From Fimbriiglobus ruber (lineage in GTDB: Bacteria; Planctomycetota; Planctomycetia; Gemmatales; Gemmataceae), in the NCBI RefSeq assembly GCF_002197845.1, contig NZ_NIDE01000010.1, positions 62,001-126,000 of the forward strand: 64,000 bases of DNA, in the 5' to 3' direction. Of this stretch, positions 1-64,000 are shown piece by piece. The notes below the pieces were generated by a model. The model saw only the letters and a program-made list of their open reading frames with translations, was not told the origin of the DNA and did no database searches. A program made the position numbers and the translations under genes. Each line of letters opens with the position of its first letter. The stretch's first letter is position 1.

Positions 1-312
1 GTCAATCACCCCGACCGTCCCGACGGGATCGGCCGGGAGATCGGCCAGCGTGTCGGCCACGAACCGGTGCAACCGGATCCGGGCCGCGTCGAACGACCAC
101 GCCGAGGTCGTCACGAACAATTGCAGCGTGCGGACCGTCGTCCCGCTCGCCAAAGCGATCGGCTCAATGGATTTGCGGGGTAGGTCGGATAACAGGCCCC
201 GACAACACGTGTCGAAGTGGGCGGCCGTGCGGTCCTGCCGGAACACGTCCCGATACCCGCCCAGATACCGGGCGAACGCCGGACCGACGCCCACGATCTC
301 CTGCTCCGTCAT
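1..312 (-). CDS. IS701-family transposase, N-terminal part (cut by window edge)
   Basis: The product starts MTEQEIVGVGPAFARYL and keeps about 104 residues up to the first catalytic region (TVGVID, part of the VIDET aspartate motif in the complete copies). The start is the ATG at 312, eight bases after a strong AGGAGG ribosome site shared with the other copies. It differs from them at several residues (for example SAWSFDAARIR where the others read SVWSYDEARTR), so it is a distinct variant. Family assignment comes from the four complete copies and from the YTAR target preference known for IS701. Confidence 0.85.
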   Translation of the reverse strand, partial: MTEQEIVGVGPAFARYLGGYRDVFRQDRTAAHFDTCCRGLLSDLPRKSIEPIALASGTTVRTLQLFVTTSAWSFDAARIRLHRFVADTLADLPADPVGTVGVID

Positions 313-366
313 GCGAGTCCTCCTAAATCCTTCCCTCCCATCCTATTAAATTACTGCGCTGTACTG
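1..366 (-). mobile_element. IS701-family element, copy A, partial (right part outside window)
   Basis: The outer end of the element is CAGTACAGCGCAGTAATTTA read inward from 366. It matches the left ends of the four complete 1370-bp copies at 5610, 7322, 19318 and 51718. The flanking base string TTAA (367-370) fits the YTAR target duplication seen for the other copies. Only the 5' part of the transposase is in the window. Its sequence is more diverged than the other four copies, so it is an older or separate insertion. Confidence 0.9.
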
Positions 367-370
367 TTAA

Positions 371-690
371 GTAGTGGAGACTTCATCTATGGGACTAATC
401 CACCTGACAAACATGGTGAGCGCCAATTTTTGACAAAAATTCGAGAGCTTTTTCCAAATCCTGATGGAACGGCTTGTATAATAATCGTGGAGCTGTTTAC
501 TGAAAGAAAACCCTGTACAACATGCGATGATGTCTTGTCTGGAAGCGAGTTCTTACCCGGCGATAGGAAAGTGCCGGTTTGGTATCTCATTAATGATGGG
601 AATCCACCCAATGTTTTGATCAAGCGGTATATTGCATTGGGTCTTGCGAAGCAGATTAGCACCGATGGGTTGAATTGGGAGCTTTTGTAA
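371..690 (+). pseudogene. C-terminal tip of a deaminase-type polymorphic toxin, 5' end removed by IS701-A
   Basis: The frame stays open from the IS701-A junction to a stop at 688-690 and encodes about 107 residues. It contains HGE (in DKHGERQFLTKI) followed about 35 residues later by PCTTC, the His-x-Glu and Pro-Cys-x2-Cys zinc signature of the nucleic-acid deaminase superfamily. Such domains form the toxic tips of Rhs and other polymorphic toxins. The base composition is much more AT-rich than the surroundings, as is usual for swapped toxin tips. The N-terminal carrier is missing. An Rhs core gene lies 8 kb to the right, but a direct link is inference. The toxin is presumably inactive because nothing supplies a start. 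Confidence 0.6.
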
Positions 691-1569
691 TGTACAGAGC
701 AAAGTGAGATCAAGCATTATATCAAAGACGCAAAATAGGTTGTGATGCAATGATAAATGAAATGAGCATTAGCAAACTGCGAAAATCTGGCAGTCCTACC
801 AGCTCAATTGCATATCAATTGAATAAGATGGAAGCTAACTCTCTCGTATTCACGGGAGGCACAGAAAAACTATTTGTAGTTGATTCCATATCAAAGACAG
901 CAGTTATCATCAGTCCAGGCTTGCCAAAATCAACGCCGTTGTCATTGACACAAGAATCAATCGAAAGTTATGCTGCGTCATCAACCACTGACCATGTGGC
1001 AATCTGGTTCCGTAACCGGGTGGGATTGCTGGATATTAATACCAACTCGAAGTACGAAGCTGTACTTGAAAATATAAGCAGCGACGGTTGGATAGAATTG
1101 CATTTTGTCAATCGATCGGGCACGATAGTGGCGAAAGAAGACAGGGGTGTTGAAGGCGTTGCTCGCGGCGATTGGTGCATAGTATGGAATCCCTCACAGA
1201 ATAGTGTTGGCAAATATTCAATGAATGTCGGTGATATCACTTTGTCAGTCGATGTTCGCCTTATCAAGAGCGATATTTTTTTGTATAGAACCGAGATAAT
1301 AACGCATGGCACTAAGCCTCACAGAAAGATCTTTTCGATTTCAAAAATTTCCTCAGCCGATCATGTTTTTGAAGTTGAAGTGTTCCAACCTCCAACGATA
1401 TCTCTCGATGGACAAATCGTTGCATATCGGGCAATTGAAATGCCAGGACAGATTTGTTTCTTTAATGTCACCACGGGACATATTTCAACTTTCGTCACGA
1501 TCGATTTTAGGCATTATATTGATTTTTCATTTTGTGATGACGGTCGGCTGCTTAACTTTACGTATCCCT

Positions 1570-2991
1570 TCACACCCCTTGTGGGATCAACGACGGCGGT
1601 TTACCCCCCGTCCTGGCCGCTTGAATCGCCTCGGTCAAAAATGCCAGCACGTTCCGCTCTTGCTGGCGACACGACGCGACCACCGTCAAAATCCGCTCGA
1701 CGAACCGGCTCCCGTTCGCACTCGCGGTGCCGTGACTCGTCTTCCGCCAGCACACGGCATGACGCAACGCCCGCTCGGCCGCGTTGTTCGTCGGTTCGAC
1801 GCCGGCCACCCGGGTAAACGTCCACAAGGACGTCTCGACCGCCGTCAACTCCCGGCAGGTGGCCGCCGTCTTGGCGCAGCCGCACGCCATTCCGCGGGCC
1901 AGCAGGCGCAGGATCTCCGGCCGCACGAGCGGTTCGTACCGAGCCCGATAGCTGTCCCGCGTCAACGTCCCGTCCCGCACCCGCTGCCAGGGTTCGAACA
2001 GGATGTCGGCATGGCACAACAACTCCCGGCCGATCTCCGACCCGGCGCTCTGCCGGTCGATCATGGCCTGGAAATCCCGGCGGAGATGAGCCCAGCAAAT
2101 TTGTCGCTGGCGGCCGCCCAGGTGGTTGTACACGGAGTACCGATCGGTCGTCAGGACGGGTGGGGCGCGACCCATGAGGTCGTCGAAGGAGGCCCGGTTC
2201 CGCTTCCGGCGGATCAGGAAGGCGGTCACCAGGGCGGCCACGGCGACCCACAAGTAGGCCTTGTTCCCCGCTTCCTTCCACCCCGTCTCGTCGACGTTGG
2301 CCGGTTGGCCGCGGGTGTACACGAGGGCCTCGTCGGCGATCGGACGGAGGGCCGCGGCCGTGTGCTGTTCGAGTTTGCAGACCATGCCCGGGCTGAGTTC
2401 CAACCCGAACACGTCGCGGCACAAGTGGCTGATCGGTTGCTTGCCCAATCGGAACGCCCCGCTGAGCATGGCCGTGATGGCCTGGGCTCGGGGTCCGTAC
2501 CCGCAGACCGCGTCGTCCGGGAGCGGCGGGCAGGTGGTGGTTCCGCACTGGGTACACGTGAGCCGGTGTTGGTGGTACTCGGTGACGTGCGGTCGGATGA
2601 CCGGGATTTCGTGCACTTGGTGGACGAGTGGTTGCGGGTCATCACCGCCCAACGTGTGCCGGCACTTCTTGCAGTGGGTCGGCTTGAGGGGGACGGTGCG
2701 GTCGGGGGGGAGCAAGGTCCGTGCGGCGGCCTTGGGGTGCCCAGGCTGTCCGCCCCGCTTCCGACCGGAGGGCGTCTTGGGTGGAGCGGGTTTGACGTGG
2801 GGCGGGTTGGCCGACGGCGGGAGGGAGGAATTGGACGAGTTCTGACGGAGCCGGGCTTCGAGTTCGGCGACTCGCGCGTCCAGCGTTCGGATCTGTTGTT
2901 GGAGGGCCGCGAACACGGCGAGGAGAGCCGCTTGAGCGGCGAGCGGGACGGTCGCCCACAACTCCTCAGGGATCGGCGGTTCGGCAGCCAT
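1570..2991 (-). CDS. IS66-family transposase
   Basis: This 473-residue DDE transposase moves the surrounding element. From the chosen ATG (MAAEPPIPEEL) the order is: a coiled, zipper-like segment near residues 25-50; a Ser/Asn/Pro-rich linker; a zinc-binding domain with CKKC and CTQC pairs; then the catalytic core with NVDETGW, TDRYSVY and the NNAAERALR glutamate motif. These are hallmarks of the IS66 family. The frame stays open 24 codons further upstream, but that stretch enters the IS630 element, so the internal ATG is the better start. The IS630 insertion has removed the native upstream sequence, so expression may be lost. The coding sequence itself looks intact. Confidence 0.93.
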   Translation of the reverse strand: MAAEPPIPEELWATVPLAAQAALLAVFAALQQQIRTLDARVAELEARLRQNSSNSSLPPSANPPHVKPAPPKTPSGRKRGGQPGHPKAAARTLLPPDRTVPLKPTHCKKCRHTLGGDDPQPLVHQVHEIPVIRPHVTEYHQHRLTCTQCGTTTCPPLPDDAVCGYGPRAQAITAMLSGAFRLGKQPISHLCRDVFGLELSPGMVCKLEQHTAAALRPIADEALVYTRGQPANVDETGWKEAGNKAYLWVAVAALVTAFLIRRKRNRASFDDLMGRAPPVLTTDRYSVYNHLGGRQRQICWAHLRRDFQAMIDRQSAGSEIGRELLCHADILFEPWQRVRDGTLTRDSYRARYEPLVRPEILRLLARGMACGCAKTAATCRELTAVETSLWTFTRVAGVEPTNNAAERALRHAVCWRKTSHGTASANGSRFVERILTVVASCRQQERNVLAFLTEAIQAARTGGKPPSLIPQGV

Positions 2992-3010
2992 ACCCGAGAA
3001 TGGGCTGATA

Positions 3011-4155
3011 TTACCTCGGCATGAAATATTCTCACACATTGATGGCGGATGCATATTGCGCACATGGATGCTGGAAATAGCTCATGACATGCTCGGGGAG
3101 GTGGAGCAACTTCCGCATAAACGTCTGAATCCGGGACCGCACCTCGGACGTCGTGTGCGGCAACCCGGACGCGTTGACCTGCCCTTTCAGGTCGTGGTTT
3201 AGGTACTCGACCGGGTTCCGCTCGGGGGCGTACCGGGGCAACAGGAAGACCTCGATCCGGTCCTGGTGGGCTTCCACCCAGGTGAGAACGGCGGGTGTCT
3301 GGTGGGCCGACAACCGGTCGACGATGAGGAACAGTTTCCCCGTCGTACTTCGCAGGAGTCGGTCCAAGAAGACCAGGAACAGGGCGGCCGTCATGGTTTG
3401 GGTGTACGTCATGAACCGGATGGTCCCGTCGTTCGTGATGGTCGAGATCTGGTTCGCCCGGACGTGTGGGCCGGAGACGTCGAGGATGGGCGGTTGGCCT
3501 TCCGGAGCATACCCCCGGGCCGGGACCTCGTCGGCCGCCACTCCGACTTCGTCGCACCAGTGGATCTCGGCTCCTTCGTCGGCCGCCCGGGCGGCGATCG
3601 CCGGGTAAATTTCGTCGAACCACTCGGCCACCTCGTCCGGGTCTTGGTCCCGGGACCGACGGGCCGGCCGCTTCGGTGCGAATCCCCACCGCTGGAGGTA
3701 CAGGCCGACCGTCCGGATTGCGAGGTCGACCCCGCACACCTGTTGGATCAGCTCCCGGACCGCCCGGCGGGTCCAGAGCGGGGCCGCAATCCCGTGGTCG
3801 TCCGGGACCGTCGTCCGGACGAGTTGTTGGACGACCGCGGCGTGGTCGTCGGACAGGAGGCGGCCGGACCCGAGTGGACGGCCGGGGCGATCCCCGGGGA
3901 GGGCGTTCACCCCACCCGCCGCATACGCCGACCACCACCGGCAGACGGTCTCCCGGGAGACGCCCAGGAGGTCGGCCACGTCGGCTTCCGTGAATCCCAA
4001 CTCGCACCCCCGCAGCGCCCGCAGGCGAAGGGCGTCGAGGACCTCATCCGACAGCTGACGGGCGTCCGGTAATGTGATGGCCATGGGGACGTCTCCCACC
4101 GGGCGACCGGATCTAAGAATCCATAAATACGTGAGCAGATTTCATGCCGAGGTAA
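3011..4155 (-). mobile_element. IS630-family element inserted in the IS66 end
   Basis: Perfect 17-bp terminal inverted repeats (3011-3027 and 4139-4155, beginning TTACCTCGGCATGAAAT) extend imperfectly to about 25 bp. They are flanked by TA on both sides (3009-3010 and 4156-4157), the duplication typical of IS630/Tc1/mariner elements. The element is 1145 bp and lies between the IS66 transposase start and the IS66 right end. Confidence 0.95.
3032..4084 (-). CDS. IS630-family transposase
   Basis: The 350-residue product begins MAITLPDARQLSDEV and has two N-terminal helix-turn-helix units (LLGVSRETVCRWW and TRRAVRELIQQVCGVDLAIR). The DDE core follows: WCDEVGV, LIVDRLSAHQT and YAPERNPVEYLN. This order and the PERNPVEYL signature define IS630-family transposases. 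A GTG five codons upstream keeps the frame, but the ATG at 4084 is preferred. No frameshift is needed, unlike the second IS630-type element at 13.7 kb. Length and motifs are complete, so it is potentially active. Confidence 0.93.
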   Translation of the reverse strand: MAITLPDARQLSDEVLDALRLRALRGCELGFTEADVADLLGVSRETVCRWWSAYAAGGVNALPGDRPGRPLGSGRLLSDDHAAVVQQLVRTTVPDDHGIAAPLWTRRAVRELIQQVCGVDLAIRTVGLYLQRWGFAPKRPARRSRDQDPDEVAEWFDEIYPAIAARAADEGAEIHWCDEVGVAADEVPARGYAPEGQPPILDVSGPHVRANQISTITNDGTIRFMTYTQTMTAALFLVFLDRLLRSTTGKLFLIVDRLSAHQTPAVLTWVEAHQDRIEVFLLPRYAPERNPVEYLNHDLKGQVNASGLPHTTSEVRSRIQTFMRKLLHLPEHVMSYFQHPCAQYASAINV

Positions 4156-4655
4156 TAAGCCCGAGAAATCAAGGCCAGCCGCAAGGGGTGTGAACGGATA
4201 CAACTTTACCACAAAAAAAATGGTGTGTATGGTGGCAGATTGACTACTTATTTCGCAGACACTGCCACAGCAACAGTGCAGGCGGTCATTATTCACGACG
4301 AAGCTCACGGCTACACATTCCGATGTTCGCCATATTCGACACAGGCAGCGCTAATATGCAACCGCCCAGAACACCAAATTAATGAGACAATTCTTTTTGA
4401 CTGCCGAGATTGCGAATCGGTATTAATTGCCGAGGATCACCATTCTAGTCCCGAATCAGTAGCCTTTTCTCCCTTGAGAAATTGGTTTGCTTCTGCAGTT
4501 CCATTAGCTGATGCTGACTACCAGTGCGGCTCGAACGGTTCTGGAACAATTATTGTTAGCAAAACCCGAATGTAACCTCAGGCGACCCGAAAATTGCGGC
4601 ACGTATAACAACATATTATTATCTGTTATTAGCAATACCATGTCATGAATACTAA

Positions 4656-5606
4656 GAGGCTGTCCGAAAAGTGACCTTGCTGTAAGTTGTGCGTCTCTTG
4701 TAAGTTAGTCGCTCCTTCGTACTCGAGGAGCGAAGTCATGGATGCGACCGTTCGCAAACCGTATCCGACCGATTTGACCGACCTCCAATGGGAGATCATC
4801 CAGGTCGTCCTGCCCGCCGCCCGACCCGGAGGACGCCCCCGGTCGGCGGACCTCCGGGAGGTGCGGAACGCGATCGTGTACGTGAACCGGTCGGGGTGTC
4901 AGTGGTCGATGCTCCCGCACGACTTCCCGGCCAAGAGTACGGTGTACGAATACTTCGCCCAGTGGCGGGACGATGGCACCTGGCAAGAACTCCTGGATGT
5001 CCTCCGGGAGGGGTATCGGGAAGTCCACGCCCCGAGTCACGAGCGGACCCCGAGTGCCGCGAGCATCGACAGCCAGTCGGTCAAGGGGACCGAACACGCG
5101 GGCGGGAACGGGTACGATGCGGGCAAGAAAATCCAGGGCCGGAAGCGGTCGATCGTGGTCGATACGCTGGGCCTGCTGATGGTCGTGGCGGTGACCGCCG
5201 GGCACGTCGACGACGCGGCCGCGGCCCCGACCGTACTCGAAGGGTTGGACCGGGAGGCGTACCCGCGATTGAAGGTCGTGTGGGCCGACGGGAAGTACCA
5301 CAACTATGCCCTGAACGGGTGGAAAGACGGCCACCCGGAACGCGGATGGGAACTCGTCATCGTCCGCCGACCGGACGGGGTCAAGGGGTTCACCCTGTTA
5401 CCCAAGCGGTGGGTCGTCGAGCGGACGTTCGGGTGGCTCGGGCGGGCCCGGCGGTTGAGTCGTAATTATGAGCGACTGAATAGTTCCAGCGAATCCATGA
5501 TTCGTGTGCGGTCAATCCAGCTGATCCTCAATCGCATGGATCCACAAGAGCGTTATCCCCCGTTTAAATATAGAGTTGCATCAAAATAGTCTTCCCGGAC
5601 AGGCTC
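4656..5606 (+). mobile_element. IS5-family element, copy 1
   Basis: The ends are GAGGCTGTCCG at 4656 and CGGACAGGCTC at 5606, with a 3-bp TAA duplication on each side (4653-4655 and 5607-5609). Length is 951 bp. It is nearly identical to the copy at 54143-55093 and similar to the inverted copy at 53091-54042. IS701 copy B starts exactly at its outer junction. Confidence 0.92.
4738..5589 (+). CDS. IS5-family transposase, copy 1
   Basis: The 283-residue product starts MDATVRKPYPTDLTD, seven bases after a GGAGCG ribosome site. The N-terminal DUF4096-type domain (LTDLQWEIIQ, RSGCQWSMLP) is followed by the DDE core: ASIDSQSVKGTE, VWADGKYHN and VVERTFGWLGRARRL. These motifs place it in the IS5 family, IS427/ISL2-like branch. 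The 3-bp TNA-type duplication supports ISL2-like behaviour. The gene is intact and has two close relatives in the same window, which suggests recent activity. Confidence 0.93.
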   Translation: MDATVRKPYPTDLTDLQWEIIQVVLPAARPGGRPRSADLREVRNAIVYVNRSGCQWSMLPHDFPAKSTVYEYFAQWRDDGTWQELLDVLREGYREVHAPSHERTPSAASIDSQSVKGTEHAGGNGYDAGKKIQGRKRSIVVDTLGLLMVVAVTAGHVDDAAAAPTVLEGLDREAYPRLKVVWADGKYHNYALNGWKDGHPERGWELVIVRRPDGVKGFTLLPKRWVVERTFGWLGRARRLSRNYERLNSSSESMIRVRSIQLILNRMDPQERYPPFKYRVASK

Positions 5607-5609
5607 TAA

Positions 5610-6979
5610 CAGTACAGCGCAGTAATTTAATAGGATGGGAGGGAAGGATTTAGGAGGAATCACATGACCGAGCAGGAAATCGTGGGCGTCGGCCCGGCGT
5701 TCGCCCGGTATCTGGGCCGGTATCGGGACGTGTTCCGGCAGGACCGCACGGCCGCCCACTTCGACACGTATTGTCGGGGCCTGTTATCCGACCTGCCGCG
5801 GAAATCGATCGAACCGATCGCGTTGGCGAGCGGGACGACGGTCCGTACCCTCCAGTTGTTCGTGACGACCTCGGTGTGGTCGTACGACGAGGCCCGGACG
5901 CGGTTGCACCGATTCGTGGCCGATACGCTGGCCGATCTCCCGACCGATCCCGTCGGAACGGTCGGGGTGATCGACGAGACGAGCAGCCGGAAGTGGGGGG
6001 ATCACACTCCGGGCGTCCAACGGCAGTACCTGGGGTGTGTGGGCAAGGTCGACAATGGGATCGTGACCGTCCACGTGGGGGTCACCAAGGGCACCTTTCG
6101 TACCCTGTTGGACGCCGACCTGTTCCTACCCGAGTCGTGGGACGTGGACCGCGCGCGGTGTCAGGCGGCCGGCATCCCGGACACCGTCCGGCACCACCCG
6201 AAGTGGCGGCTGGCCCTCGACCAACTCCTCCGGGCGAACACGAACGGGATCACGTTCGACTGGCTGACGTTCGACGAAGGGTACGGGGCAGCCGTCCCGC
6301 TCCTGACCGTGTTGGGCGTGATGGGACAGCGGTTCGTGGGTGAAATCCCGACGAATTTCGCCGTCCGGGACGCGGCCGGGGGCCCCTCCCGGCGGGCCGA
6401 CGAGCGGTTGACCGGGGGTCACGCCGAGCGGGGGCGAGTGTACCGGTTGACCCGCCAGACGACCCGCCCGTCGGTCTGGCGGGTGGCCACCGCCATCGTC
6501 TGGGTGGCCGACCGCAAGCACACCCTGATGGTCGCCCGCAACGACGCGACCGGGGAGATCAAGTACTTCCTGACGAACGCCACGGCCGAGCCGGTGGCTC
6601 GGATTCTCGCCGTCGCCTTCCGCCGGTGGACGGTCGAGCATCTATTCCGGGTCGCCAAACAGGAAGTCGGACTGATGCACTACGAGGGGCGGGATTACAC
6701 GGGGCTGATGCGGCACCTGACCCTGGCCGTGGTCGTCCTCGGATTCGTCGCCGCCCACACGGAGCGGCTCCGGGGGGAAAAACCCAGACGTGACGATGGA
6801 GCAGGTGTGCCGGGCGCTCAACGTCCGGTGCGCGATCCTGTTCCGGCGGCGACGGGGAACCGGGGCCACCCAACATACCAGCGACGTAATTCAATACCAC
6901 CAGCGGCGAAACAAGCAAGCCACCCGATCTCATAAGAAGCAGCGGCACAAACGTGTTACGTAAAATACGCGCTGTACTG
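5610..6979 (+). mobile_element. IS701-family element, copy B
   Basis: The complete 1370-bp copy starts CAGTACAGCGCAG and ends CGCGCTGTACTG, with a CTAA duplication on both sides (5606-5609 and 6980-6983). The target CTAA is made of the last base of IS5 copy 1 plus that element's TAA duplication. B differs from the other full copies at a few codons (DWLTF, IPTNF, HYEGR). Confidence 0.95.
5664..6935 (+). CDS. IS701-family transposase, copy B
   Basis: The product is 423 residues. The DDE residues are in VIDETSSRKWG, TFDEGYG and the WTVEHLFRVAKQEVGL region. The start ATG follows AGGAGG by eight bases. The annotated frame ends in a Pro/Arg-rich tail of about 50 residues. The +1 frame after the G6A5 run (6772-6782) instead encodes a better tail beginning NPDVTMEQVCRALN and rich in basic residues near its end. 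All complete copies share this arrangement. Copy B alone has Trp, Asn and Tyr at three positions where other copies have Gly, His and Asp, so it may be slightly degraded. Confidence 0.9.
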   Translation: MTEQEIVGVGPAFARYLGRYRDVFRQDRTAAHFDTYCRGLLSDLPRKSIEPIALASGTTVRTLQLFVTTSVWSYDEARTRLHRFVADTLADLPTDPVGTVGVIDETSSRKWGDHTPGVQRQYLGCVGKVDNGIVTVHVGVTKGTFRTLLDADLFLPESWDVDRARCQAAGIPDTVRHHPKWRLALDQLLRANTNGITFDWLTFDEGYGAAVPLLTVLGVMGQRFVGEIPTNFAVRDAAGGPSRRADERLTGGHAERGRVYRLTRQTTRPSVWRVATAIVWVADRKHTLMVARNDATGEIKYFLTNATAEPVARILAVAFRRWTVEHLFRVAKQEVGLMHYEGRDYTGLMRHLTLAVVVLGFVAAHTERLRGEKPRRDDGAGVPGAQRPVRDPVPAATGNRGHPTYQRRNSIPPAAKQASHPIS

Positions 6980-7321
6980 CTAAGGCTCGCCCATTGTCCC
7001 CAAAATTGATCGAACCCACGCCCGGTTCATACCTTGACCTCTCCAATCCTGGCTTTGCTTGCCGCTTGCCTCTATAGCGTCTGCGTCGCCAATGTCTACT
7101 ATCACTGTCCGTACGACGGTGGAGCATTGTATGTCCAGATCTAAGAGGAAAACTTCCCGAAATGCACTGACCCGCCATTCCAGAGAATCGCCACTGTCTT
7201 CCCTTATGCAATTGCCTCGCTCGATATCCCTACCACCCGCATGCCCTCGATCACTACGGTCTGGGCAACGAACATAACGGCTATCCGGCCGTGACGAATG
7301 AGAACGGTGAGCCAGTGTTAA

Positions 7322-8691
7322 CAGTACAGCGCAGTAATTTAATAGGATGGGAGGGAAGGATTTAGGAGGAATCACATGACCGAGCAGGAAATCGTGGGCG
7401 TCGGCCCGGCGTTCGCCCGGTATCTGGGCCGGTATCGGGACGTGTTCCGGCAGGACCGCACGGCCGCCCACTTCGACACGTATTGTCGGGGCCTGTTATC
7501 CGACCTGCCGCGGAAATCGATCGAACCGATCGCGTTGGCGAGCGGGACGACGGTCCGTACCCTCCAGTTGTTCGTGACGACCTCGGTGTGGTCGTACGAC
7601 GAGGCCCGGACGCGGTTGCACCGATTCGTGGCCGATACGCTGGCCGATCTCCCGACCGATCCCGTCGGAACGGTCGGGGTGATCGACGAGACGAGCAGCC
7701 GGAAGTGGGGGGATCACACTCCGGGCGTCCAACGGCAGTACCTGGGGTGTGTGGGCAAGGTCGACAATGGGATCGTGACCGTCCACGTGGGGGTCACCCA
7801 CGGCACCTTTCGCACCCTGTTGGACGCCGACCTGTTCCTACCCGAGTCGTGGGACGTGGACCGCGCGCGGTGTCAGGCGGCCGGCATCCCGGACACCGTC
7901 CGGCACCACCCGAAGTGGCGGCTGGCCCTCGACCAACTCCTCCGGGCGAACACGAACGGGATCACGTTCGACGGGCTGACGTTCGACGAAGGGTACGGGG
8001 CAGCCGTCCCGCTCCTGACCGTGTTGGGCGTGATGGGACAGCGGTTCGTGGGTGAAATCCCGACGCATTTCGCCGTCCGGGACGCGGCCGGGGGCCCCTC
8101 CCGGCGGGCCGACGAGCGGTTGACCGGGGGTCACGCCGAGCGGGGGCGAGTGTACCGGTTGACCCGCCAGACGACCCGCCCGTCGGTCTGGCGGGTGGCC
8201 ACCGCCATCGTCTGGGTGGCCGACCGCAAGCACACCCTGATGGTCGCCCGCAACGACGCGACCGGGGAGATCAAGTACTTCCTGACGAACGCCACGGCCG
8301 AGCCGGTGGCTCGGATTCTCGCCGTCGCCTTCCGCCGGTGGACGGTCGAGCATCTATTCCGGGTCGCCAAACAGGAAGTCGGACTGATGCACGACGAGGG
8401 GCGGGATTACACGGGGCTGATGCGGCACCGGACCCTGGCCGTGGTCGTCCTCGGATTCGTCGCCGCCCACACGGAGCGGCTCCGGGGGGAAAAACCCAGA
8501 CGTGACGATGGAGCAGGTGTGCCGGGCGCTCAACGTCCGGTGCGCGATCCTGTTCCGGCGGCGACGGGGAACCGGGGCCACCCAACATACCAGCGACGTA
8601 ATTCAATACCACCAGCGGCGAAACAAGCAAGCCACCCGATCTCATAAGAAGCAGCGGCACAAACGTGTTACGTAAAATACGCGCTGTACTG
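7322..8691 (+). mobile_element. IS701-family element, copy C
   Basis: This complete 1370-bp copy has the same ends as copy B and a TTAA duplication (7318-7321 and 8692-8695). It lies in a decayed gene, not at the edge of another element. Its codons match copy E most closely (VTHGTF, RHRTL). Confidence 0.95.
7376..8647 (+). CDS. IS701-family transposase, copy C
   Basis: The 423-residue DDE transposase has VIDETSSRKWG, TFDEGYG and VEHLFRVAKQEVG, preceded by AGGAGG eight bases before the ATG. Compared with copy B it carries FDGLTF, IPTHF and HDEGR, which are shared by copies D and E and look like the ancestral state. The G6A5 run that separates the annotated C-terminus from the alternative basic tail is identical. 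The gene is complete and flanked by intact ends and a clean duplication, so this copy is a candidate for an active member. Confidence 0.92.
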   Translation: MTEQEIVGVGPAFARYLGRYRDVFRQDRTAAHFDTYCRGLLSDLPRKSIEPIALASGTTVRTLQLFVTTSVWSYDEARTRLHRFVADTLADLPTDPVGTVGVIDETSSRKWGDHTPGVQRQYLGCVGKVDNGIVTVHVGVTHGTFRTLLDADLFLPESWDVDRARCQAAGIPDTVRHHPKWRLALDQLLRANTNGITFDGLTFDEGYGAAVPLLTVLGVMGQRFVGEIPTHFAVRDAAGGPSRRADERLTGGHAERGRVYRLTRQTTRPSVWRVATAIVWVADRKHTLMVARNDATGEIKYFLTNATAEPVARILAVAFRRWTVEHLFRVAKQEVGLMHDEGRDYTGLMRHRTLAVVVLGFVAAHTERLRGEKPRRDDGAGVPGAQRPVRDPVPAATGNRGHPTYQRRNSIPPAAKQASHPIS

Positions 8692-8864
8692 TTAATGGCC
8701 ATATTCGATGAGTAGAACAGGTTGACGAGACTGAACGCCCGACTGAAATCCGCGGATGCCAACCCGAGTGGGCGAGAGTTGGGACGAAGGACAGTTGCGA
8801 CGGATGCTCGGTGGCTGACGCTATTCCTCCGGACCGCGCGGAGACCACCCATCTCGAACCTCCC

Positions 8865-8930
8865 CTTGTTTACCTGAACTTCCCCCGAGACCAGTGCTAC
8901 AACCCGTCGGCAACGGCCCGGTTCTTGACC
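8865..8930 (+). pseudogene. Fragment of an Rhs core domain
   Basis: A short open stretch encodes LVYLNFPRDQCYNPSATARF followed by LT. It aligns with the conserved Rhs-associated core end found in the next gene (LYFLRDRYYDPTTARFLT). The match is diverged and the stretch is out of frame with the downstream Rhs gene. It is best read as the stub of an older Rhs gene lying directly upstream. Confidence 0.5.
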
Positions 8931-10404
8931 CCGGGAACCGGGTCCAGGCGGTGGGGCCGGCGGTGACCACGTACTACGCGTGGGACGCGCACAACCGGCT
9001 GTCGGCGGCCGAGCCGGTCGGGGGGGGGCGGTGACGTACTCGTACGACGGGAACGGGCGGCGGGTCGGGAAGGCGGTCGCGGGGGACGCGACGCAGTACG
9101 TGTGGGACTTCGAGAAGGTTCTGCAGGAGGCCGACGGGTCGGGGGCGACGGACACCCAGTACCTGTCGACCGATGCCCAGTACGGGGACCTGGTGAGCGG
9201 GTACGGGGGCGGGCAGACCCAGTATTACGCGTTCGACGCGGTCGGTTCGGCCGACGCTCTGCTCGACGACACGGGGGCGGTGGCCGACGCGTTCGCGTAC
9301 CGGGCGTACGGGCTGGCCACGCAGACGGCCGGGACCGACCCGGTGGCCCACACGTGGGTCGGGCGGCTGGGGTACCAGTCGGACCCGGAGACGAGCCTGT
9401 ACTTCCTCCGGGACCGGTATTACGACCCGACGACGGCCCGGTTCCTGACCACCGACCCGGTCGGGTACGCGGGCGAGGACGCCAACCTGTACCGGTACAC
9501 GGGGAGCGACCCGATCAACCACACGGGCCCGATCGGGCACACCCTGGTGGCGACCGATACGGCTCCCCTCGGGCGACTCCAGCAGGAGATCCAGTCGGGG
9601 TTCGGGGTGTCCCCGACGGAGGGGTCGATCCGGCTCGGGCCGAAGCACCCGTGTACCGTCCTCGAGCGGGTGTCGTGGTACAACTACTACGTGGTCGACC
9701 TGTTCGACTCGTACCCGCCGGAATTGTGGCCGGCCGTCCAGGCCAGCCAGTCGCCGCTTGGGTGGCTCCTGTACTGGTCGGTGACCGGGGAGAAGGGGGA
9801 CTTCGCGATCAGTCCGAACTCGGACGGGTCGCTGCGGTGGAAGGAGAACGTGTGTACGACCCTGGTCGGGAACCTGATCGGGTCGGCGGGTCAGGCGATC
9901 AACGGGTTGGTGGCGGCCGCCGGGGGGCTCTTGAACATCGCCGGGTCGGCCGTCCTGGAGGGCGTCAAGGCGGCCCTCCAGGTCGGCCTGGCGGCGTACG
10001 GGAAGGCGCTGGAGGTGCTGACCAACGGGGCCATCACGACCCAGACCCTGCTCGACGCTATCGACCAGTTCGGGCGGTACGTGGGGCCGATCGTGACGGC
10101 CGGCCAGACGGTCCTGACGAACCTGTTCAAGTGGGCCACCCAGGGGCTCGGCCAGTACCTGACGAACATCGGGGCGCACATCACCGACGCGGTCAAGAAG
10201 TGGCTCGGGCCGGTCGGCGAGTTGCTGTTCGGGTTGCTCAAGGGCTAGAGCCCGTTCCAACTCCTGGCCGAGGCGGTCGGGCTGACCTGGGACAACCTGA
10301 TCGGTCTGGGGACGGACATCTTCGGGGACGGGGACGACGACGGGGCCGTGATCGAGGGCCTGCTGGGGGACGTCGGGGAGACGGAGTCGGAGTTCCTGGA
10401 CCTC
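8927..10404 (+). pseudogene. Rhs repeat-associated core protein, 3' part, frameshifted and cut by IS21-A
   Basis: Rhs proteins are large YD-repeat carriers of secreted toxins. The fragment contains YAWDAHNRL and YSYDGNGRR repeats, then the core end YFLRDRYYDPTTARFLT with DPVGYAGEDANLYRYTGSDP, then a variable C-terminal region of about 230 residues with hydrophobic, Gly/Ala-rich helices. Two lesions are visible. A G9 run (9020-9028) separates the first YD motif from the rest by one frame. An in-frame TAG at 10246-10248 is followed by 52 more open codons (SPFQLLAEAVGLTW) up to IS21-A. The first six bases of IS21-A supply TGG TGA as the end. The 5' part of the gene is absent. The tip resembles no toxin I recognise. 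Confidence 0.85.
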
Positions 10405-10476
10405 TGGTGATCGGCATCGAATTCAGGTCCACATCGGCATCGAAAACAAGTCCACGGGGCGGGGGTTCATCGGGCA

Positions 10477-11262
10477 TCACTTCTTGGGTTTGGCGGCTTT
10501 TATCGTCTGGCCGTCTTTCGCTTTCATCGACTCCCGGAAGCGGTAACTTTCGCCATTCATCTCGAAGATGTGGCAGCGGTGGGTGAGCCGATCGAGCAGG
10601 GCGGCCGTCATCCGCTCACCCTGGAAGATCTGGCCCCATTCGCTGAACGGCAGGTTGCTGGTGAGCAGCAAGCTCTTCCGCTCGTACCGGTCGGCGAACA
10701 CCTGGAAGAGTAGCTCGGCACCCGCCCGGCTGAACGACAGGTCGCCCAACTCGTCGAGGATCAACAGATCGACCCGCTCCAGGTTCGCGAGCAACCGATC
10801 GAGTCGGTGTTGCTGTTGTGCGGCTTCGAGCTCGGTGACCAGGCTCGCCGCGGTAACGAACCGGACCCGCAATCCGACGCGACAGAGGGCGAGGCCGATG
10901 GCCGTGGCGACGTGCGTCTTCCCGGTTCCCGAGCCCCCGATCAGGCAGGCGTTGGTGGACTGGTCGATCCACTCGCGGCGGGTCAGTTCGAGGATCTTCT
11001 GCTTCGGCAGCGCGGGCAGCGCGGTGAAGTCGAACGTGTCGAACTCCTTGACGACCGGGAAGCCGGCCGCCCGGATGCGGGCGGCGATCGCGTTGGCCGT
11101 GCGGGCGGCCACTTCGAGTTCGGTCAGGCGGAGCAAGTACCCGTCGTAGGGTTCATTCCGGGTGGCCGCTTCGCGGGCCAGTTTCTCGTGCTCGGCCAGC
11201 ATCGTCGGTAATCTCAGCTGCTTCAGGTTGGCCTGGAGCAGGAGTGGGGTCGCCTCGGTCAT
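10477..11262 (-). CDS. istB: IS21-family ATP-binding helper protein, element A
   Basis: This 261-residue AAA+ ATPase assists the IS21 transposase. The Walker A motif is GGSGTGKTH (near residue 105) and Walker B is LLILDELGDLSF. The C-terminal DnaC-like region includes ALLDRLTHRCHIFEM. The chosen ATG (MTEATPLL) lies inside the end of istA, giving the overlapping istA-istB order normal for IS21. It is almost identical to the copy at 48348-49133. The gene looks intact, although its istA partner in this element is broken. Confidence 0.95.
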   Translation of the reverse strand: MTEATPLLLQANLKQLRLPTMLAEHEKLAREAATRNEPYDGYLLRLTELEVAARTANAIAARIRAAGFPVVKEFDTFDFTALPALPKQKILELTRREWIDQSTNACLIGGSGTGKTHVATAIGLALCRVGLRVRFVTAASLVTELEAAQQQHRLDRLLANLERVDLLILDELGDLSFSRAGAELLFQVFADRYERKSLLLTSNLPFSEWGQIFQGERMTAALLDRLTHRCHIFEMNGESYRFRESMKAKDGQTIKAAKPKK

Positions 11263-12540
11263 GGTCGCCTCCGAACGGGGAATGGGGTACGAGTCGGTCG
11301 TAGCGGGAAAGGTCCGGGGGAGGCACGGTGATGGTGGCCGGGTCCGACGGCCGCTCGCGGTTGGCACCGTCCGACAGTCGTTCGATGGCGGCGGTGATCG
11401 CCGTCGCATTGGGATCGCCGCGAGCCAGGGCGAGTGCGACGGCCTGCTCGACGCGGTCGAGCGGGAAGCGGGCCAGGAGTTGGAGGACCCGGATGTACTG
11501 CCGCGACCCGGTCCGCGGACCGAGGAGGGCTTCGAGGCGGGTCCGGAGTTCGTGGAAGGCGGGCGGGAGTTGCCAGTCGCGGTAGACCGGGGCGTGATCG
11601 AGGGCGGCCGGCTTGCGCTCCAACACGACCAGGAAATGTCGGGGATCGAGGACCCGCTCCTGCTTCGCATACGTCCGCGCGTGGGTGGCCACGACCCGGT
11701 TGTCGGCGACGATCTCGACGCGGTCGATGAACCCCTTCACGGTGACCGCGCGGAAGGCATACCGTCGCGGCACGCTGTACCGGTTGCCGTCGAACCCGAC
11801 GGACTGGTACTTGTCGACCCCACCCGTCTCGATGACGCAGGCGTCGAACGGCCGCCCCGGGACGGCCAGGGCCGCGACCCGGTCCCGCGCGAAGCGAACG
11901 CCGACCGTCTCGTGATTCGTTCCGCACGTCCGCTCGCGGGCGGACAGGCAGCACTGCCGCAGGTGCTGGTTGAGCGCCCCGAGATGACTCACCTGGGGCA
12001 CCGGCGTCGCCCACATCCGCTCGAGATCCTTCACCCGGTTCTCGACCCGCGGCTTCTCCCGGACGGAGCGTTCGAGTAACTCCAGGTGACGATCAAGACG
12101 GGCACGAGCCGACGCCCGTCGGGCAGGTCGACGTGAATGTGCCCGAAGTCGGCTTCGCACCGGTGGCCGGGCGGATGGTCGAGGGAGATGAACGTCTCGT
12201 GGCGGTCGAGCCGTCGTTGCGGGAGGTATCGCCGCACCTGGTCGTAGCCACCGGCATACCGGTGCTCGGCCACCAGCCGACGATAGATCTGCGTGGCCGT
12301 ATGTCGCTGCTTCGGCGGGACCGTGGCATCGGTGGCCACGATCGCATCGACGAGGGCCTGGAACGGGCCGAACACCGGGGCCGACCTGGGTGCGGCAAGT
12401 GTATACGGCTGGGGCTCCGGGTTCCCGATCGCCTTGCGGACGGTGTCCCGACCGACGCCGAGTTGCTGGGCGATCTGTCGCCCGCTCAGGCCGTCGCGGT
12501 GGAGTTGTCGAATCCTGGCGAAATCGTCCACGGTTCGCAT
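11153..12540 (-). pseudogene. istA: IS21-family transposase, element A, internal deletion
   Basis: The N-terminal helix-turn-helix (LHRDGLSGRQIAQQLGVGRD) and the first catalytic region (CEADFGHIHVDLP) are present from the ATG at 12540. Near 12082 the frame jumps directly from SNAP to REKPRVENRVKDLER. Compared with the copy at 46919-48457, about 220 bp are missing, including the second catalytic region around WWDNPTTV, and the frame changes. The C-terminal part then continues to 11153 and overlaps istB. The transposase of this element is therefore dead. Confidence 0.88.
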
Positions 12541-12642
12541 CCTTGCCCCCCTTCGTGCGGCATCCTCGCCGCACATGGGGGCCGTTCTACCGTGGACTTG
12601 CTTTCGATGCCGATGTGGACCTGAATTCGATGCCGACTACCA

Positions 12643-12818
12643 GGCGACTCCAGCAAGAGATCCAGTCGGGGTTCGGGGTGTCCCCGACGGAGGGGTCGAT
12701 CCGGCTCGGGCCGAAGCACCCGTGTACCGTCCTCGAGCGGGTGTCGTGGTACAACTACTGCGTGGTCGACCTGTTCAACTCGTACCCGCCGGAGTTGTGG
12801 CCGGCCGTCCAGGCCAGC
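12643..12818 (+). pseudogene. Duplicated Rhs pre-tip fragment
   Basis: These 176 bases match positions 9572-9748 of the Rhs gene at about 95 percent, encoding LQQEIQSGFGVSPTEGSIRL and the following residues up to PAVQAS. The match begins at the IS21-A junction and stops abruptly at 12818. The following sequence is unrelated to the tip of the first gene. The piece therefore comes from a second Rhs gene that shared the pre-tip segment but had another C-terminus. In frame it continues for about 58 residues to a stop at 12995, which might be the start of that other tip. Confidence 0.8.
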
Positions 12819-13258
12819 ACGATTCGCATGGTGCCGGTGGGAATCAGCCGAGTGACGATCGATCGGGTCAAAATCGGTGGAGGCCCGCTATGCGGCATGG
12901 TATGGCAGATGACGCGCAGGAGTCTTGGCAGAATCGGGCTTTGCGATCGCTCTGACGGAAATTATCGCGCGGGGCGCGTCGCCACCCGCGGGTGATTTGC
13001 CTCGGGCGTGGAGCGGACCGTTCGGGACGTGCGGTCCTATTCTTACGCTCGTATTTCGGTACGCGCCCGTAAGAACTGACGTGGCATCTGATGACCCTTG
13101 ACTGGACGAATTGTATATCGACCTCCAACGCGACACAGGACGACCCACCTGGTACGTGTTCGTATTCCTCACGTTTTTTCGTACCGCATCGACACGCTAT
13201 CGTTTTGCGGGTGCGGCACGAGGACTGAGGCCAGGGTAACGGAGGTAACCAATACCGC
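12819..13258. other. No confident gene (after the Rhs fragment)
   Basis: The Rhs fragment frame stays open to 12995 (TIRMVPVGISRVTIDR and on). This could be an alternative Rhs tip but shows no recognisable toxin motif. From 12996 to 13258 I see no coding signal, terminator or repeat. Confidence 0.4.
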
Positions 13259-13718
13259 ATGAATACTGCGACTACCACCGGCAAGCCTTGTCACCGGATT
13301 CACCCAAACACGAACCCCACGTGCCGCCTATGTTTCCTTGCGGCGACGAATAATGCGTACCGAGCGCTATGGGGGCTCCCGGTAAAAGATCTGACCGTCG
13401 CGCAACAGCGGGCGGCCGTGGCCGATCGCCTCAACCGGTCATCTCCCGATGAATGCGTTCACAGGGGCGATCCCACCGGCGTTATGGTCGAGTGCCCAAC
13501 GTGGCCGGCGAAACGAGAGATAAAGGCGATCCCCCTGCACGTCTGCACGGTTCACGGCAATTGCACGCGCACCCCGGCTCGTGACGCCACAATCGTGACC
13601 TGCTTGACGTGCCGGGATCGCGTCCGTCCGCCTCGGCCGATCGTCGTAATTCACGGGGCGGCCGGCATCGGCGATGCCCTTCTCGGGGCCGGCGCGGTCA
13701 ACGCGGTACGCCAGGCTA
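13259..13718 (+). pseudogene. Hypothetical Cys-rich protein with glycosyltransferase-like start, cut by IS630-type element
   Basis: The frame starts MNTATTTGKPCHRIHP and keeps about 153 residues. The N-terminal half holds several Cys pairs (CRLC, CLTC), which suggests zinc binding. Near the end IVVIHGAAGIGDALLGAGAV resembles the N-terminal strand and Gly-rich loop of GT9-type (heptosyltransferase-like) glycosyltransferases. Excising the IS630 element and one TA rejoins it at 15110, but a TAA follows after two codons. The rest of the gene is therefore either lost or shifted. Function is uncertain. Confidence 0.45.
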
Positions 13719-15107
13719 GTGGGTCACTTGGGTCGCGCGTGGCCTTTCGGGCTGCGCAGTGGCCGCCGGGTCGTTGCTCCGGAGCCACCCAGTCTGTGAC
13801 TGCGGTCGCGTTGTCGCTTCCGTCGAGCGGCCCTCTTTCCGCCCCAGACAAACGGTGTCGGGTTCGCGTTCCAGTGCGCCGCCACCTCCTCAAACCACTG
13901 GATGATCTCGGACGGACTCGTCGGATCTTGACCGGCCAGGGCGCGACTTTTTAATACCCTCTGGATACTCTCGGCCATGTTCAGCCACGATCCGCTGACG
14001 GGGGTGTACAAGGGCATAATTCCATGAGCGAATAACCACAACACTAATGCCACGCTCTTGTGGCCGGCCAAATTGTCCAGCACCAACAAGACCCTCAGCG
14101 GCGGCAAGACGGCCGGCAACGTGATCGGCTGCTGGAGCCCTCGTAGCCATCGTTCCCATGCGGCCCGTGACGGATCTACCGTCGGCAGCAGTGGAGGCAA
14201 GGCGGCCAGAATGGCCGTCCGCTCCCTCTCCAGCCATGGGTGCAACACCGTATTGGGACAGGTCGTTGTCCCCTGGATCCGGACCCGCCCATCCGCCGGG
14301 TGGAAGAGTGTCAGTATCTTGGCGGTGCCGTTGCGAATGTATTCGTGTGGTTGTCTCGCGGGACTGCCCTCCGGCTGCCACGACGCTCCGGGCTGGGGGA
14401 TCGCCTGGAACGGGCCGGCCTCGTCCTCGCACCACACCTCCAGACCCAGCGACTGGCCCACGGTGTCGGCGTCCTCGATCACTTTTTTTTCGACTCGGTT
14501 TCCGGGTCGGTGACCGTCACCACCCCCGCTTTGCGTTTACGGATCGCCTGACCCGTGGGACACCAGGTGCGGGTTCGCTGGAAGGTAAACTTGGCGTCAT
14601 GCCGAACCCGCCAGATGGTGTACGTCGACACCCGCGGGAGCCCATCGGGGGCGGTCCGCAGTGCCTTACGCAACAGGGTCAACGACCACGTCGCGGTCCC
14701 ATCGTGTTGTGGGGTCGGCGTTCGCCGTGCTTCTCGCAAGATGCGGTTCCGGGCGTCCGCGTCGTCGATCGATACCCGTCCGCCTCCGTGTCGGGGCGTG
14801 ACGGCGGCCAAACCGTCCGTGTTGAATCGGGCGACCAAGTGGGCGACTGCATCTCCGCTCTTGCGACCGACCGTGTCGGCCGCACACTGATACGCTTGCC
14901 CACCACTCACGAGCAGAAAAAGCGTTGCACGGGTTACCTCTATGGCCGGGGCCGATTGGGCATGGCTGAGCGCTGTGAGTTCCGCCAGTTCTTCGGCGGT
15001 CAGCGGGCGGAGGGGGTTCTTCTGACGGCGCGGCATGGGGACCCTTTCGGGCGATTACAACAATTATACCAGGCCGCGAATGGATATGCTCGACCCAAGT
15101 GACCCAC
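13719..15107 (-). mobile_element. IS630-type element 2, two-frame transposase
   Basis: Perfect 17-bp terminal repeats (GTGGGTCACTTGGGTCG at 13719 and its complement ending at 15107) are flanked by TA on both sides (13717-13718 and 15108-15109). Length is 1389 bp. The ends are unrelated to those of the IS630 element at 3011. Confidence 0.95.
13724..15036 (-). CDS. IS630-type transposase made by probable -1 frameshift
   Basis: The upstream frame (15036 to 14479, 185 residues, [17 protein letters not shown]) holds the helix-turn-helix DNA-binding half. It ends in a Lys run at an A8 tract (14483-14490 on the minus strand). The downstream frame (14482 to 13724) carries the DDE core: [22 protein letters not shown] and [12 protein letters not shown]. 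Re-reading one A joins the halves into a protein of about 437 residues. Poly-A slippage of this kind is known in several IS families. The clean ends and TA duplication argue that the element was active with this arrangement. A simple indel or sequencing error remains possible. Confidence 0.85.
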
Positions 15108-15109
15108 TA

Positions 15110-15559
15110 GCCCGTAAAAGACGGTGGCGTCCAGGCGAGTCACATTCTTACGAAAAAAGATATAATAAATAATAGATTGTCGGCTCTAGAACCTCCATAA
15201 CTGGCGTTCTGGGATGATCAATAGGTGTGGTTCGGCCGGAGAATCGAAAAGCTAACACGCGATCAAAATATTTTTTACCAGCACATTTGGCCGCCGCGAA
15301 GCATCGGCCAGAGAACTTTGAAGCGTGAGGTCTGGCAATGTGTGTTGTGGCACTATTTCCAGGACCTTCACCTCGGTCTCGCTTGAGCCGATTTGGCGCG
15401 GACAGATCACGTTGCCGGGGTGTGCGCACGTCCGCACGAGCGACCGCTGATGAAGGGGAGGCTGCGGTGGTTGCTGTGCTTCAACACCAAGTCATTGTGC
15501 AGTCGGCGATATAATTTGGTCTGGCGTATGGCTATTTTTACTGTGGACCTTCGGTGTGA
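15110..15559. other. No confident gene
   Basis: The region is moderately AT-rich after 15150. Open frames are short and lack recognisable motifs. I see no terminator or repeat. Confidence 0.5.
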
Positions 15560-15735
15560 GCAGCGGTCGGCCCAGTCGGATCGAGACTTTGCCGGCGTGA
15601 TCTCGTACCAGAAGAGGGCGAGGGCATTCGGGAATTGTGCAGGGAGACAATTAAGTTGGCGGCTCCCCACTGCTCGAACGCGGCCAGCCATTCCTCGTCG
15701 TAGATGGGGCCACGCAGTTCACCGCGGGCTTACCA
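15560..15735 (-). pseudogene. Decayed paralogue of the hypothetical gene at 29652-30223
   Basis: One minus-strand frame encodes YDEEWLAAFEQWGAAN and a shifted frame continues FPNALALFWYEITPAKSRSD. Both align in order with DEEWLATFVQWGAAG and FPSALALFRDAIASAK of the remnant at 29652-30223. The start is gone, one frameshift separates the pieces and the similarity ends near 15560. This is a short relic of a planctomycete hypothetical family. Confidence 0.6.
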
Positions 15736-15773
15736 CAGCCGAGGAACATCGGCGCAATTGGTTGGCCCGCCAC

Positions 15774-17093
15774 TTAAAGGCCGTCGACTTCCCAGCCCTT
15801 GCGGTAGATCTTGCGGACGTATTGGTTGGCTTCTTCGACGTTCGTGATCTTCAGCGCTTTAGTGTCCCACTTCAAATCGGTTTTTGGGAACCTTGTCGCC
15901 AGGCATCCGAGGAGAACCATTTCCGTAAGCGGTCCGGCGTAGCTGAATGGGGCGGATGTCGTCCCGTTTCCGCGTACCGCCTCGACAAATTGGAGGTAGT
16001 GATCGTCGCCCTTCACCGTTGGCCGTTTGTACTCCCGAAACCTGTCGGTCGGCAACAGGACCGGGTTGCCGATGTACGGTGAGTACATCACGCCGCCCGT
16101 GCCGATATAAATCGATCCCTGGTCGCTGATCCTGCCCCCAACGAGACTCTGGATCTCTCTCGGCGGGCGGGCGCCGCCGTTGTACCACGTCAGCCCGACA
16201 GTGCCAGTCGTATAGGGGGTACCCGGGAAAACGTATTTCGCCTGTACGTCGAGTGACCAGTTGTACGCGTTCGGGCCGGGCAGTTCGGAGCGGATAGTAA
16301 GCGGGTTCCCCACACCGAGGGCCCCGAACACTGGGTCGAGGATGTGGCACCCCATATCGCCGAACGTCCCCGTGCCGAAATCGAGTCGCTTCCGCCAGTT
16401 CCCCGGGTGGTAGTATTCGCCCCCGATGAACGGCCGCTCTGCCGCGACGCCGAGCCACTTGTCCCAGTCGAACCCGGCCGGTGGGGCGTCTTTCTGGGCC
16501 GGCTTCGGGGTCGTATCGCCCCAGGATTTTCCGCTCCAGGAATGGACCTCCTGAACCTTCCCGATCGCTCCCGCGTGGACCAACTCGACCACCTGCTTGT
16601 GGACCGGGTGCGAGTGGATCTGGATACCCATTTGGGTGACGAGTTTCTTCTCGCCCGCCACCTCCGTCAACCGACGGGCTTCGTAGATCGTCTGGGTTAG
16701 CGGCTTCTGACCGTACACGTGCAACCCGCGCTGCATCGCCGTCATCGCGATCGGGGCGTGCATGTGGTCCGGCGTGGAGACGTTCACCGAATCGAGGTTC
16801 TTCTCCTTGTCGAGCAGCGCCCGGTAGTCGTCATAAATACGGCAGCCCGGAAACTCCTTCTTGATCCACGCCGAATTGTGCTGATCAACGTCCGCGACGG
16901 CCACAAGTTTGAGGTGCTTGCTCGCGGTCAGTGCCCGAATGTCTTGTCCGGCCATCCCGCTCGCCCCGAAGCTTGCGTGACGGACGGTTTCGCTCGGGGC
17001 AGCGGTAGCGAACGAGCGGAGGGCAAATGGGGCTGTGAAACCGGCGGCCGCAGTCTTTAAAGCGGCCCGGCGGGTGATACGCGAATCGGTCAT
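15774..17093 (-). CDS. Gfo/Idh/MocA-family oxidoreductase, Tat-exported
   Basis: This 439-residue NAD(P)-dependent dehydrogenase probably acts on sugar derivatives. The N-terminus (SRITRRAALKTAAAGFTAPF) is a twin-arginine signal, so it is exported folded with its cofactor. A Rossmann fold follows with FGASGMAG and AVADVDQHN, then the EKPLT-like motif (here GQKPLTQT) typical of the family. The C-terminal half has HILDPVFGALG and GDDHYLQFVEAV. The DUF1080 hydrolase gene lies directly upstream on the same strand. This pairing is common in planctomycetes, and oxidoreductases of this family act in 3-keto-glycoside metabolism. The substrate is unknown. Confidence 0.9.
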   Translation of the reverse strand: MTDSRITRRAALKTAAAGFTAPFALRSFATAAPSETVRHASFGASGMAGQDIRALTASKHLKLVAVADVDQHNSAWIKKEFPGCRIYDDYRALLDKEKNLDSVNVSTPDHMHAPIAMTAMQRGLHVYGQKPLTQTIYEARRLTEVAGEKKLVTQMGIQIHSHPVHKQVVELVHAGAIGKVQEVHSWSGKSWGDTTPKPAQKDAPPAGFDWDKWLGVAAERPFIGGEYYHPGNWRKRLDFGTGTFGDMGCHILDPVFGALGVGNPLTIRSELPGPNAYNWSLDVQAKYVFPGTPYTTGTVGLTWYNGGARPPREIQSLVGGRISDQGSIYIGTGGVMYSPYIGNPVLLPTDRFREYKRPTVKGDDHYLQFVEAVRGNGTTSAPFSYAGPLTEMVLLGCLATRFPKTDLKWDTKALKITNVEEANQYVRKIYRKGWEVDGL

Positions 17094-17577
17094 AAATGCT
17101 ATACCTCGGCAGGCTGATGGGAAAGTTAAAATTCGACAATATTACTTCAAATTAGTTGTTGTATTTACTTGGTCTCGGGCGTAGTTAAAACCTGATTGAT
17201 CGGCTCACGGCCCGTGTATTTCGGTTTGCGGTCGCCGAGTACTTTGATGCGAACGCCACGAAACCAGACGGGCGTGGCGTTATAGTTCTGCAAGCCGACA
17301 AACCCTTCTTGCGGTAGCGCCCCGATCGCGTGCGGGAACTTGTTCTTGGTCCCGTTGGGGTTCACCCCGGGCTTCGTCCATTGGGACAGGTCAGTCCGAA
17401 CTACTTCCTTGCCGTTCAGCTCGATGGTCACGACCGAGCCGATCGCGGTGATCCGGTAAGTGTTCCACTCCCCGATCGGCTTGTTGGCGTCGACCTTCGG
17501 CCCGGCCAACCCGTACAAGGCGGCGTTGGCACTGGTGGCACCGAACGGGATCTGGTAATCGGCGTTATCGAGGATTT

Positions 17578-18857
17578 CAGTAGTTCAAAAAACCCATGAG
17601 TGCAACCTCTTATTTTTTAAACAGTTATGTTCGCGTATCAGAAAGCGTTTCGTTGTCGTTATTTCTTTGAGCAAGTACGGCCAACATCCACCTGAACTGG
17701 AATCGTTTCGATGCGGCCTGCACTCGCGGGTGCCTATCCTCTCCGAACCAGAGCGCCTGAAACCACACCCACAGGTTTCGCAGGACGAGGGCCAGACCCA
17801 CGAAGAACAATCGCAGGATCGGGTCGCGGGTGCTGGTCCGGATTCGCGCCTGACCGAGTTGCCGATAGCTGCTTTCGATCCCAAACCGTTTGCGATACGC
17901 GTCACGCACGTCCCGCGGCGCACCCGACACACGCCAGCCGGCGAACACCAACGTCTTGGTCCGCCGCTTGTTCGTCCGGTGGTGGCGGTAGGTCTTGTAA
18001 CTCACACAGACTCTCACGGTCACCTCCTGACCCTTGTGACGGTGCGTGTGACGATACCAACCCGCGGGCTTGCGCCGGAACATCCGCCACCCCGTGGACT
18101 TCTTCCCTCGGCGCGGCTTCCGCCCGCGCATCACTACGGGCATTAGGAAGGGGCGCTGGCATTCTTGTAGGTACTGCATCACGGCGACGCTGAAAAACCC
18201 CCGATCCAGAAGCAATTTGCGAATCGTCACGCCGCTGTTCCCGACCTCGGCCAGGAGTCGTTGCAGAACCTCGACCGTCGAGTCCTCGGCCCGGACCCAG
18301 GTGTACGCCAGCGTATACCTGTGCCCGTGATGGATCAGACAGGCGGTGGCGTAGGTAAAAAACGTGGTCGTCCCCGAGCGTGGCTTGTTCCCCCGGACGT
18401 GGTTCTTGGGACCGTCTCCGTGATACGGAATTTCGTGGTAATCGATCGCCAGATCCCGAGACCGGCGGCGCGTTTTCGGCGGCAGTGGTTCGCGCAAGGC
18501 GTGGTTCAGCTTGGCTTCGAGCGGCTTGCGCTGTTTGGGCAGACGCGACCGCAATTCGTTGCGCGCCGTCTGATCGGAGATCGTACCCAGACGAAGGCAG
18601 GCCCCGAACAACGAGATGATGTTGGCGGCGGCCGTCAAAACGACCTGGAGCAGAACCTGCGACGAACATTTGCGCGAACGCGATGGTCTGAAGATCGGAG
18701 AGATCAGTTCCGTGGCTCGCTCTTGAATTTGCCGAGAACAAAGTTTAGGCTTCTTGGCAGAACGCATGTTTCGCCACTCCATGGCTAGGTCGTGCTAACC
18801 CACTGTGGAGCCGAAACATGCGTTTTTTTCAAGACCACCTCCAATTTTGAACTACTG
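17578..18857 (-). mobile_element. ISH3/IS4-like element
   Basis: Perfect 13-bp terminal repeats CAGTAGTTCAAAA / TTTTGAACTACTG are flanked by the 5-bp duplication GATTT (17573-17577 and 18858-18862). Length is 1280 bp. It interrupts the DUF1080 gene. Confidence 0.93.
17625..18782 (-). CDS. ISH3/IS4-like DDE transposase
   Basis: The 385-residue product starts MEWRNMRSAKKPK. The catalytic motifs are IDYHEIPYHG, LLLDRGFFSVAVM and RKRFGIESSYRQLGQAR. The last is the Y-(x)-R-F-x-I-E-x-x-(Y/F)-R glutamate signature seen in IS4-like and ISH3 transposases. A 4-5 bp duplication fits ISH3. The C-terminal hydrophobic FFVGLALVLRNLWVWF helix is also typical. The gene is complete. I prefer ISH3 over IS4 only by length and motif spacing. 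Confidence 0.85.
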   Translation of the reverse strand: MEWRNMRSAKKPKLCSRQIQERATELISPIFRPSRSRKCSSQVLLQVVLTAAANIISLFGACLRLGTISDQTARNELRSRLPKQRKPLEAKLNHALREPLPPKTRRRSRDLAIDYHEIPYHGDGPKNHVRGNKPRSGTTTFFTYATACLIHHGHRYTLAYTWVRAEDSTVEVLQRLLAEVGNSGVTIRKLLLDRGFFSVAVMQYLQECQRPFLMPVVMRGRKPRRGKKSTGWRMFRRKPAGWYRHTHRHKGQEVTVRVCVSYKTYRHHRTNKRRTKTLVFAGWRVSGAPRDVRDAYRKRFGIESSYRQLGQARIRTSTRDPILRLFFVGLALVLRNLWVWFQALWFGEDRHPRVQAASKRFQFRWMLAVLAQRNNDNETLSDTRT

Positions 18858-19317
18858 GATTTGGATTTCCAGGCCCGTCCACACTTCTTCGTTGGGCCGC
18901 GGGTCGTGGACCCGCACGAACGCCCCACTATTCGCCTTCTTCCCGCCACCCATTTTGCATTCAAACTCGAACACGAAGTCGCAATACCGTTTTTTGGCGT
19001 AGAGCGTCTTGCCCGGTTTCACGGGATGAAGTTCTCCCGCTTCGTTGACGGCCCACACTCCTTCGTGGTCCGTCAGGTCGAATGCGTCCAGATTCTTTCC
19101 GTCGAACAGCATTTCCCAATCGCCTTTGCTGTTCGGCGGGGCGGCAATAGCGCCGGACGCGGCTGCCAACGTCAGGGACGTGCATAACAAGGTAGAGGTC
19201 AGTCGCATCCTCATGTCGACTCCGAAGTCGTTGACGAAACTGGGCACCGAGTGACGGTACGGTATGGGTTTGGAATATTCGGTCCGCGGAGCGGACCGTG
19301 CAGATTAAGCCTGTTAG

Positions 19318-20687
19318 CAGTACAGCGCGTATTTTACGTAACACGTTTGTGCCGCTGCTTCTTATGAGATCGGGTGGCTTGCTTGTTTCGCCGCTGGTGG
19401 TATTGAATTACGTCGCTGGTATGTTGGGTGGCCCCGGTTCCCCGTCGCCGCCGGAACAGGATCGCGCACCGGACGTTGAGCGCCCGGCACACCTGCTCCA
19501 TCGTCACGTCTGGGTTTTTCCCCCCGGAGCCGCTCCGTGTGGGCGGCGACGAATCCGAGGACGACCACGGCCAGGGTCAGGTGCCGCATCAGCCCCGTGT
19601 AATCCCGCCCCTCGTCGTGCATCAGTCCGACTTCCTGTTTGGCGACCCGGAATAGATGCTCGACCGTCCACCGGCGGAAGGCGACGGCGAGAATCCGAGC
19701 CACCGGCTCGGCCGTGGCGTTCGTCAGGAAGTACTTGATCTCCCCGGTCGCGTCGTTGCGGGCGACCATCAGGGTGTGCTTGCGGTCGGCCACCCAGACG
19801 ATGGCGGTGGCCACCCGCCAGACCGACGGGCGGGTCGTCTGGCGGGTCAACCGGTACACTCGCCCCCGCTCGGCGTGACCCCCGGTCAACCGCTCGTCGG
19901 CCCGCCGGGAGGGGCCCCCGGCCGCGTCCCGGACGGCGAAATGCGTCGGGATTTCACCCACGAACCGCTGTCCCATCACGCCCAACACGGTCAGGAGCGG
20001 GACGGCTGCCCCGTACCCTTCGTCGAACGTCAGCCCGTCGAACGTGATCCCGTTCGTGTTCGCCCGGAGGAGTTGGTCGAGGGCCAGCCGCCACTTCGGG
20101 TGGTGCCGGACGGTGTCCGGGATGCCGGCCGCCTGACACCGCGCGCGGTCCACGTCCCACGACTCGGGTAGGAACAGGTCGGCGTCCAACAGGGTGCGAA
20201 AGGTGCCCTTGGTGACCCCCACGTGGACGGTCACGATCCCATTGTCGACCTTGCCCACACACCCCAGGTACTGCCGTTGGACGCCCGGAGTGTGATCCCC
20301 CCACTTCCGGCTGCTCGTCTCGTCGATCACCCCGACCGTTCCGACGGGATCGGTCGGGAGATCGGCCAGCGTATCGGCCACGAATCGGTGCAACCGCGTC
20401 CGGGCCTCGTCGTACGACCACACCGAGGTCGTCACGAACAACTGGAGGGTACGGACCGTCGTCCCGCTCGCCAACGCGATCGGTTCGATCGATTTCCGCG
20501 GCAGGTCGGATAACAGGCCCCGACAATACGTGTCGAAGTGGGCGGCCGTGCGGTCCTGCCGGAACACGTCCCGATACCGGCCCAGATACCGGGCGAACGC
20601 CGGGCCGACGCCCACGATTTCCTGCTCGGTCATGTGATTCCTCCTAAATCCTTCCCTCCCATCCTATTAAATTACTGCGCTGTACTG
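19318..20687 (-). mobile_element. IS701-family element, copy D
   Basis: This complete 1370-bp copy is inverted relative to B, C and E. The left flank is TTAG (19314-19317) and the right flank is CTAG (20688-20691), so one base of the duplication has mutated. The right-flank G is the first base of the MITE at 20691, which places the insertion exactly at the MITE border. Confidence 0.93.
19362..20633 (-). CDS. IS701-family transposase, copy D
   Basis: This 423-residue copy has VIDETSSRKWG, TFDEGYG and VEHLFRVAKQEVG intact and the same AGGAGG-ATG spacing. At two variable sites it is intermediate: VTKGTF as in copy B and HDEGR as in C and E. The C-terminal G6A5 run and the alternative basic +1 tail are conserved. 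The mutated target duplication suggests this insertion is older than C or E. Confidence 0.92.
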   Translation of the reverse strand: MTEQEIVGVGPAFARYLGRYRDVFRQDRTAAHFDTYCRGLLSDLPRKSIEPIALASGTTVRTLQLFVTTSVWSYDEARTRLHRFVADTLADLPTDPVGTVGVIDETSSRKWGDHTPGVQRQYLGCVGKVDNGIVTVHVGVTKGTFRTLLDADLFLPESWDVDRARCQAAGIPDTVRHHPKWRLALDQLLRANTNGITFDGLTFDEGYGAAVPLLTVLGVMGQRFVGEIPTHFAVRDAAGGPSRRADERLTGGHAERGRVYRLTRQTTRPSVWRVATAIVWVADRKHTLMVARNDATGEIKYFLTNATAEPVARILAVAFRRWTVEHLFRVAKQEVGLMHDEGRDYTGLMRHLTLAVVVLGFVAAHTERLRGEKPRRDDGAGVPGAQRPVRDPVPAATGNRGHPTYQRRNSIPPAAKQASHPIS

Positions 20688-20690
20688 CTA

Positions 20691-20845
20691 GGATCTCGAA
20701 TTTATTAACTGTCCCATTTCGATGGAATGGCACGGTAGTTCCAAACAGGAAGTTCCTCAGGAGATCCGTTCTCCGGGCCGACTATCTTCGCCATCTTCTG
20801 CCATGCCAAAAACGGCAAATGGGACAGTTAATAAATTCGAGATCC
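20691..20845. repeat. MITE-like element with 29-bp perfect terminal repeats
   Basis: Positions 20691-20719 (GGATCTCGAATTT...) are repeated as an exact inverted copy at 20817-20845. The 155-bp unit has no open frame. After removing IS701-D the flanks read TTA on the left (19314-19316) and TTA on the right (20846-20848), a 3-bp target duplication like that of the IS5 copies here. It is presumably mobilised by a transposase elsewhere. No element in this window has matching ends. Confidence 0.85.
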
Positions 20846-20862
20846 TTAGCTGCCAGTGACTG

Positions 20863-21945
20863 TCAGGGCGTTCCGATCGGTGTGAATTCGGGTTTCAACC
20901 CTTTGAGAACCACCACCGGGTCGAGGTCTTTGTCCGACCACTGCACCATCTTCAGGGCTCGCGCCGTGGGCGGAGCGAGCGGGAATCGCCAGCGGTCGAC
21001 GAATACCGGCGTCAGGTCTTTCCCGGCAGCTGCGGACGCGGCAACCAGCCAGTTCAGCGCCTGCGTGAGGGCCGCGTCCTTGGACTCCGGCTTGATCGCG
21101 AGGCATCTCGCCAGGGTCCGGAAGAACCGCCCAGCCCACGCGTCCCCGCCGTAATCCTTTCGGAGCCTGAGCATGGCCGAGGCGTACAGCACGGGTTGAT
21201 CGCTCGGGTGGATCGCCTGCCCCCTTGCGTCCTTGAGACGCGGGTCTTTCTCCCCGAACCCACCGAGCGTGGTAAACCCGGTCAGGAAGGACACGTCCGA
21301 TCGCGAATATACGTCCTCGGCTTGCTCGATGAGCCGCCGCAAAGGCGTTTCCGGGTCGTCACACTTCAAGGCGTCCATACAGACGTAGCGCATGAACACC
21401 GCATACCCGGTGACGAATAGAGAGTGCCGGTCGCCGAATACGTAGTAGTTTCGGCCCATCTCGTAGAAGTAGTAATGTGGGAAGGCGTCCGGGCGCTTGC
21501 GGACGAGGTCATAATCCCCGACATAAAACCCGCCCACCTCGATGCCCGTCGACCCGACATATCCACACCCGATGCCGCACGACAGGGAAGCGTCCGGGAT
21601 GGCCGCGATGGTCGGCTTCTTGTTGACCTGTTTGAGCGGCCGCGGCGCCTGGCCCACCAGGTCTGCGTACACCTTCCATCCGCCGTCGAGCCGGTCGAGG
21701 AATCGGCTCATGGTTTTCGGATCGTGGTCCGGGGTTGTGGTCAAGAAAACGACGCGATCCCCTTCCCACGGGGTCATTTTGGTGTCGCGCTTTTGTTCCT
21801 CCCACCGTTTCGGGAAGAACGCCAGATCGCGGTACTCGATGGGTCGCCCGGCTTTTGTGTCGCCCGCGACGGCACCTGGGAACGACGTGAAGAAAGCGAT
21901 CGCGGAAAAAGCCGCCACCGTCAATGCAAGGAATTGCCAACGCAT
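20863..21945 (-). CDS. Secreted hypothetical protein
   Basis: The 360-residue product has a clear signal peptide (MRWQFLALTVAAFSAIAFFT, cleavage near AVAGD). The body has no motif I can assign with confidence. A segment PHYYFYEMGRNYYVFGDRHS lies where gluzincin-like plant basic secretory or M60 peptidases have a metal-binding helix. The HExxH residues are not present, so it would be a non-catalytic relative if related at all. CGIGCGYVG may form a disulfide. The MITE lies 17 bp beyond its stop. A small lipoprotein gene lies upstream on the same strand. Confidence 0.75.
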   Translation of the reverse strand: MRWQFLALTVAAFSAIAFFTSFPGAVAGDTKAGRPIEYRDLAFFPKRWEEQKRDTKMTPWEGDRVVFLTTTPDHDPKTMSRFLDRLDGGWKVYADLVGQAPRPLKQVNKKPTIAAIPDASLSCGIGCGYVGSTGIEVGGFYVGDYDLVRKRPDAFPHYYFYEMGRNYYVFGDRHSLFVTGYAVFMRYVCMDALKCDDPETPLRRLIEQAEDVYSRSDVSFLTGFTTLGGFGEKDPRLKDARGQAIHPSDQPVLYASAMLRLRKDYGGDAWAGRFFRTLARCLAIKPESKDAALTQALNWLVAASAAAGKDLTPVFVDRWRFPLAPPTARALKMVQWSDKDLDPVVVLKGLKPEFTPIGTP

Positions 21946-22022
21946 CGTGTGGGTTCTCGTTGCGGAATAAGCCTGTCCGCGGCTCCATTTCGGAGAGTGC
22001 CGCCTCGCGTAGTCGTCGGTCG

Positions 22023-22223
22023 TTATGGAGCGTCAGGGTTGGCCTTGGTTATATTCCGCCAGGCCTTTTGTTCCTCGGTTAGTGGCTGCTTCCCTTTAAC
22101 TCCTGGCCCGGGTGTGGCGGCGGGAACGGCCGGCGCCGGCGGGGCGACAGGAAGGTTCGGAGGTTGGTTTTTGCCACACCCAACGATGGCGACCAGCGCC
22201 ACGACCTTACCTAGCGTTCGCAT
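22023..22223 (-). CDS. Small lipoprotein
   Basis: This 66-residue product starts MRTLGKVVALVAIVGCGKNQ, a short signal peptide ending in a lipobox (IVGC) with Cys 16 as the lipid site. The mature part is Pro/Ala-rich (APPAPAVPAATPGPG), then ends with a short charged helix (LTEEQKAWRNITKANP). Small lipoproteins of this type often follow DUF1559 genes in planctomycetes. The DUF1559 gene here ends upstream at 22312 on the same strand, so co-transcription is likely. Confidence 0.75.
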   Translation of the reverse strand: MRTLGKVVALVAIVGCGKNQPPNLPVAPPAPAVPAATPGPGVKGKQPLTEEQKAWRNITKANPDAP

Positions 22224-22311
22224 GTTCCACCAGTTGATTTACTATCCAGCGGAGTGGCTCCCGGATTCGTCCGGGAGCATTCAGATAGGGAGTCGAGATG
22301 CTCCGCTGAGA

Positions 22312-23367
22312 TTACGGCAGTTCGTTGGTTTCGCCGCCGGCGATGGAGCCGGCGGCCGTCCAGGCGTCCGGGTCGATGCTGTCCGCCACAAATCGGACGC
22401 TACCATCACACAGCATGACGTTCACGCCGCCCGGGTGGTAGCTTGTCGGCGGACGAACGTAGAGGCCGTAAGACGCGCCGTCGTTCCGCCAGAAGCACCC
22501 ACTGTTGGGCGGGAGGAGATGGTTGTACCCCTGCCGCCACACGCTCCCGTCGTTCCACGGGAAGGCCTGCCACGAGTAGGTGGAACCGGTCATCGGGCTG
22601 GTAATTTTGGCCATGAACATCGCGCGGGCCTGGGCCATGGTCGTCGTCCCCGGGACCACGGAACTCGTCACCCCGCCGTCGGCCCAGCAGGTGTTCCGCC
22701 CGTTCCACCACGACGAACCGGCGGCCTGGGACTTGTCCGAGTTGATGACCTCGGCCAGCCCGCCCGTGTTGCTGGTGCCGTCTGTGATGTCAGTTATGCG
22801 AACGGGAGATCTGGCCCCGACAGTGCCGTTGGCAGCCCCGTCCGAAGGCGACCCGTTCGCTTTCAGTGCCGCGACGGGAAATGATCCGTCCGGCTTGTTG
22901 CCCGACAGAATTTGCCACGTGCCGATGTTGTAATGGTAATTGTTGCCGTACACCGTGACGGTGCTGGAGTAGTTGTACGTGCTGCACTGCTCGGACGGGC
23001 AGACCAACTGCGGTACCTTGATCATGGCCCACAAGATGTTGTATTGGTTCTCATTTTCCGACGTGATGGTCAAGCCGTTGGACGTGGCGTTGGCGAGGGC
23101 CGTCTGCTCGATGTACGGCAGCAGCCAGATGGAATACGGCACCATGACGCTATCACAGCCGTACGGAAAAGACCCGATGGCCGAATGGTAGTTGTGTAGG
23201 GCAACGCCCCACTGCTTCAAATTGTTCTGGCACTTGACCCGACTGGCCGCTTCCCGGACCTTTTGCACGGCGGGCAAAAGGAGCCCGATCAGGATGGCGA
23301 TGATGGCGATTACGACCAATAACTCGATCAAGGTGAACCCTCGCCGCAAGCGCTGAGAACGTCTCAT
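22312..23367 (-). CDS. DUF1559 prepilin-like protein
   Basis: The 351-residue product starts [26 protein letters not shown] is the type IV prepilin cleavage and methylation signature, followed by a hydrophobic helix ([12 protein letters not shown]). Then [26 protein letters not shown] marks DUF1559. Near the C-terminus [17 protein letters not shown] is the H-x9-DG motif of the family. The ATG follows TTGGAG by six bases, so it is preferred over the in-frame TTG four codons earlier. DUF1559 proteins are greatly expanded in planctomycetes and are thought to be surface or pseudopilin-like. Their exact role is unknown. Confidence 0.95.
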
Positions 23368-23556
23368 GATTTTCTCCAAGGAATGACGAATCGAGGCGGG
23401 AGCCGCACAAAAAAAGAAAATACGGCAATGATCCGCGCGTACGGTGGGCGGGTGCCGTGGCAGGGGAGCGCAATCCGGGAGAAGAGAGTTCGACAGAGGT
23501 GTTATGCGCCGACCGATCGAAACTATACGCGAAAATATTTTCGTCGCGCAAGATCG

Positions 23557-25758
23557 TCACCGAACGGGAGGCATAGAGGGCGATGTATTGCGCCCCGTCG
23601 ATCGCCAGAACTGGTCAACGGGTAACGAGTTAATGTTGACCAGGGTCTTGATCGATTTCAGCACGATGGTGTCGCGCGCCGGGCGAAAATCGCATCGCAC
23701 GACCTGAACCGGGGTTGAAGCGAGCGGACCCAGGTCGTCGACCGGACAGCCGTGGACGAAGCACCCCCATAGCGGCATCCCGGCAACTGGCGAAAGGTCG
23801 CGAACCTTTGTGTTCTGAATGGTCAACGTGATAATCGGCATGCCCTTCAGATCTTCTAACGAATCGATCCGAGTGTGTTCCGCCTGGAATTCGGTCAAAC
23901 GCATCCCGCGGAGCGGCGAAAGGTCGGCGAGCGGGTTGTTCCAGCAGCAGAGTCCCTTGAGCGGGAGCCCGCGAAGCGGGGACAGATCGGCGAGCTTGCC
24001 CCGCCCGGGTTTGCTCCCGTAGCACCCGAGCATACGCAGTCCCGGAAAACCCTGGACCGGGGAGATGTCGCGAATCTCGTCCGTCGAAACGCGGAATTGC
24101 GTGACGAGCCCATCTTCCACAGCCCAGAATTCACTTTTGCCCGAAAAGCCGGGATTCAGTTCTTTCAGCTTCCGGTGGACCGCGCGGACCTGGCGGTCGG
24201 GTGACAGCGCGGTCACGTATTTCAGCCATTCGGCGTTGACCGGGCCGTCCGGCGACCCGGTGAGGGTGAGCCGCTGAGTTTGTCCGGTCTGAATTGTAAA
24301 CTGGGCGGGCTCGATGGCGGCCCCTTCCTCGTCCGCGACCGCAGAATAATGACCAGGGGGAAGAGAAGTCTGCCAATGATTTCCGGTGGTCAGTCGGACG
24401 ACCTCACCCTTTCCCCCGGTGACGACCACGTCACACGGGCCACCCGCGACCTCGACTTCGATCGTCCCCCGGCCCCACTCCCACTCCCACGCCGCCGCGC
24501 CGACGAGCGTGACTACCAGAACACCCGCGGCGACCGCGACCCGACTCCACGGCCAGGAACGGTGAGCCAGCCGGGTTTCGAGCGCGTGCAGTTCCTGCTC
24601 GACCACGCGGGCCGACGCCGGTCGGTCGGTCGGACGAGGCGCGAGCAAGCGGCGGACGAGTTCGTTCAGCCGGCGGGGGACTCTGCCCGTCGTGCCCCGT
24701 CGCGGCGCGAGCGTGTTGCCGCCGCGCACCTGAAACGCTCTCCCATTTCTCGGGGCGGAGGTCGGGAACGTCTGCCCCGTTAACATCTGCGTGAGGATAC
24801 AGCCAAGGCTGTACAAATCGGCCCGGTGGTCGATCGGGCCGCCGCGGGCTTGCTCCGGAGCCATGTACCCGGGCGTGCCGGCCGCGGGCACATGCTCGGG
24901 CGCGCCGGTCGAACAGGCGATGCCGAAATCGAGTAGCCGAATGCGCATCGCGCCGCCCGCGGCCCCGGCCCGCGGCGCTTCCCTGTCCGCATCCGGAATA
25001 GACTCGACCCAGACGTTGCCGGGCTTAATATCGCGGTGGACGACTCCGCGCGCGTGGGCCGCCGCGAGTCCGCTGGCGATCTCGCGGGCGAACCGGACGG
25101 CTGTCGAGAATGATGGGTATGGGTTTTGCCGGAACCAGTCGGCCAGACTGGAACCCTCCAGAAATTCCATCGCGATGAACGGTACGCTCTCGCCGTCGTC
25201 GCGGGGAACCTCGCCGACTTGATAAATTACGACGACGTTGTCGTGATTCAGCCCCGCGGCCGTCCGGGCTTCACTCAGAAACCGGCGGCGGACGCCCGGA
25301 CTGCGGGCCAGGCGGGGCCGGAGGAGCTTGAGGGCGACCGGGCGGGCAAGGTCGACGTCTTCCGCCCGGAAAACCACGCCCATCCCGCCGGCCCCGACTC
25401 GCTCGAACACCCTATACACTCCCAGGCGGCCGATCTCGTCCGGGCCGGCCGGCGCGTCGAACCAGTCTTCCGCCTCACCCGCAGCCCACTCCGACCCGGC
25501 CGGCGGTAAATGACAGAGCTGTTCCATGAGCGATCGCACGGATGGCGGATCGACGGGCTCGTCCGCTTTCCCCCGCGGCGCCACGCCGCGGAGGAGTGAG
25601 CAGAATGTTCCATCGGCTTCGGCGGCCCCGAACAGGCGGGCGCACGCGGGACAGACCTCCAGATGCGCCGCAAGCCGCTCGGCTTCGGTCGGGGTACACG
25701 ACCCGGCGGCCCACCCTTCGATCTGCCAGGAGTTCGGACAGGCGTCTTTCGGCGGCAT
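23557..25758 (-). CDS. Membrane Ser/Thr protein kinase with anti-sigma-like zinc finger and Leu-rich repeats
   Basis: From the ATG at 25758 (MPPKDACPNSW) the 733-residue product has a zinc-finger-like HLEVCPACARL near residue 35. The kinase domain spans about 115-390, with GAGGMGVVF, the lysine in VALKLL, HRDIKPGN, DFG and the APEQA motif. A single transmembrane helix lies near 396-413. The outer part begins with a PEGA-like beta domain (GTIEVEVAGGPCDVVVTGG) and ends with irregular leucine-rich repeats (DLSPLRGLPLKGL). The sigma factor gene lies immediately upstream, and a TTG start would even overlap its stop. This sigma-kinase pairing is a typical planctomycete signalling unit, so the kinase may control the sigma factor. 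Confidence 0.93.
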   Translation of the reverse strand: MPPKDACPNSWQIEGWAAGSCTPTEAERLAAHLEVCPACARLFGAAEADGTFCSLLRGVAPRGKADEPVDPPSVRSLMEQLCHLPPAGSEWAAGEAEDWFDAPAGPDEIGRLGVYRVFERVGAGGMGVVFRAEDVDLARPVALKLLRPRLARSPGVRRRFLSEARTAAGLNHDNVVVIYQVGEVPRDDGESVPFIAMEFLEGSSLADWFRQNPYPSFSTAVRFAREIASGLAAAHARGVVHRDIKPGNVWVESIPDADREAPRAGAAGGAMRIRLLDFGIACSTGAPEHVPAAGTPGYMAPEQARGGPIDHRADLYSLGCILTQMLTGQTFPTSAPRNGRAFQVRGGNTLAPRRGTTGRVPRRLNELVRRLLAPRPTDRPASARVVEQELHALETRLAHRSWPWSRVAVAAGVLVVTLVGAAAWEWEWGRGTIEVEVAGGPCDVVVTGGKGEVVRLTTGNHWQTSLPPGHYSAVADEEGAAIEPAQFTIQTGQTQRLTLTGSPDGPVNAEWLKYVTALSPDRQVRAVHRKLKELNPGFSGKSEFWAVEDGLVTQFRVSTDEIRDISPVQGFPGLRMLGCYGSKPGRGKLADLSPLRGLPLKGLCCWNNPLADLSPLRGMRLTEFQAEHTRIDSLEDLKGMPIITLTIQNTKVRDLSPVAGMPLWGCFVHGCPVDDLGPLASTPVQVVRCDFRPARDTIVLKSIKTLVNINSLPVDQFWRSTGRNTSPSMPPVR

Positions 25759-25784
25759 GTCGACAAGACCCGCAGTAGGGGAAG

Positions 25785-26345
25785 TCAATCAACCATCAAA
25801 TCTGCGAGCTGTTCCCGGAGGCGGGCCAGAATGCGCACCTTGGCCGCGTAAACGGCTCCCGTCGTCGTGCCCAACTCGCGCGCAACCACGGGGGCTGGTT
25901 TCCCGGCTACCACATGTTCCCAGAACGCCTGCCACGTGACTTCGTGGAAATCGGAATGGAGCAGACGGAGTGCCCGCCGCGTGACGTGGGAACGGAACTC
26001 GATCTCACCGAACCATTCGTCGTCCGGTCCCGGCAGGCGGTCGAGCCCGGCCCCCCCGTTGGGCGACACGCCGCGCCGCCGGAGCGTCTCCCGCCATTTG
26101 TTCACAGCGACGGTTCGCAACCACCCGCGAAAGCTTTGGCGGCTGTCGTAACTGAATTCCGGTAACTTCTGGACGAGGATCGTAAACACGTCCTGAACGA
26201 GGTCCACCGCGTCCGCGTCTTGGAGCCCCATGTCCCGCGCCCAGTGGTAAAGCAGGGGGGTGTAAATGTGGACGAACCGCTTCCAATGAACTTCGTCGTC
26301 GGTCGATCGAAGACCGAGGAGGAGACTTGCCGAGGTGGTGTCCAT
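25785..26345 (-). CDS. ECF RNA polymerase sigma factor
   Basis: The 186-residue product has region 2 near residues 20-85 (YTPLLYHWARDMGLQDADAV, DLVQDVFTIL, FRGWLRTVAVNKWRE) and region 4 near 125-180 with the helix-turn-helix PVVARELGTTTGAVYAAKVR. It lacks region 3, as ECF factors do. It is encoded just upstream of the Ser/Thr kinase. This matches planctomycete ECF groups linked to protein kinases. The insertion of the IS1202-type element 93 bp upstream of its start may have altered its promoter. Confidence 0.93.
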   Translation of the reverse strand: MDTTSASLLLGLRSTDDEVHWKRFVHIYTPLLYHWARDMGLQDADAVDLVQDVFTILVQKLPEFSYDSRQSFRGWLRTVAVNKWRETLRRRGVSPNGGAGLDRLPGPDDEWFGEIEFRSHVTRRALRLLHSDFHEVTWQAFWEHVVAGKPAPVVARELGTTTGAVYAAKVRILARLREQLADLMVD

Positions 26346-26438
26346 CAGCCACCGAATCGGAGGGATGAGCCTGAATCAAAAGAGGGAATAAAATTGAACC
26401 ATCTTGGTGAAGATTCCGCAAGGGGGGAAATTGTCATA

Positions 26439-27983
26439 TGTCACGCCCCATTAGAAATGTCCGGGGTTTGGCCCCAATAGAAATGTCCTCCCCCCGGGAC
26501 ATATTTCCACTCATCATAGACGTTTTCGCCAAGGATGATTTGGAGCTGGACGGTACGATCGCTTCGGGTTATCTACCTCCTCGCCGCCGGAAGGATAGGG
26601 CTCCGCAGGAGTGCGACCCGAGCGTCCGGCAGTCGGCTGCATGCCCGCGGGACGGGAGTCCTTGACCGGCTCCCGTCCCGTCGTCTCCGCACTGGCATCG
26701 GCCGCTGATGCGCTAAACTCCGGGGTTTGGGGGCAGAGCCCCCAAGGCTGCCCCCCACGGTGATCTCCTGGTACGGCAAATGACGCTTCCCGAACCGAAT
26801 GTGCAGCGTCCCATCCAGTCTCTGCTCAATCACCACCCGGCCGCCACGCTCTCCCGGGTACGCTGGCGGCAACAATTGGTAGAACGTATTCGCGAAACGC
26901 ACCACGTAGTCGTTGCTCACCACCCGCTCGCTCTGAATCGACAGGATCGACGCCAGCTTGTGATCTCGACCCAACGGTCGATGGGCATCGTTTGGCTGAC
27001 GCGCCGGCTTGGCGAACCGCTTGTTGTGGTCGGGAAGGAGTTTCGCCAACAACGCGTTGGCGTCCTCGCAGGTCGTGACCTTGGCCAACCGCAGTTCCTT
27101 GACCCACCGATCCTGAGCCGTGCCAAACGAACGCTCGACACGTCCCTTCGCCTGGGGACTGTGCGCCCGAATCAACTCTATGGCCAGTTCGCCGAGCGCT
27201 CGGCCAAACTGCGTTTGCGCGTCGGGATCGGCGAGCGGACGTCCCTTCTCGTGCGGCTCGAAGATGCTGTGTCGATCCGTGTAAACCGCCAGCGGTCGGC
27301 CGTATTTCCGCAGCCAGACCCCCAACAAATCCAGGTGCGATTCCACGCTCCCATGCCGGTAAAACTTCGCTTCGACGCGGCTGGTGGCGTCATCGATCAT
27401 GGTGATCAGAACGATCGTCTCGCCGCGACCCTCCAGCCACTCATGCACCGAGGCGTCCATCTGCACCAACTCGCCCAAACAAGCCCGTCGCGGCCGACGA
27501 CTGCGATGCGGGTCACGGCGACGTTGGCGTTCCCACAAGCCCTCGGCCAGCAACCAGCGACGCAGCGTTTCGACGCCCACCTTCAACCCTTCTTCCGCCA
27601 ACTTCTCGCACGCGAAGGTGGGGCCGAAGTCGCGGTAACGCTGGCGGTACGCCGCCAGCACCTGCGTTCGCAGCTTGGCTTCCAGGCAGCGATTCGACGG
27701 CTGACCTCGAAGGCCATGCACCAGGGCGCTGTCACCCTGGGTCTTCAGTTTGCCCTTCAGTCGCCGGACCTGACGCGCGCTCAACTTCAACAAACCAGCG
27801 GCTTCCGTAACCGTCCGATCTCCCGATACCACCGCCTTCAGAATCGCCAAAACGTCACGCTCGCGCTGACTCATGGCTAGAATGCCCCAATCTTGTAGCT
27901 CGGTAGACATACGTCCTCCTTGGCATGAACAAGGAGGACATTTCTAACGAGTTAAGGCCGGACATTTCTAATGTGTTTCAACA
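26439..27983 (-). mobile_element. IS1202/ISNCY-type element with 17-bp target duplication
   Basis: The element begins TG and ends CA. Each end carries two copies of TAGAAATGTCC (near 26452 and 26479 on the left, 27941 and 27961 on the right). Flanking direct repeats GGGGGGAAATTGTCATA lie at 26422-26438 and 27984-28000. Length is 1545 bp. Long duplications and repeated internal terminal motifs are features of the IS1202 group. Confidence 0.9.
26573..27910 (-). CDS. IS1202/ISNCY-type transposase (integrase-core DDE)
   Basis: The 445-residue product starts MSTELQDWGILAMSQRERDV, just after an AAGGAGGA ribosome site. The N-terminal helix-turn-helix region contains TVTEAAGLLKLSARQVRRL. The rve-type integrase core has LVQMDASVHEWLEGRG, YTDRHSIF and GRVERSFGTAQDRW. 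The DxSxHxW and TDxHxIF motifs are typical of ISNCY/IS1202 transposases. The C-terminal 60 residues are Arg/Pro-rich and lie partly in the left end region. The gene is complete. Confidence 0.9.
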   Translation of the reverse strand: MSTELQDWGILAMSQRERDVLAILKAVVSGDRTVTEAAGLLKLSARQVRRLKGKLKTQGDSALVHGLRGQPSNRCLEAKLRTQVLAAYRQRYRDFGPTFACEKLAEEGLKVGVETLRRWLLAEGLWERQRRRDPHRSRRPRRACLGELVQMDASVHEWLEGRGETIVLITMIDDATSRVEAKFYRHGSVESHLDLLGVWLRKYGRPLAVYTDRHSIFEPHEKGRPLADPDAQTQFGRALGELAIELIRAHSPQAKGRVERSFGTAQDRWVKELRLAKVTTCEDANALLAKLLPDHNKRFAKPARQPNDAHRPLGRDHKLASILSIQSERVVSNDYVVRFANTFYQLLPPAYPGERGGRVVIEQRLDGTLHIRFGKRHLPYQEITVGGSLGGSAPKPRSLAHQRPMPVRRRRDGSRSRTPVPRACSRLPDARVALLRSPILPAARR

Positions 27984-28214
27984 GGGGGGAAATTGTCATA
28001 TCGTCATCTCACGAGTCGCGGATCCTTCGGTCACTGGTTTGTCCGGGAGGTCGTCTATGCTTCACTTCTTTACCTCAAACTGAAAAATCAGAGAAATACT
28101 GAGCGGGAGAGAGCGGGTTGGGCGAAATCCTACATCGCAAAGTGCGTAAATGCCAACCGAAATAGGGGAAACGCGATTGCCCCGGGCATTTCTCACCCGG
28201 AGCGTGCAGTCTTA

Positions 28215-29591
28215 GGGCGGCCGGAACAATTACTTCACCCTTGTCCCTACAATCACTTGCATGGCTTGTTGCGTCAGCTGGAGACCACATCATGCACCCT
28301 ACCCCGCTTCACCAATGTCGATGTCCTGATTGCCTCCAGGCGACAGACCATCCCAACAAGGAGGTCCACCGACAACTCAACTTGCTCCTCAGTCGGCTCA
28401 ACGAGCAACAGCGACGCTGGCTGGCGGCCTGGGAAGCCCAGCGCATCGGCCACGGCGGTGACCGCCTGGTATCCTCCATCACAGGCCTCCACGTCCAGAC
28501 CATTCGCCGGGGACGCCAAGAGTTAGGGTCGGCTTTTGCCAACCTCCCGCCGGGACGGGTCCGCCGCCCTGGAGCGGGCCGCCCGCCCTTGGAAAAAAAG
28601 ATCCGGTCCTGGAGCGAGACCTGGTAGCCCTGCTGGTCGATGACACCGGCGGCGACCCGATGACGAAACAGCGGTGGGTGCGTCTGAGCCTGAAGCGACT
28701 GGGCCAACTGCTGGCCCAACGAGGCCATGCCATCGACCCCAAGACCGTCCGGCGTTTGCTCCACAAACTCAAGTACTCGTTGAAGGCGAATCGGAAACGG
28801 TTTACCGGCCCACCGCACCCCGATCGGGATCGTCAGTTCCGCTACATCGCCCACCAGAAGCGGCGGTTCCTGAAAGCGGGCAGGCCGGTCATCAGCGTGG
28901 ATACCAAGAAAAAAGAGTTGATCGGCAACTTCCAGCAGGATGGGCAGACCTGGTGCCACGAGGCGGACGAGGTCAACGCTTATGACTTCCTCAGTGACGC
29001 CGAGGGCCGGGCCACCCCGTATGGCATCTACCTGGTACAACACGACCGCGGTTACGTGTACGTGGGCGAATCGGCCGACACGCCGGAGTTTGCGGTCGAT
29101 GCGATTGTCTCGTGGTGGAAGAGCCACGGTCGCCGTCGTTTCCCGGACGCTACCAAACTCCTGATCCTGGCGGACTCGGGTGGCAGTAATGGCTGTCGGC
29201 CTCGGATGTGGAAGCGTCAGTTGCAGGAACGGCTGGCTGACGCCTTCAACCTGGAGGTGACGGTGTGCCACTACCCCCGCGGTGGCTCCAAGTGGAACCC
29301 GATTGAGCATCGGCTGTTCAGCTTTATCAGCATCAACTGGGCCGGCAAGCCCTTGCGTTCGTGGTTGATCTTGTTGGGCTATATTCAGGACACGAGAACC
29401 GAAACAGGCTTGCAGGTGAAAGCCGTGTTGTTGCGGGGAAACTATGAGAGGGGCCTGAAGGTCACGGATCACGAGATGAGGAAGTTGCGCTTGCGACGGC
29501 ATAAGACCTGTCCGAGTTGGAACTATACCATCCGGCCACGCCAAGGAGTTTCGGGTGCGGCCAAAGGGTGAAGTAATTGTTCCGGTCGCCC
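28215..29591 (+). mobile_element. ISAzo13-family element
   Basis: Terminal repeats of about 27 bp (starting GGGCGGCCGGAACAATTACT at 28215, complement ending at 29591) differ by one or two bases. They are flanked by TTA on each side (28212-28214 and 29592-29594). Length is 1377 bp. Confidence 0.9.
28292..29571 (+). CDS. ISAzo13-family transposase (Rhodopirellula-type) with -1 frameshift
   Basis: The first frame starts MHPTPLHQCRCPDC, after a GGAGACC ribosome site. It runs through HYPHNKEVH-like and helix-turn-helix segments (SSITGLHVQTIRRGRQEL) to PLEKKIRSW and a stop at 28627. Re-reading one A in the A7 run (28591-28597) continues with DPVLERDLVALLVDD, then WVRLSLKRLGQLLAQRG and the core VISVDTKKKELIGNF, LILADSGGSNG and SKWNPIEHRLFSF. 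These motifs define PF07592/ISAzo13. The joined protein is about 426 residues. Slippage at A7 is probably part of normal expression, but a deletion cannot be excluded. Confidence 0.88.
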
Positions 29592-29651
29592 TTAACTCGA
29601 CGGGCAACGAGCGCGTAGCGCGTGGGCGGAAATCTCAGATGCAAGGGAGCC

Positions 29652-30223
29652 TCACCCGACCACCGTGTATAACTTCCGTAACCGCCGCACATCCTCCGCC
29701 GTCTGCCCAGCGCCGTCTGCCCCGTGGCCCCTCACGTAGCCCGTACTGCACGCCCGACACAACGTCCGCCGTCCATTCCCCACGTCGAACGTCTCTGCCA
29801 TGCCGCGGAGCCGATCCTCGTTCGCCCGGAACTACGCCGCCAACTCGTTGAACTCGGCCTCCGACACCGGCGGGATGCAATGCTGGAGCCGCCAGTACAT
29901 CTCTTCCAGCCAGGCATATGCGGCCCGTACCTCGGGAAAGTTTGCCCGCCAGCACTCCACCCGGATATGTGGATGCCGGTGGTCGGACATGAAGCCCGCC
30001 GGTGGCTCCCACGGTGGATCCGCCTGGACCTTGGCGGACGCAATCGCATCGCGGAACAAGGCGAGGGCGCTGGGAAATCGGGCTCATGGGCGAAGTGCCC
30101 GGCGGCTCCCCATTGTACGAACGTGGCCAGCCATTCCTCGTCGCAGCTCGGGCCGCGCGGGGGCGGTGGTGGCACGTGTCGAGCGGTGTCCTCGAGACGA
30201 ACGAGACGGGATGTGATTTTCAC
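29652..30223 (-). pseudogene. Planctomycete hypothetical protein, one frameshift and one nonsense codon
   Basis: The start MKITSRLVRLEDTARHV leads to PSCDEEWLATFVQWGAAGHF in one frame. The next part, LFRDAIASAKVQADPPW to AEFNELAA, is in another frame. A TAG near 29832 (likely a former Trp codon) is followed in frame by FRANEDRLRGMAETFDVGNG and RRLRKLYTVVG to the stop at 29652. The family is unknown but a second relic lies at 15560-15735. The N-terminal RLxRLE motif is shared with other small proteins of this block. Confidence 0.7.
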
Positions 30224-30458
30224 AACAGGGGCCTGGGGTCTGGTGTGGCGAAAGTGAGCCGTGCGAAGGATGACGGCTGATGCAAATGTGGGCGGTCGGT
30301 GGGCACCAGGTCAATGTCCGCCGCCGCCAATCTCCCCCGTCGAAATACACGTCCACCTGTACGTACTGGCAAAATGCTCGCACGAACCGGGCCACACCGT
30401 CCGGACGCAATTGCCGGCGTGATACTGCGTCACCGCCCTCGCCGCCGTTCGATGTCAT
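30185..30458 (-). CDS. Possible small protein overlapping the gene at 30430
   Basis: A frame starting MTSNGGEGGDAVSRRQ overlaps the end of the upstream gene by 29 bases and encodes about 85 residues with GVARFVRAFCQYVQVDVYFD before entering the region antisense-free but overlapping the pseudogene start. It has no recognised motif. Tight overlap fits the style of this block, but composition does not clearly support it. Confidence 0.25.
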
Positions 30459-30771
30459 AATACACGTACGCGGGCATGACCCTTTTGAGTGCCCGTTGGA
30501 GAGCCTTCAATTCGTGCGGGGTGGCGTACTTGATCACGAACTCCCACCCGTCGGGGTCGGCCGGGCGACGGCATTTCGGGCACGGGTCGGGCGGCTCCGG
30601 GGACCGTTTGAGGGCTGGGCCGAGGGTGTCGCAGATGACCCGATGGTACTCGGCCGGCGGGTCCCACTCGGGGGTCGGGTCGTCTCTCGGGTGAAACGCC
30701 CTCCCACACGCCGGGCAGTCCCGTCCGAAGTACACCTTCTCCAACCGCTCGATCCGCCCGACCGTCGTCAT
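30430..30771 (-). CDS. Hypothetical small zinc-binding protein
   Basis: The 113-residue product starts MTTVGRIERLEKVYFGRD. Two Cys pairs (CPACGRAFHP and CPKCRRPAD) suggest a zinc ribbon. The C-terminal helix reads TPHELKALQRALKRVMPAY. The ATG at 30771 overlaps the stop of the upstream gene as ATGA, which fixes the start. The N-terminal RIERLEK motif recurs in neighbouring small proteins. Function is unknown. It is translationally coupled in a leftward phage-like operon. Confidence 0.7.
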   Translation of the reverse strand: MTTVGRIERLEKVYFGRDCPACGRAFHPRDDPTPEWDPPAEYHRVICDTLGPALKRSPEPPDPCPKCRRPADPDGWEFVIKYATPHELKALQRALKRVMPAYVYYDIERRRGR

Positions 30772-30971
30772 TCCCGCACCCCCACTTTTCGATCCTCCAC
30801 CGCACTCGAACTCGGCCGTTCGATGACCAACCGGTAACAACCGTTCTCATACACACCCGGAGCCGGGTCGCCCCGCCCGTTGTCCGGCAGCCACACCTCG
30901 CACACTGGCCCGGAAAGTGGGCCCACTTCGACCCGCTCCAGCTTCTTCAACCGCACTCGCACACGGCCCAT
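30768..30971 (-). CDS. Hypothetical small protein
   Basis: The 67-residue product starts MGRVRVRLKKLERVEVGPLS and is basic at the N-terminus, with a beta-like middle (VCEVWLPDNGRGDPAPGVYE). No family is recognised. Its stop overlaps the next start (ATGA) and its own start lies 12 bp after the stop of the terminase-like gene. It is therefore part of the same operon. Confidence 0.65.
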   Translation of the reverse strand: MGRVRVRLKKLERVEVGPLSGPVCEVWLPDNGRGDPAPGVYENGCYRLVIERPSSSAVEDRKVGVRE

Positions 30972-30982
30972 CGCCCGCCCTC

Positions 30983-31360
30983 TTACTTGTCTTCCAGCCC
31001 GAATTTCTGCTCGAGGTCGGCGATCCGCGTCTCTAGGTCGACCACCTCGCGGACCCGCAGCCCGATCTCCAGGATGGCTCTCGCCGCACCGAGCCGGATC
31101 GCCGCCGGGCCGGTCGGCTTGAGCAACTCCAGGAGCGTCCGCACCGACTCCAGCCCGGCGGCTGTGAGCATGCCCGCGGCCCGGGCCAGCATGTCTGCGC
31201 GCACCCGCTGCAACTCTCGCTTGAAGTCCGGCTCCTCCAGCCGCCGGTACACGGTGCGCTCGTGGACCCCGCACTGGCGGGCCGCCCCCTCGACCGTCGC
31301 CCCGCACGCCAGGGCGATCAACAGCCCGTCCTGGTTCTTCTTCCGCAGCGCCTTTCCCAT
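30983..31360 (-). CDS. Helix-turn-helix protein, small-terminase-like
   Basis: The 125-residue product starts MGKALRKKNQDGLLIALACG. The helix-turn-helix TVEGAARQCGVHERTVYRRL near residues 22-42 is followed by long helices and a C-terminal coiled segment (VREVVDLETRIADLEQKFGL). This layout resembles small terminase subunits and related phage or transposon DNA-binding proteins, which bind DNA as ring-forming oligomers. No large terminase is present nearby. A regulatory role is an alternative. Confidence 0.65.
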   Translation of the reverse strand: MGKALRKKNQDGLLIALACGATVEGAARQCGVHERTVYRRLEEPDFKRELQRVRADMLARAAGMLTAAGLESVRTLLELLKPTGPAAIRLGAARAILEIGLRVREVVDLETRIADLEQKFGLEDK

Positions 31361-31415
31361 CCGATCCCCTCCTGAATTCTGTCAATCGTCAGACTTTGCC
31401 CGCCGAGCGTCAGGA

Positions 31416-32597
31416 TTACGCGGGGTTCCGTACACCTTTGCTGCCGGTCACGGCCTCGTACCGAGCCACAATCACGTCGCAGTAGCCGGGGTCGAGTTCG
31501 ACCAGGCAGGCGGTTCGGCCGGACTGCTCGGCGGCGATCAGGGTGGTCCCGGACCCACCGAACGGGTCGAGGACGGTCCCGCCCGCGGGGCATGAGTTGC
31601 TGATCAGGTAGGCGAACAAGTCGACCGGCTTCATGGTCGGGTGGTCGGCGTTCCTGGCCGGCTTGCCGAACTCCAGGACGGTCGTCTGGGACCGATCCCC
31701 GAGCCACGTGTGGGCGGCCCCGTCGGCCCAGCCGTAGAGGCAGGGCTCGTGCCGCCAGTGGTAGTCCTGGCGGCCGAGGACGAGGCCCGGCTTGACCCAC
31801 ACCAGGCACTGGCGGACGGTCAGCCCGGCGTCCCCACAGGCGGCCCGGACGGTCAGGCCGTGCAAGTCGGCGTGCCACACGTAGAACGCCCCGCCCGGGC
31901 TGAGGTGGGTCATGGCGGCCCCGAGAGCGGACGTGAGGAACCGGTGGTAGGCGGGCTCGTCGAGGTCGTCGTTGGCGATAGTCAGCCGGTCGGCCGTCTT
32001 CCCCTCGTACCCGACGTTGTACGGCGGGTCGGTCAGCAGCAGGTCGGCCGCGGTCCCGTTGAGGGCGGTGGCGATGACGGCCGGGTCGGTGCTGTCCCCG
32101 CAGACGAGGCGGTGGCGGCCGAGGGCCCACACGTCGCCGGGTCGGGTAATCGGCTCGGCCGGCGGCTCGGGAACGTCGTCGGGATCGGCCTGGGGTTCGC
32201 CGGGCGGGTCGGCGAGCAGCCGGGCCAGGTCGTCAGCCGAGAACCCGGTCAGGGCGAGGTCGAAGTCGAGAGCCTGGAGGTCGGCCAGTTCCTTCGGCAG
32301 GAGCGACTCGTCCCAGGTGGCGAGGGTGGCCGTCTGGTTGTCGGCCAGTCGGTACGCCTTGGCCTGGGCGGGCGTCAGGTCGGCCACGTGGACCGGAACC
32401 TCGACCATGCCGAGCCGGACGGCCGCCTGGTACCGGGTATGGCCGACCACGATGACGTCCTGGGCGTCAACGACGATCGGCTGGCGGAACCCGAACTCGC
32501 GGATCGAGGCGGCCACGGCGTCGACGGCCGAGGCGTTGTCCCGCGGGTTGCCCGGGTACGGGGTGATCGACCCGACCGGCCGCATCTGAACGTCCAT
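31416..32597 (-). CDS. ParB-like nuclease domain fused to DNA adenine/cytosine-N4 methyltransferase
   Basis: The 393-residue product has an N-terminal ParB/sulfiredoxin-like domain (residues 1-100: PYPGNPRDN, VGHTRYQAAVRLG, RLADNQTA). A linker and an amino-methyltransferase follow. The catalytic TDPPYNVGY lies near residue 188 and the AdoMet motif DPFGGSGTTLIAAEQ near 350, the beta-class order. Such fusions occur in phages and integrative elements and methylate host or element DNA. No restriction enzyme gene is next to it. It lies in the same leftward operon as the terminase-like gene. Confidence 0.92.
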   Translation of the reverse strand: MDVQMRPVGSITPYPGNPRDNASAVDAVAASIREFGFRQPIVVDAQDVIVVGHTRYQAAVRLGMVEVPVHVADLTPAQAKAYRLADNQTATLATWDESLLPKELADLQALDFDLALTGFSADDLARLLADPPGEPQADPDDVPEPPAEPITRPGDVWALGRHRLVCGDSTDPAVIATALNGTAADLLLTDPPYNVGYEGKTADRLTIANDDLDEPAYHRFLTSALGAAMTHLSPGGAFYVWHADLHGLTVRAACGDAGLTVRQCLVWVKPGLVLGRQDYHWRHEPCLYGWADGAAHTWLGDRSQTTVLEFGKPARNADHPTMKPVDLFAYLISNSCPAGGTVLDPFGGSGTTLIAAEQSGRTACLVELDPGYCDVIVARYEAVTGSKGVRNPA

Positions 32598-32700
32598 CGC
32601 TATTCCAGTTGCTAAATGATATCACGCGATGTCTCTACCTGATAAGTATGCGGTCCGTCGGCCAAACGACGCACGACCTGGAAAGAATTTGGAAAATTGT

Positions 32701-32955
32701 TCAGGTCGGGTCGCGGGAGATGACGAGACCCCACGGGGCGAGGCGGTCAGTCAAACTACGAAGGGTATGTGGCTCGGGCTCGGGCTCATTGTGCACCAGG
32801 TCGACGGACGTACCGCTCGGGTACGTGTACACTCCGGCTGGGCGGCCGTCGGGATCGTCTTCGACCCGCAGGACGGTGATGATGTGCAGGGCGTCGGCCG
32901 GCGGGCGGGTACGGGCGGAGTGCTCGAGGCGGCCCAAGCGGGTAGCGATTGGCAT
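32701..32955 (-). CDS. Hypothetical small protein
   Basis: The 84-residue product is read from the internal ATG at 32955 (MPIATRLGRLEHSART), because the N-terminus then matches the RLxRLE style of nearby small proteins. The middle (HIITVLRVEDDPDGRPAGVY) looks like a compact beta domain. An in-frame start further upstream at 33033 exists but adds an Arg-rich stretch without support. Function is unknown. Confidence 0.6.
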   Translation of the reverse strand: MPIATRLGRLEHSARTRPPADALHIITVLRVEDDPDGRPAGVYTYPSGTSVDLVHNEPEPEPHTLRSLTDRLAPWGLVISRDPT

Positions 32956-33565
32956 CGGGGCACCGGGGTCAAGAGCGAGAGCTGATCCCTTTAATGTCAG
33001 ATCGCACAGGGACCGACCCCGGCCGGCAGTCACGTCGCCGCCCGATGTCCGACGATCGACCCGTTTTGTTCCGACGATCGACCCCTTTCTTCCGACGATC
33101 GATCGAGGCCAATCACCCCGGTAGGACCGGCCGGGGTGCGACCCTCCCCGGGCCCAGAATCATTCGGCCGGGTCCAAGGAAGTCGTTCCGGTTTCGGCAC
33201 TTGGGGCGGATCAATGGTTGTGCGAGGGAGCGCTCGGTCGGCGCCTGCCCCCCCTTCGATGGGTCAACCCACGATCGATCGTCGGAATCGTCGGAATCGT
33301 CGGAGGTAGTCAGTAAGCGGGGGACAGTTACGAGGGGGTGGGAGAGAGCCGGGATTGTCACCGGGGCATCAAGGAGAAAAGCCATCCACAGGAGCGGAAG
33401 GATTCGGTCGGCAGGTGGGATTCGGGAATCGGGACCGAGAGAAGTGTGATTCGGGAATCGAGGATGAGTTGTCGCAGGAGGAAGATCGACGAGCCGGCAA
33501 CCTTTGGCGCCCGGGTTCGTCCGATTGAGACGTGATGAGACGGTGTGACGAGTCGCTCGAAGAGG
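32956..33565. other. Intergenic region with iteron-like repeats
   Basis: No confident gene lies here. A minus frame at 33113-33385 is open, but its Asp/Ser run comes from the tandem repeats. The region separates the polymerase genes from the methyltransferase operon and holds the repeat clusters listed separately. It is the largest gap in the block and a plausible origin or promoter region. Confidence 0.5.
33048..33304. repeat. Two clusters of TCCGACGATCGA-type repeats in opposite orientation
   Basis: Three direct copies of TCCGACGATCGA start at 33048, 33070 and 33091, spaced 21-22 bp (two helical turns). About 180 bp away, 33272-33304 carries the inverted motif CGATCGATCGTCGGA followed by two more ATCGTCGGA units. 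The spacing and palindromic CGATCG core resemble iterons or operator arrays. Confidence 0.7.
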
Positions 33566-35389
33566 TCAGTCCCCGCCCCACGTCCGCCCGACGGTGACGT
33601 CGACGGCGACCGGGACGGGGGCGACGAGCGGGGCCATCGCGTCGATCAGGCACGCCCGCACCCACGCGACCGCGTTGTCGGCGGAGGGTGCGTCGACCTC
33701 GACGACCACCTCGTCGTGGCAGAACAGGACGGGGACGGCCCCCGGGCAGTCGGCCCGGCGGTCCCACAGGAGGGCGATCGCCGCCTTCAATCCGTCCGCC
33801 CCGGTACCCTGGACCGGGGTGTTCAGGGCCTCGGTCACGTTCGGGTACCCGCCCTCACCGGCCCGCTTCTTACCGACCGGCAGGATTCGCCGCCGGCCGC
33901 CCCGGGTCCGCACCTCGAACGTGCCCGCGGGGTCGGCCTGGAAAAACCCCCGCACCCGGTCGCCCTCCCGGACGTGCCACCGCCGCAGGCCCGGGTACGC
34001 CCGGAAGAATGCGGCCCGGTACGACTGGGCCGCCGCGTCGGTCAAATTCACCCCGTAGTTCGACCGGGCGTACGCCCGAAGGGTTTTCCACCCCATCCCG
34101 AACAACAACCCGAAGTTGACCGCCTTGGCCAGTTGGCGGTCGCCCTTGGTAACATCCTCCACCGGCTTGCCGAGAACGGCGGCGGCGGTCAGGGCGTGGA
34201 GATCCTTCCCGTCCTTGTAGGCCGCGAGCATGGCCGCGTCGCCCGACACGGCTGCCGCGATCCGCAGCTCGACCTGGGAATAGTCAGCCTTGACGAGCAC
34301 CTTCCCGGAGCGGGCCACGAAACACCCCCGGTAGGCGGCCCCGCGCGGGATTTGCTGGAGGTTCGGGTCGGAGCAACTCATCCGCCCGGACTCGGCCCCG
34401 AGTTGCCGCCACGACGGGGACACGGCCCCGGTCGGGGCGTACTTGGCGACCCAGTCGGTCCCGTACGTCCCGGTCCGCTTGTGGGCCGCCCGGTACTCGC
34501 GGACGAGCCCGGCCAGCGGGTGGTCGACGGCCGCCAGGGCGTCGTCGTCGGTCCGGGTGAGGGCCACCCCGACGGCGGCGAACGCGGCCTTGACCTCGGC
34601 CGGGCTGTTCCAGTTCCGGGATTCCATCCCCGGGATGCTGGCCGGGTTCGGGGCGACCGCGTCCATCGCCTCGGCCAACCGGGCGACGTCGGCGTCGGCG
34701 TCTCTGGCCAGGGCTGCCCACCGGTCCCGGTCGACGGCGATCGGGGCGGCCCACGCAATCCCGCGGAGGGCCCGCATCTCGCGGTCGGCGGTGGCGGTCA
34801 GATCGGCGGCCGCGAGCTTGGCCTGGAGGTCGGCGGCGAGGGGAAGTAGGACGCGGGCGTCGGCGGCCGCGTACCGGAGCTGGGCTGGGGTTAGCCGCCC
34901 GCCCCAGTCGGATGTCTGCAGGTCCTTGGCCAGGTCGACGCCGAGTTCCCGTTTGGCGACGTCCCGGAGGGCGTGACGGATGCGGCCCCCGGTGGTCTCC
35001 TTGTGCCCAGCATGGAGAACGATGGACGCGAGCATCGTGTCAAAGACGGGACCGGGGGTGAACCCGAGTCGGGCCAGGAACCGGAGGTCGAACTGGAGGT
35101 TGTGGCCGACCACCTCGACGGTCGCCAGGGCGTCAAACAGCGGTGCGAGGGCGGCCGGGTCGGTGAGGGCGAACAGATCGATCAGGAAGACAGTTTCGCA
35201 GGTTGCTACCTGGAGTAACCGGACGCGGTCGGTTTCGGGGTCGAGGTCGGTCGTCTCGGTGTCCAGCCCGATCGGACCGGAATGGGTCCGGAGGGCGTCA
35301 AGCAGCGACGCCATCTGCTCGACGTTCGAGACCGGGACGAATTCGCCGCCGCCCGACTTGCTGCCCGACTTGCCTGGATCGACCACCAC
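33566..35389 (-). CDS. Family A DNA polymerase with 3'-5' exonuclease (phage type)
   Basis: The 607-residue product lacks the 5' nuclease of cellular Pol I. The exonuclease motifs are GLDTETTD (residue 41), GHNLQFDLRFLA (95) and LRYAAADA (171). Polymerase motif A is DYSQVELRIAA (369), motif B KGDRQLAKAVNFGLLFGMG (415) and motif C FCHDEVVVEV (556). All catalytic residues are present. The GTG start at 35389 overlaps the primase gene by 184 bp. An ATG at 35314 is an alternative and would still keep the exonuclease domain. Short polymerases of this kind replicate phages and some integrative elements. Confidence 0.93.
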   Translation of the reverse strand: MVVDPGKSGSKSGGGEFVPVSNVEQMASLLDALRTHSGPIGLDTETTDLDPETDRVRLLQVATCETVFLIDLFALTDPAALAPLFDALATVEVVGHNLQFDLRFLARLGFTPGPVFDTMLASIVLHAGHKETTGGRIRHALRDVAKRELGVDLAKDLQTSDWGGRLTPAQLRYAAADARVLLPLAADLQAKLAAADLTATADREMRALRGIAWAAPIAVDRDRWAALARDADADVARLAEAMDAVAPNPASIPGMESRNWNSPAEVKAAFAAVGVALTRTDDDALAAVDHPLAGLVREYRAAHKRTGTYGTDWVAKYAPTGAVSPSWRQLGAESGRMSCSDPNLQQIPRGAAYRGCFVARSGKVLVKADYSQVELRIAAAVSGDAAMLAAYKDGKDLHALTAAAVLGKPVEDVTKGDRQLAKAVNFGLLFGMGWKTLRAYARSNYGVNLTDAAAQSYRAAFFRAYPGLRRWHVREGDRVRGFFQADPAGTFEVRTRGGRRRILPVGKKRAGEGGYPNVTEALNTPVQGTGADGLKAAIALLWDRRADCPGAVPVLFCHDEVVVEVDAPSADNAVAWVRACLIDAMAPLVAPVPVAVDVTVGRTWGGD

Positions 35390-37899
35390 CCTGTCTTGGA
35401 GACCGTTTTCCCCAAGAGATGTTGCCCGACGCCCGACTTGCCCGACTTGCCCGACTTGCCTTCAGTTGTGATGCTGGGCGAGATGCCGCAAGTATCGAAT
35501 TCGAAATCTTTTACGATCGGTGACTCGGACGGGTCGGCGGACCGCTTCGGAGGCAAGTCGGGCACACTGGCGTTCGTGATCACGAGGTCGTCGTTGTCAT
35601 CGTCGGGGGGCAAGTCGGGCAAGTCGGGCGTCGGGCACAACAACAAACGCCTTAAGACGACTCCGCCCCGACCGGGTTTTCCTTCCCCGTTCCAGTAACC
35701 CACGCCGGCGGTTACCAGGGACTCGAGGGCGGCCTCCGCGGCGTCCCGGGTCCTGTAGGTCCGCGGGTTCGACCTTTGAAGTGCCCGCGACGTGACCCCG
35801 CCCCCGTTCCGGTCGGCCAGTCGACGGACGAGGTCGACCAGGGCCCGCAGGTCGGCCTCCTCCTCGGACTCCCCGAACATCCCGTACACCCGCTCGGCTT
35901 CCCGCCCGAACCACTCGGCCAGGGCCGCCCCGGCGTCGACGCTCGCGACCCCGACCGGGTCCCGGTCGCCCCCGCCCTCGACCCGCCCGGCCACGTGGTG
36001 GAGGAGCGCGAACCGGGCCGCGTACGCCTCCAGCTTGGAGAACGCGGCCGCCACGTCCCCGGCCGCCTGGTCCTGGCGGAGTCCCCATCGGTTGTAGAAC
36101 GCGACCCACGCGACCTTGGCCGCCGGGCTCAGGCACACCCGGACCGGACGGGTGCCGCCGCCCGGGTCGGGCTCGAGGTCGAGGGCCAGGAGGGCGTCCA
36201 GGTTCCGCCCGACGGCGGCCAGCGTATCCGGGTGGACGTCGACCTCGGTCCACACCTTGGGCCGCCGCGGGGGGTAAGCCAGCAGGATGCGGGCGGTCAA
36301 CCCGCTGTCGAAGAACTCCCGGGACATGTGGGCGGCCAGGACCCCCGGCTGAATGCCCCCGCACACCGACGCGGCTGCGTACGGGACGTACACGAGCTTG
36401 ACGTCCCCGGTCTTGCGGTCGACGACGACCGTCCCGGCCCGGTGGAGTTCGAGCCAGTTCGGCAGGTCCGTTCCCCCGCCCTTGCCCTTGTACCGGGCGA
36501 AACTCCCGAGCCACCCGGCCAGTTCGTCCCGGGCGACCAGGACGCCGCGGGGGTTCTCCTGGAGGATGCCGGCCAACTGCTCGATCGTGGTGTCGGCACA
36601 GAACAGCCGCCGAAGCGTCGGCTTGGCCGGTTTCTCGGCGTCCTCGTCGCCGCTCCCGTTGTACGCGGCCAGGTCGGCCAGGTACTGGGCCACGTCGGTT
36701 TGATACCGGCGGATCAGGTGCCCCTGACGGTCCTTCAGGAAGTCGGTCACGAGGGCGAACGCGGGGGACTTGAGGGACCCGCTCTCGCCGACCACGGCAG
36801 CCCACACGACGGCCGGCTCGGACCACTGGCGGCCGAGGAAGATGCGGCGGGTGTTGCCGATCGCGGACGCGAGCACCGCGAGGGCCGGGAGGGCGAGGTA
36901 CGCCTCGTCGCACCCGAGGGCGGCCGCGCCTTGCCGCACTAGCGACGCCCACGGCTCGGGCAGAGCGTCGGTCGGGAACGGCTGCCACGGGGCGAGCGGG
37001 ACGTACTTCGCGTCCGGCGTGGCCGAGGGGGAAGAATTGTCGGCCCCGGTACGGACCTTCGCCCCGAGCCACTCGCGAACGGTGTCGACGATTGCCTTGC
37101 CGCGGTCCCCGAGCAGGTCGATCAGCTTGGGCCACCCGGTCGCGGGCTCGCCGCCCGCGATCCGGTCGGCCGTCCCGGCCACATTTCGGACCCGGTCGGC
37201 GGTCTCCTCGTCGTCGGTCGCGGCGGCGACGGCGGCGACGAAGGTTTCCACCCGGGTGATGTCCCACCCCTGGCGGAGGAGGCCGCCGGCCAGGGCCAGG
37301 TGGGCAAAGTGCCGACTCCCCCGGCCCGGCCAGTACCGGGCCAACAGAGCCGATGCCGCGATCGACCGGACGGCAGCCAGCAACACATCCGCGGCGGCCT
37401 CGCCCGGTTCCCCGTTCCGGTCCCATGCGAGCTGTTCGCCCCCGGGGTGCCGGCTCGGCGGAACGACCGTCTGGCCTCCGGTGGACCGGAGTTCGACCAC
37501 CATCCCGCGGACGTCCTCCTTCTGGAAGAGTGGATCGGCGAACGACTCGGCCGCCTTCTTGGGCGGGTCGGGGCAGCGATACCACCAATGGGACGCGGGC
37601 GCGGACGGGCGGCCCGAGATCATCTCGGTCGGGGGCAGGAAGAACCGGGCGACGGCCACGGCCTCGGGGCAGTCGAGGTCGACGTCGACCAAGTTGGCCG
37701 GGTCGCCGAGGAGTAACCCAATGGCCCGTTCCCGGAATGGGGTCAGGTCGGTCGGATCGGCCCGGAATGCGGTCCACCCGTTGCCGACCGGCTTCTTGGT
37801 ATTGGGCCAGACCGGGACCGGCCAGAATCGCCGGTCGAGGTAAGTGGCGGCCGCGGCCCGGGTGTCCAGGACGCCGTTCGCGTGGGGGTCAATTGTCAT
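35206..37899 (-). CDS. Primase-polymerase / DUF3987 helicase-like replication protein
   Basis: From the ATG at 37899 (MTIDPHANGVLDTR) the 897-residue product has an N-terminal prim-pol domain: VDVDLDCPEA near 71, SHWWY near 103 and a conserved PPSRHPGG near 147. A DUF3987-type region follows with a P-loop-like VVGESGSLKSPAF near residue 380. The last 130 residues are low in order and contain GKSGKSGKSG. They overlap the polymerase frame and may not be conserved. Prim-pol plus DUF3987 is a replication initiator or primase-helicase of mobile elements. It lies directly upstream of the DNA polymerase, so the two form a replication unit. Confidence 0.88.
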   Translation of the reverse strand: MTIDPHANGVLDTRAAAATYLDRRFWPVPVWPNTKKPVGNGWTAFRADPTDLTPFRERAIGLLLGDPANLVDVDLDCPEAVAVARFFLPPTEMISGRPSAPASHWWYRCPDPPKKAAESFADPLFQKEDVRGMVVELRSTGGQTVVPPSRHPGGEQLAWDRNGEPGEAAADVLLAAVRSIAASALLARYWPGRGSRHFAHLALAGGLLRQGWDITRVETFVAAVAAATDDEETADRVRNVAGTADRIAGGEPATGWPKLIDLLGDRGKAIVDTVREWLGAKVRTGADNSSPSATPDAKYVPLAPWQPFPTDALPEPWASLVRQGAAALGCDEAYLALPALAVLASAIGNTRRIFLGRQWSEPAVVWAAVVGESGSLKSPAFALVTDFLKDRQGHLIRRYQTDVAQYLADLAAYNGSGDEDAEKPAKPTLRRLFCADTTIEQLAGILQENPRGVLVARDELAGWLGSFARYKGKGGGTDLPNWLELHRAGTVVVDRKTGDVKLVYVPYAAASVCGGIQPGVLAAHMSREFFDSGLTARILLAYPPRRPKVWTEVDVHPDTLAAVGRNLDALLALDLEPDPGGGTRPVRVCLSPAAKVAWVAFYNRWGLRQDQAAGDVAAAFSKLEAYAARFALLHHVAGRVEGGGDRDPVGVASVDAGAALAEWFGREAERVYGMFGESEEEADLRALVDLVRRLADRNGGGVTSRALQRSNPRTYRTRDAAEAALESLVTAGVGYWNGEGKPGRGGVVLRRLLLCPTPDLPDLPPDDDNDDLVITNASVPDLPPKRSADPSESPIVKDFEFDTCGISPSITTEGKSGKSGKSGVGQHLLGKTVSKTGWWSIQASRAASRAAANSSRSRTSSRWRRCLTPSGPIPVRSGWTPRRPTSTPKPTASGYSR

Positions 37900-38056
37900 G
37901 GGTGGCAATCTCCACGGGTAAAGGTTCGGGAACGAGTAGGTGCAGGCCGTCGGCGGACGCCTGCGGGTGTGGGGCGTTGTGGGGGTCCGACAGGAACCCG
38001 CGGACCGCGGGTTCTGTGGCCGGCTCACGGGGCACGGGGCAAGTGGCGGCGGTCAT
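37889..38056 (-). CDS. Very small hypothetical protein
   Basis: The 55-residue product starts MTAATCPVPREPATEPAVRG. Its ATG overlaps the stop of the upstream gene (ATGA) and its stop overlaps the primase start by 11 bp, which supports translation as a coupled cistron. No family is recognised. The motif GFLSDPHNAPHPQASADGLH looks like a structured loop rather than a shadow frame. Confidence 0.55.
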   Translation of the reverse strand: MTAATCPVPREPATEPAVRGFLSDPHNAPHPQASADGLHLLVPEPLPVEIATHDN

Positions 38057-38355
38057 CGGCCGGCCCTCCGCACGGGCTTGTGACTCGCGACCGGCGGGTC
38101 CGTCTCGACGCGGACGGCGTCGGGGCCGAACCCGCGGGTCAGGAAGCCGACGAACAGGCACCCGAGGTCGCGGCCGGCGGGGGTTCCGGCCGGGACCTCG
38201 ACGATCATCCGGCGCCGGTCGACGCGGGGGCCGGCGTCGAGCCGGGCCCGGGCCCCGTGCAGGCTCTCGGCCGCCCACCCGGCCAGGGTCAGGGCGGCGG
38301 TCGCGTCCGCGGCCGGGACGTCCGGGGACACCAGGTAGCGATAAAAACGAGTCAT
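38053..38355 (-). CDS. Hypothetical protein
   Basis: The 100-residue product starts MTRFYRYLVSPDVPAADATA and has a helical N-terminus and a beta-like C-terminus (RRMIVEVPAGTPAGRDLGCL, FLTRGFGPDAVRVETDPP). No family is recognised. The stop overlaps the next start as ATGA. The ATG at 38355 is the first in a clear coding context, with the purine-rich AAGGATCG upstream as a weak ribosome site. Confidence 0.65.
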   Translation of the reverse strand: MTRFYRYLVSPDVPAADATAALTLAGWAAESLHGARARLDAGPRVDRRRMIVEVPAGTPAGRDLGCLFVGFLTRGFGPDAVRVETDPPVASHKPVRRAGR

Positions 38356-38432
38356 AATCGATCCTTTTATGTCTGAAATTAGTCGGCTACTAAGTAAATA
38401 TGCGATCCGCGTCCGAGGTGACTCGCGGATCC

Positions 38433-38942
38433 TCAAAAATTTCCGAACCCGTGGTCCTCGAACCGAGCCCGGAGGCGGGCGACCCGCCGGCGGAGGGTCG
38501 ACGGGGAGATCCCCAGGGCCCGGGCGGCCGCGGCCTTCGACCCGGTCGCGGCGAGAACGGCGGCCAAGTCGCGCATGTCGTCGGACACGGCGGCCAACAC
38601 TGTCGCGACGTCCGCGACGTCCCCCCGCCAGGACGACAAGTCGGGGATCCGGTCGAGATCGACACCGTCGGTGACTCGACCACGATCCCGCTTGGCCGCC
38701 GTCTGCTTGCGGTGAAGTTCGGCGGCCGTCCGGTAGAGGACGGTGGCGGCGAACGGCTCGGCCGGCCCGCGGGCCGGGTCGAACCGGTCCCACCGGCGGA
38801 TGAGAGCCACGGCCAGCTCCTGGGCCGCGTCCTCCCGGTCGTGGGCGGCCGCGACGCCGTAGCCGGCGACTTTCGCGGCGAACGACCGGATCATGGCCCG
38901 GACGGCGGGCGGGAACTCGGGCTGGGGCACGGCGAACTCCAC
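38433..38942 (-). CDS. Sigma-70-like regulator with C-terminal helix-turn-helix
   Basis: The 169-residue product starts MEFAVPQPEFPPAVRAMI. The N-terminal half (DREDAAQELAVALIRRWDRF) resembles sigma region 2. The C-terminal helix-turn-helix (GSKAAAARALGISPSTLRRRVARLRARFED) resembles region 4 or a Fis-type motif. It is shorter and more divergent than the ECF factor at 25.8 kb. Sigma-like proteins of this size occur in phages as late-gene activators. It precedes the replication genes on the same strand. Confidence 0.7.
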   Translation of the reverse strand: MEFAVPQPEFPPAVRAMIRSFAAKVAGYGVAAAHDREDAAQELAVALIRRWDRFDPARGPAEPFAATVLYRTAAELHRKQTAAKRDRGRVTDGVDLDRIPDLSSWRGDVADVATVLAAVSDDMRDLAAVLAATGSKAAAARALGISPSTLRRRVARLRARFEDHGFGNF

Positions 38943-39057
38943 CCGGCCTTCGGGGGGCGTGGGGCGACGGCGCGCGGCGGGGCGGGGACGAACGCGCGTG
39001 CGTTGCCCACGCTCACCTCCGCGGAGCGGCCGGCGGTACGTCGGGGTTGAAAGGGAG

Positions 39058-39366
39058 TTAGCCGGGCAGTTCGGCGTGGAACGGCAATCCGTGCTTGATT
39101 GTCAGAACGTGAATCATCCCATCCCCGATCGAATCGAGGAGGGCGAACAGGTCGAGGTGTTGCTTCTTGAGTGCGAACGTGGCCAACCCGCCCTCGGGGC
39201 GGGGCGAATTCTCGCCCGCGAATTTGAACTCGCGGACGATGCACGGACGGGGGGACAGGACCGGGTCGCCGCCGCGGACGATTAGTCCCTCGACGCGGCC
39301 GAAGTTCAGGGAGGACGGACAGGAGGTGCCGGCGGGCCGGCGACAGGTCACGGGAACACGTCGCAA
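39058..39366 (-). CDS. Hypothetical protein
   Basis: The frame of about 102 residues uses a TTG or an internal GTG start and ends KHGLPFHAELPG. The section CIVREFKFAGENSPRPEGGL followed by TFALKKQHLDLFALLDSIGDG reads like real protein and contrasts with the Arg/Pro-rich alternative frames. No family is recognised. It lies between the sigma-like gene and the QueC-like gene, on the same strand. Confidence 0.5.
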   Translation of the reverse strand: MRRVPVTCRRPAGTSCPSSLNFGRVEGLIVRGGDPVLSPRPCIVREFKFAGENSPRPEGGLATFALKKQHLDLFALLDSIGDGMIHVLTIKHGLPFHAELPG

Positions 39367-39486
39367 TCATGGAAGGCGCCTCACGCGGGGTTCGAGCCGG
39401 CCCGACCCGGACCGGTGAACCCAGCATGGCAAGCCGCGCTGAAACGGCACGGAAGTGGCGCTGAAAAAGCGCTGAAGAAACTCGAA

Positions 39487-41280
39487 CTACCGGGCGACCG
39501 TCGCGGCGGCGATCTGAAGCCGGTAGTGCTGCTTCTGGCGGCCGTCGAACACGAGCTCGGTCAGCCCGGCCGCCACGAGCTTCCGGCGGGCGTTACTCAT
39601 CGTCTTCTGGATGGTGAACGATTCGGCGTCGATGCCCGGCCAGACGGCTTCCCGGAGGGCGTCGTACGGCACGTAGTCGCCGACCGACCGGGCCATCCGG
39701 GCGACCAGGTGGAATTCGTTCGTGTTCCCGAAGAAGCATTCCCGGCCCCGCGTCCGGACGGTGAATCGGGCCGGGTCGACGATCAGCCGTTCCGGGTCCG
39801 TATCGGGCCCGACGGCGGGTGGCAACCCGATCGGGGTCGGCATCCGCCCGAGTATCAGCCCGAGGAGGGATGCCGGCGGGACGGTCTGGCCGACGATCGC
39901 GTTGACCTGCTCGCCCAGGGCCCGGGCGACCGCCCGGGACATCCCGTCGGAGTGCCGCCGGCACAGGTCGAACACTCGCTCGGCCGCGACCGCGGGCGGT
40001 AGCCCGTAGTACCGCAGAGCCCGGTTGACCTCGGGATTGTGGGCCGCGAACGCGACGGGGGAGGCGATGCGCCGGACGTCGAGGGCGGCCCCGACGAACC
40101 GCTCGACGAGGAGCAGATCGGCCCCGTCCCGGGCCCCGACCAGGACGTCCTCCCGGTACCCGGCGGGCGGGTCGTGGGCCGGGCCGAGGCCGGCCGCCAG
40201 GACGCTCAGCCGGCGGTCCACGCATTGGGAACACCGCCCGCAGTGCGGGCCGGCCCCGGTCGTCTGGTCGCGGGTGTGGATACAACTGACCGTGTCGGCC
40301 AGCAGGTCGGCGTGACCGGCCGCGTGCAAGGCGACCAGGAGTTCGGCCCGGGTCGCCCACTCGAACGGGTTGACGACCGCGAACTCGGACTCGAACACGA
40401 GGGACAACAACCGGGCGAGCCGGGCTAGGGCCTGCGGGTGGGTCGTCCGGCTGGCCCGCCCGCCGATCACCTGGGGGCTGATCGGCAGGTTCAGGCTGAT
40501 AATCCCGTTCTCGTAGAACCGGAGCTCGGACAACCCGACCCGGCGGGCGATCACCCCGCCGACGGCCGCGAACAGGAACGACCGGCTCCGCTGGGTATGG
40601 GCGGTGGCCACCCCGTCGGCCAGGTGGGCCGTGACCCCGACGTGGGCCGGGCGCGGGGTCCCGGCCCGGCGGCGGTCGGCGACGGCCCGGTACAGGGCCT
40701 GTTGGCGGGCGTACACGTGGTTGACCGGGCGGTGGCTGACCAGGAGCTGGCGGCGGCCGCGGACGGCCGTCGCGTCGATCGCCCCGCACAGCGAGTCGGC
40801 CCCGCCCGAGAACAGGGCGACCTCGTCGAACTCGCCGGCCGACGGGCCGACCCGGTCGAGGAGGTACTGGACGTCGGCCGCCCGGGCAGTCGTGGAGGTG
40901 AACGAGAACTCGTACTGGTCGTCGGTCAGGAACTCGAGGGCATCCCGGAGGGCGTCCCGGACGTGCCGGCGGGACCACAAGTCGGAACGCCGGACGGGGA
41001 TGTGGAACCGGAGCGTCCGCCGCCACCGGTCCCCGTAGTCGATCCGGGTCGGTCCCCCACGGGAGACCGTCTGGTCGGCCGCGAACACGTACGCGGCGAT
41101 CTCGATCAGGTCGAGCTCGGCCGGCGAGGGGCGGGTGTGAATGAGCCCGGCCAGTTGGTCGAATTTCAGCCGGACCTGCCCGCCCTTGTCGCCGATGTCC
41201 AGTCGGCGGACGACCGGCGGGGTTCCGGGGGCAGACGGGGGCTCGGCCCCGCCGCACACGATCAAATGGGGGTCAGCCAC
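39487..41280 (-). CDS. QueC-like PP-loop ATPase fused to a C-terminal winged helix
   Basis: The 597-residue product has the PP-loop SGGADS at residues 158-163 and a Cys cluster C333, C347, C350, C353 (HCGRCSQC). This is the pattern of the zinc site in 7-cyano-7-deazaguanine synthase QueC. An extra N-terminal domain of about 140 residues precedes the core. The last 90 residues (YVPYDALREAVWPGIDAES, IQKTMSNARRKL) look like an OmpR-type winged helix. QueC-like enzymes serve queuosine, DNA deazapurine modification in phages, and defence systems such as Qat and type IV CBASS. The GTG start overlaps the upstream partner gene, so the two are coupled. The size and winged helix differ from typical QueC (about 220 residues) and QatC. 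Confidence 0.8.
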   Translation of the reverse strand: MADPHLIVCGGAEPPSAPGTPPVVRRLDIGDKGGQVRLKFDQLAGLIHTRPSPAELDLIEIAAYVFAADQTVSRGGPTRIDYGDRWRRTLRFHIPVRRSDLWSRRHVRDALRDALEFLTDDQYEFSFTSTTARAADVQYLLDRVGPSAGEFDEVALFSGGADSLCGAIDATAVRGRRQLLVSHRPVNHVYARQQALYRAVADRRRAGTPRPAHVGVTAHLADGVATAHTQRSRSFLFAAVGGVIARRVGLSELRFYENGIISLNLPISPQVIGGRASRTTHPQALARLARLLSLVFESEFAVVNPFEWATRAELLVALHAAGHADLLADTVSCIHTRDQTTGAGPHCGRCSQCVDRRLSVLAAGLGPAHDPPAGYREDVLVGARDGADLLLVERFVGAALDVRRIASPVAFAAHNPEVNRALRYYGLPPAVAAERVFDLCRRHSDGMSRAVARALGEQVNAIVGQTVPPASLLGLILGRMPTPIGLPPAVGPDTDPERLIVDPARFTVRTRGRECFFGNTNEFHLVARMARSVGDYVPYDALREAVWPGIDAESFTIQKTMSNARRKLVAAGLTELVFDGRQKQHYRLQIAAATVAR

Positions 41281-42057
41281 GGTTGGCCCCCCGGATCGCC
41301 AGCTCCTTTTTCAGTTTCGTGAGGCAGTAGGCGGCGAACTTCTGGGCCTGATAGGCCGAGATCCCTTCGGTGAACCGGGCCTTCGAGTACCACTCCCCGG
41401 TGTACGCGTGGACGATCTCGGCCGCCTCCCGGCAATGGACCCCGAGGTCGTCGACGAACGCGTCCCGGGCGGCCCGGTCGGGGAACCGCCCGTTCCCGCT
41501 GACGTGCCGCGGGAGTTAGCGGTCCAGGTGGTACATCAAGAACCGGCGGGTGAACGCGGTGAAGAACGCGTGCCCGAGGGTCGCGAACCCCTTCTGGGTC
41601 GACAACTTGCGGACTGCCGCCCGGATCCGCTCCTCGGTGAACAGGACGCCCGTGTGACGGGGACGAGGTCGGTCAGGGCCTCGGCGGCGGCCAACTCGGC
41701 CATTTCGGCGAGGTCCGTCCGCGGATTCCGGGTGGACGCGTGCCACGCCCGGATGGCCTCGGACATCCCGGCGGTCAGGTCGAACAGGGTCGGGGCGTCG
41801 GGGAGGTCGATCCCGAGTTCGGCCGCCCGGGCCGGGAAGTCCGCCGTGCGGGCCGCGACGACGGTGTGGGCGAGGAGGTACACGACCCGGGCGACGCCGG
41901 GGTCGTCGGCCGACCGGTCGAGTCCATCGACGGCGGCGTGGGACACGGCTCGAGCGACGGCGGCCGCATTGGCCCCGTCCGCGATGCGGCCGACGACGAC
42001 TTGCCACGGGCGGGTGTCGGGGGGGTTCCGAGGCGGATGTGGCCCATAATCGGTCAA
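41273..42057 (-). pseudogene. Partner gene of the QueC-like ATPase, frameshifted and with an in-frame stop
   Basis: The TTG at 42057 starts MTDYGPHPPRNPPDTRPW and the frame holds a helical domain to LAAAEALTDLVPVT. One frameshift near 41655 leads to GVLFTEERIRAAVRKLSTQK and RFLMYHLDR. A TAA (41516-41518) then interrupts, after which the same frame continues LPRHVSGNGRFPDRAARDAF through VHAYTGEWYSKARFTEGISA to a stop at 41273. The rebuilt protein is about 260 residues. Its stop overlaps the start of the QueC-like gene by 8 bp. I do not recognise the family. Position suggests the target or partner protein of the QueC-like enzyme. Confidence 0.65.
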
Positions 42058-42443
42058 TCTCGGGTGGTGGGTGAGGGAGTCGTAGGAAAGGGTACCCCGG
42101 GCGACGTATGGGCCACAAACCAGTAGTGAACAAAAATACAGATTATTTTCCGATCCGAGGACTTTCCCATCGGTTACACCAGCTGCTTGCCGTGACTACC
42201 TGCGAAATTTCGGGATGCTCTCGGCTCATCACTCGACGAGGCCGAGAGGCCGATGCGGAGGTAAGTCCAAATCCCTTCCCGCCCGGAAAGGTGTGAGATT
42301 CTTTGCTCTCGGGAGGGATGTGTGAATCGCTTGCTGTCGGGAGGGGTGTGTCGGACCCCTCCGCGCAATTCGACAACCGACCATCGGAAGTGTCGCGCAC
42401 GGTCAACAGCCGCCTTCGTTCGAAGAAAACCGAATGGCGTTAG
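42058..42443. other. No gene; short degenerate tandem repeats
   Basis: Between 42275 and 42355 three degenerate units of about 27 bp share the pattern CTCTCGGGAGGGATGTGTGA (variants GCCCGGAAAGGTGTGAGATT and CTGTCGGGAGGGGTGTGTCG). They form no open frame. The rest of the interval shows no coding signal. Confidence 0.45.
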
Positions 42444-43935
42444 TACTACAGCGCAGGATATTATCCACTAGCCAACGAGGGACGTAAGTCGGCTCCGGCG
42501 CGTCGTTTTCGATGGCTGACGGCCGCCCGCCGATTCCTCTCTTGTCGCCAGTGGGACCACCTCAGGATCTCCGCCGCGTTCCATTCCCGAACGTCCAACA
42601 GGTGCATGAGGAGAGCCCGCACTTCGGGAACGGTCATCTGGGGCTCTTTTTTCCCCCAACCGGTGTTTCTGTAACACCAGGAAGGCCAGAGCCAACATCG
42701 ACAGGGCCGTGTGGTGATGCCATCCCACCCACCCCCGCGTCTCATACTCGTCGAGTCCGCACTCCCCTTTACCGATCTGGAAATCTTCCTCGATGGTCCA
42801 ACGACGTCCACGAATTTCGGCGAGTTTCTCCCGCCCGACATCCGCGGGGCATTGGACCGGTGGTACGTGACCTCCGGTTCCTGGCTCAGGGATCGCCGCG
42901 CTAACAGTCGCTCGGGTGATCCCCGGGCGTTCGTCCTCACGAAACCAGACCGTCACCTCGGCGTACTCGTACACCCGTGGTCCTTTGGTCCCGTCCCCGA
43001 CCACCACCCGGTGCCAGGCGGTTGCGGGTAAGTAGGCGATCACCTCGTCCACCCGGCGACGTTCGCCAACGATCCGGGGCTGGGTCGGCCGCCGACCCCT
43101 TGACGGCTTCGGTCGTTGGTCGGCCGGAATCACCTCCGGTCGCTGGGTCCACACCTGGGTATCGCACGCGATGTCCAGGACGTACCACTTGCCGAGCCTC
43201 CGGACCCCCTGGACAAACGTCGGGTTGTCCCCGTACACGCTATCCCCACCGACCCACCGAAATGGGACGCCGGCCGCGATCGCGTCCGCGATCATCTCCC
43301 GGGCCAGTTCCGGTTGGGTTCGGAAGACCACGCCCTCGGGAACCCCGGCGTCTTGGCACCGGGGGCCATCCTCCACCCACTCCTCGGGGAGATACCACCG
43401 GCGGTCGACGACGGCGTGCCGCGAGACGAGGCGTAATTCGCGAACACCCCGATCTGGCAGTTGTCGACCCGCCCCAGGGTACCCGAATACTGCCGCTGGA
43501 CCCCGACCGACTTGGTCCCCTTCTTGGGGAATCCGGTCTCGTCGACGTTCAGGACGGCGTCCGGATCGGTCAACGCGCCCACGACGGCTTGCCGCACGTC
43601 GCTCAGGAGCGCGCGGTCCGACCAGACCCCGGTGGCGACGAACGCTTGGAGGCTGCGAACCGGACCGCCGTTCGTCGCCTCGGCGATGTTCTCACTGTTG
43701 CGTCGGTCGCCCCCACGGAGGAGACCCTGGACGAACCGACGGGCATGGCCATCGTTCTCGCTCCGCCCAAAGAGTGGGTGAACTGGTCCAAGAAGCGATC
43801 GAGTTCGGGTTTGAGACGGAGGAGTTCTTGTTCGTCCATGAACAGCGCCGGAAAAGAGGGAAGATGTCTCCTGACAATACGTTATAACCAATCCCTATCC
43901 GGCGTCAAAGGGCTCTCTCGGCCTGCGCTGTAGTA
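42444..43935 (-). mobile_element. Second IS701-like element (decayed)
   Basis: The ends TACTACAGCGCAGG (42444) and CCTGCGCTGTAGTA (43935) are inverted and resemble the CAGTACAGCGCAG ends of the main IS701 copies. Flanks are TTAG on the left and TTAA on the right, a degenerate YTAR duplication. Length is about 1492 bp. Confidence 0.8.
42468..43839 (-). pseudogene. IS701-like transposase with several frameshifts
   Basis: The pieces, in order, are MDEQELLRLKPELDRFLDQF (from 43839), then a shifted frame with NVDETGFPKKGTKSVGVQRQ and CQIGVFANYASSRG, then a third frame with PFRWVGGDSVYGDNPTF and WTIEEDFQIGKGECGLDEYE, and finally a tail in yet another frame (MTVPEVRALLMHLLDVREWN) ending near 42468. 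Together they give the complete DDE order of an IS701-type transposase (DET, DSVYG, E in the WTIEE helix). At least three frame changes are needed, so the gene is inactive. Confidence 0.85.
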
Positions 43936-44124
43936 TTAAGCGGGCGTGGCGTTTTAGCACCGAAAAATCCGGATGTTTCTCGGGTTGCTGCGACAAAGTG
44001 CGCGGTCTTCACAATTCGCCCCGGATCGACGGAACGCATCCCGTTCCAGGTGGTTACAGCTCGCCTCCGACCGGCAGGCGGGGCGCAAATTGCAAATGAT
44101 TTCGGTAAATCCGAGGTGCGTGGG

Positions 44125-44465
44125 ATGGGCGGCATGGGCAGCGGGAAACGGTTCGGGCGGTCCAAGAACGCCTTGGTCGAAGACTGCTGGGACATCGACA
44201 CGACTGACTTCGGCCGACGAGGGCTCCTCGCGCCCGGCACCCATCAATCCGGGAGCTGACGCGAACTCGTACCGCCCTGCTGGGTCGCGCGCTGTCGTCC
44301 ACGATCGAATACACGCTCGACCTGCGCGCCCCCGACCAGGCTTTTGTGGAACTGCGGTATCGGTTGGTTCTGGCCGACGAGTCGCACACCTACCGGGTGC
44401 GGTTGGTGTCGACGGGCTGCGCGTTTGGTGGGGTGCGGTGGTGGTTCCTCTGTCCGTTGATCCGG
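44125..44465 (+). pseudogene. Planctomycete/proteobacterial zinc-ribbon hypothetical protein, frameshifted and cut by IS21-B
   Basis: The start MGGMGSGKRFGRSKNALVED and continuation CWDIDTTDFGRRGLLAPGTH match a widespread small family that begins MGxGxxxxxxx-TVExC. A frameshift near 44240 leads to IEYTLDLRAPDQAFVELRYR and YRVRLVSTGCAFGGVRWWFL followed by CP. The family normally continues with a zinc ribbon after WFxCP. Here the frame enters IS21-B, whose first six bases give Trp-stop. The C-terminus is therefore lost. Confidence 0.7.
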
Positions 44466-44535
44466 TGGTGATCATCATCGGGAAGGAAAACACGAACAGC
44501 ACGAAAGGAAAACGCGACGGCCGTGAGGTTGAGGG

Positions 44536-45312
44536 TTATTTCCCCTTCTTCGGGTCCTTGCCCGCTTTGGCTTTCATCGACTCGCGGAAGCGGTAACTTT
44601 CGCCCGACATCTCAAAGATGTCGCATTGGTGGGTCAACCGGTCGAGCAGGGCGGCCGTCATCCGCTCGCCCTGGAACACTTGGCCCCACTCGCCGAACGG
44701 CAGGTTGCGGGTGACCAACAGGCTCCGTCGCTCGTACCGGTCGGCGAATACCTGGAACAGCAACTCGGCCCCGGCCCGGCTGAACGACAGGTACCCGCGT
44801 TCGTCCACGATCAGCAGGTCGAGGCGGTCGAGGGTGGCCCGCATCCGGTCCAACCGGTGTTCCTGCTGGGCCTTCTCCAACTGGGTGACGAGTCCGGCCG
44901 CGGTCACGAACCGGACCCGCTGGCCGGCCCGGCCGAGGGCCAGTCCGAGGGCCGTCGCCAGGTGCGTCTTCCCGGTTCCGCTCCCCCCGATCAGACACAG
45001 GTTGGTCTGTTGGTCGACCCCGGCCCCGCGGGCGAGTTCGAGGATCTTGTGCTTGGGGACGGACGGGCACGCGGTGAAGTCGAACGTGTCCCGATCCTTG
45101 ACCACCGGGAACCCGGCCGCCCGGATGCGGGCGGCGACGGCGTTGGCCGCCCGGGCCGTCACCTCGACCTCGGTCAGGCGGACCAGGTACGCGTCATACG
45201 GCTCGTTGGCGGCCGCCGCCTCACGGGCCAGCTGGTCCCACTCGGCCCGCAGGGCCGGAAGTTTGAGCGTCTTGAGGTTGGCCGTCACCAGCAGGGCGTT
45301 CGCGTCGGTCAT
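44536..45312 (-). CDS. istB: IS21-family ATP-binding helper protein, element B
   Basis: The 258-residue AAA+ protein has Walker A GGSGTGKTH and Walker B LLIVDERGYLSF. The Arg in DERG replaces the usual Leu of DELG but keeps the catalytic Asp-Glu pair. The ATG at 45312 (MTDANALL) follows GAGGAG with good spacing, so it is preferred over the ATG nine bases upstream. It is about 70 percent similar to the istB of elements A and C, and so is a separate IS21 type. Confidence 0.93.
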   Translation of the reverse strand: MTDANALLVTANLKTLKLPALRAEWDQLAREAAAANEPYDAYLVRLTEVEVTARAANAVAARIRAAGFPVVKDRDTFDFTACPSVPKHKILELARGAGVDQQTNLCLIGGSGTGKTHLATALGLALGRAGQRVRFVTAAGLVTQLEKAQQEHRLDRMRATLDRLDLLIVDERGYLSFSRAGAELLFQVFADRYERRSLLVTRNLPFGEWGQVFQGERMTAALLDRLTHQCDIFEMSGESYRFRESMKAKAGKDPKKGK

Positions 45313-46819
45313 CGGTTTCATCTCCTCGGGAGGAACGGGTTAACAAGTGGTCGAACCGGGACAAGTCGGGAAGGGCGGCGGTGGCGGCCGGCCGGGTCAT
45401 TGTCTCGGCCGACGTTCCCCGGTCGGCCTCCGCCAGACGCTCGGCGGTCGCGATGATGCGGGCGGCGTCGGGGGCACCGGCGGCCAACCCGGACGCGACC
45501 GCTTGCTCGACCCGGCCCATCGGGTGGCGGGCGAGCAACTGGAGAACGCGAATGTACGGCTTGGCCCCGGCGGATGGCCCGACCCGCTCCTCCAGAGCGC
45601 GCCGGAGGGCCGGAAGGGCGGGCGGCAACTGCCCGTCCCGGTACACGGGGGCGTGGTCGAGGGCGGCCGGCTTCCGCTCCAGGACGACCAGGAAATGTAA
45701 CGGATCGAGGATCTTGTCCCCGCGACCGTAGGACCGCGGGTGGGTCGCGATCACCTGCCCGTCGGCGACGACTGCGACCCGATCCACGTACCCTGTGACG
45801 GTGACCGGGCGGAACGCCCACCGGCGGGGGACGCTGTACGCGTTGTGGTCGAACCGCGCCGTCTGGTACTTGTCGACCATGGCCGGGTGGAACACGCACG
45901 GGTCGAACGGGCGGGCCGGGACCGGGGCGGCGGCCGCCCGCTCCCGGTCGAACCGGACCTGAACGGTCTCGGGGTTCCCGCCACACGTCCGCCCGCGGGC
46001 CGCGACACAGCACGGTCGGAGATGCGTGTTCAACGCGGCCAAGTCGACCACCTGGGGAACCGGGGTGGCCCACTGCCGCTGCAGGTCGAACACCCGGTTC
46101 TCGACCCGCGGCTTCTCCCGGGGGGTAACCGGGAGACAGAACTTCGGGGTGAACGGGTCGTGGGCCGCGAGGGCCGCGTACCGCGGGTGGACGGTCCGCT
46201 CCCGGCCGGCCAGGACGTGGACGGCGACGGTCGTTGGGTTGTCCCACCAGACTTCCGCCGGGACACACCCGAAGAACCCGAACGCCTCGACCAATCCGTG
46301 CAGGATCGCCTCAGTCCGCTCGGTCGGCAGGGCGAGAGCGAACGGGGCGTTCGAGTCACTCCAGGTGACGATCCGGACCGGAACCGATCGCCGGCCGCCC
46401 GGGAAGTCGACCGCGATGTGTCCGCAGTCGGCTTCGGCCCGTGACCCCGGGCGATGGTCGAGAGGGACGAATGTCTCCCGGCGGTCGAGGCGGCGGCCCT
46501 TCAGGTACCGCTGGACCGGGGCGTAGCTGCCGGCGTACCCGTGGTCGGCGACCAACCGGCGGAAGATCTGCTGGGCGGTGTGCCGCTGCTTCCGCGGGGC
46601 CGTCTCATCCGCGGCCAGGATCGCATCTACGATCCCGCGAACCGGATCGAACACCGGGGCCGCACGGGTGGCCGCCGGGGCCAGTGGGTCCGGGGCCGGA
46701 CCGGCCAGAACCTTGAGGATGGTCTTCGACGAGTGGTGCAGTTGGGCGGCGATCTGGCCGACGGTCAACCCGTCCCGGTGCAATTGCCGAATGCGAGCGT
46801 GCTGGTCCACCGTGAGCAT
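45221..46819 (-). CDS. istA: IS21-family transposase, element B
   Basis: The 532-residue product starts MLTVDQHARIRQLHRDGLTV. Its N-terminal helix-turn-helix is followed by an rve-type DDE core (RAEADCGHIAVDFPGG, VWWDNPTTVAVHVL) and the beta-barrel region (ARFDHNAYSVPRRWAFRPVT). It overlaps istB by about 90 bp, as usual for IS21. No frameshift is seen, so element B is the only IS21 here with both genes intact. Confidence 0.93.
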   Translation of the reverse strand: MLTVDQHARIRQLHRDGLTVGQIAAQLHHSSKTILKVLAGPAPDPLAPAATRAAPVFDPVRGIVDAILAADETAPRKQRHTAQQIFRRLVADHGYAGSYAPVQRYLKGRRLDRRETFVPLDHRPGSRAEADCGHIAVDFPGGRRSVPVRIVTWSDSNAPFALALPTERTEAILHGLVEAFGFFGCVPAEVWWDNPTTVAVHVLAGRERTVHPRYAALAAHDPFTPKFCLPVTPREKPRVENRVFDLQRQWATPVPQVVDLAALNTHLRPCCVAARGRTCGGNPETVQVRFDRERAAAAPVPARPFDPCVFHPAMVDKYQTARFDHNAYSVPRRWAFRPVTVTGYVDRVAVVADGQVIATHPRSYGRGDKILDPLHFLVVLERKPAALDHAPVYRDGQLPPALPALRRALEERVGPSAGAKPYIRVLQLLARHPMGRVEQAVASGLAAGAPDAARIIATAERLAEADRGTSAETMTRPAATAALPDLSRFDHLLTRSSRGDETDDRRERPAGDGQPQDAQTSGPAGRVGPAGP

Positions 46820-46918
46820 CCTGTTCCCCTACGAGCGGTGAAAATCCCGATCGTAGGGAGAGGCCCCGGCGTTTTCCTTTCGTGCTGTTCGTGTTTTCCT
46901 TCCCGATGATGACTACCA

Positions 46919-48457
46919 GCCCAGCAACTCGGCGTCGGCCGGGACACCGTCCGCAAGGCGATCGGGAACCCGGAGCCCCAGCCGTATACACTCGCCGCAC
47001 CCAGGTCGGCCCCAGTGTTCGGCCCGTTCCAGGCCCTCGTCGATGCGATCGTGGCTACCGATGCCACGGCCCCGCCGAAGCAGCGGCATACGGCCATGCA
47101 GATCTATCGCCGGTTGGTCGCCGAGCACCGGTATACCGGTGGCTACGACCAGGTGCGGCGATATCTCCAGCAACGACGGCTCGACCGCCGCGAGACGTTC
47201 ATTCCGCTCGACCACCCGCCCGGCCACCGGTGCGAAGCCGACTTCGGGCACATTCACGTCGACCTGCCCGACGGGCGTCGGCTCGTGCCCGTCCTGATCG
47301 TCACCTGGAGTGACTCGAACGCGCCGTTCGCCCTCGCGATGCCGACCGAGCGGACGGAAGCCGTCCTGCACGGGTTGTGCGAAGCCTTCACGTTCTTCGG
47401 GGCGGTGCCGAAGGAACTGTGGTGGGACAACCCGACGACGGTGGCCATCCACGTCCGCCGGGGCCGCGACCGCACGCTCCACCCGCGGTACGCGGCCCTG
47501 GCGTCCCACGACTCGCTGGCCCCGAAGTTCTGTCTGCCGGCGACCCCCTGGGAGAAGCCGCGGGTCGAGAACCGGGTGAAGGATCTCGAGCGGATGTGAG
47601 CGACGCCGGTGCCCCAGGTGAGTCATCTCGGGGCGCTCAACCAGCACCTGCGGCAGTGCTGCCTGTCCGCCCGCGAGCGGACGTGCGGAACGAATCACGA
47701 GACGGTCGGCGTTCGCTTCGCGCGGGACCGGGTCGCGGCCCTGGCCGTCCTGGGGCGGCCGTTCGACGCCTGCGTCATCGAGACGGGTGGGGTCGACAAG
47801 TACCAGTCCGTCGGGTTCGACGGCAACCGGTACAGCGTGCCGCGACGGTATGCCTTCCGCGCGGTCACCGTGAAGGGGTTCATCGACCGCGTCGAGATCG
47901 TCGCCGACAACCGGGTCGTGGCCACCCACGCGCGGACGTATGCGAAGCAGGAGCGGGTCCTCGATCCCCGACATTTCCTGGTCGTGTTGGAGCGCAAGCC
48001 GGCCGCCCTCGATCACGCCCCGGTCTACCGCGACTGGCAACTCCCGCCCGCCTTCCACGAACTCCGGATCCGCCTCGAAGCCCTCCTCGGTCCGCGGACC
48101 GGGTCGCGGCAGTACATCCGGGTCCTCCAACTCCTGGCCCGCTTCCCGCTCGACCGCGTCGAGCAGGCCGTCGCACTCGCCCTGGCTCGCGGCGATCCCA
48201 ATGCGACGGCGATCACCGCCGCCATCGAACGACTGTCGGACGGTGCCAACCGCGAGCGGCCGTCGGACCCGGCCACCATCACCGTGCCTCCCCCGGACCT
48301 TTCCCGCTACGACCGACTCGTACCCCATTCCCCGTTCGGAGGCGACCATGACCGAGGCGACCCCACTCCTGCTCCAGGCCAACCTGAAGCAGCTGAGATT
48401 ACCGACGATGCTGGCCGAGCACGAGAAACTGGCCCGCGAAGCGACCACCCGGAATGA
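46919..48457 (+). pseudogene. istA: IS21-family transposase, element C, 5' truncated and with a nonsense codon
   Basis: The frame enters at AQQLGVGRDTVRKAIGNPEP, so about 24 N-terminal codons are gone. The catalytic regions CEADFGHIHVDLP and LWWDNPTTVAIHV are present, including the part deleted in element A. At 47597-47599 a TGA replaces the TGG (Trp) that element A has in LERMWATPVPQ, and the frame continues open to 48457. The two lesions make it inactive. Element A is damaged at different places. Confidence 0.9.
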
Positions 48458-49133
48458 ACCCTACGACGGGTACTTGCTCCGCCTGACCGAACTCGAAGTG
48501 GCCGCCCGCACGGCCAACGCGATCGCCGCCCGCATCCGCGCGGCCGGCTTCCCGGTCGTCAAGGATCTGGACACGTTCGACTTCACCGCGCTGCCCGCGT
48601 TACCGAAGCAGAAGATCCTCGAACTGACCCGCCGCGAGTGGATCGACCAGTCCACCAACGCCTGCCTGATCGGGGGCTCGGGAACCGGGAAAACGCACGT
48701 CGCCACGGCCATCGGCCTCGCCCTCTGTCGCGTGGGGTTACGGGTGCGGTTCGTCACCGCGGCGAGCCTGGTCACCGAGCTCGAAGCCGCACAACAGCAA
48801 CACCGACTCGATCGGTTGCTCGCGAACCTGGAGCGGGTCGATCTGTTGATCCTCGACGAGTTGGGCGACCTGTCGTTCAGCCGGGCGGGTGCCGAGCTAC
48901 TCTTCCAGGTGTTCGCCGACCGGTACGAGCGGAAGAGCTTGCTGCTCACCAGCAACCTGCCGTTCAGCGAATGGGGCCAGATCTCTCAGGGCGAGCGGAT
49001 GACGGCCGCACTCCTGGATCGCCTGACCCACCGCTGCCACATCTTCGAGATGAATGGCGAAAGTTACCGCTTCCGGGAGTCGATGAAAGCGAAAGACGGC
49101 CAGACGATGAAAGCCGCCAAACCCAAGAAGTGA
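48348..49133 (+). CDS. istB: IS21-family ATP-binding helper protein, element C
   Basis: The 261-residue product is nearly identical to the istB of element A, with a few substitutions (EATTRNE, VVKDLD, GQISQGE). Walker A GGSGTGKTH and Walker B LLILDELGDLSF are intact. The ATG lies inside the istA end. The gene looks functional, so two intact istB genes of this type exist beside two broken istA genes. Confidence 0.94.
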   Translation: MTEATPLLLQANLKQLRLPTMLAEHEKLAREATTRNEPYDGYLLRLTELEVAARTANAIAARIRAAGFPVVKDLDTFDFTALPALPKQKILELTRREWIDQSTNACLIGGSGTGKTHVATAIGLALCRVGLRVRFVTAASLVTELEAAQQQHRLDRLLANLERVDLLILDELGDLSFSRAGAELLFQVFADRYERKSLLLTSNLPFSEWGQISQGERMTAALLDRLTHRCHIFEMNGESYRFRESMKAKDGQTMKAAKPKK

Positions 49134-49400
49134 TGCCCGATGAACCCCCGCCCCGTGGACTTGTTTTCGATGCCGATGTGGACCTGAATTCGATGCCGAT
49201 CACCACGCGCGAATCGTCGAGCCACTGACGCGTTGGCGTTCGAGATGACCACGCCAGAACCGTTCCCGTTCTCCGCCTTGCTGATGTTGGGCCATGCCGA
49301 AGTCTCCGTGGAGGAAACTTCGAGCTTAACCGACCACGCAAGAACGCACTTCACCGTACGGATACCAAAGAAAACTGTACTTTCCATGACTTTGTCGCTG

Positions 49401-50755
49401 TTAAGCCGCCAGGTCTAATAGCCGCTCGGCGGCGGCCTGGATTTCCGCCTCGGTCATGCCCGGCCGCAGAGCCGCCCGAATCTCTTTTCCCTGCCATTCC
49501 CGCTGCCATCCCCGCCGCTTGTCGGCGTGGCTCGGTCGCCGGGCGGCGTCGTCCCACGGAGCCGTCGCCCGATGCCCGACGAGCGTCTCCGGGGTCGCGG
49601 TCGACGCCCACGCCTCGGTCATCACGAACGTCCACAGGCACACGTGGAACGCCCCGACGTTGGCCGCGAACCGGCGGACTTGCTGGTGACCCGCGCCAAC
49701 CACTTGCTTGAGGTCGCGGAACGTGGTTTCCAGGGCGAACCGACCGGCCACCCGGGTCAGAATGTCGGCGACGGTCGCGGACGGATCGGTACAGAAGTAC
49801 GCCCGCCACCCGGTCGGTTCGTCGACCACGACGACCCGGATGGCCCCGCCGGCCGGCCGCCACGTGGCCACGAACGTCTTGTACCGCTTGGTCGTCGGCT
49901 TCCCGTACAGGACGAACGTCCCGGTCGACCACCCGCCCTTCTGGGCGGCCCGCTTGGCCAGCGACATCCGCCGGTCACCGTAGATCCGCCGCCGCCCCGC
50001 TGGCCCGGCCGCCGCGGACCCGGTTCCGTCCACAAGGCCGCGTCCGACCGCAGGCGGCTCACCACCCGGACCCCGAGGGCGATGACCGGCTTCAGGAACG
50101 GAGCCGTGGCATACGCCCCGTCGGCCACCACCCACAAGACTTTCCCCCACTCGCCCAGGCACCCGACCGCCCACCGGACGAGTTCGACGCCCATCGCGTG
50201 CTTGGTCCGGAAGACCGGCCGGTCGACCGCCGGAATGCCCGCCACGTCCTTGGCCCGGACGTACAACCGGGCGAGGAGGGGGAGGGCCGTGATCCCCCAC
50301 GTCGGGTGGGTCACGAGCAACCCGAGGACGACCCACACGTGCCCGTACACGTACGCCGACCCGGCCGGGCCGGTGGTCGGGTTGTGATGCACGCCGGCCC
50401 CCGGGACCTGCGGCCCGTACCGCTCGGTTGGGGTGTCATCGAGAGCCAGTGTCAGGGACTCGTCGGCCGCCACCAGGGGCTTCACGACGGCGTTCATGAG
50501 CCGGGTCGCACACGCATCCGTCCGCCGGCCGACGGCCGCCACGGTCGTGTCACACGACCGGAACTGGTCGCTCAACCCGGCCGCCCGAATCCACCCGGTG
50601 ACCGTCCGCCGACCCCGAGCGACGACCGCCCCGACGAACAACCGGGCCAGTCGGGCGCCGGACCGGCAATCGAGAGCCCCGCCGAGGCGGGAAAACCAGT
50701 GGCACGGGGGCGGGGTTGTGTGCGAGGATGACATGGCCGAGTCCGTTCGGGGCAT
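49401..50755 (-). pseudogene. DDE transposase (DDE_5/IS701-like), one frameshift
   Basis: The first frame (50755 on) has SLTLALDDTPTERYGPQVPG and YVYGHVWVVLG, then VLWVVADGAYATAPFLKPVI, the first two catalytic aspartate regions. Near 50010-50040 it shifts to a frame with RRRIYGDRRMSLAKRAAQKG, FVLYGKPTTKRYKTFVATW and the glutamate helix FALETTFRDLKQVVGAGHQQ. This runs to a stop at 49401. The whole is about 450 residues and complete apart from the shift. Terminal repeats were not identified with confidence. Confidence 0.75.
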
Positions 50756-51087
50756 GGGTTGGTGTCGTAACCCCCATCGTCCCGGACGGCCCGGTCTTCT
50801 GTCTACCCGAGCTCGCTACCACACTCCGTTACACAATTTCGCGGAAAGTACAGAAAGAAAAGGGAACGCAGAGGTGATAAGTCTCAAGCCCGGCAGGAGT
50901 TCCGTCCAACTTTTTGGCTTTTTGATTTCGATGAAAGGCACTATGCAACACGGCTTCTTCAACACACGGAAGTGGGGCGCCGCGAACACCATCGCCGTGC
51001 TGTTCGCGCTGCCGGGCGATTCCCACCACCTTCCTCATCTGTGGATCTATTGGGAATAATTAATAGCCAAAGTGTTCGCCTGTATAT
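50756..51087. other. No confident gene
   Basis: A plus frame ends MKGTMQHGFFNTRKWGAANT-IAVLFALPGD at 51059 and could be a cut membrane-protein start, but it lacks support. The region becomes AT-rich toward the orphan gene at 51088. Confidence 0.35.
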
Positions 51088-51708
51088 TTATATTATTTCT
51101 TTATAAATATCAAATTCTTTAAATGTACTTGGATCTAGATCATTTTTGGAAACGACGCAAAAGGAAGAATTGGCAAATTGAGCAAGCCCATAGCAAAAGA
51201 AAATAGTATCTCTCGACTCAAATTCTACCTCCAAGATTGCTTCACGGGCTAGAGTCTTTGATCGTTCATCGAAGGGGCGAACTTTATAAATTCGCACGGA
51301 GCGGATCTGTTGCCCGACCACCCTTTGAAGCGATGGCGGGCTATATTCTCGATCTGAAATTGAAATAGGAAAGAAACGAGCATTTGCGACAAGTTCAGGT
51401 AGCTCAAGCTCCCGCTCTCGTCCTTGGTCGTCTCTTTCAGCCCAAATGATTACAGAGCATCTTTTCCCATCACCATCGACGCCTATTATCCTACCGTCAT
51501 CTAATTTGATGTGTATGGTACCGAGCGATAGCGAAAATGCCTTGTCGCGATTGTTTGGCGTGTCTTTACAGACGACTTCGGGCGAGGCCTGACTATAACG
51601 AGTGATTGTGACAACGAATCGTCCAAGCAAGCCCGGAATCAGCGGACTTGCTGATGGAATATCGCCTTGAAAACAGCCTCGGTAGTGAAAAAAAGTTCTA
51701 AAATTCAT
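51088..51708 (-). CDS. AT-rich orphan hypothetical protein
   Basis: The 206-residue product starts MNFRTFFHYRGCFQGDIPSA. Its ATG at 51708 lies only six bases from the TTAG duplication of IS701-E, so the native start and promoter may have been removed. Predicted structure is mixed alpha/beta (LSLGTIHIKLDDGRIIGVDG, SVRIYKVRPFDERSKTLARE). GC is far below its neighbours and similar to the toxin and partner remnants at 0.4-4.6 kb. I do not recognise the family. An immunity protein from a polymorphic toxin locus would fit size and composition but is not shown. Confidence 0.55.
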   Translation of the reverse strand: MNFRTFFHYRGCFQGDIPSASPLIPGLLGRFVVTITRYSQASPEVVCKDTPNNRDKAFSLSLGTIHIKLDDGRIIGVDGDGKRCSVIIWAERDDQGRERELELPELVANARFFPISISDREYSPPSLQRVVGQQIRSVRIYKVRPFDERSKTLAREAILEVEFESRDTIFFCYGLAQFANSSFCVVSKNDLDPSTFKEFDIYKEII

Positions 51709-51717
51709 AGGTGTTAG

Positions 51718-53087
51718 CAGTACAGCGCAGTAATTTAATAGGATGGGAGGGAAGGATTTAGGAGGAATCACATGACCGAGCAGGAAATCGTGGGCGTCGG
51801 CCCGGCGTTCGCCCGGTATCTGGGCCGGTATCGGGACGTGTTCCGGCAAGACCGCACGGCCGCCCACTTCGACACGTATTGTCGGGGCCTGTTATCCGAC
51901 CTGCCGCGGAAATCGATCGAACCGATCGCGTTGGCGAGCGGGACGACGGTCCGTACCCTCCAGTTGTTCGTGACGACCTCGGTGTGGTCGTACGACGAGG
52001 CCCGGACGCGGTTGCACCGATTCGTGGCCGATACGCTGGCCGATCTCCCGACCGATCCCGTCGGAACGGTCGGGGTGATCGACGAGACGAGCAGCCGGAA
52101 GTGGGGGGATCACACTCCGGGCGTCCAACGGCAGTACCTGGGGTGTGTGGGCAAGGTCGACAATGGGATCGTGACCGTCCACGTGGGGGTCACCCACGGC
52201 ACCTTTCGCACCCTGTTGGACGCCGACCTGTTCCTACCCGAGTCGTGGGACGTGGACCGCGCGCGGTGTCAAGCGGCCGGCATCCCGGACACCGTCCGGC
52301 ACCACCCGAAGTGGCGGCTGGCCCTCGACCAACTCCTCCGGGCGAACACGAACGGGATCACGTTCGACGGGCTGACGTTCGACGAAGGGTACGGGGCAGC
52401 CGTCCCGCTCCTGACCGTGTTGGGCGTGATGGGACAGCGGTTCGTGGGTGAAATCCCGACGCATTTCGCCGTCCGGGACGCGGCCGGGGGCCCCTCCCGG
52501 CGGGCCGACGAGCGGTTGACCGGGGGTCACGCCGAGCGGGGGCGAGTGTACCGGTTGACCCGCCAGACGACCCGCCCGTCGGTCTGGCGGGTGGCCACCG
52601 CCATCGTCTGGGTGGCCGACCGCAAGCACACCCTGATGGTCGCCCGCAACGACGCGACCGGGGAGATCAAGTACTTCCTGACGAACGCCACGGCCGAGCC
52701 GGTGGCTCGGATTCTCGCCGTCGCCTTCCGCCGGTGGACGGTCGAGCATCTATTCCGGGTCGCCAAACAGGAAGTCGGACTGATGCACGACGAGGGGCGG
52801 GATTACACGGGGCTGATGCGGCACCGGACCCTGGCCGTGGTCGTCCTCGGATTCGTCGCCGCCCACACGGAGCGGCTCCGGGGGGAAAAACCCAGACGTG
52901 ACGATGGAGCAGGTGTGCCGGGCGCTCAACGTCCGGTGCGCGATCCTGTTCCGGCGGCGACGGGGAACCGGGGCCACCCAACATACCAGCGACGTAATTC
53001 AATACCACCAGCGGCGAAACAAGCAAGCCACCCGATCTCATAAGAAGCAGCGGCACAAACGTGTTACGTAAAATACGCGCTGTACTG
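51718..53087 (+). mobile_element. IS701-family element, copy E
   Basis: This complete 1370-bp copy has a perfect TTAG duplication (51714-51717 and 53088-53091). The right TTAG consists of the TTA duplication of IS5 copy 2 plus the first G of that IS5, so the insertion is exactly at an IS5 border, as for copy B. Confidence 0.95.
51772..53043 (+). CDS. IS701-family transposase, copy E
   Basis: The 423-residue copy has the same protein sequence as copy C (VTHGTF, FDGLTF, IPTHF, RHRTL), differing only by silent changes such as CAA for CAG. DDE motifs and AGGAGG-ATG spacing are intact. The identity with copy C implies that one derived from the other recently or that both came from one active parent. 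Confidence 0.93.
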   Translation: MTEQEIVGVGPAFARYLGRYRDVFRQDRTAAHFDTYCRGLLSDLPRKSIEPIALASGTTVRTLQLFVTTSVWSYDEARTRLHRFVADTLADLPTDPVGTVGVIDETSSRKWGDHTPGVQRQYLGCVGKVDNGIVTVHVGVTHGTFRTLLDADLFLPESWDVDRARCQAAGIPDTVRHHPKWRLALDQLLRANTNGITFDGLTFDEGYGAAVPLLTVLGVMGQRFVGEIPTHFAVRDAAGGPSRRADERLTGGHAERGRVYRLTRQTTRPSVWRVATAIVWVADRKHTLMVARNDATGEIKYFLTNATAEPVARILAVAFRRWTVEHLFRVAKQEVGLMHDEGRDYTGLMRHRTLAVVVLGFVAAHTERLRGEKPRRDDGAGVPGAQRPVRDPVPAATGNRGHPTYQRRNSIPPAAKQASHPIS

Positions 53088-53090
53088 TTA

Positions 53091-54042
53091 GAGCCTGTCC
53101 AGGAAGTACTATTTTGATGCAACTCTGTATTTGAATGGGGGATAACGCTCTTGCGGATCCATGCGATTGAGGATCAGTTGGATCGACCGCACACGGATCA
53201 TGGATTCGCTGGAACTATTCAGTCGCTCGTAATTGCGACTCAACCGCCGGGCCCGCCCGAGCCACCCGAACGTCCGCTCCACGACCCACCGCTTGGGTAA
53301 CAGGGTGAACCCCTTCGCCCCGTCCGGCCGGCGGACGATGACGAGTTCCCACCCGAGTTCCGGGTGGCCGTCCTTCCACCCGTTCAGGGTATGGTTGTGG
53401 TACTTCCCGTCGGCCCACACGACCTTCCGCCGGGGATACGCCTCACGGTCCAAGGATTCGAGTACGGTGGGGGCCGCGGCCGCGTCGTCGACGTGGCCCG
53501 CAGTCACCGCCACGGCCATCAACAGACCGAGCGTATCGACCACGATCGACCGCTTCCGGCCCTGGATTTTCTTGCCCGCATCGTACCCGTTCCCGCCCGC
53601 GTGTTCGGTCCCCTTGACCGACTGGCTGTCGATGCTCGCGGCGCTCGGGGTCCGCTCGTGACTGGGAGCATGGACCTCCCGATACCCCTCCCGGAGGACG
53701 TCCAGAAGTTCTTGCCAGGTGCCGTCGTCCCGCCACTGGGCGAAGTACTCGTACACCGTACTCTTGGCCGGGAAGTCGTGCGGGAGCATCGACCACTGGC
53801 ACCCCGATCGGTTCACGTACAGGATCGCGTTCATCACCTCCCGGAGGTCCACCGACCGGGGCCGCCCCCCCGGCCGGGCGGCGGGCAAGACGACTTGAAT
53901 GATCTCCCATTGGAGGTCGGTCAAATCCGTCGGGTACGGTTTGCGAACGGTCGCGTCCATGACCTCGCTCCTGGAGTACGAAGGAGCAACTAACTTAAAA
54001 TAGCCGCACTACTTACGGCAAGGTCACTTTTCGGACAGCCTC
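53091..54042 (-). mobile_element. IS5-family element, copy 2
   Basis: The ends GAGCCTGTCC (53091) and GGACAGCCTC (54042) are flanked by TTA (53088-53090, also 51714-51716, and 54043-54045). Length is 952 bp. It is inverted relative to copy 3, which starts 101 bp further on. Confidence 0.92.
53109..53960 (-). CDS. IS5-family transposase, copy 2
   Basis: The 283-residue product has the same motifs as copy 1 (ASIDSQSVKGTE, VWADGKYHN, VVERTFGWLG) with several substitutions (LREVMNAILYV, LLMAVAVTAG, PRRKVVWAD). It is the most diverged of the three copies. Start and length agree with the others and no lesion is seen. Confidence 0.93.
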   Translation of the reverse strand: MDATVRKPYPTDLTDLQWEIIQVVLPAARPGGRPRSVDLREVMNAILYVNRSGCQWSMLPHDFPAKSTVYEYFAQWRDDGTWQELLDVLREGYREVHAPSHERTPSAASIDSQSVKGTEHAGGNGYDAGKKIQGRKRSIVVDTLGLLMAVAVTAGHVDDAAAAPTVLESLDREAYPRRKVVWADGKYHNHTLNGWKDGHPELGWELVIVRRPDGAKGFTLLPKRWVVERTFGWLGRARRLSRNYERLNSSSESMIRVRSIQLILNRMDPQERYPPFKYRVASK

Positions 54043-54142
54043 TTAGGCTGGCTCGGCTTCATGCGGTATATCGTCCTTTGTCTGTGGCACAAGGGCATGA
54101 TGTGGGACTGAACATCGGTCGTACCCGCTCAAGGTAGACTAA

Positions 54143-55093
54143 GAGGCTGTCCGAAAAGTGACCTTGCTGTAAGTTGTGCGTCTCTTGTAAGTTAGTCGCT
54201 CCTTCGTACTCGAGGAGCGAAGTCATGGATGCGACCGTTCGCAAACCGTATCCGACCGATTTGACCGACCTCCAATGGGAGATCATCCAGGTCGTCCTGC
54301 CGGCCGCCCGACCCGGAGGACGCCCCCGGTCGGTGGACCTCCGGGAGGTGCTGAACGCGATCGTGTACGTGAACCGGTCGGGGTGTCAGTGGTCGATGCT
54401 CCCGCACGACTTCCCGGCCAAGAGTACGGTGTACGAATACTTCGCCCAGTGGCGGGACGATGGCACCTGGCAAGAACTCCTGGATGTCCTCCGGGAGGGG
54501 TATCGGGAAGTCCACGCCCCGAGTCACGAGCGGACCCCGAGTGCCGCGAGCATCGACAGCCAGTCGGTCAAAGGGACCGAACACGCGGGCGGGAACGGGT
54601 ACGATGCGGGCAAGAAAATCCAGGGCCGGAAGCGGTCGATCGTGGTCGATACGCTGGGCCTGCTGATGGTCGTGGCGGTGACCGCCGGGCACGTCGACGA
54701 CGCGGCCGCGGCCCCCACCGTACTCGAATCCTTGGACCGTGACGCGTACCCGCGATTGAAGGTCGTGTGGGCCGACGGGAAGTACCACAACCATGCCCTG
54801 AACGGGTGGAAAGACGGCCACCCGGAACTCGGATGGGAACTCGTCATCGTCCGCCGACCGGACGGGGTAAAGGGGTTCACCCTGTTACCCAAGCGGTGGG
54901 TCGTCGAGCGGACGTTCGGGTGGCTCGGGCGGGCCCGGCGGTTAAGTCGTAATTATGAGCGACTGAATAGTTCCAGCGAATCCATGATTCGTGTGCGGTC
55001 AATCCAGCTGATCCTCAATCGCATGGATCCACAAGAGCGTTATCCCCCGTTTAAATATAGAGTTGCATCAAAATAGTCTTCCCGGACAGGCTC
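54143..55093 (+). mobile_element. IS5-family element, copy 3
   Basis: The ends GAGGCTGTCCG and CGGACAGGCTC are flanked by TAA (54140-54142 and 55094-55096). Length is 951 bp. It lies head to head with copy 2. Confidence 0.92.
54225..55076 (+). CDS. IS5-family transposase, copy 3
   Basis: The 283-residue product is nearly identical to copy 1 (differences include LREVLNAIVYV and LESLDRDAYP). The DDE motifs are complete. The upstream frame is open for 17 more codons (MCVSCKLVAPSYS), but GAGGAGCG before MDATVRK supports the internal ATG. The gene is intact. Confidence 0.93.
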   Translation: MDATVRKPYPTDLTDLQWEIIQVVLPAARPGGRPRSVDLREVLNAIVYVNRSGCQWSMLPHDFPAKSTVYEYFAQWRDDGTWQELLDVLREGYREVHAPSHERTPSAASIDSQSVKGTEHAGGNGYDAGKKIQGRKRSIVVDTLGLLMVVAVTAGHVDDAAAAPTVLESLDRDAYPRLKVVWADGKYHNHALNGWKDGHPELGWELVIVRRPDGVKGFTLLPKRWVVERTFGWLGRARRLSRNYERLNSSSESMIRVRSIQLILNRMDPQERYPPFKYRVASK

Positions 55094-55256
55094 TAAGAGC
55101 GGGAACGACCGAAGAAGTAAATCAGTTCGACTGAATCTAGACTCATCTCATTCAGGCTGCAACTGACTCTGGTTTACGGGCTGGGACTGGAGATCTTCCC
55201 CGCCTTAATACTGCGATCAGCGTCATTTTTTCCCCTACAGTTCGAATCGACGCTTC

Positions 55257-55663
55257 TCACGGTAGACGGTACTTAACCCCACAACCGGTAGTTTTCGCAA
55301 TCTCTTCTACCGGTCGACCGGCCCGTAGCATTGTCTCAACTTCAACGAGTACTTCCTTACTCAGGAGGCGATAGCGGCCCCGATTTGGGATCGAACCTGC
55401 CGCAGCGGACTGACATGCCTCGTTCGCTTTATGGGCGTCATAGGCTCGCGTTGCGGTGGCATTTGAGATATCCAAGTGAGAGGCGATCCGCACGAAGGAC
55501 CACTGCTCGACGTCTCGCAGGCAAACAATTTCTGCGACTTGTGGGTGATTCTTCCTAGCTTTCTCCCGGACTTTGACCTGCGGCTGGAGAGGAGGGCAAG
55601 TTGCCAACGCTTTACCTCGATCAACCGCCCGCTTGGCATCCTTCCACGTCGTTCCGAGTATGG
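55257..55663 (-). pseudogene. Serine recombinase, C-terminal part only
   Basis: The frame TILGTTWKDAKRAVDRGKAL continues through HPQVAEIVCLRDVEQWSFVR and DISNATATRAYDAHKANEA to LLSKEVLVEVETMLRAGRPV and a final IAKTTGCGVKYRLP. The two successive helix-turn-helix units match the DNA-binding end of planctomycete serine recombinases. The catalytic N-terminal domain is missing because IS3 element 1 begins at 55664. The apparent ATG is provided by the IS end, so it is not a native start. Confidence 0.65.
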
Positions 55664-56982
55664 TGGACCCCATTGTCTAGACCAAAAAACCGCCGTCCTT
55701 AGCTACACTTTTTGGGGGCGGTCTCATTCGTCGATCCGTTCTGCCGGATGGTTTTCCGCCCCGAAGCCCTTCACCCCGCGGAGGGCTTCGGGGCGGAAAA
55801 CCCTTTCCTCATCCCCCGACGTCCCCTCGTACACAGCCGCGGGCGTCCGGTAGTCCAACGACTGATGCAACCGCTGCCCGTTGTAGAACGCGAAGTACGA
55901 CCGTAACCCGCTCGTCAGCGCCGACACCGACTCGTACCCCCGTAGATACACATCTTCGTATTTGACACTTCGCCACAGCCGTTCGACGAATACATTATCT
56001 AGACACCGCCCGCGACCATCCATGCTGACCGACGCCCCGGCCGTCTCCACCCGGTCGATCCAACTCCGGGCCGTAAACTGGACGCCCTGATCGGTGTTGA
56101 ACACCTCCGGCGTGCCCCGGCCCAACGCGTCGTCCAGCATGTCCTGGCAGAACGACCCGTCGAGCGTGTTCGACAACCGCCAGGCGATGACAGACCGGCT
56201 GAACCAGTCAATCGTCGCGGCCAGGTACATGAACCCGGACGGCAGCGGGACATATGTAATATCGGCCGACCAGACCTGGTTGACCCGATCGATCGCGACG
56301 CCCCGGAGTAGGTATGGGTACACCTTATGGGCCGGCCCGGCGGACAATTTCGGCCGCGGGTAGATGGCTTCCAACCCCATGATCCGCAGGAGCCGCTGGA
56401 CCCGCTTGCGGTTCACCTCATGGCCCTGACCCGCCAGCCACGCGGTGATCCGCCGGCTGCCATAGAACGGGCACCGGGTGTATTGCTCATCGATCCACCG
56501 CATCCGCCGGAGATTCTCGGCCGTCTCCGGGACCGGGTCGTAGTACCGGGTCGACCGGTTCAGGCCGACCAGTGCGCACTGCCGACGGATGCTCAGCGCG
56601 GGGTGATCGTCGTCGATCAGAGCCCGCCGGGCGTCAACCGAGGGCGGCAGATTTTTTTTTTCACCCAGTCGAGTTCGACCTTGAGTCGCCCGATCTGCGC
56701 GTACAACTCGTCGGTCTTGTCGTCCGGCGGTCCGGTCGGCTTGACCCCGGACGCGAACACCGTCTCCGCTCCGGCCAGTAACTGCTTCTTCCAGGCGTGG
56801 ATCAGGGTCGGGTGGACATCGTACTGGGAAGCCACCTGGTTGATGGTCCGATCCCCCTTGATCGCTGCCAGTGCGACCTGGGCCTTGAACGCCGCCGTGT
56901 GTGTTTTTCGTTTCGTCGCCATCCAGATACCCTCGAAAAGCCGCCAGTGTATCTTAACTGGCGGTCTAGTTTTCGGGGTCCA
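55664..56982 (-). mobile_element. IS3-family element 1
   Basis: The ends TGGACCCC...CTAGACC (55664) and its complement ending GGGGTCCA (56982) are imperfect inverted repeats. Length is 1319 bp. No matching target duplication was found, which suggests loss of one flank. Confidence 0.85.
55724..56922 (-). CDS. IS3-family transposase OrfAB with -1 frameshift
   Basis: OrfA (56922 to 56617) starts MATKRKTHTAAFKAQVALAA and has the helix-turn-helix TINQVASQYDVHPTLIHAWKK and a Leu-zipper (ELYAQIGRLKVELDWVKKK). The A10 run near 56651-56660 allows a -1 shift into OrfB. OrfB carries the rve core: VWSADITYVPLPSGFMYLAA, VFNTDQGVQFTA and DNVFVERLWRSVKYEDVYL. Its stop is at 55724. Shifting at a poly-A run just after the zipper is the normal way IS3 elements make OrfAB. 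The gene set looks complete. Confidence 0.9.
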
Positions 56983-57069
56983 CTATAGCCCGTAAGTCGG
57001 GATCTCAGGTGTCATTTCCTCGCATGCTGCCTCCCGGTGGTTCGGGAACGTTTCCCGTATGACACCGGC

Positions 57070-57709
57070 ATGGCACGCACACCCAGCAAACCCGTCACGG
57101 CCAAAGACCTCCAAGGTTTCAAATACTTTGACGCCGTGGTCCCCTTGCTCGCACGACTGCGAGACACCGGCACCTTGCGTGATAAGGCGGGCAACCGGCG
57201 ACTCTTTTTCGACCAGTATGCGGCCCTGTTGTTACTTTACTTTTTCAACCCCATCCTCACCAGTCTCAATGGCTTACAGCAAGCCACCAATCTCCAAAAA
57301 GTGCAAAAGATCATTGGTGGCGCTCGTCTTTCCATCGGGGCCTTGAGCGAAGCCCAAGGCGTCTTTGACGCGACACTTGTGGAGGGGATCTTTGGAGAAC
57401 TGGTCGATCGTGTTGTCCCGGTGACTCCCAAGCCCGAATGGGCCACCCTCAAAGATCTGACGGCCGTTGATGGTAGCCTCCCGCCGGCCTGTTCACGCAT
57501 GATCTGGGCCTCGTGGGTGGATGAGAACAATCGGCCGCCAAGATGCACGTTCACTTCGAGGTCTTGCGTGGAATTCCTGTCAAAGTCACTGTGACGCCCG
57601 GCAACCGTTCGGAAACCGTGCCGTTACGTGCCATGCTAATAGGCAACTGTTTGTACGTCATTGACCGTGGCTATGCCGAGTACAGGCTGTTTGAACCTCC
57701 CCACGAGTT
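57070..57709 (+). pseudogene. IS4-like transposase fragment, frameshifted and cut by IS3 element 2
   Basis: The ATG at 57070 (MARTPSKPVTAKDLQGFKYF) opens a frame with LLLLYFFNPILTSLNGLQQA and DLTAVDGSLPPAC, the N-terminal part and first catalytic Asp of an IS4-like transposase. After about 57530 the frame shifts to AAKMHVHFEVLRGIPVKVTV and YVIDRGYAEYRLFE, the second catalytic Asp. The sequence then stops at the IS3 junction. The C-terminal half is missing. Confidence 0.75.
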
Positions 57710-57754
57710 GCGGACACCAAGTTAAGGGGTACTCTTCACTCACAGGAGATACCC

Positions 57755-58051
57755 ATGTCAGAAACACGACGGACGTTCACCCGCGAGTTCAAAGTCGCGG
57801 CGGTCAAGTTGGTCACCGAAAAAGGTCGTTCGGTGTCCGAAGCCGCTCGCAGTCTCGGCATTGGTGCCGAACTGCTTCGGCGGTGGAAGGTCGCGCTCGA
57901 TGCCGAGGGCTCGGAGGCGTTCCCGGGCCACGGGCATCTGCCTCCCGCGGAGGAGGAACTCCGTCGACTCAAGGCCGACGTGGCTCGCCTCACGGCCGAG
58001 CGGGACATCCTAAAAAAAGCTACGGCACTCTTTGCCCGGGAGTCGCGATGA
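57755..58051 (+). CDS. IS3-family OrfA, element 2
   Basis: The 98-residue product starts MSETRRTFTREFKVAAVKLV after an AGGAG site. It has the helix-turn-helix SVSEAARSLGIGAELLRRWK and a zipper (EEELRRLKADVARLTAERDI). Its stop overlaps the OrfB ATG as ATGA. An A7 run (58014-58020) would also allow -1 shifting into the OrfB frame (KKSYGTLCPGVA), giving OrfAB. Confidence 0.92.
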   Translation: MSETRRTFTREFKVAAVKLVTEKGRSVSEAARSLGIGAELLRRWKVALDAEGSEAFPGHGHLPPAEEELRRLKADVARLTAERDILKKATALFARESR

Positions 58052-58908
58052 GGTACGCCGTCATCGACGACCACGCGGGCGAGTGGGCCGTCACGAGGAT
58101 GTGCGATGTCCTCGGGGTGTCGACGGCTGGGTACTACGCGTGGCGGGCTCGGGACGCCAGCCCGCAGCAGCAACGGCGGGAAACGTTGACCGCTGCGATC
58201 GCCGCTGTCCACGCCCAGGTGCATGCCCGGTACGGTAGCCCGCGGATGCACGCGGAGTTAGCGGACCAGGGGCACGACTGCTGCGTGAATACGGTGGCCT
58301 GTCTCATGAGAGAGGACGGAATTGCGGCGAAAACGACGCGCAAATTCCGTCAGACCACGGACTCGAATCACCCCCATCCGGTGGCCGAGAACGTACTCGA
58401 TCGGCAGTTCGATCCGACCACGAAGAATGCGTCGTGGGTGGCTGACATGACATACATCCCGACCCGCGAGGGATGGCTCTATCTGGCCGCGGTCGAGGAT
58501 CTGTTCAGCCGTATGGTGGTCGGGTGGTCGATGGCCGCAACGATGACGAGCCGATTGGTCGTCGATGCCTTGGGGATGGCCGTTGCCCGTCGCCTCCCGG
58601 GGGCCGCATTGGTTGCCCACTCGGATCGCGGGAGCCAGTACGCCAGTGACCACTACCAACGACTGTTGGGGTCGCACGGGATCACCTGCAGTATGAGCCG
58701 TCGGGCCAACTGCTGGGACAATGCGCCGATGGAAAGCTTCTTCGCGAGCCTGAAAAAAGAGCTGGTCCATGACGAAGATTATCCAACCCGTCAGCGGGCG
58801 ACGGCCAGCATCTTCGAGTACATCGAGACGTTCGACAACCGGGTGCGGAGACACTCGGCGCTGGGTTACCTCTCGCCAGCGGATTTCGAAGCGTTGCACC
58901 CCGGATAA
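58048..58908 (+). CDS. IS3-family OrfB, element 2
   Basis: The 286-residue product starts MRYAVIDDHAGEWAVTRMCD. The HTH_21 region (YGSPRMHAELADQG) is followed by the rve core: SWVADMTYIPTREGWLYLAA, VAHSDRGSQYAS and CWDNAPMESFFASLKKEL. The end ALGYLSPADFEALH is typical of IS3 OrfB. Motifs and length are complete, so the element may be active. Confidence 0.93.
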   Translation: MRYAVIDDHAGEWAVTRMCDVLGVSTAGYYAWRARDASPQQQRRETLTAAIAAVHAQVHARYGSPRMHAELADQGHDCCVNTVACLMREDGIAAKTTRKFRQTTDSNHPHPVAENVLDRQFDPTTKNASWVADMTYIPTREGWLYLAAVEDLFSRMVVGWSMAATMTSRLVVDALGMAVARRLPGAALVAHSDRGSQYASDHYQRLLGSHGITCSMSRRANCWDNAPMESFFASLKKELVHDEDYPTRQRATASIFEYIETFDNRVRRHSALGYLSPADFEALHPG

Positions 58909-58926
58909 CCCTTAACCCCCTGTCCG

Positions 58927-60248
58927 TTTTTCGTGGGGAACTCCACACACCACCAACACCCCCCGAAAAAACCCTCTTCCACATCCCCGTCACCAAGACC
59001 TGGCTGCATCAGGTCGTCCTCGGATTGGCCCTCACCTGCCACAGCTCCCAACGCGGCATCGCCCAGTTCTTCCGCGACCACTTCGACTACGCCATCTCCA
59101 TCGGCACCGTCCACAACGTCCTGGCGGGCGCCGTGCCCGCCGCCCGCGCCCACAACGACGCCGTCGACCTTCAGCCCGTCGACGTCGTCGCCCTCGACGA
59201 GATCTTCCAGGCCGGCCAACCGGTCCTGGTCGGCGCCGATGCCACCTCCACCTACTGCTTCCTGCTCAGCCCGGAGGAGCACCGCGACGCCGACACCTGG
59301 GGTCTGCCCCTCCTGGACGCGAAGGACCGGGGCCTCGACCCGTCGGCTGCCGTCGCCGATTTCGCCACCGGCCTGCGCGCCGGCGTGGCCGCCGCGTTCC
59401 CCGGTCTTTCGTGCCGAGGCGATGTCTTCCACGTCGTCATGGACCTGCTCCGGGTCCAGCGCGGGCTCGACAACCGCGGCTCTCGCGCCATCGAGCCGTG
59501 CGCGATGCTCCAGCGGAAGCAGGACCGGCACGCCTGGCGAACCGGGGAGCGGGACCGTTCGCTCGGCCGCCGGATCAGCCTGGCCCGGGCCGACGAGCAA
59601 GCGGCCATGACTCGGGCCGACGAGGTTCGGACGCGGATCGGGTGGTTACGCGACGACATCCGGGCCGTTGCCGGCCCGGACGCCGCCACGCGCCGCCGAC
59701 TGTACGACTTCGTGGTCGCCGAACTGCGGCCGCGGTTGGAGGGGGCCGGGGCAGTTGGCCCAAAGGTGTCCGGATTGCTGGCCCGGCACCGGGAGGAACT
59801 GCTGGCGTTCAGCGACCCGCTCGACCGGGATCTGGCGGAACTGGGGGCGCAATTCGGAGCCGACCCGTCGCTGTTGCGGGAGTTGCTGCAACAGCAGGCC
59901 GGCCAGCCGAACGACCCGGAATACTGGCGGCAGGAGGCGGAGTTACAGCGTCGGAGCCGGGGCCGCGTGCAGGCGTGGCGGGCTGCGGTACAGGAGTTGT
60001 CGGGTCGGACGGTGCGAGCGAGTTCGGTGATCGAAAATCTGAACAGTCGTTTGCGGAGTTACTTTTTTCTGCGGCGTCATCTGGGTAGGGACTACCTGTC
60101 GTTGTTGCAGTTTTATTTGAATCATCGCCGGTTCCCGCGGAGCACGCGCCCCGAGCGCGCGGGTAAGAGCCCGTGTGAGTTGCTCAGCGGCCAGGAGCAC
60201 CCGCACTGGCTGGAGATGCTCGGCTATCAACGTTTTCGGCGGAATTAG
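58927..60248 (+). CDS. DUF6399-like transposase-related protein, 5' end cut by IS3 element 2
   Basis: The frame is open from the IS3 junction (FHIPVTKTWLHQVVLGLALT) and is about 435 residues. An internal ATG is at 59025. The segments SIGTVHNVLAGAVPAARAHN, VALDEIFQAGQPVLVGADAT and GDVFHVVMDLLRVQRGLDNR resemble a DDE-type core. The end VIENLNSRLRSYFFLRRHLG and YLSLLQFYLNHRRFPRS followed by ELLSGQEHPHWLEMLG is the DUF6399-type signature. The start of the gene is lost. It is probably the relic of a transposase-like gene with unknown activity. Confidence 0.7.
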
Positions 60249-60578
60249 TTTGACTACCGTCCTGCAGTCGCTGAACTTGCCGCAAAGGCGAGCCCGGAGA
60301 GGGTCCGTCCTGAGAGACGGCTGCTACCCAAAAAAGCCCATTTTTGAGCCAGGCCCCGAATTCGAGGTCAGCCAGGCGAACGCCGACCTCGCCCTCGCCG
60401 TCGGCGACCCCGTCCTGGCCGTCGGCGGTTACTGCCAGCCGAAACAGCCGGTCGTCCAGCCTCAACCTCAACTTCATCCTACATCCGGTGATAATCCCAC
60501 TGCTCAACAGCCCCCTGTTCCGGCCGCTCAACCTGCCGGTAGTCCTGGCAGCGTAGATCGCCGCCGGATGCCATAAGA

Positions 60579-60680
60579 GATCGACCGAAAGATCAGTTTC
60601 CGAGAATCGCGGCAAGAGAACATTCTCGATCGTTCTTCCACTTTCTGAATCGGAACGTGATCCTCCGAGCGGTCCCGACA
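60579..60680. repeat. Degenerate direct repeat, copy 1
   Basis: The sequence starting GATCGACCGAAAGATCAGTT aligns over about 100 bp with 60969-61070 at roughly 70 percent identity, sharing CCGAGAATCGCGGC, GTTCTTC and CTGAATCG. It may be a relic of a small non-coding element or duplicated regulatory region. Confidence 0.6.
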
Positions 60681-60968
60681 AGCGGATCCACGAGCGGAGT
60701 GGTACTCCCCGTCAACCTCAGACTAACCCCGCACACCGGTTGGCAGCCGTGTCCAACCGCCAGTCGTGATGCGAGGGACTGCCGGGGCCACGAAAACTGG
60801 GCCCAAGGGGGTTTTTGCGCTTTTCGCACCATAAAGAGCGTTTTCTGACGATAGACGGACCAGGACATCCCTGCACGGAAAATTGTCGGCCACGTGGACC
60901 GCCTTTTATCGTCACGCATCGACTTGCATATTCGGGCTGGGGTCAGTTTTTGCGCGGTTGTACATTCG

Positions 60969-61070
60969 GATCGACCGAGAGATTCGTTCCCGAGAATCGC
61001 GGCCGAGGAATGTTCCCGATAGTTCTTCAACTACCTGAATCGCGATGTTATCCGTCGAACAGTCCAAAGG
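60969..61070. repeat. Degenerate direct repeat, copy 2
   Basis: The sequence starting GATCGACCGAGAGATTCGTT is the second copy of the 100-bp repeat, 390 bp downstream of the first. It lies about 120 bp before the terminator at 61194. Confidence 0.6.
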
Positions 61071-61193
61071 AGACGCCGGACGGGGTCGTTCCTGAACCCG
61101 CGCGTGCGAGTGTGAGCCAGGCGTTTCCTGAAGCGACTGGGGTGATGTACCTGACAGGGTAGACTTGCAAATGACCCATCTGCTATCGATCAG

Positions 61194-61219
61194 ACCCCGG
61201 TCTAACCGCCGGGGTTTTT
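61194..61219 (+). terminator. Rho-independent terminator
   Basis: ACCCCGG (61194-61200) pairs with CCGGGGT (61209-61215) around an 8-base loop and is followed by TTTTT. It lies upstream of the TPR gene and would insulate it from transcription coming from the left. Confidence 0.75.
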
Positions 61220-61327
61220 CGCTTTCGTCGGTCGGACCTCGCTTAACTTCCTCTGTGTTTTAAATTGAGCCGTACCCAATCCCCGGATAGTGTTCTTGGA
61301 ACTCGGCTACCTCCAAACCGGTGACCC

Positions 61328-62671
61328 ATGAAGCAGATTAGTTTGACGATTACGTTTTTAACGTATTGTGCAGTCTGTGAGATGGATTTAATGCGAGCAG
61401 CCGACCCGCCTGACTCTTGGAAAGGAGAGATGGTTGTCGGGAAAAAGCGGGCCAAAGAAATTACTTTCGCAGACAAGACAAGCGGCGAGCGGGTTCATTT
61501 CGAGTTTCGAGGTCATTACCCAATCAAAGTCCGTGATGACAAAGATGGCTGGCTCAAGATCTTTGACGGTCACCGAGAAGGGTGGGCTCAGAAAGATCAG
61601 TTCGTCTTATCCAAAGACGCTCCTGCCTATTTCGCTGCTCGCGTCGGAACGAACCCGAACGATGCGTATGCTTGGCTCATGAAGGGTATCGGTTGGCTCG
61701 ACAAGCAAGAGTCCGATAAGGCCATCAAAGACTTAACCGAAGCTATTCGGTTAGATCCGACATATGCCGTGGCATTCAACGCGCGGGGAAATGCCTGGGC
61801 AGATAAGAATGATTACGACAAGGCTATCCAAGACTACGGTGAGGCTATTCGGCTCGACCCCAAAAACGCCTCAGCCTATGTAAACCGCGGTAACGTGTGG
61901 GACGACAAAAAAGAATACGACAAGGCCATCGAAGATTACGGGAACGCTATCCGACTCGACCCCAAAGACGCTAAAATTTTCTATAACCGCGGCATCATAT
62001 GGATTGGGAAGAAGGAGTACGACAGGGCCATCCAAGACTTTAACGAGGCCATCAGACTCGACCCTAATGACACCAAGTTCTTTTACAACCGCGGTAGAAC
62101 ATGGAAAGAGAAGAAGGAGTACGATAAAGCCATCCAGGACTACGACGAAGCCATCCGACTCGACCCGAAATCTACCTCTCCGCTCGTCAGTCGGGGTATC
62201 ATATGGAAGGACAAGAAAGAGTACGACAAGGCTATCCAGGACTTCAACGAAGTCATTCGACTCGATTCCAAAAACGTCTTTGCTTACTTCAATCGTGGCG
62301 ACACATGGACGAGCAAGAAAAACTACGAGGAGGCCATCCGGGACTACGAAGAAGCCATCCGACTCGATCCGATGAACGCATATTCACTCAACAAAGTAGC
62401 GTGGCTGCGAGCAACCTGCCCGAACGCGAAATATCGCGATGGGAAACGGGCCGTTGAAGACGCCAAACGTGCCTGTGCGTTGACAGAATGGAAGTTCCTG
62501 GGTTACGTAGACACACTCGCAGCAGCCTACGCAGAGTCAGGCCAATTTGATGAGGCAGTGAAATGGCAAAAAAAGCCACTCGAAAACCCTGGTTACGCAA
62601 AGGCATACGGAGAAAAGGCTCGTCTGCGACTGAAATTGTACGAGGAAAAGAATTCATACCGCGAAGAGTAA
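61328..62671 (+). CDS. Exported TPR-repeat protein with SH3-like domain
   Basis: The 447-residue product starts [20 protein letters not shown], a probable signal peptide, followed by an SH3-like beta domain (residues 30-95: [35 protein letters not shown]). At least seven 34-residue TPR units follow (for example [20 protein letters not shown]), with very regular spacing from about residue 105 to 365. The C-terminal part ([20 protein letters not shown]) matches the TPR tail common in planctomycete proteins that report on sequential repeats. The role is protein-protein interaction; the partner is unknown. GC is lower than in the neighbouring genes. Confidence 0.9.
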
Positions 62672-62690
62672 GAAGTCACTTTCGACCCAG

Positions 62691-62716
62691 ACCCCGACTT
62701 AAGCCGCCGGGTTTTT
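62691..62716 (+). terminator. Weak terminator-like hairpin after the TPR gene
   Basis: AGACCCCGACTTAAGCCGCC followed by GGGTTTTT resembles the terminator at 61194 with a few changes that weaken the stem. It lies 20 bp after the TPR stop, which suits a terminator. Confidence 0.5.
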
Positions 62717-62901
62717 CCGTTCCAGAACGAGCTATAGGCAGCAGCTTGACCCAGCCCCGATCCTACACGGAGTCTCTTGCTTTACCGCACGATCAACAAC
62801 GACCCGCCGATGCAGCAATTATTCACCGGCACGTTCCAGGCACGTCACCGACGGCCCGGTAAACTGCGCTGCTCGACCTGTAGCTACAAAACTTCTCCCA
62901 C

Positions 62902-64000
62902 TCACTCCGGCCTCATTGCCAGGCGGCCGGCTTTGATGATGCCGCCCTGCATCACGGCAATGAATCGGTGGCGGTCTTCCAGAATCGAAATGTTCGCGGC
63001 CACATCCCCATCCACCACGAGGATGTCAGCGAGTTTGCCGGGCGTCAGTGTGCCGATCTCGTCGCCGCGGCCCATGATCTCGGCTCCCGTCCGCGTCGCG
63101 CACCGGATCACTTCGAGCGGCGACAGGCCGACGCAGTTCACGAAGAACGTCAGTTCCCTGGCGTAATCCCCGTGCGGGTTCCAGGCGAAGCCGTAGTCGC
63201 CGCCCATGCCGAGCCGGCCGCCCGAACGGAGAATCATCCGGGCGCTCTCGGCGCCGGCTTCCAACGTCTCTTTGTGCCCATCCACGACGCGCTGCGACAT
63301 GCCGTAAGCCGGGCCGTGTTCGATGCTGGCGAGTTCGAAGTAGAGGGCGGGGACGCACGGCACGTTTCGCGACAGCAGCAGGTCGAGCGCCTCGGCGTCC
63401 ATGAACGTGCCGTGTTCGATCGCGTCGTACCCGGCTCGTAAGGCGTTCTTGATCCCCTGATTCGCCCGGCAGTGGCCGGTCACTTTGAGCCGGTGGTTGT
63501 GAGCGGTCGCGACGACGGCGTGCATCTCCTCGAAGGTCATGCAGAGTGTGTGGTGGTCGTTCGCGTCCGGGGCCGCGGCGTCGCCGGTGGGGTACGTCTT
63601 CACCCACTCGACGCCGTCCTTGACCAGTTTTCGCACGGCCGACGGCCGCCCGTGCCTCGTCCGGACCGTTGACGAGGAGTACCAGACCGTCCATCCCGAT
63701 CGCGCGGAAGTCCGGGTTCCAGTCCATCAGCCCGCCTACCCCGCATACCTCCCGTCCGCTCGCGGCCAACCGCGGGCCGGGGATGAGATCATTCTCGATC
63801 GCCTTCTTGAGCCAAACGTCGATGTTGAACAGGCTCCCATCACTCCGGGCCGCCGTGTAGCCGCATTCGAGGGCGAGTTTGGCGTTTACGGTCGCGAGCA
63901 GGGTGACGTATTCGACCGGGTATTTGATGTCGAGGTCTTCGAGCGCGGCGACGTTGAAGTACGTCGGGTGGAAGTGGGCTTCGACCAGACCCGGCATGAT
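62902..64000 (-). pseudogene. Amidohydrolase (imidazolonepropionase-like), frameshifted by a 7-bp duplication, partial
   Basis: The upstream frame (from the window end) has MPGLVEAHFHPTYFNVAALE, the metal-binding HxH region, then TVNAKLALECGYTAARSDGS and GMDGLVLLVNGPDEARAAV. The tandem ACGGCCG-ACGGCCG (63635-63648) then shifts the frame. Removing one unit continues directly with RKLVKDGVEWVKTYPTGD, the metal-site His in KVTGHCRANQGI, YDAIEHGTFMD and MGGDYGFAWNPHGDYAREL, ending LTPGKLADILVVDGD. The family hydrolyses cyclic amides or related bonds and includes Xaa-Pro dipeptidase-like members. Apart from the duplication the sequence looks intact. The 5' end lies outside the window. Confidence 0.85.

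Follow-up and report, generated by a model that had tools for sequence, protein, structure and literature searches.

The locus considered here raises the question of what a QueC-like, ATP-using enzyme that ends in a regulator-like domain is doing beside a broken gene that overlaps it. The locus lies within a 64,000-nucleotide stretch of Fimbriiglobus ruber DNA (contig NZ_NIDE01000010.1, positions 62,001 to 126,000; hereafter the window), in which a sequence-only reading had drawn attention to the enzyme, its tail and its damaged partner. Our answer draws on structure models, profile searches and surveys of related loci and, for published work, on excerpts of the papers cited.

The enzyme and its C-terminal tail

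The open reading frame at 39487-41280 on the minus strand is intact, starts with GTG, has a coding-type base composition and encodes a protein of 597 aa, compared with 219-231 aa for QueC (PMC13329287). Its QatC core (residues 1-479; 39844..41280, minus strand) contains, on the same strand, the PP-loop SGGADS (residues 158-163; 40792-40809), the pocket motif RTTHP (40435-40449) and a Cys4 site (cysteines 333, 347, 350, and 353; 40222-40284). Among 54 aligned QatC homologues, SGGxDS, R278, T279, H281, and P282 are invariant (54/54), T280 is kept in 53 and the four cysteines are Cys in 54, 53, 54, and 54 sequences, respectively. The place of Thr280 of QatC is occupied by Thr in all 54 homologues and that of Thr278 by Thr in 45 and by Ser in 9; the window protein has Ser at the latter, in which it differs from the QatC of the qatABCD operon. 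The alignments comprised 53 of 82 sequences left after near-copy removal at 80% together with the window protein (A4), 55 of 79 left after near-copy removal at 88% (A3), and 22 of 25 relatives together with the window protein (A1), from which L058 (frame-shifted), L048 (doubtful end), and L019 (incomplete) were left out.

An AF2 model of the window protein (54-row alignment, mean pLDDT 89.7) superposes over residues 3-479 on QatC (9y01_B) with a VIA Z of 35.3 (rmsd 2.8, 410/428 residues, 27% identity), as against 13.9 for QueC and 13.0 for Cap9, and both the QueC core and the QatC-specific N- and C-terminal extensions are present in it. The same assignment was obtained with Foldseek on the model (QatC core, 2.2e-19), PADLOC (QatC, 2e-55), the family profile against the PDB (QatC 9vlk, 1.7e-55) and NCBIfam QatC (4.7e-59; 200.3 bits, under the equivalog cut-off of 280 bits), and Pfam QueC falls under its cut-off (20.4 vs. 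22). Hence, as judged from sequence and model, the window enzyme is a complete QatC, with the extensions that distinguish QatC, and no generic QueC relative. With QueC (PDB 3bl5, 2pg3) it shares the core fold, SGGxDS and the Cys4 zinc site, and it differs from QueC in its pocket, its size and its setting.

The C-terminal part of the protein (residues 497-592; 39505..39792, minus strand) corresponds to an OmpR/PhoB-type winged helix. It matches SaeR (Z 12.6) and the PhoB-DNA complex (Z 11.6) by VIA, forms a block of pLDDT 88-95 over residues 501-590 in the AF2 model, and is related by a 12-sequence tail profile to BaeR as the best PDB match (1.2e-8); all 50 PDB matches listed for this profile bear the name of a response regulator or of a ToxR/CadC-type activator. 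Pfam Trans_reg_C stays under its cut-off of 26.2, with 17.4 bits in the whole protein and 20.8 bits for the tail alone. The window protein is, on model and profile evidence, a QatC with an OmpR-type winged helix as a predicted DNA-binding tail. It resembles OmpR/PhoB-type regulators in this C-terminal winged helix and differs from them in that it has no receiver domain and that its winged helix is fused to an ATP-using enzyme of protein-modification type. A description of a QatC-winged-helix fusion was not found in the titles and displayed abstracts of the open-licence papers retrieved by text search, nor a QatC with a winged helix in the excerpts of PMC13279940 or PMC13329287.

The sequence-only reading is borne out by these results with regard to the intact PP-loop and four-cysteine site, the size of nearly three times that of QueC, and the winged helix, the last of which it had named as a point on which it could fail. 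Its description of a QueC-like ATPase holds for the PP-loop and the four-cysteine site, and the generic QueC relationship that it implied gives way to a full QatC.

The QatB-like partner and the distribution of the pair

The models of both proteins and the survey for intact pairs that the sequence-only reading had proposed also relate the partner gene to known proteins. All 25 relatives first examined carry a QatB-like coding match immediately upstream of QatC; in L048 this match is divided between two frames. Across 83 loci, made up of 80 unique IMG/VR loci and three genome contigs, 80 pairs were obtained, of which 79 have Gly at position 2 of the partner. Because a Met-Gly pattern had fetched some of these loci, the fairer count is 32 of 33 pairs fetched by a QatC pattern only; the one protein that departs from the rule, in either count, is truncated. 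A model of the intact relative L060 (mean pLDDT 84.5) is helical with residues 1-11 disordered, and its top VIA matches are two QatB entries, with Z values of 12.4 (rmsd 3.8, 206/215 residues) and 12.0 (202 residues), followed by a match at 6.9. For helical folds, caution is advised below a Z of about 13, where chance matches are possible, and these values lie in that range; Foldseek alone gave no significant match for this model at E 0.001; a chance match to QatB is nevertheless unlikely because of the gene order, Gly2 and the QatC neighbour. The models and counts indicate a QatB-type partner with a disordered N-terminus and Gly2.

The N-terminus of this family reads MGHxRLGxLPxTRxW, instead of the MGTSxSxxGPxSxxxLVPxW of the operon QatB, and the profile-profile link between the two QatB groups is collinear and weak (probability 11, E 0.0028). 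A QatB match to the partner family was sought in PADLOC, NCBIfam, and the PDB, and none was found. In an alignment of 16 QatB-like rows with clean starts (A2; two rows from L008), two unrelated weak families in PADLOC and four in NCBIfam were each seen in 1 of the 16 members, and the family gave an SRP-receptor match (0.0053) and a phosphogluconolactonase match in the PDB.

The closest known counterpart is the QatB-QatC pair of qatABCD (PDB 9y01, 9y02; PMC13279940), with which the window group shares the QatC extensions, PP-loop, zinc site and R-T-T-H-P pocket, the helical QatB with its disordered N-terminus and Gly2, and the tight order of QatB followed by QatC. It differs from qatABCD in an extra C-terminal domain of about 100-200 residues (a winged helix in the window type), in forming a separate clade in a phage or element setting, and in the QatA and QatD genes, for which no match was detected in the window, as the sequence-only reading had noted, or in 104 fetched related loci (tblastn at 1e-3 with 8 + 8 queries; 3/3 controls detected). 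Plain membership in qatABCD was rejected, as QatA and QatD were not found. Cap9 of type IV CBASS (PDB 9nto; PMC11996544) is likewise a QueC-family enzyme with a presumed action on a partner's N-terminal glycine, and it attaches a 7-deazaguanine to the N-terminus of that partner (PMC11996544). It lies much further from the window protein in fold than QatC does, and its partner is a CD-NTase, whereas the partner adjoining the window's QueC-like protein is QatB-like, on which ground type IV CBASS was rejected.

Homologues of the window protein are found mainly on contigs of serine-integrase (pro)phages and mobile elements, one of the settings in which the sequence-only reading had proposed to look for them. 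IMG/VR contains 147 stretches with a QatC relative, of which 80 were kept, and 53 with a QatB relative. The clusters around the 80 unique loci, each named from the PHROG or Pfam match of one member, include a recombinase (56), DUF2924 (40), Sak4 (39), a LexA-like HTH protein recognized by eye (25), a helicase (23), and a sigma factor (21). From the IMG/VR loci that carry the pair or QatC, the analyst chose 45 records, and 27 of these have a large-terminase match (22 GpA; the 5 others phrog_2, one of them weak). The phage setting rests on these records and terminases because none of 50,697 records of annotated phage genomes matched the window protein; for a relative whose tail is of a different type, two partial matches were obtained in unannotated Listeria phages (26% identity over 40% of the query). 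Among plasmids, 132 records match the window protein, none over 80% of the query, and many of the 40 matches listed of these 132 are annotated qatC. The window protein, whole or in part, has a match in 23 of 95 genomes from the window genome's family, and in a sample of the phylum the partner profile matches 11 of 392, two of these marginally. Open copies of both genes, with tail type B, occur on contigs C4 and C6 of the same genome.

When 82 QatC cores were placed in a tree, a single branch with 100/100 support set eight operon QatCs apart from the 74 others, which include the pair of a Leptospira noguchii plasmid (L212; partner start MGHERLG) on a long branch; the tree tool warned of possible long-branch attraction between L212 and the operon QatCs. 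The cores closest to the window-type clade include L118, a QatC with a C0-type tail.

A variable slot beside the integrase

The common gene order in the relatives is DUF2924, recombinase, p141, QatB, QatC, p127, sigma, p112, then AAA or primase, and within it the QatBC pair is one occupant of a variable slot between the DUF2924-recombinase-p141 and p127-sigma modules. QatB and/or QatC occur in 13 of 34 p127-anchored loci and in 11 of 80 p141-anchored loci (80 kept of 209), where some of the anchored loci without them stop before the end of the slot; the pair was rejected as a constant part of the backbone on these counts. A description of the recombinase-p127 slot was not found in the titles and displayed abstracts of the open-licence papers retrieved. 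In the 55 loci with both borders and neither QatB nor QatC, some of which are two loci on one contig, the commonest occupants belong to the C0 family (37 proteins) or to C5 (6), in most cases with an unrelated first gene before them.

The QatC tails recur on these other occupants. At 1e-4, slot proteins were matched by the tails of 26 of 54 QatCs, the best at 40.5% over 116 residues, and by the cores of 0 of 54. A protein matching a QatC tail at 1e-3 is present in 21 of the 55 slots (C0 15/37, C5 5/6, C16 1/1), where it is the last slot gene in 21/21 and has its match at most 13 residues from the C-terminus in 20/21; among 913 other flanking proteins, taken as background, none matches, and the 34 remaining slots hold no protein directly matching a QatC tail. 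These E-values were computed on small sets, and profile comparisons concur with them (C0 vs. tail B, 3.2e-15; C5 vs. tail C, 2.4e-9). The C0 proteins have two C-terminal types; 22 of the 37 lack a direct QatC-tail match, and their profile is likewise unmatched by tails A6, A7, or A8. Comparison of the sequences supports the conclusion that the QatC tails have homologues at the C-terminal ends of unrelated slot occupants. Tail types B and C are putative winged helices, assigned through the profile links, and their profiles gave no convincing relative in the PDB and no OmpR match below 0.01.

The window's own tail type (A6) is linked to slot occupants more weakly than the other types; in a search of the 55 other slots at 1e-3, it matched no protein directly. 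A HamB-like helicase in a slot (L314; PADLOC 4.5e-37) aligns with it at the C-terminal end (E 1.8e-5, probability 78) and not in its core, and a stand-alone protein of 177 aa with a window-type tail lies directly beside a recombinase in a member of the window genome family (L331). A third link is L118, whose core lies next to the window-type clade and whose tail is of C0 type. Four single-gene occupants (L307, L316, L317, and L278) look HTH-ended by eye, with weak or no further support; L307 compares with tail A6 at E 3.3e-4, L278 with HTH_17 at 0.0014 and L317 with HTH_11 at 0.055 (both under cut-off), and L316 with nothing.

We lean, with modest confidence, to the explanation that the window holds a decayed phage-type element with QatBC, without QatA or QatD and with an OmpR-type tail on QatC, and that the pair serves as an input module on a DNA-binding output, in other words as a regulatory switch. 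The QatBC pair would then probably be one of several interchangeable modules of this kind. In such a switch, removal of the Met of QatB would allow its glycine to enter the QatC active site, where QatC, with ATP, would activate a carboxylate (7-deazaguanine-like or other) and join it to that glycine; QatC probably tags its partner chemically. The modification of QatB or the state of the QatBC complex would change the binding of the tail to element DNA, and this output would set the behaviour of the element (viz. its integrase, sigma factor, and replication genes) toward induction or dormancy. Winged-helix proteins can serve as excision factors of integrative elements, the recombinases there being tyrosine recombinases (PMC11963761).

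The principal rival is a two-gene prophage defence. On this view, QatBC would act against competing phages as it does in qatABCD, and the role of the winged helix would be confined to autoregulation of the operon or to recruitment of the complex to the DNA of an invader. The variable slot beside the integrase in which the pair sits is a usual place for cargo, and the HamB-like helicase is an occupant that a defence slot would predict; another occupant is mads_1-like by a weak match. QatBC has been reported as the minimal defence unit, dependent on QatC catalysis and on Gly2 of QatB and able by itself to protect E. coli, being sufficient against lambda-vir, while the action of QatC on QatB and the means by which phages are stopped are stated there as open (PMC13279940). 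The HamB-like and mads_1-like occupants, however, were the only positives among the ten slot occupants scanned with PADLOC, and the eight others, including the common pairs C0, C1, C2, C4, and C5, gave nothing. Defence also needs no DNA-binding-type tail, yet the tail is common to unrelated enzymes and stands on the last slot gene in all 21 slots that hold one. The same slots also hold proteins recognized by eye as LexA- (C7), XRE- (C6), and ImmA/IrrE-like (C3), which are usual parts of lysogeny control. We regard defence as less likely than a switch but as a strong rival; defence and regulation may also act together, with a prophage that senses a competitor and responds to it.

The window copy and its significance

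The regulatory switch that we favour would have to be sought in the relatives, as the copy in the window is probably inactive. The QatB-type partner gene (41273..42047, minus strand) was recognized by homology to intact relatives and by its N-terminus (Met-Gly-His-Ile-Arg-Leu-Gly, as in the family), and it ends 8 bp inside the QatC gene, where GTGGCTGA holds the QatC gene start and the partner stop. Its homology to intact relatives is split over three frames (residues 1-10, 10-112, and 133-259 of the relatives) and it contains an in-frame TAA at 41516-41518. The overlap is as the sequence-only reading had given it; the frameshift and TAA that it had seen are both present, and the damage is larger, amounting to at least two frame changes and one stop. 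By its sequence the gene is a pseudogene as assembled, and function of QatBC in the window is unlikely because the partner is broken. The broken partner frame by itself has a VapB-type protein as its sole match (0.087).

On the minus strand, the window carries in order the broken QatB, QatC, a p127 family gene that is next after QatC in related elements (39058..39366; alignment A9), a sigma-70 region 2/HTH protein (38433..38942; Pfam Sigma70_r2 5.1e-10), a p112 family gene (38053..38361, the 3' part of the frame 38053-38793, start approximate; alignment A10), and, by Pfam, a Prim-Pol + DUF3987 protein (35206..38028), a DNA polymerase A with 3'-5' exonuclease (33566..35389), and a ParB_N + DNA methylase protein (31416..32597). 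The place of the recombinase module of the relatives is occupied by insertion-sequence genes (42468..46819, minus strand, by Pfam; a DDE_5 transposase piece at 42468-43376 and an IS21-type pair at 44536-46819), and recombinase, DUF2924, and p141 have no match in the window (tblastn, 1e-3). The locus looks, from its gene content, like a decayed remnant of a phage-type integrative element that has lost its integrase side. An alternative confined to the window copy, and compatible with either a switch or defence, is that misassembly produced the lesions of the partner and that the cell has an intact pair. The stretch is GC-rich with G runs and the neighbouring QatC gene is intact, but the lesions are crowded into about 775 bp, compared with none in the 1794 bp of QatC, and the integrase side is itself replaced by insertion-sequence genes, in view of which we consider assembly errors improbable.

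A 7-deazaguanine enzyme for queuosine or phage DNA modification, to which the QueC fold and zinc site, the phage setting and a match to PHROG 1550 (named QueC-like queuosine biosynthesis; 7.4e-13) might point, is exceedingly improbable and was rejected on pocket motif (QatC-type R-T-T-H-P where QueC and Cap9 carry Tyr/Asp, by the equivalence given in PMC13279940), fold score (the Z to QatC far exceeding that to QueC) and context (none of nine window neighbours scanned with Pfam is queuosine-type, the neighbours being element genes and not the queuosine operon on which the sequence-only reading would have foundered), and further members of the QueC family are encoded in the genome (240 and 80 bits). 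Queuosine was not restored by QatC in a queC mutant (PMC13329287).

The presence of an immune enzyme with a DNA-binding tail in a swappable slot beside the integrase suggests that an immune reaction has been reused as a genetic switch. More broadly, and tentatively, at somewhat less than an even chance in our estimation, serine-integrase phages may keep a regulatory slot in which immune-type enzymes (viz. QatBC, a HamB-like helicase, and undescribed two-gene modules) are placed interchangeably on a few DNA-binding tails, so that an infection-sensing reaction, the N-terminal modification of QatB, would directly control element genes, and the Qat defence of the operons may be related to switches of this kind. 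The QatBC group with a DNA-binding tail would provide a readout (DNA binding, transcription, or excision) for a reaction that has not been reconstituted in vitro. The slot also holds other undescribed two-gene modules with the same tails, which may be sensors or defences, and the arrangement suggests a route by which immune enzymes could become regulators on phages, or the reverse.

Occupants of the variable gene space

Three two-gene modules have been identified on IMG/VR contigs in the same slot as the QatB-QatC pair, namely the variable gene space between the DUF2924-recombinase-p141 and p127-sigma modules. These modules, which consist of protein families that fill the slot at loci lacking QatBC, are C1+C0 (L222:3345-5544), C4+C5 (L223:4330-6733) and C2+C0 (L258:1652-3782). 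A PADLOC scan of the three modules and a Pfam scan of example C0, C1, C2, C4 and C5 proteins both returned zero matches. Another occupant of this slot, also on an IMG/VR contig, is a HamB-like (Hachiman-type) helicase (L314:6851-9487), whose C-terminal domain can be aligned to the OmpR-type tail that QatC carries in the window. In a family genome (L331:6003-8207), the winged-helix tail of the window protein is present as a stand-alone 177 aa protein directly adjoining a recombinase gene.

Variant and plasmid-borne QatB/QatC genes

Contig C4 of the F. ruber genome carries one QatC gene preceded by two tandem QatB-like genes (L008:5881-9542). In a family genome (L058), the QatC gene is broken across two frames and the QatB-like gene is open, whereas the window shows the reverse pattern, with a broken QatB-type gene and an intact QatC. 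A Leptospira noguchii plasmid (L212:5054-7698) harbors a QatB-like/QatC pair with the N-terminus MGH.RLG and a C-terminal extension of a different type. The annotated QatC of a Bradyrhizobium plasmid (L219:3354-5483; 709 aa) resembles, by eye, the TatD-type nuclease QatD in its C-terminal part and may be a QatC-QatD fusion.

Repeated ORFs in the window

Four 423 aa ORFs (window 5664-6935, 7376-8647, 19362-20633, and 51772-53043), all identical in their first 70 residues, are probably copies of one insertion sequence.
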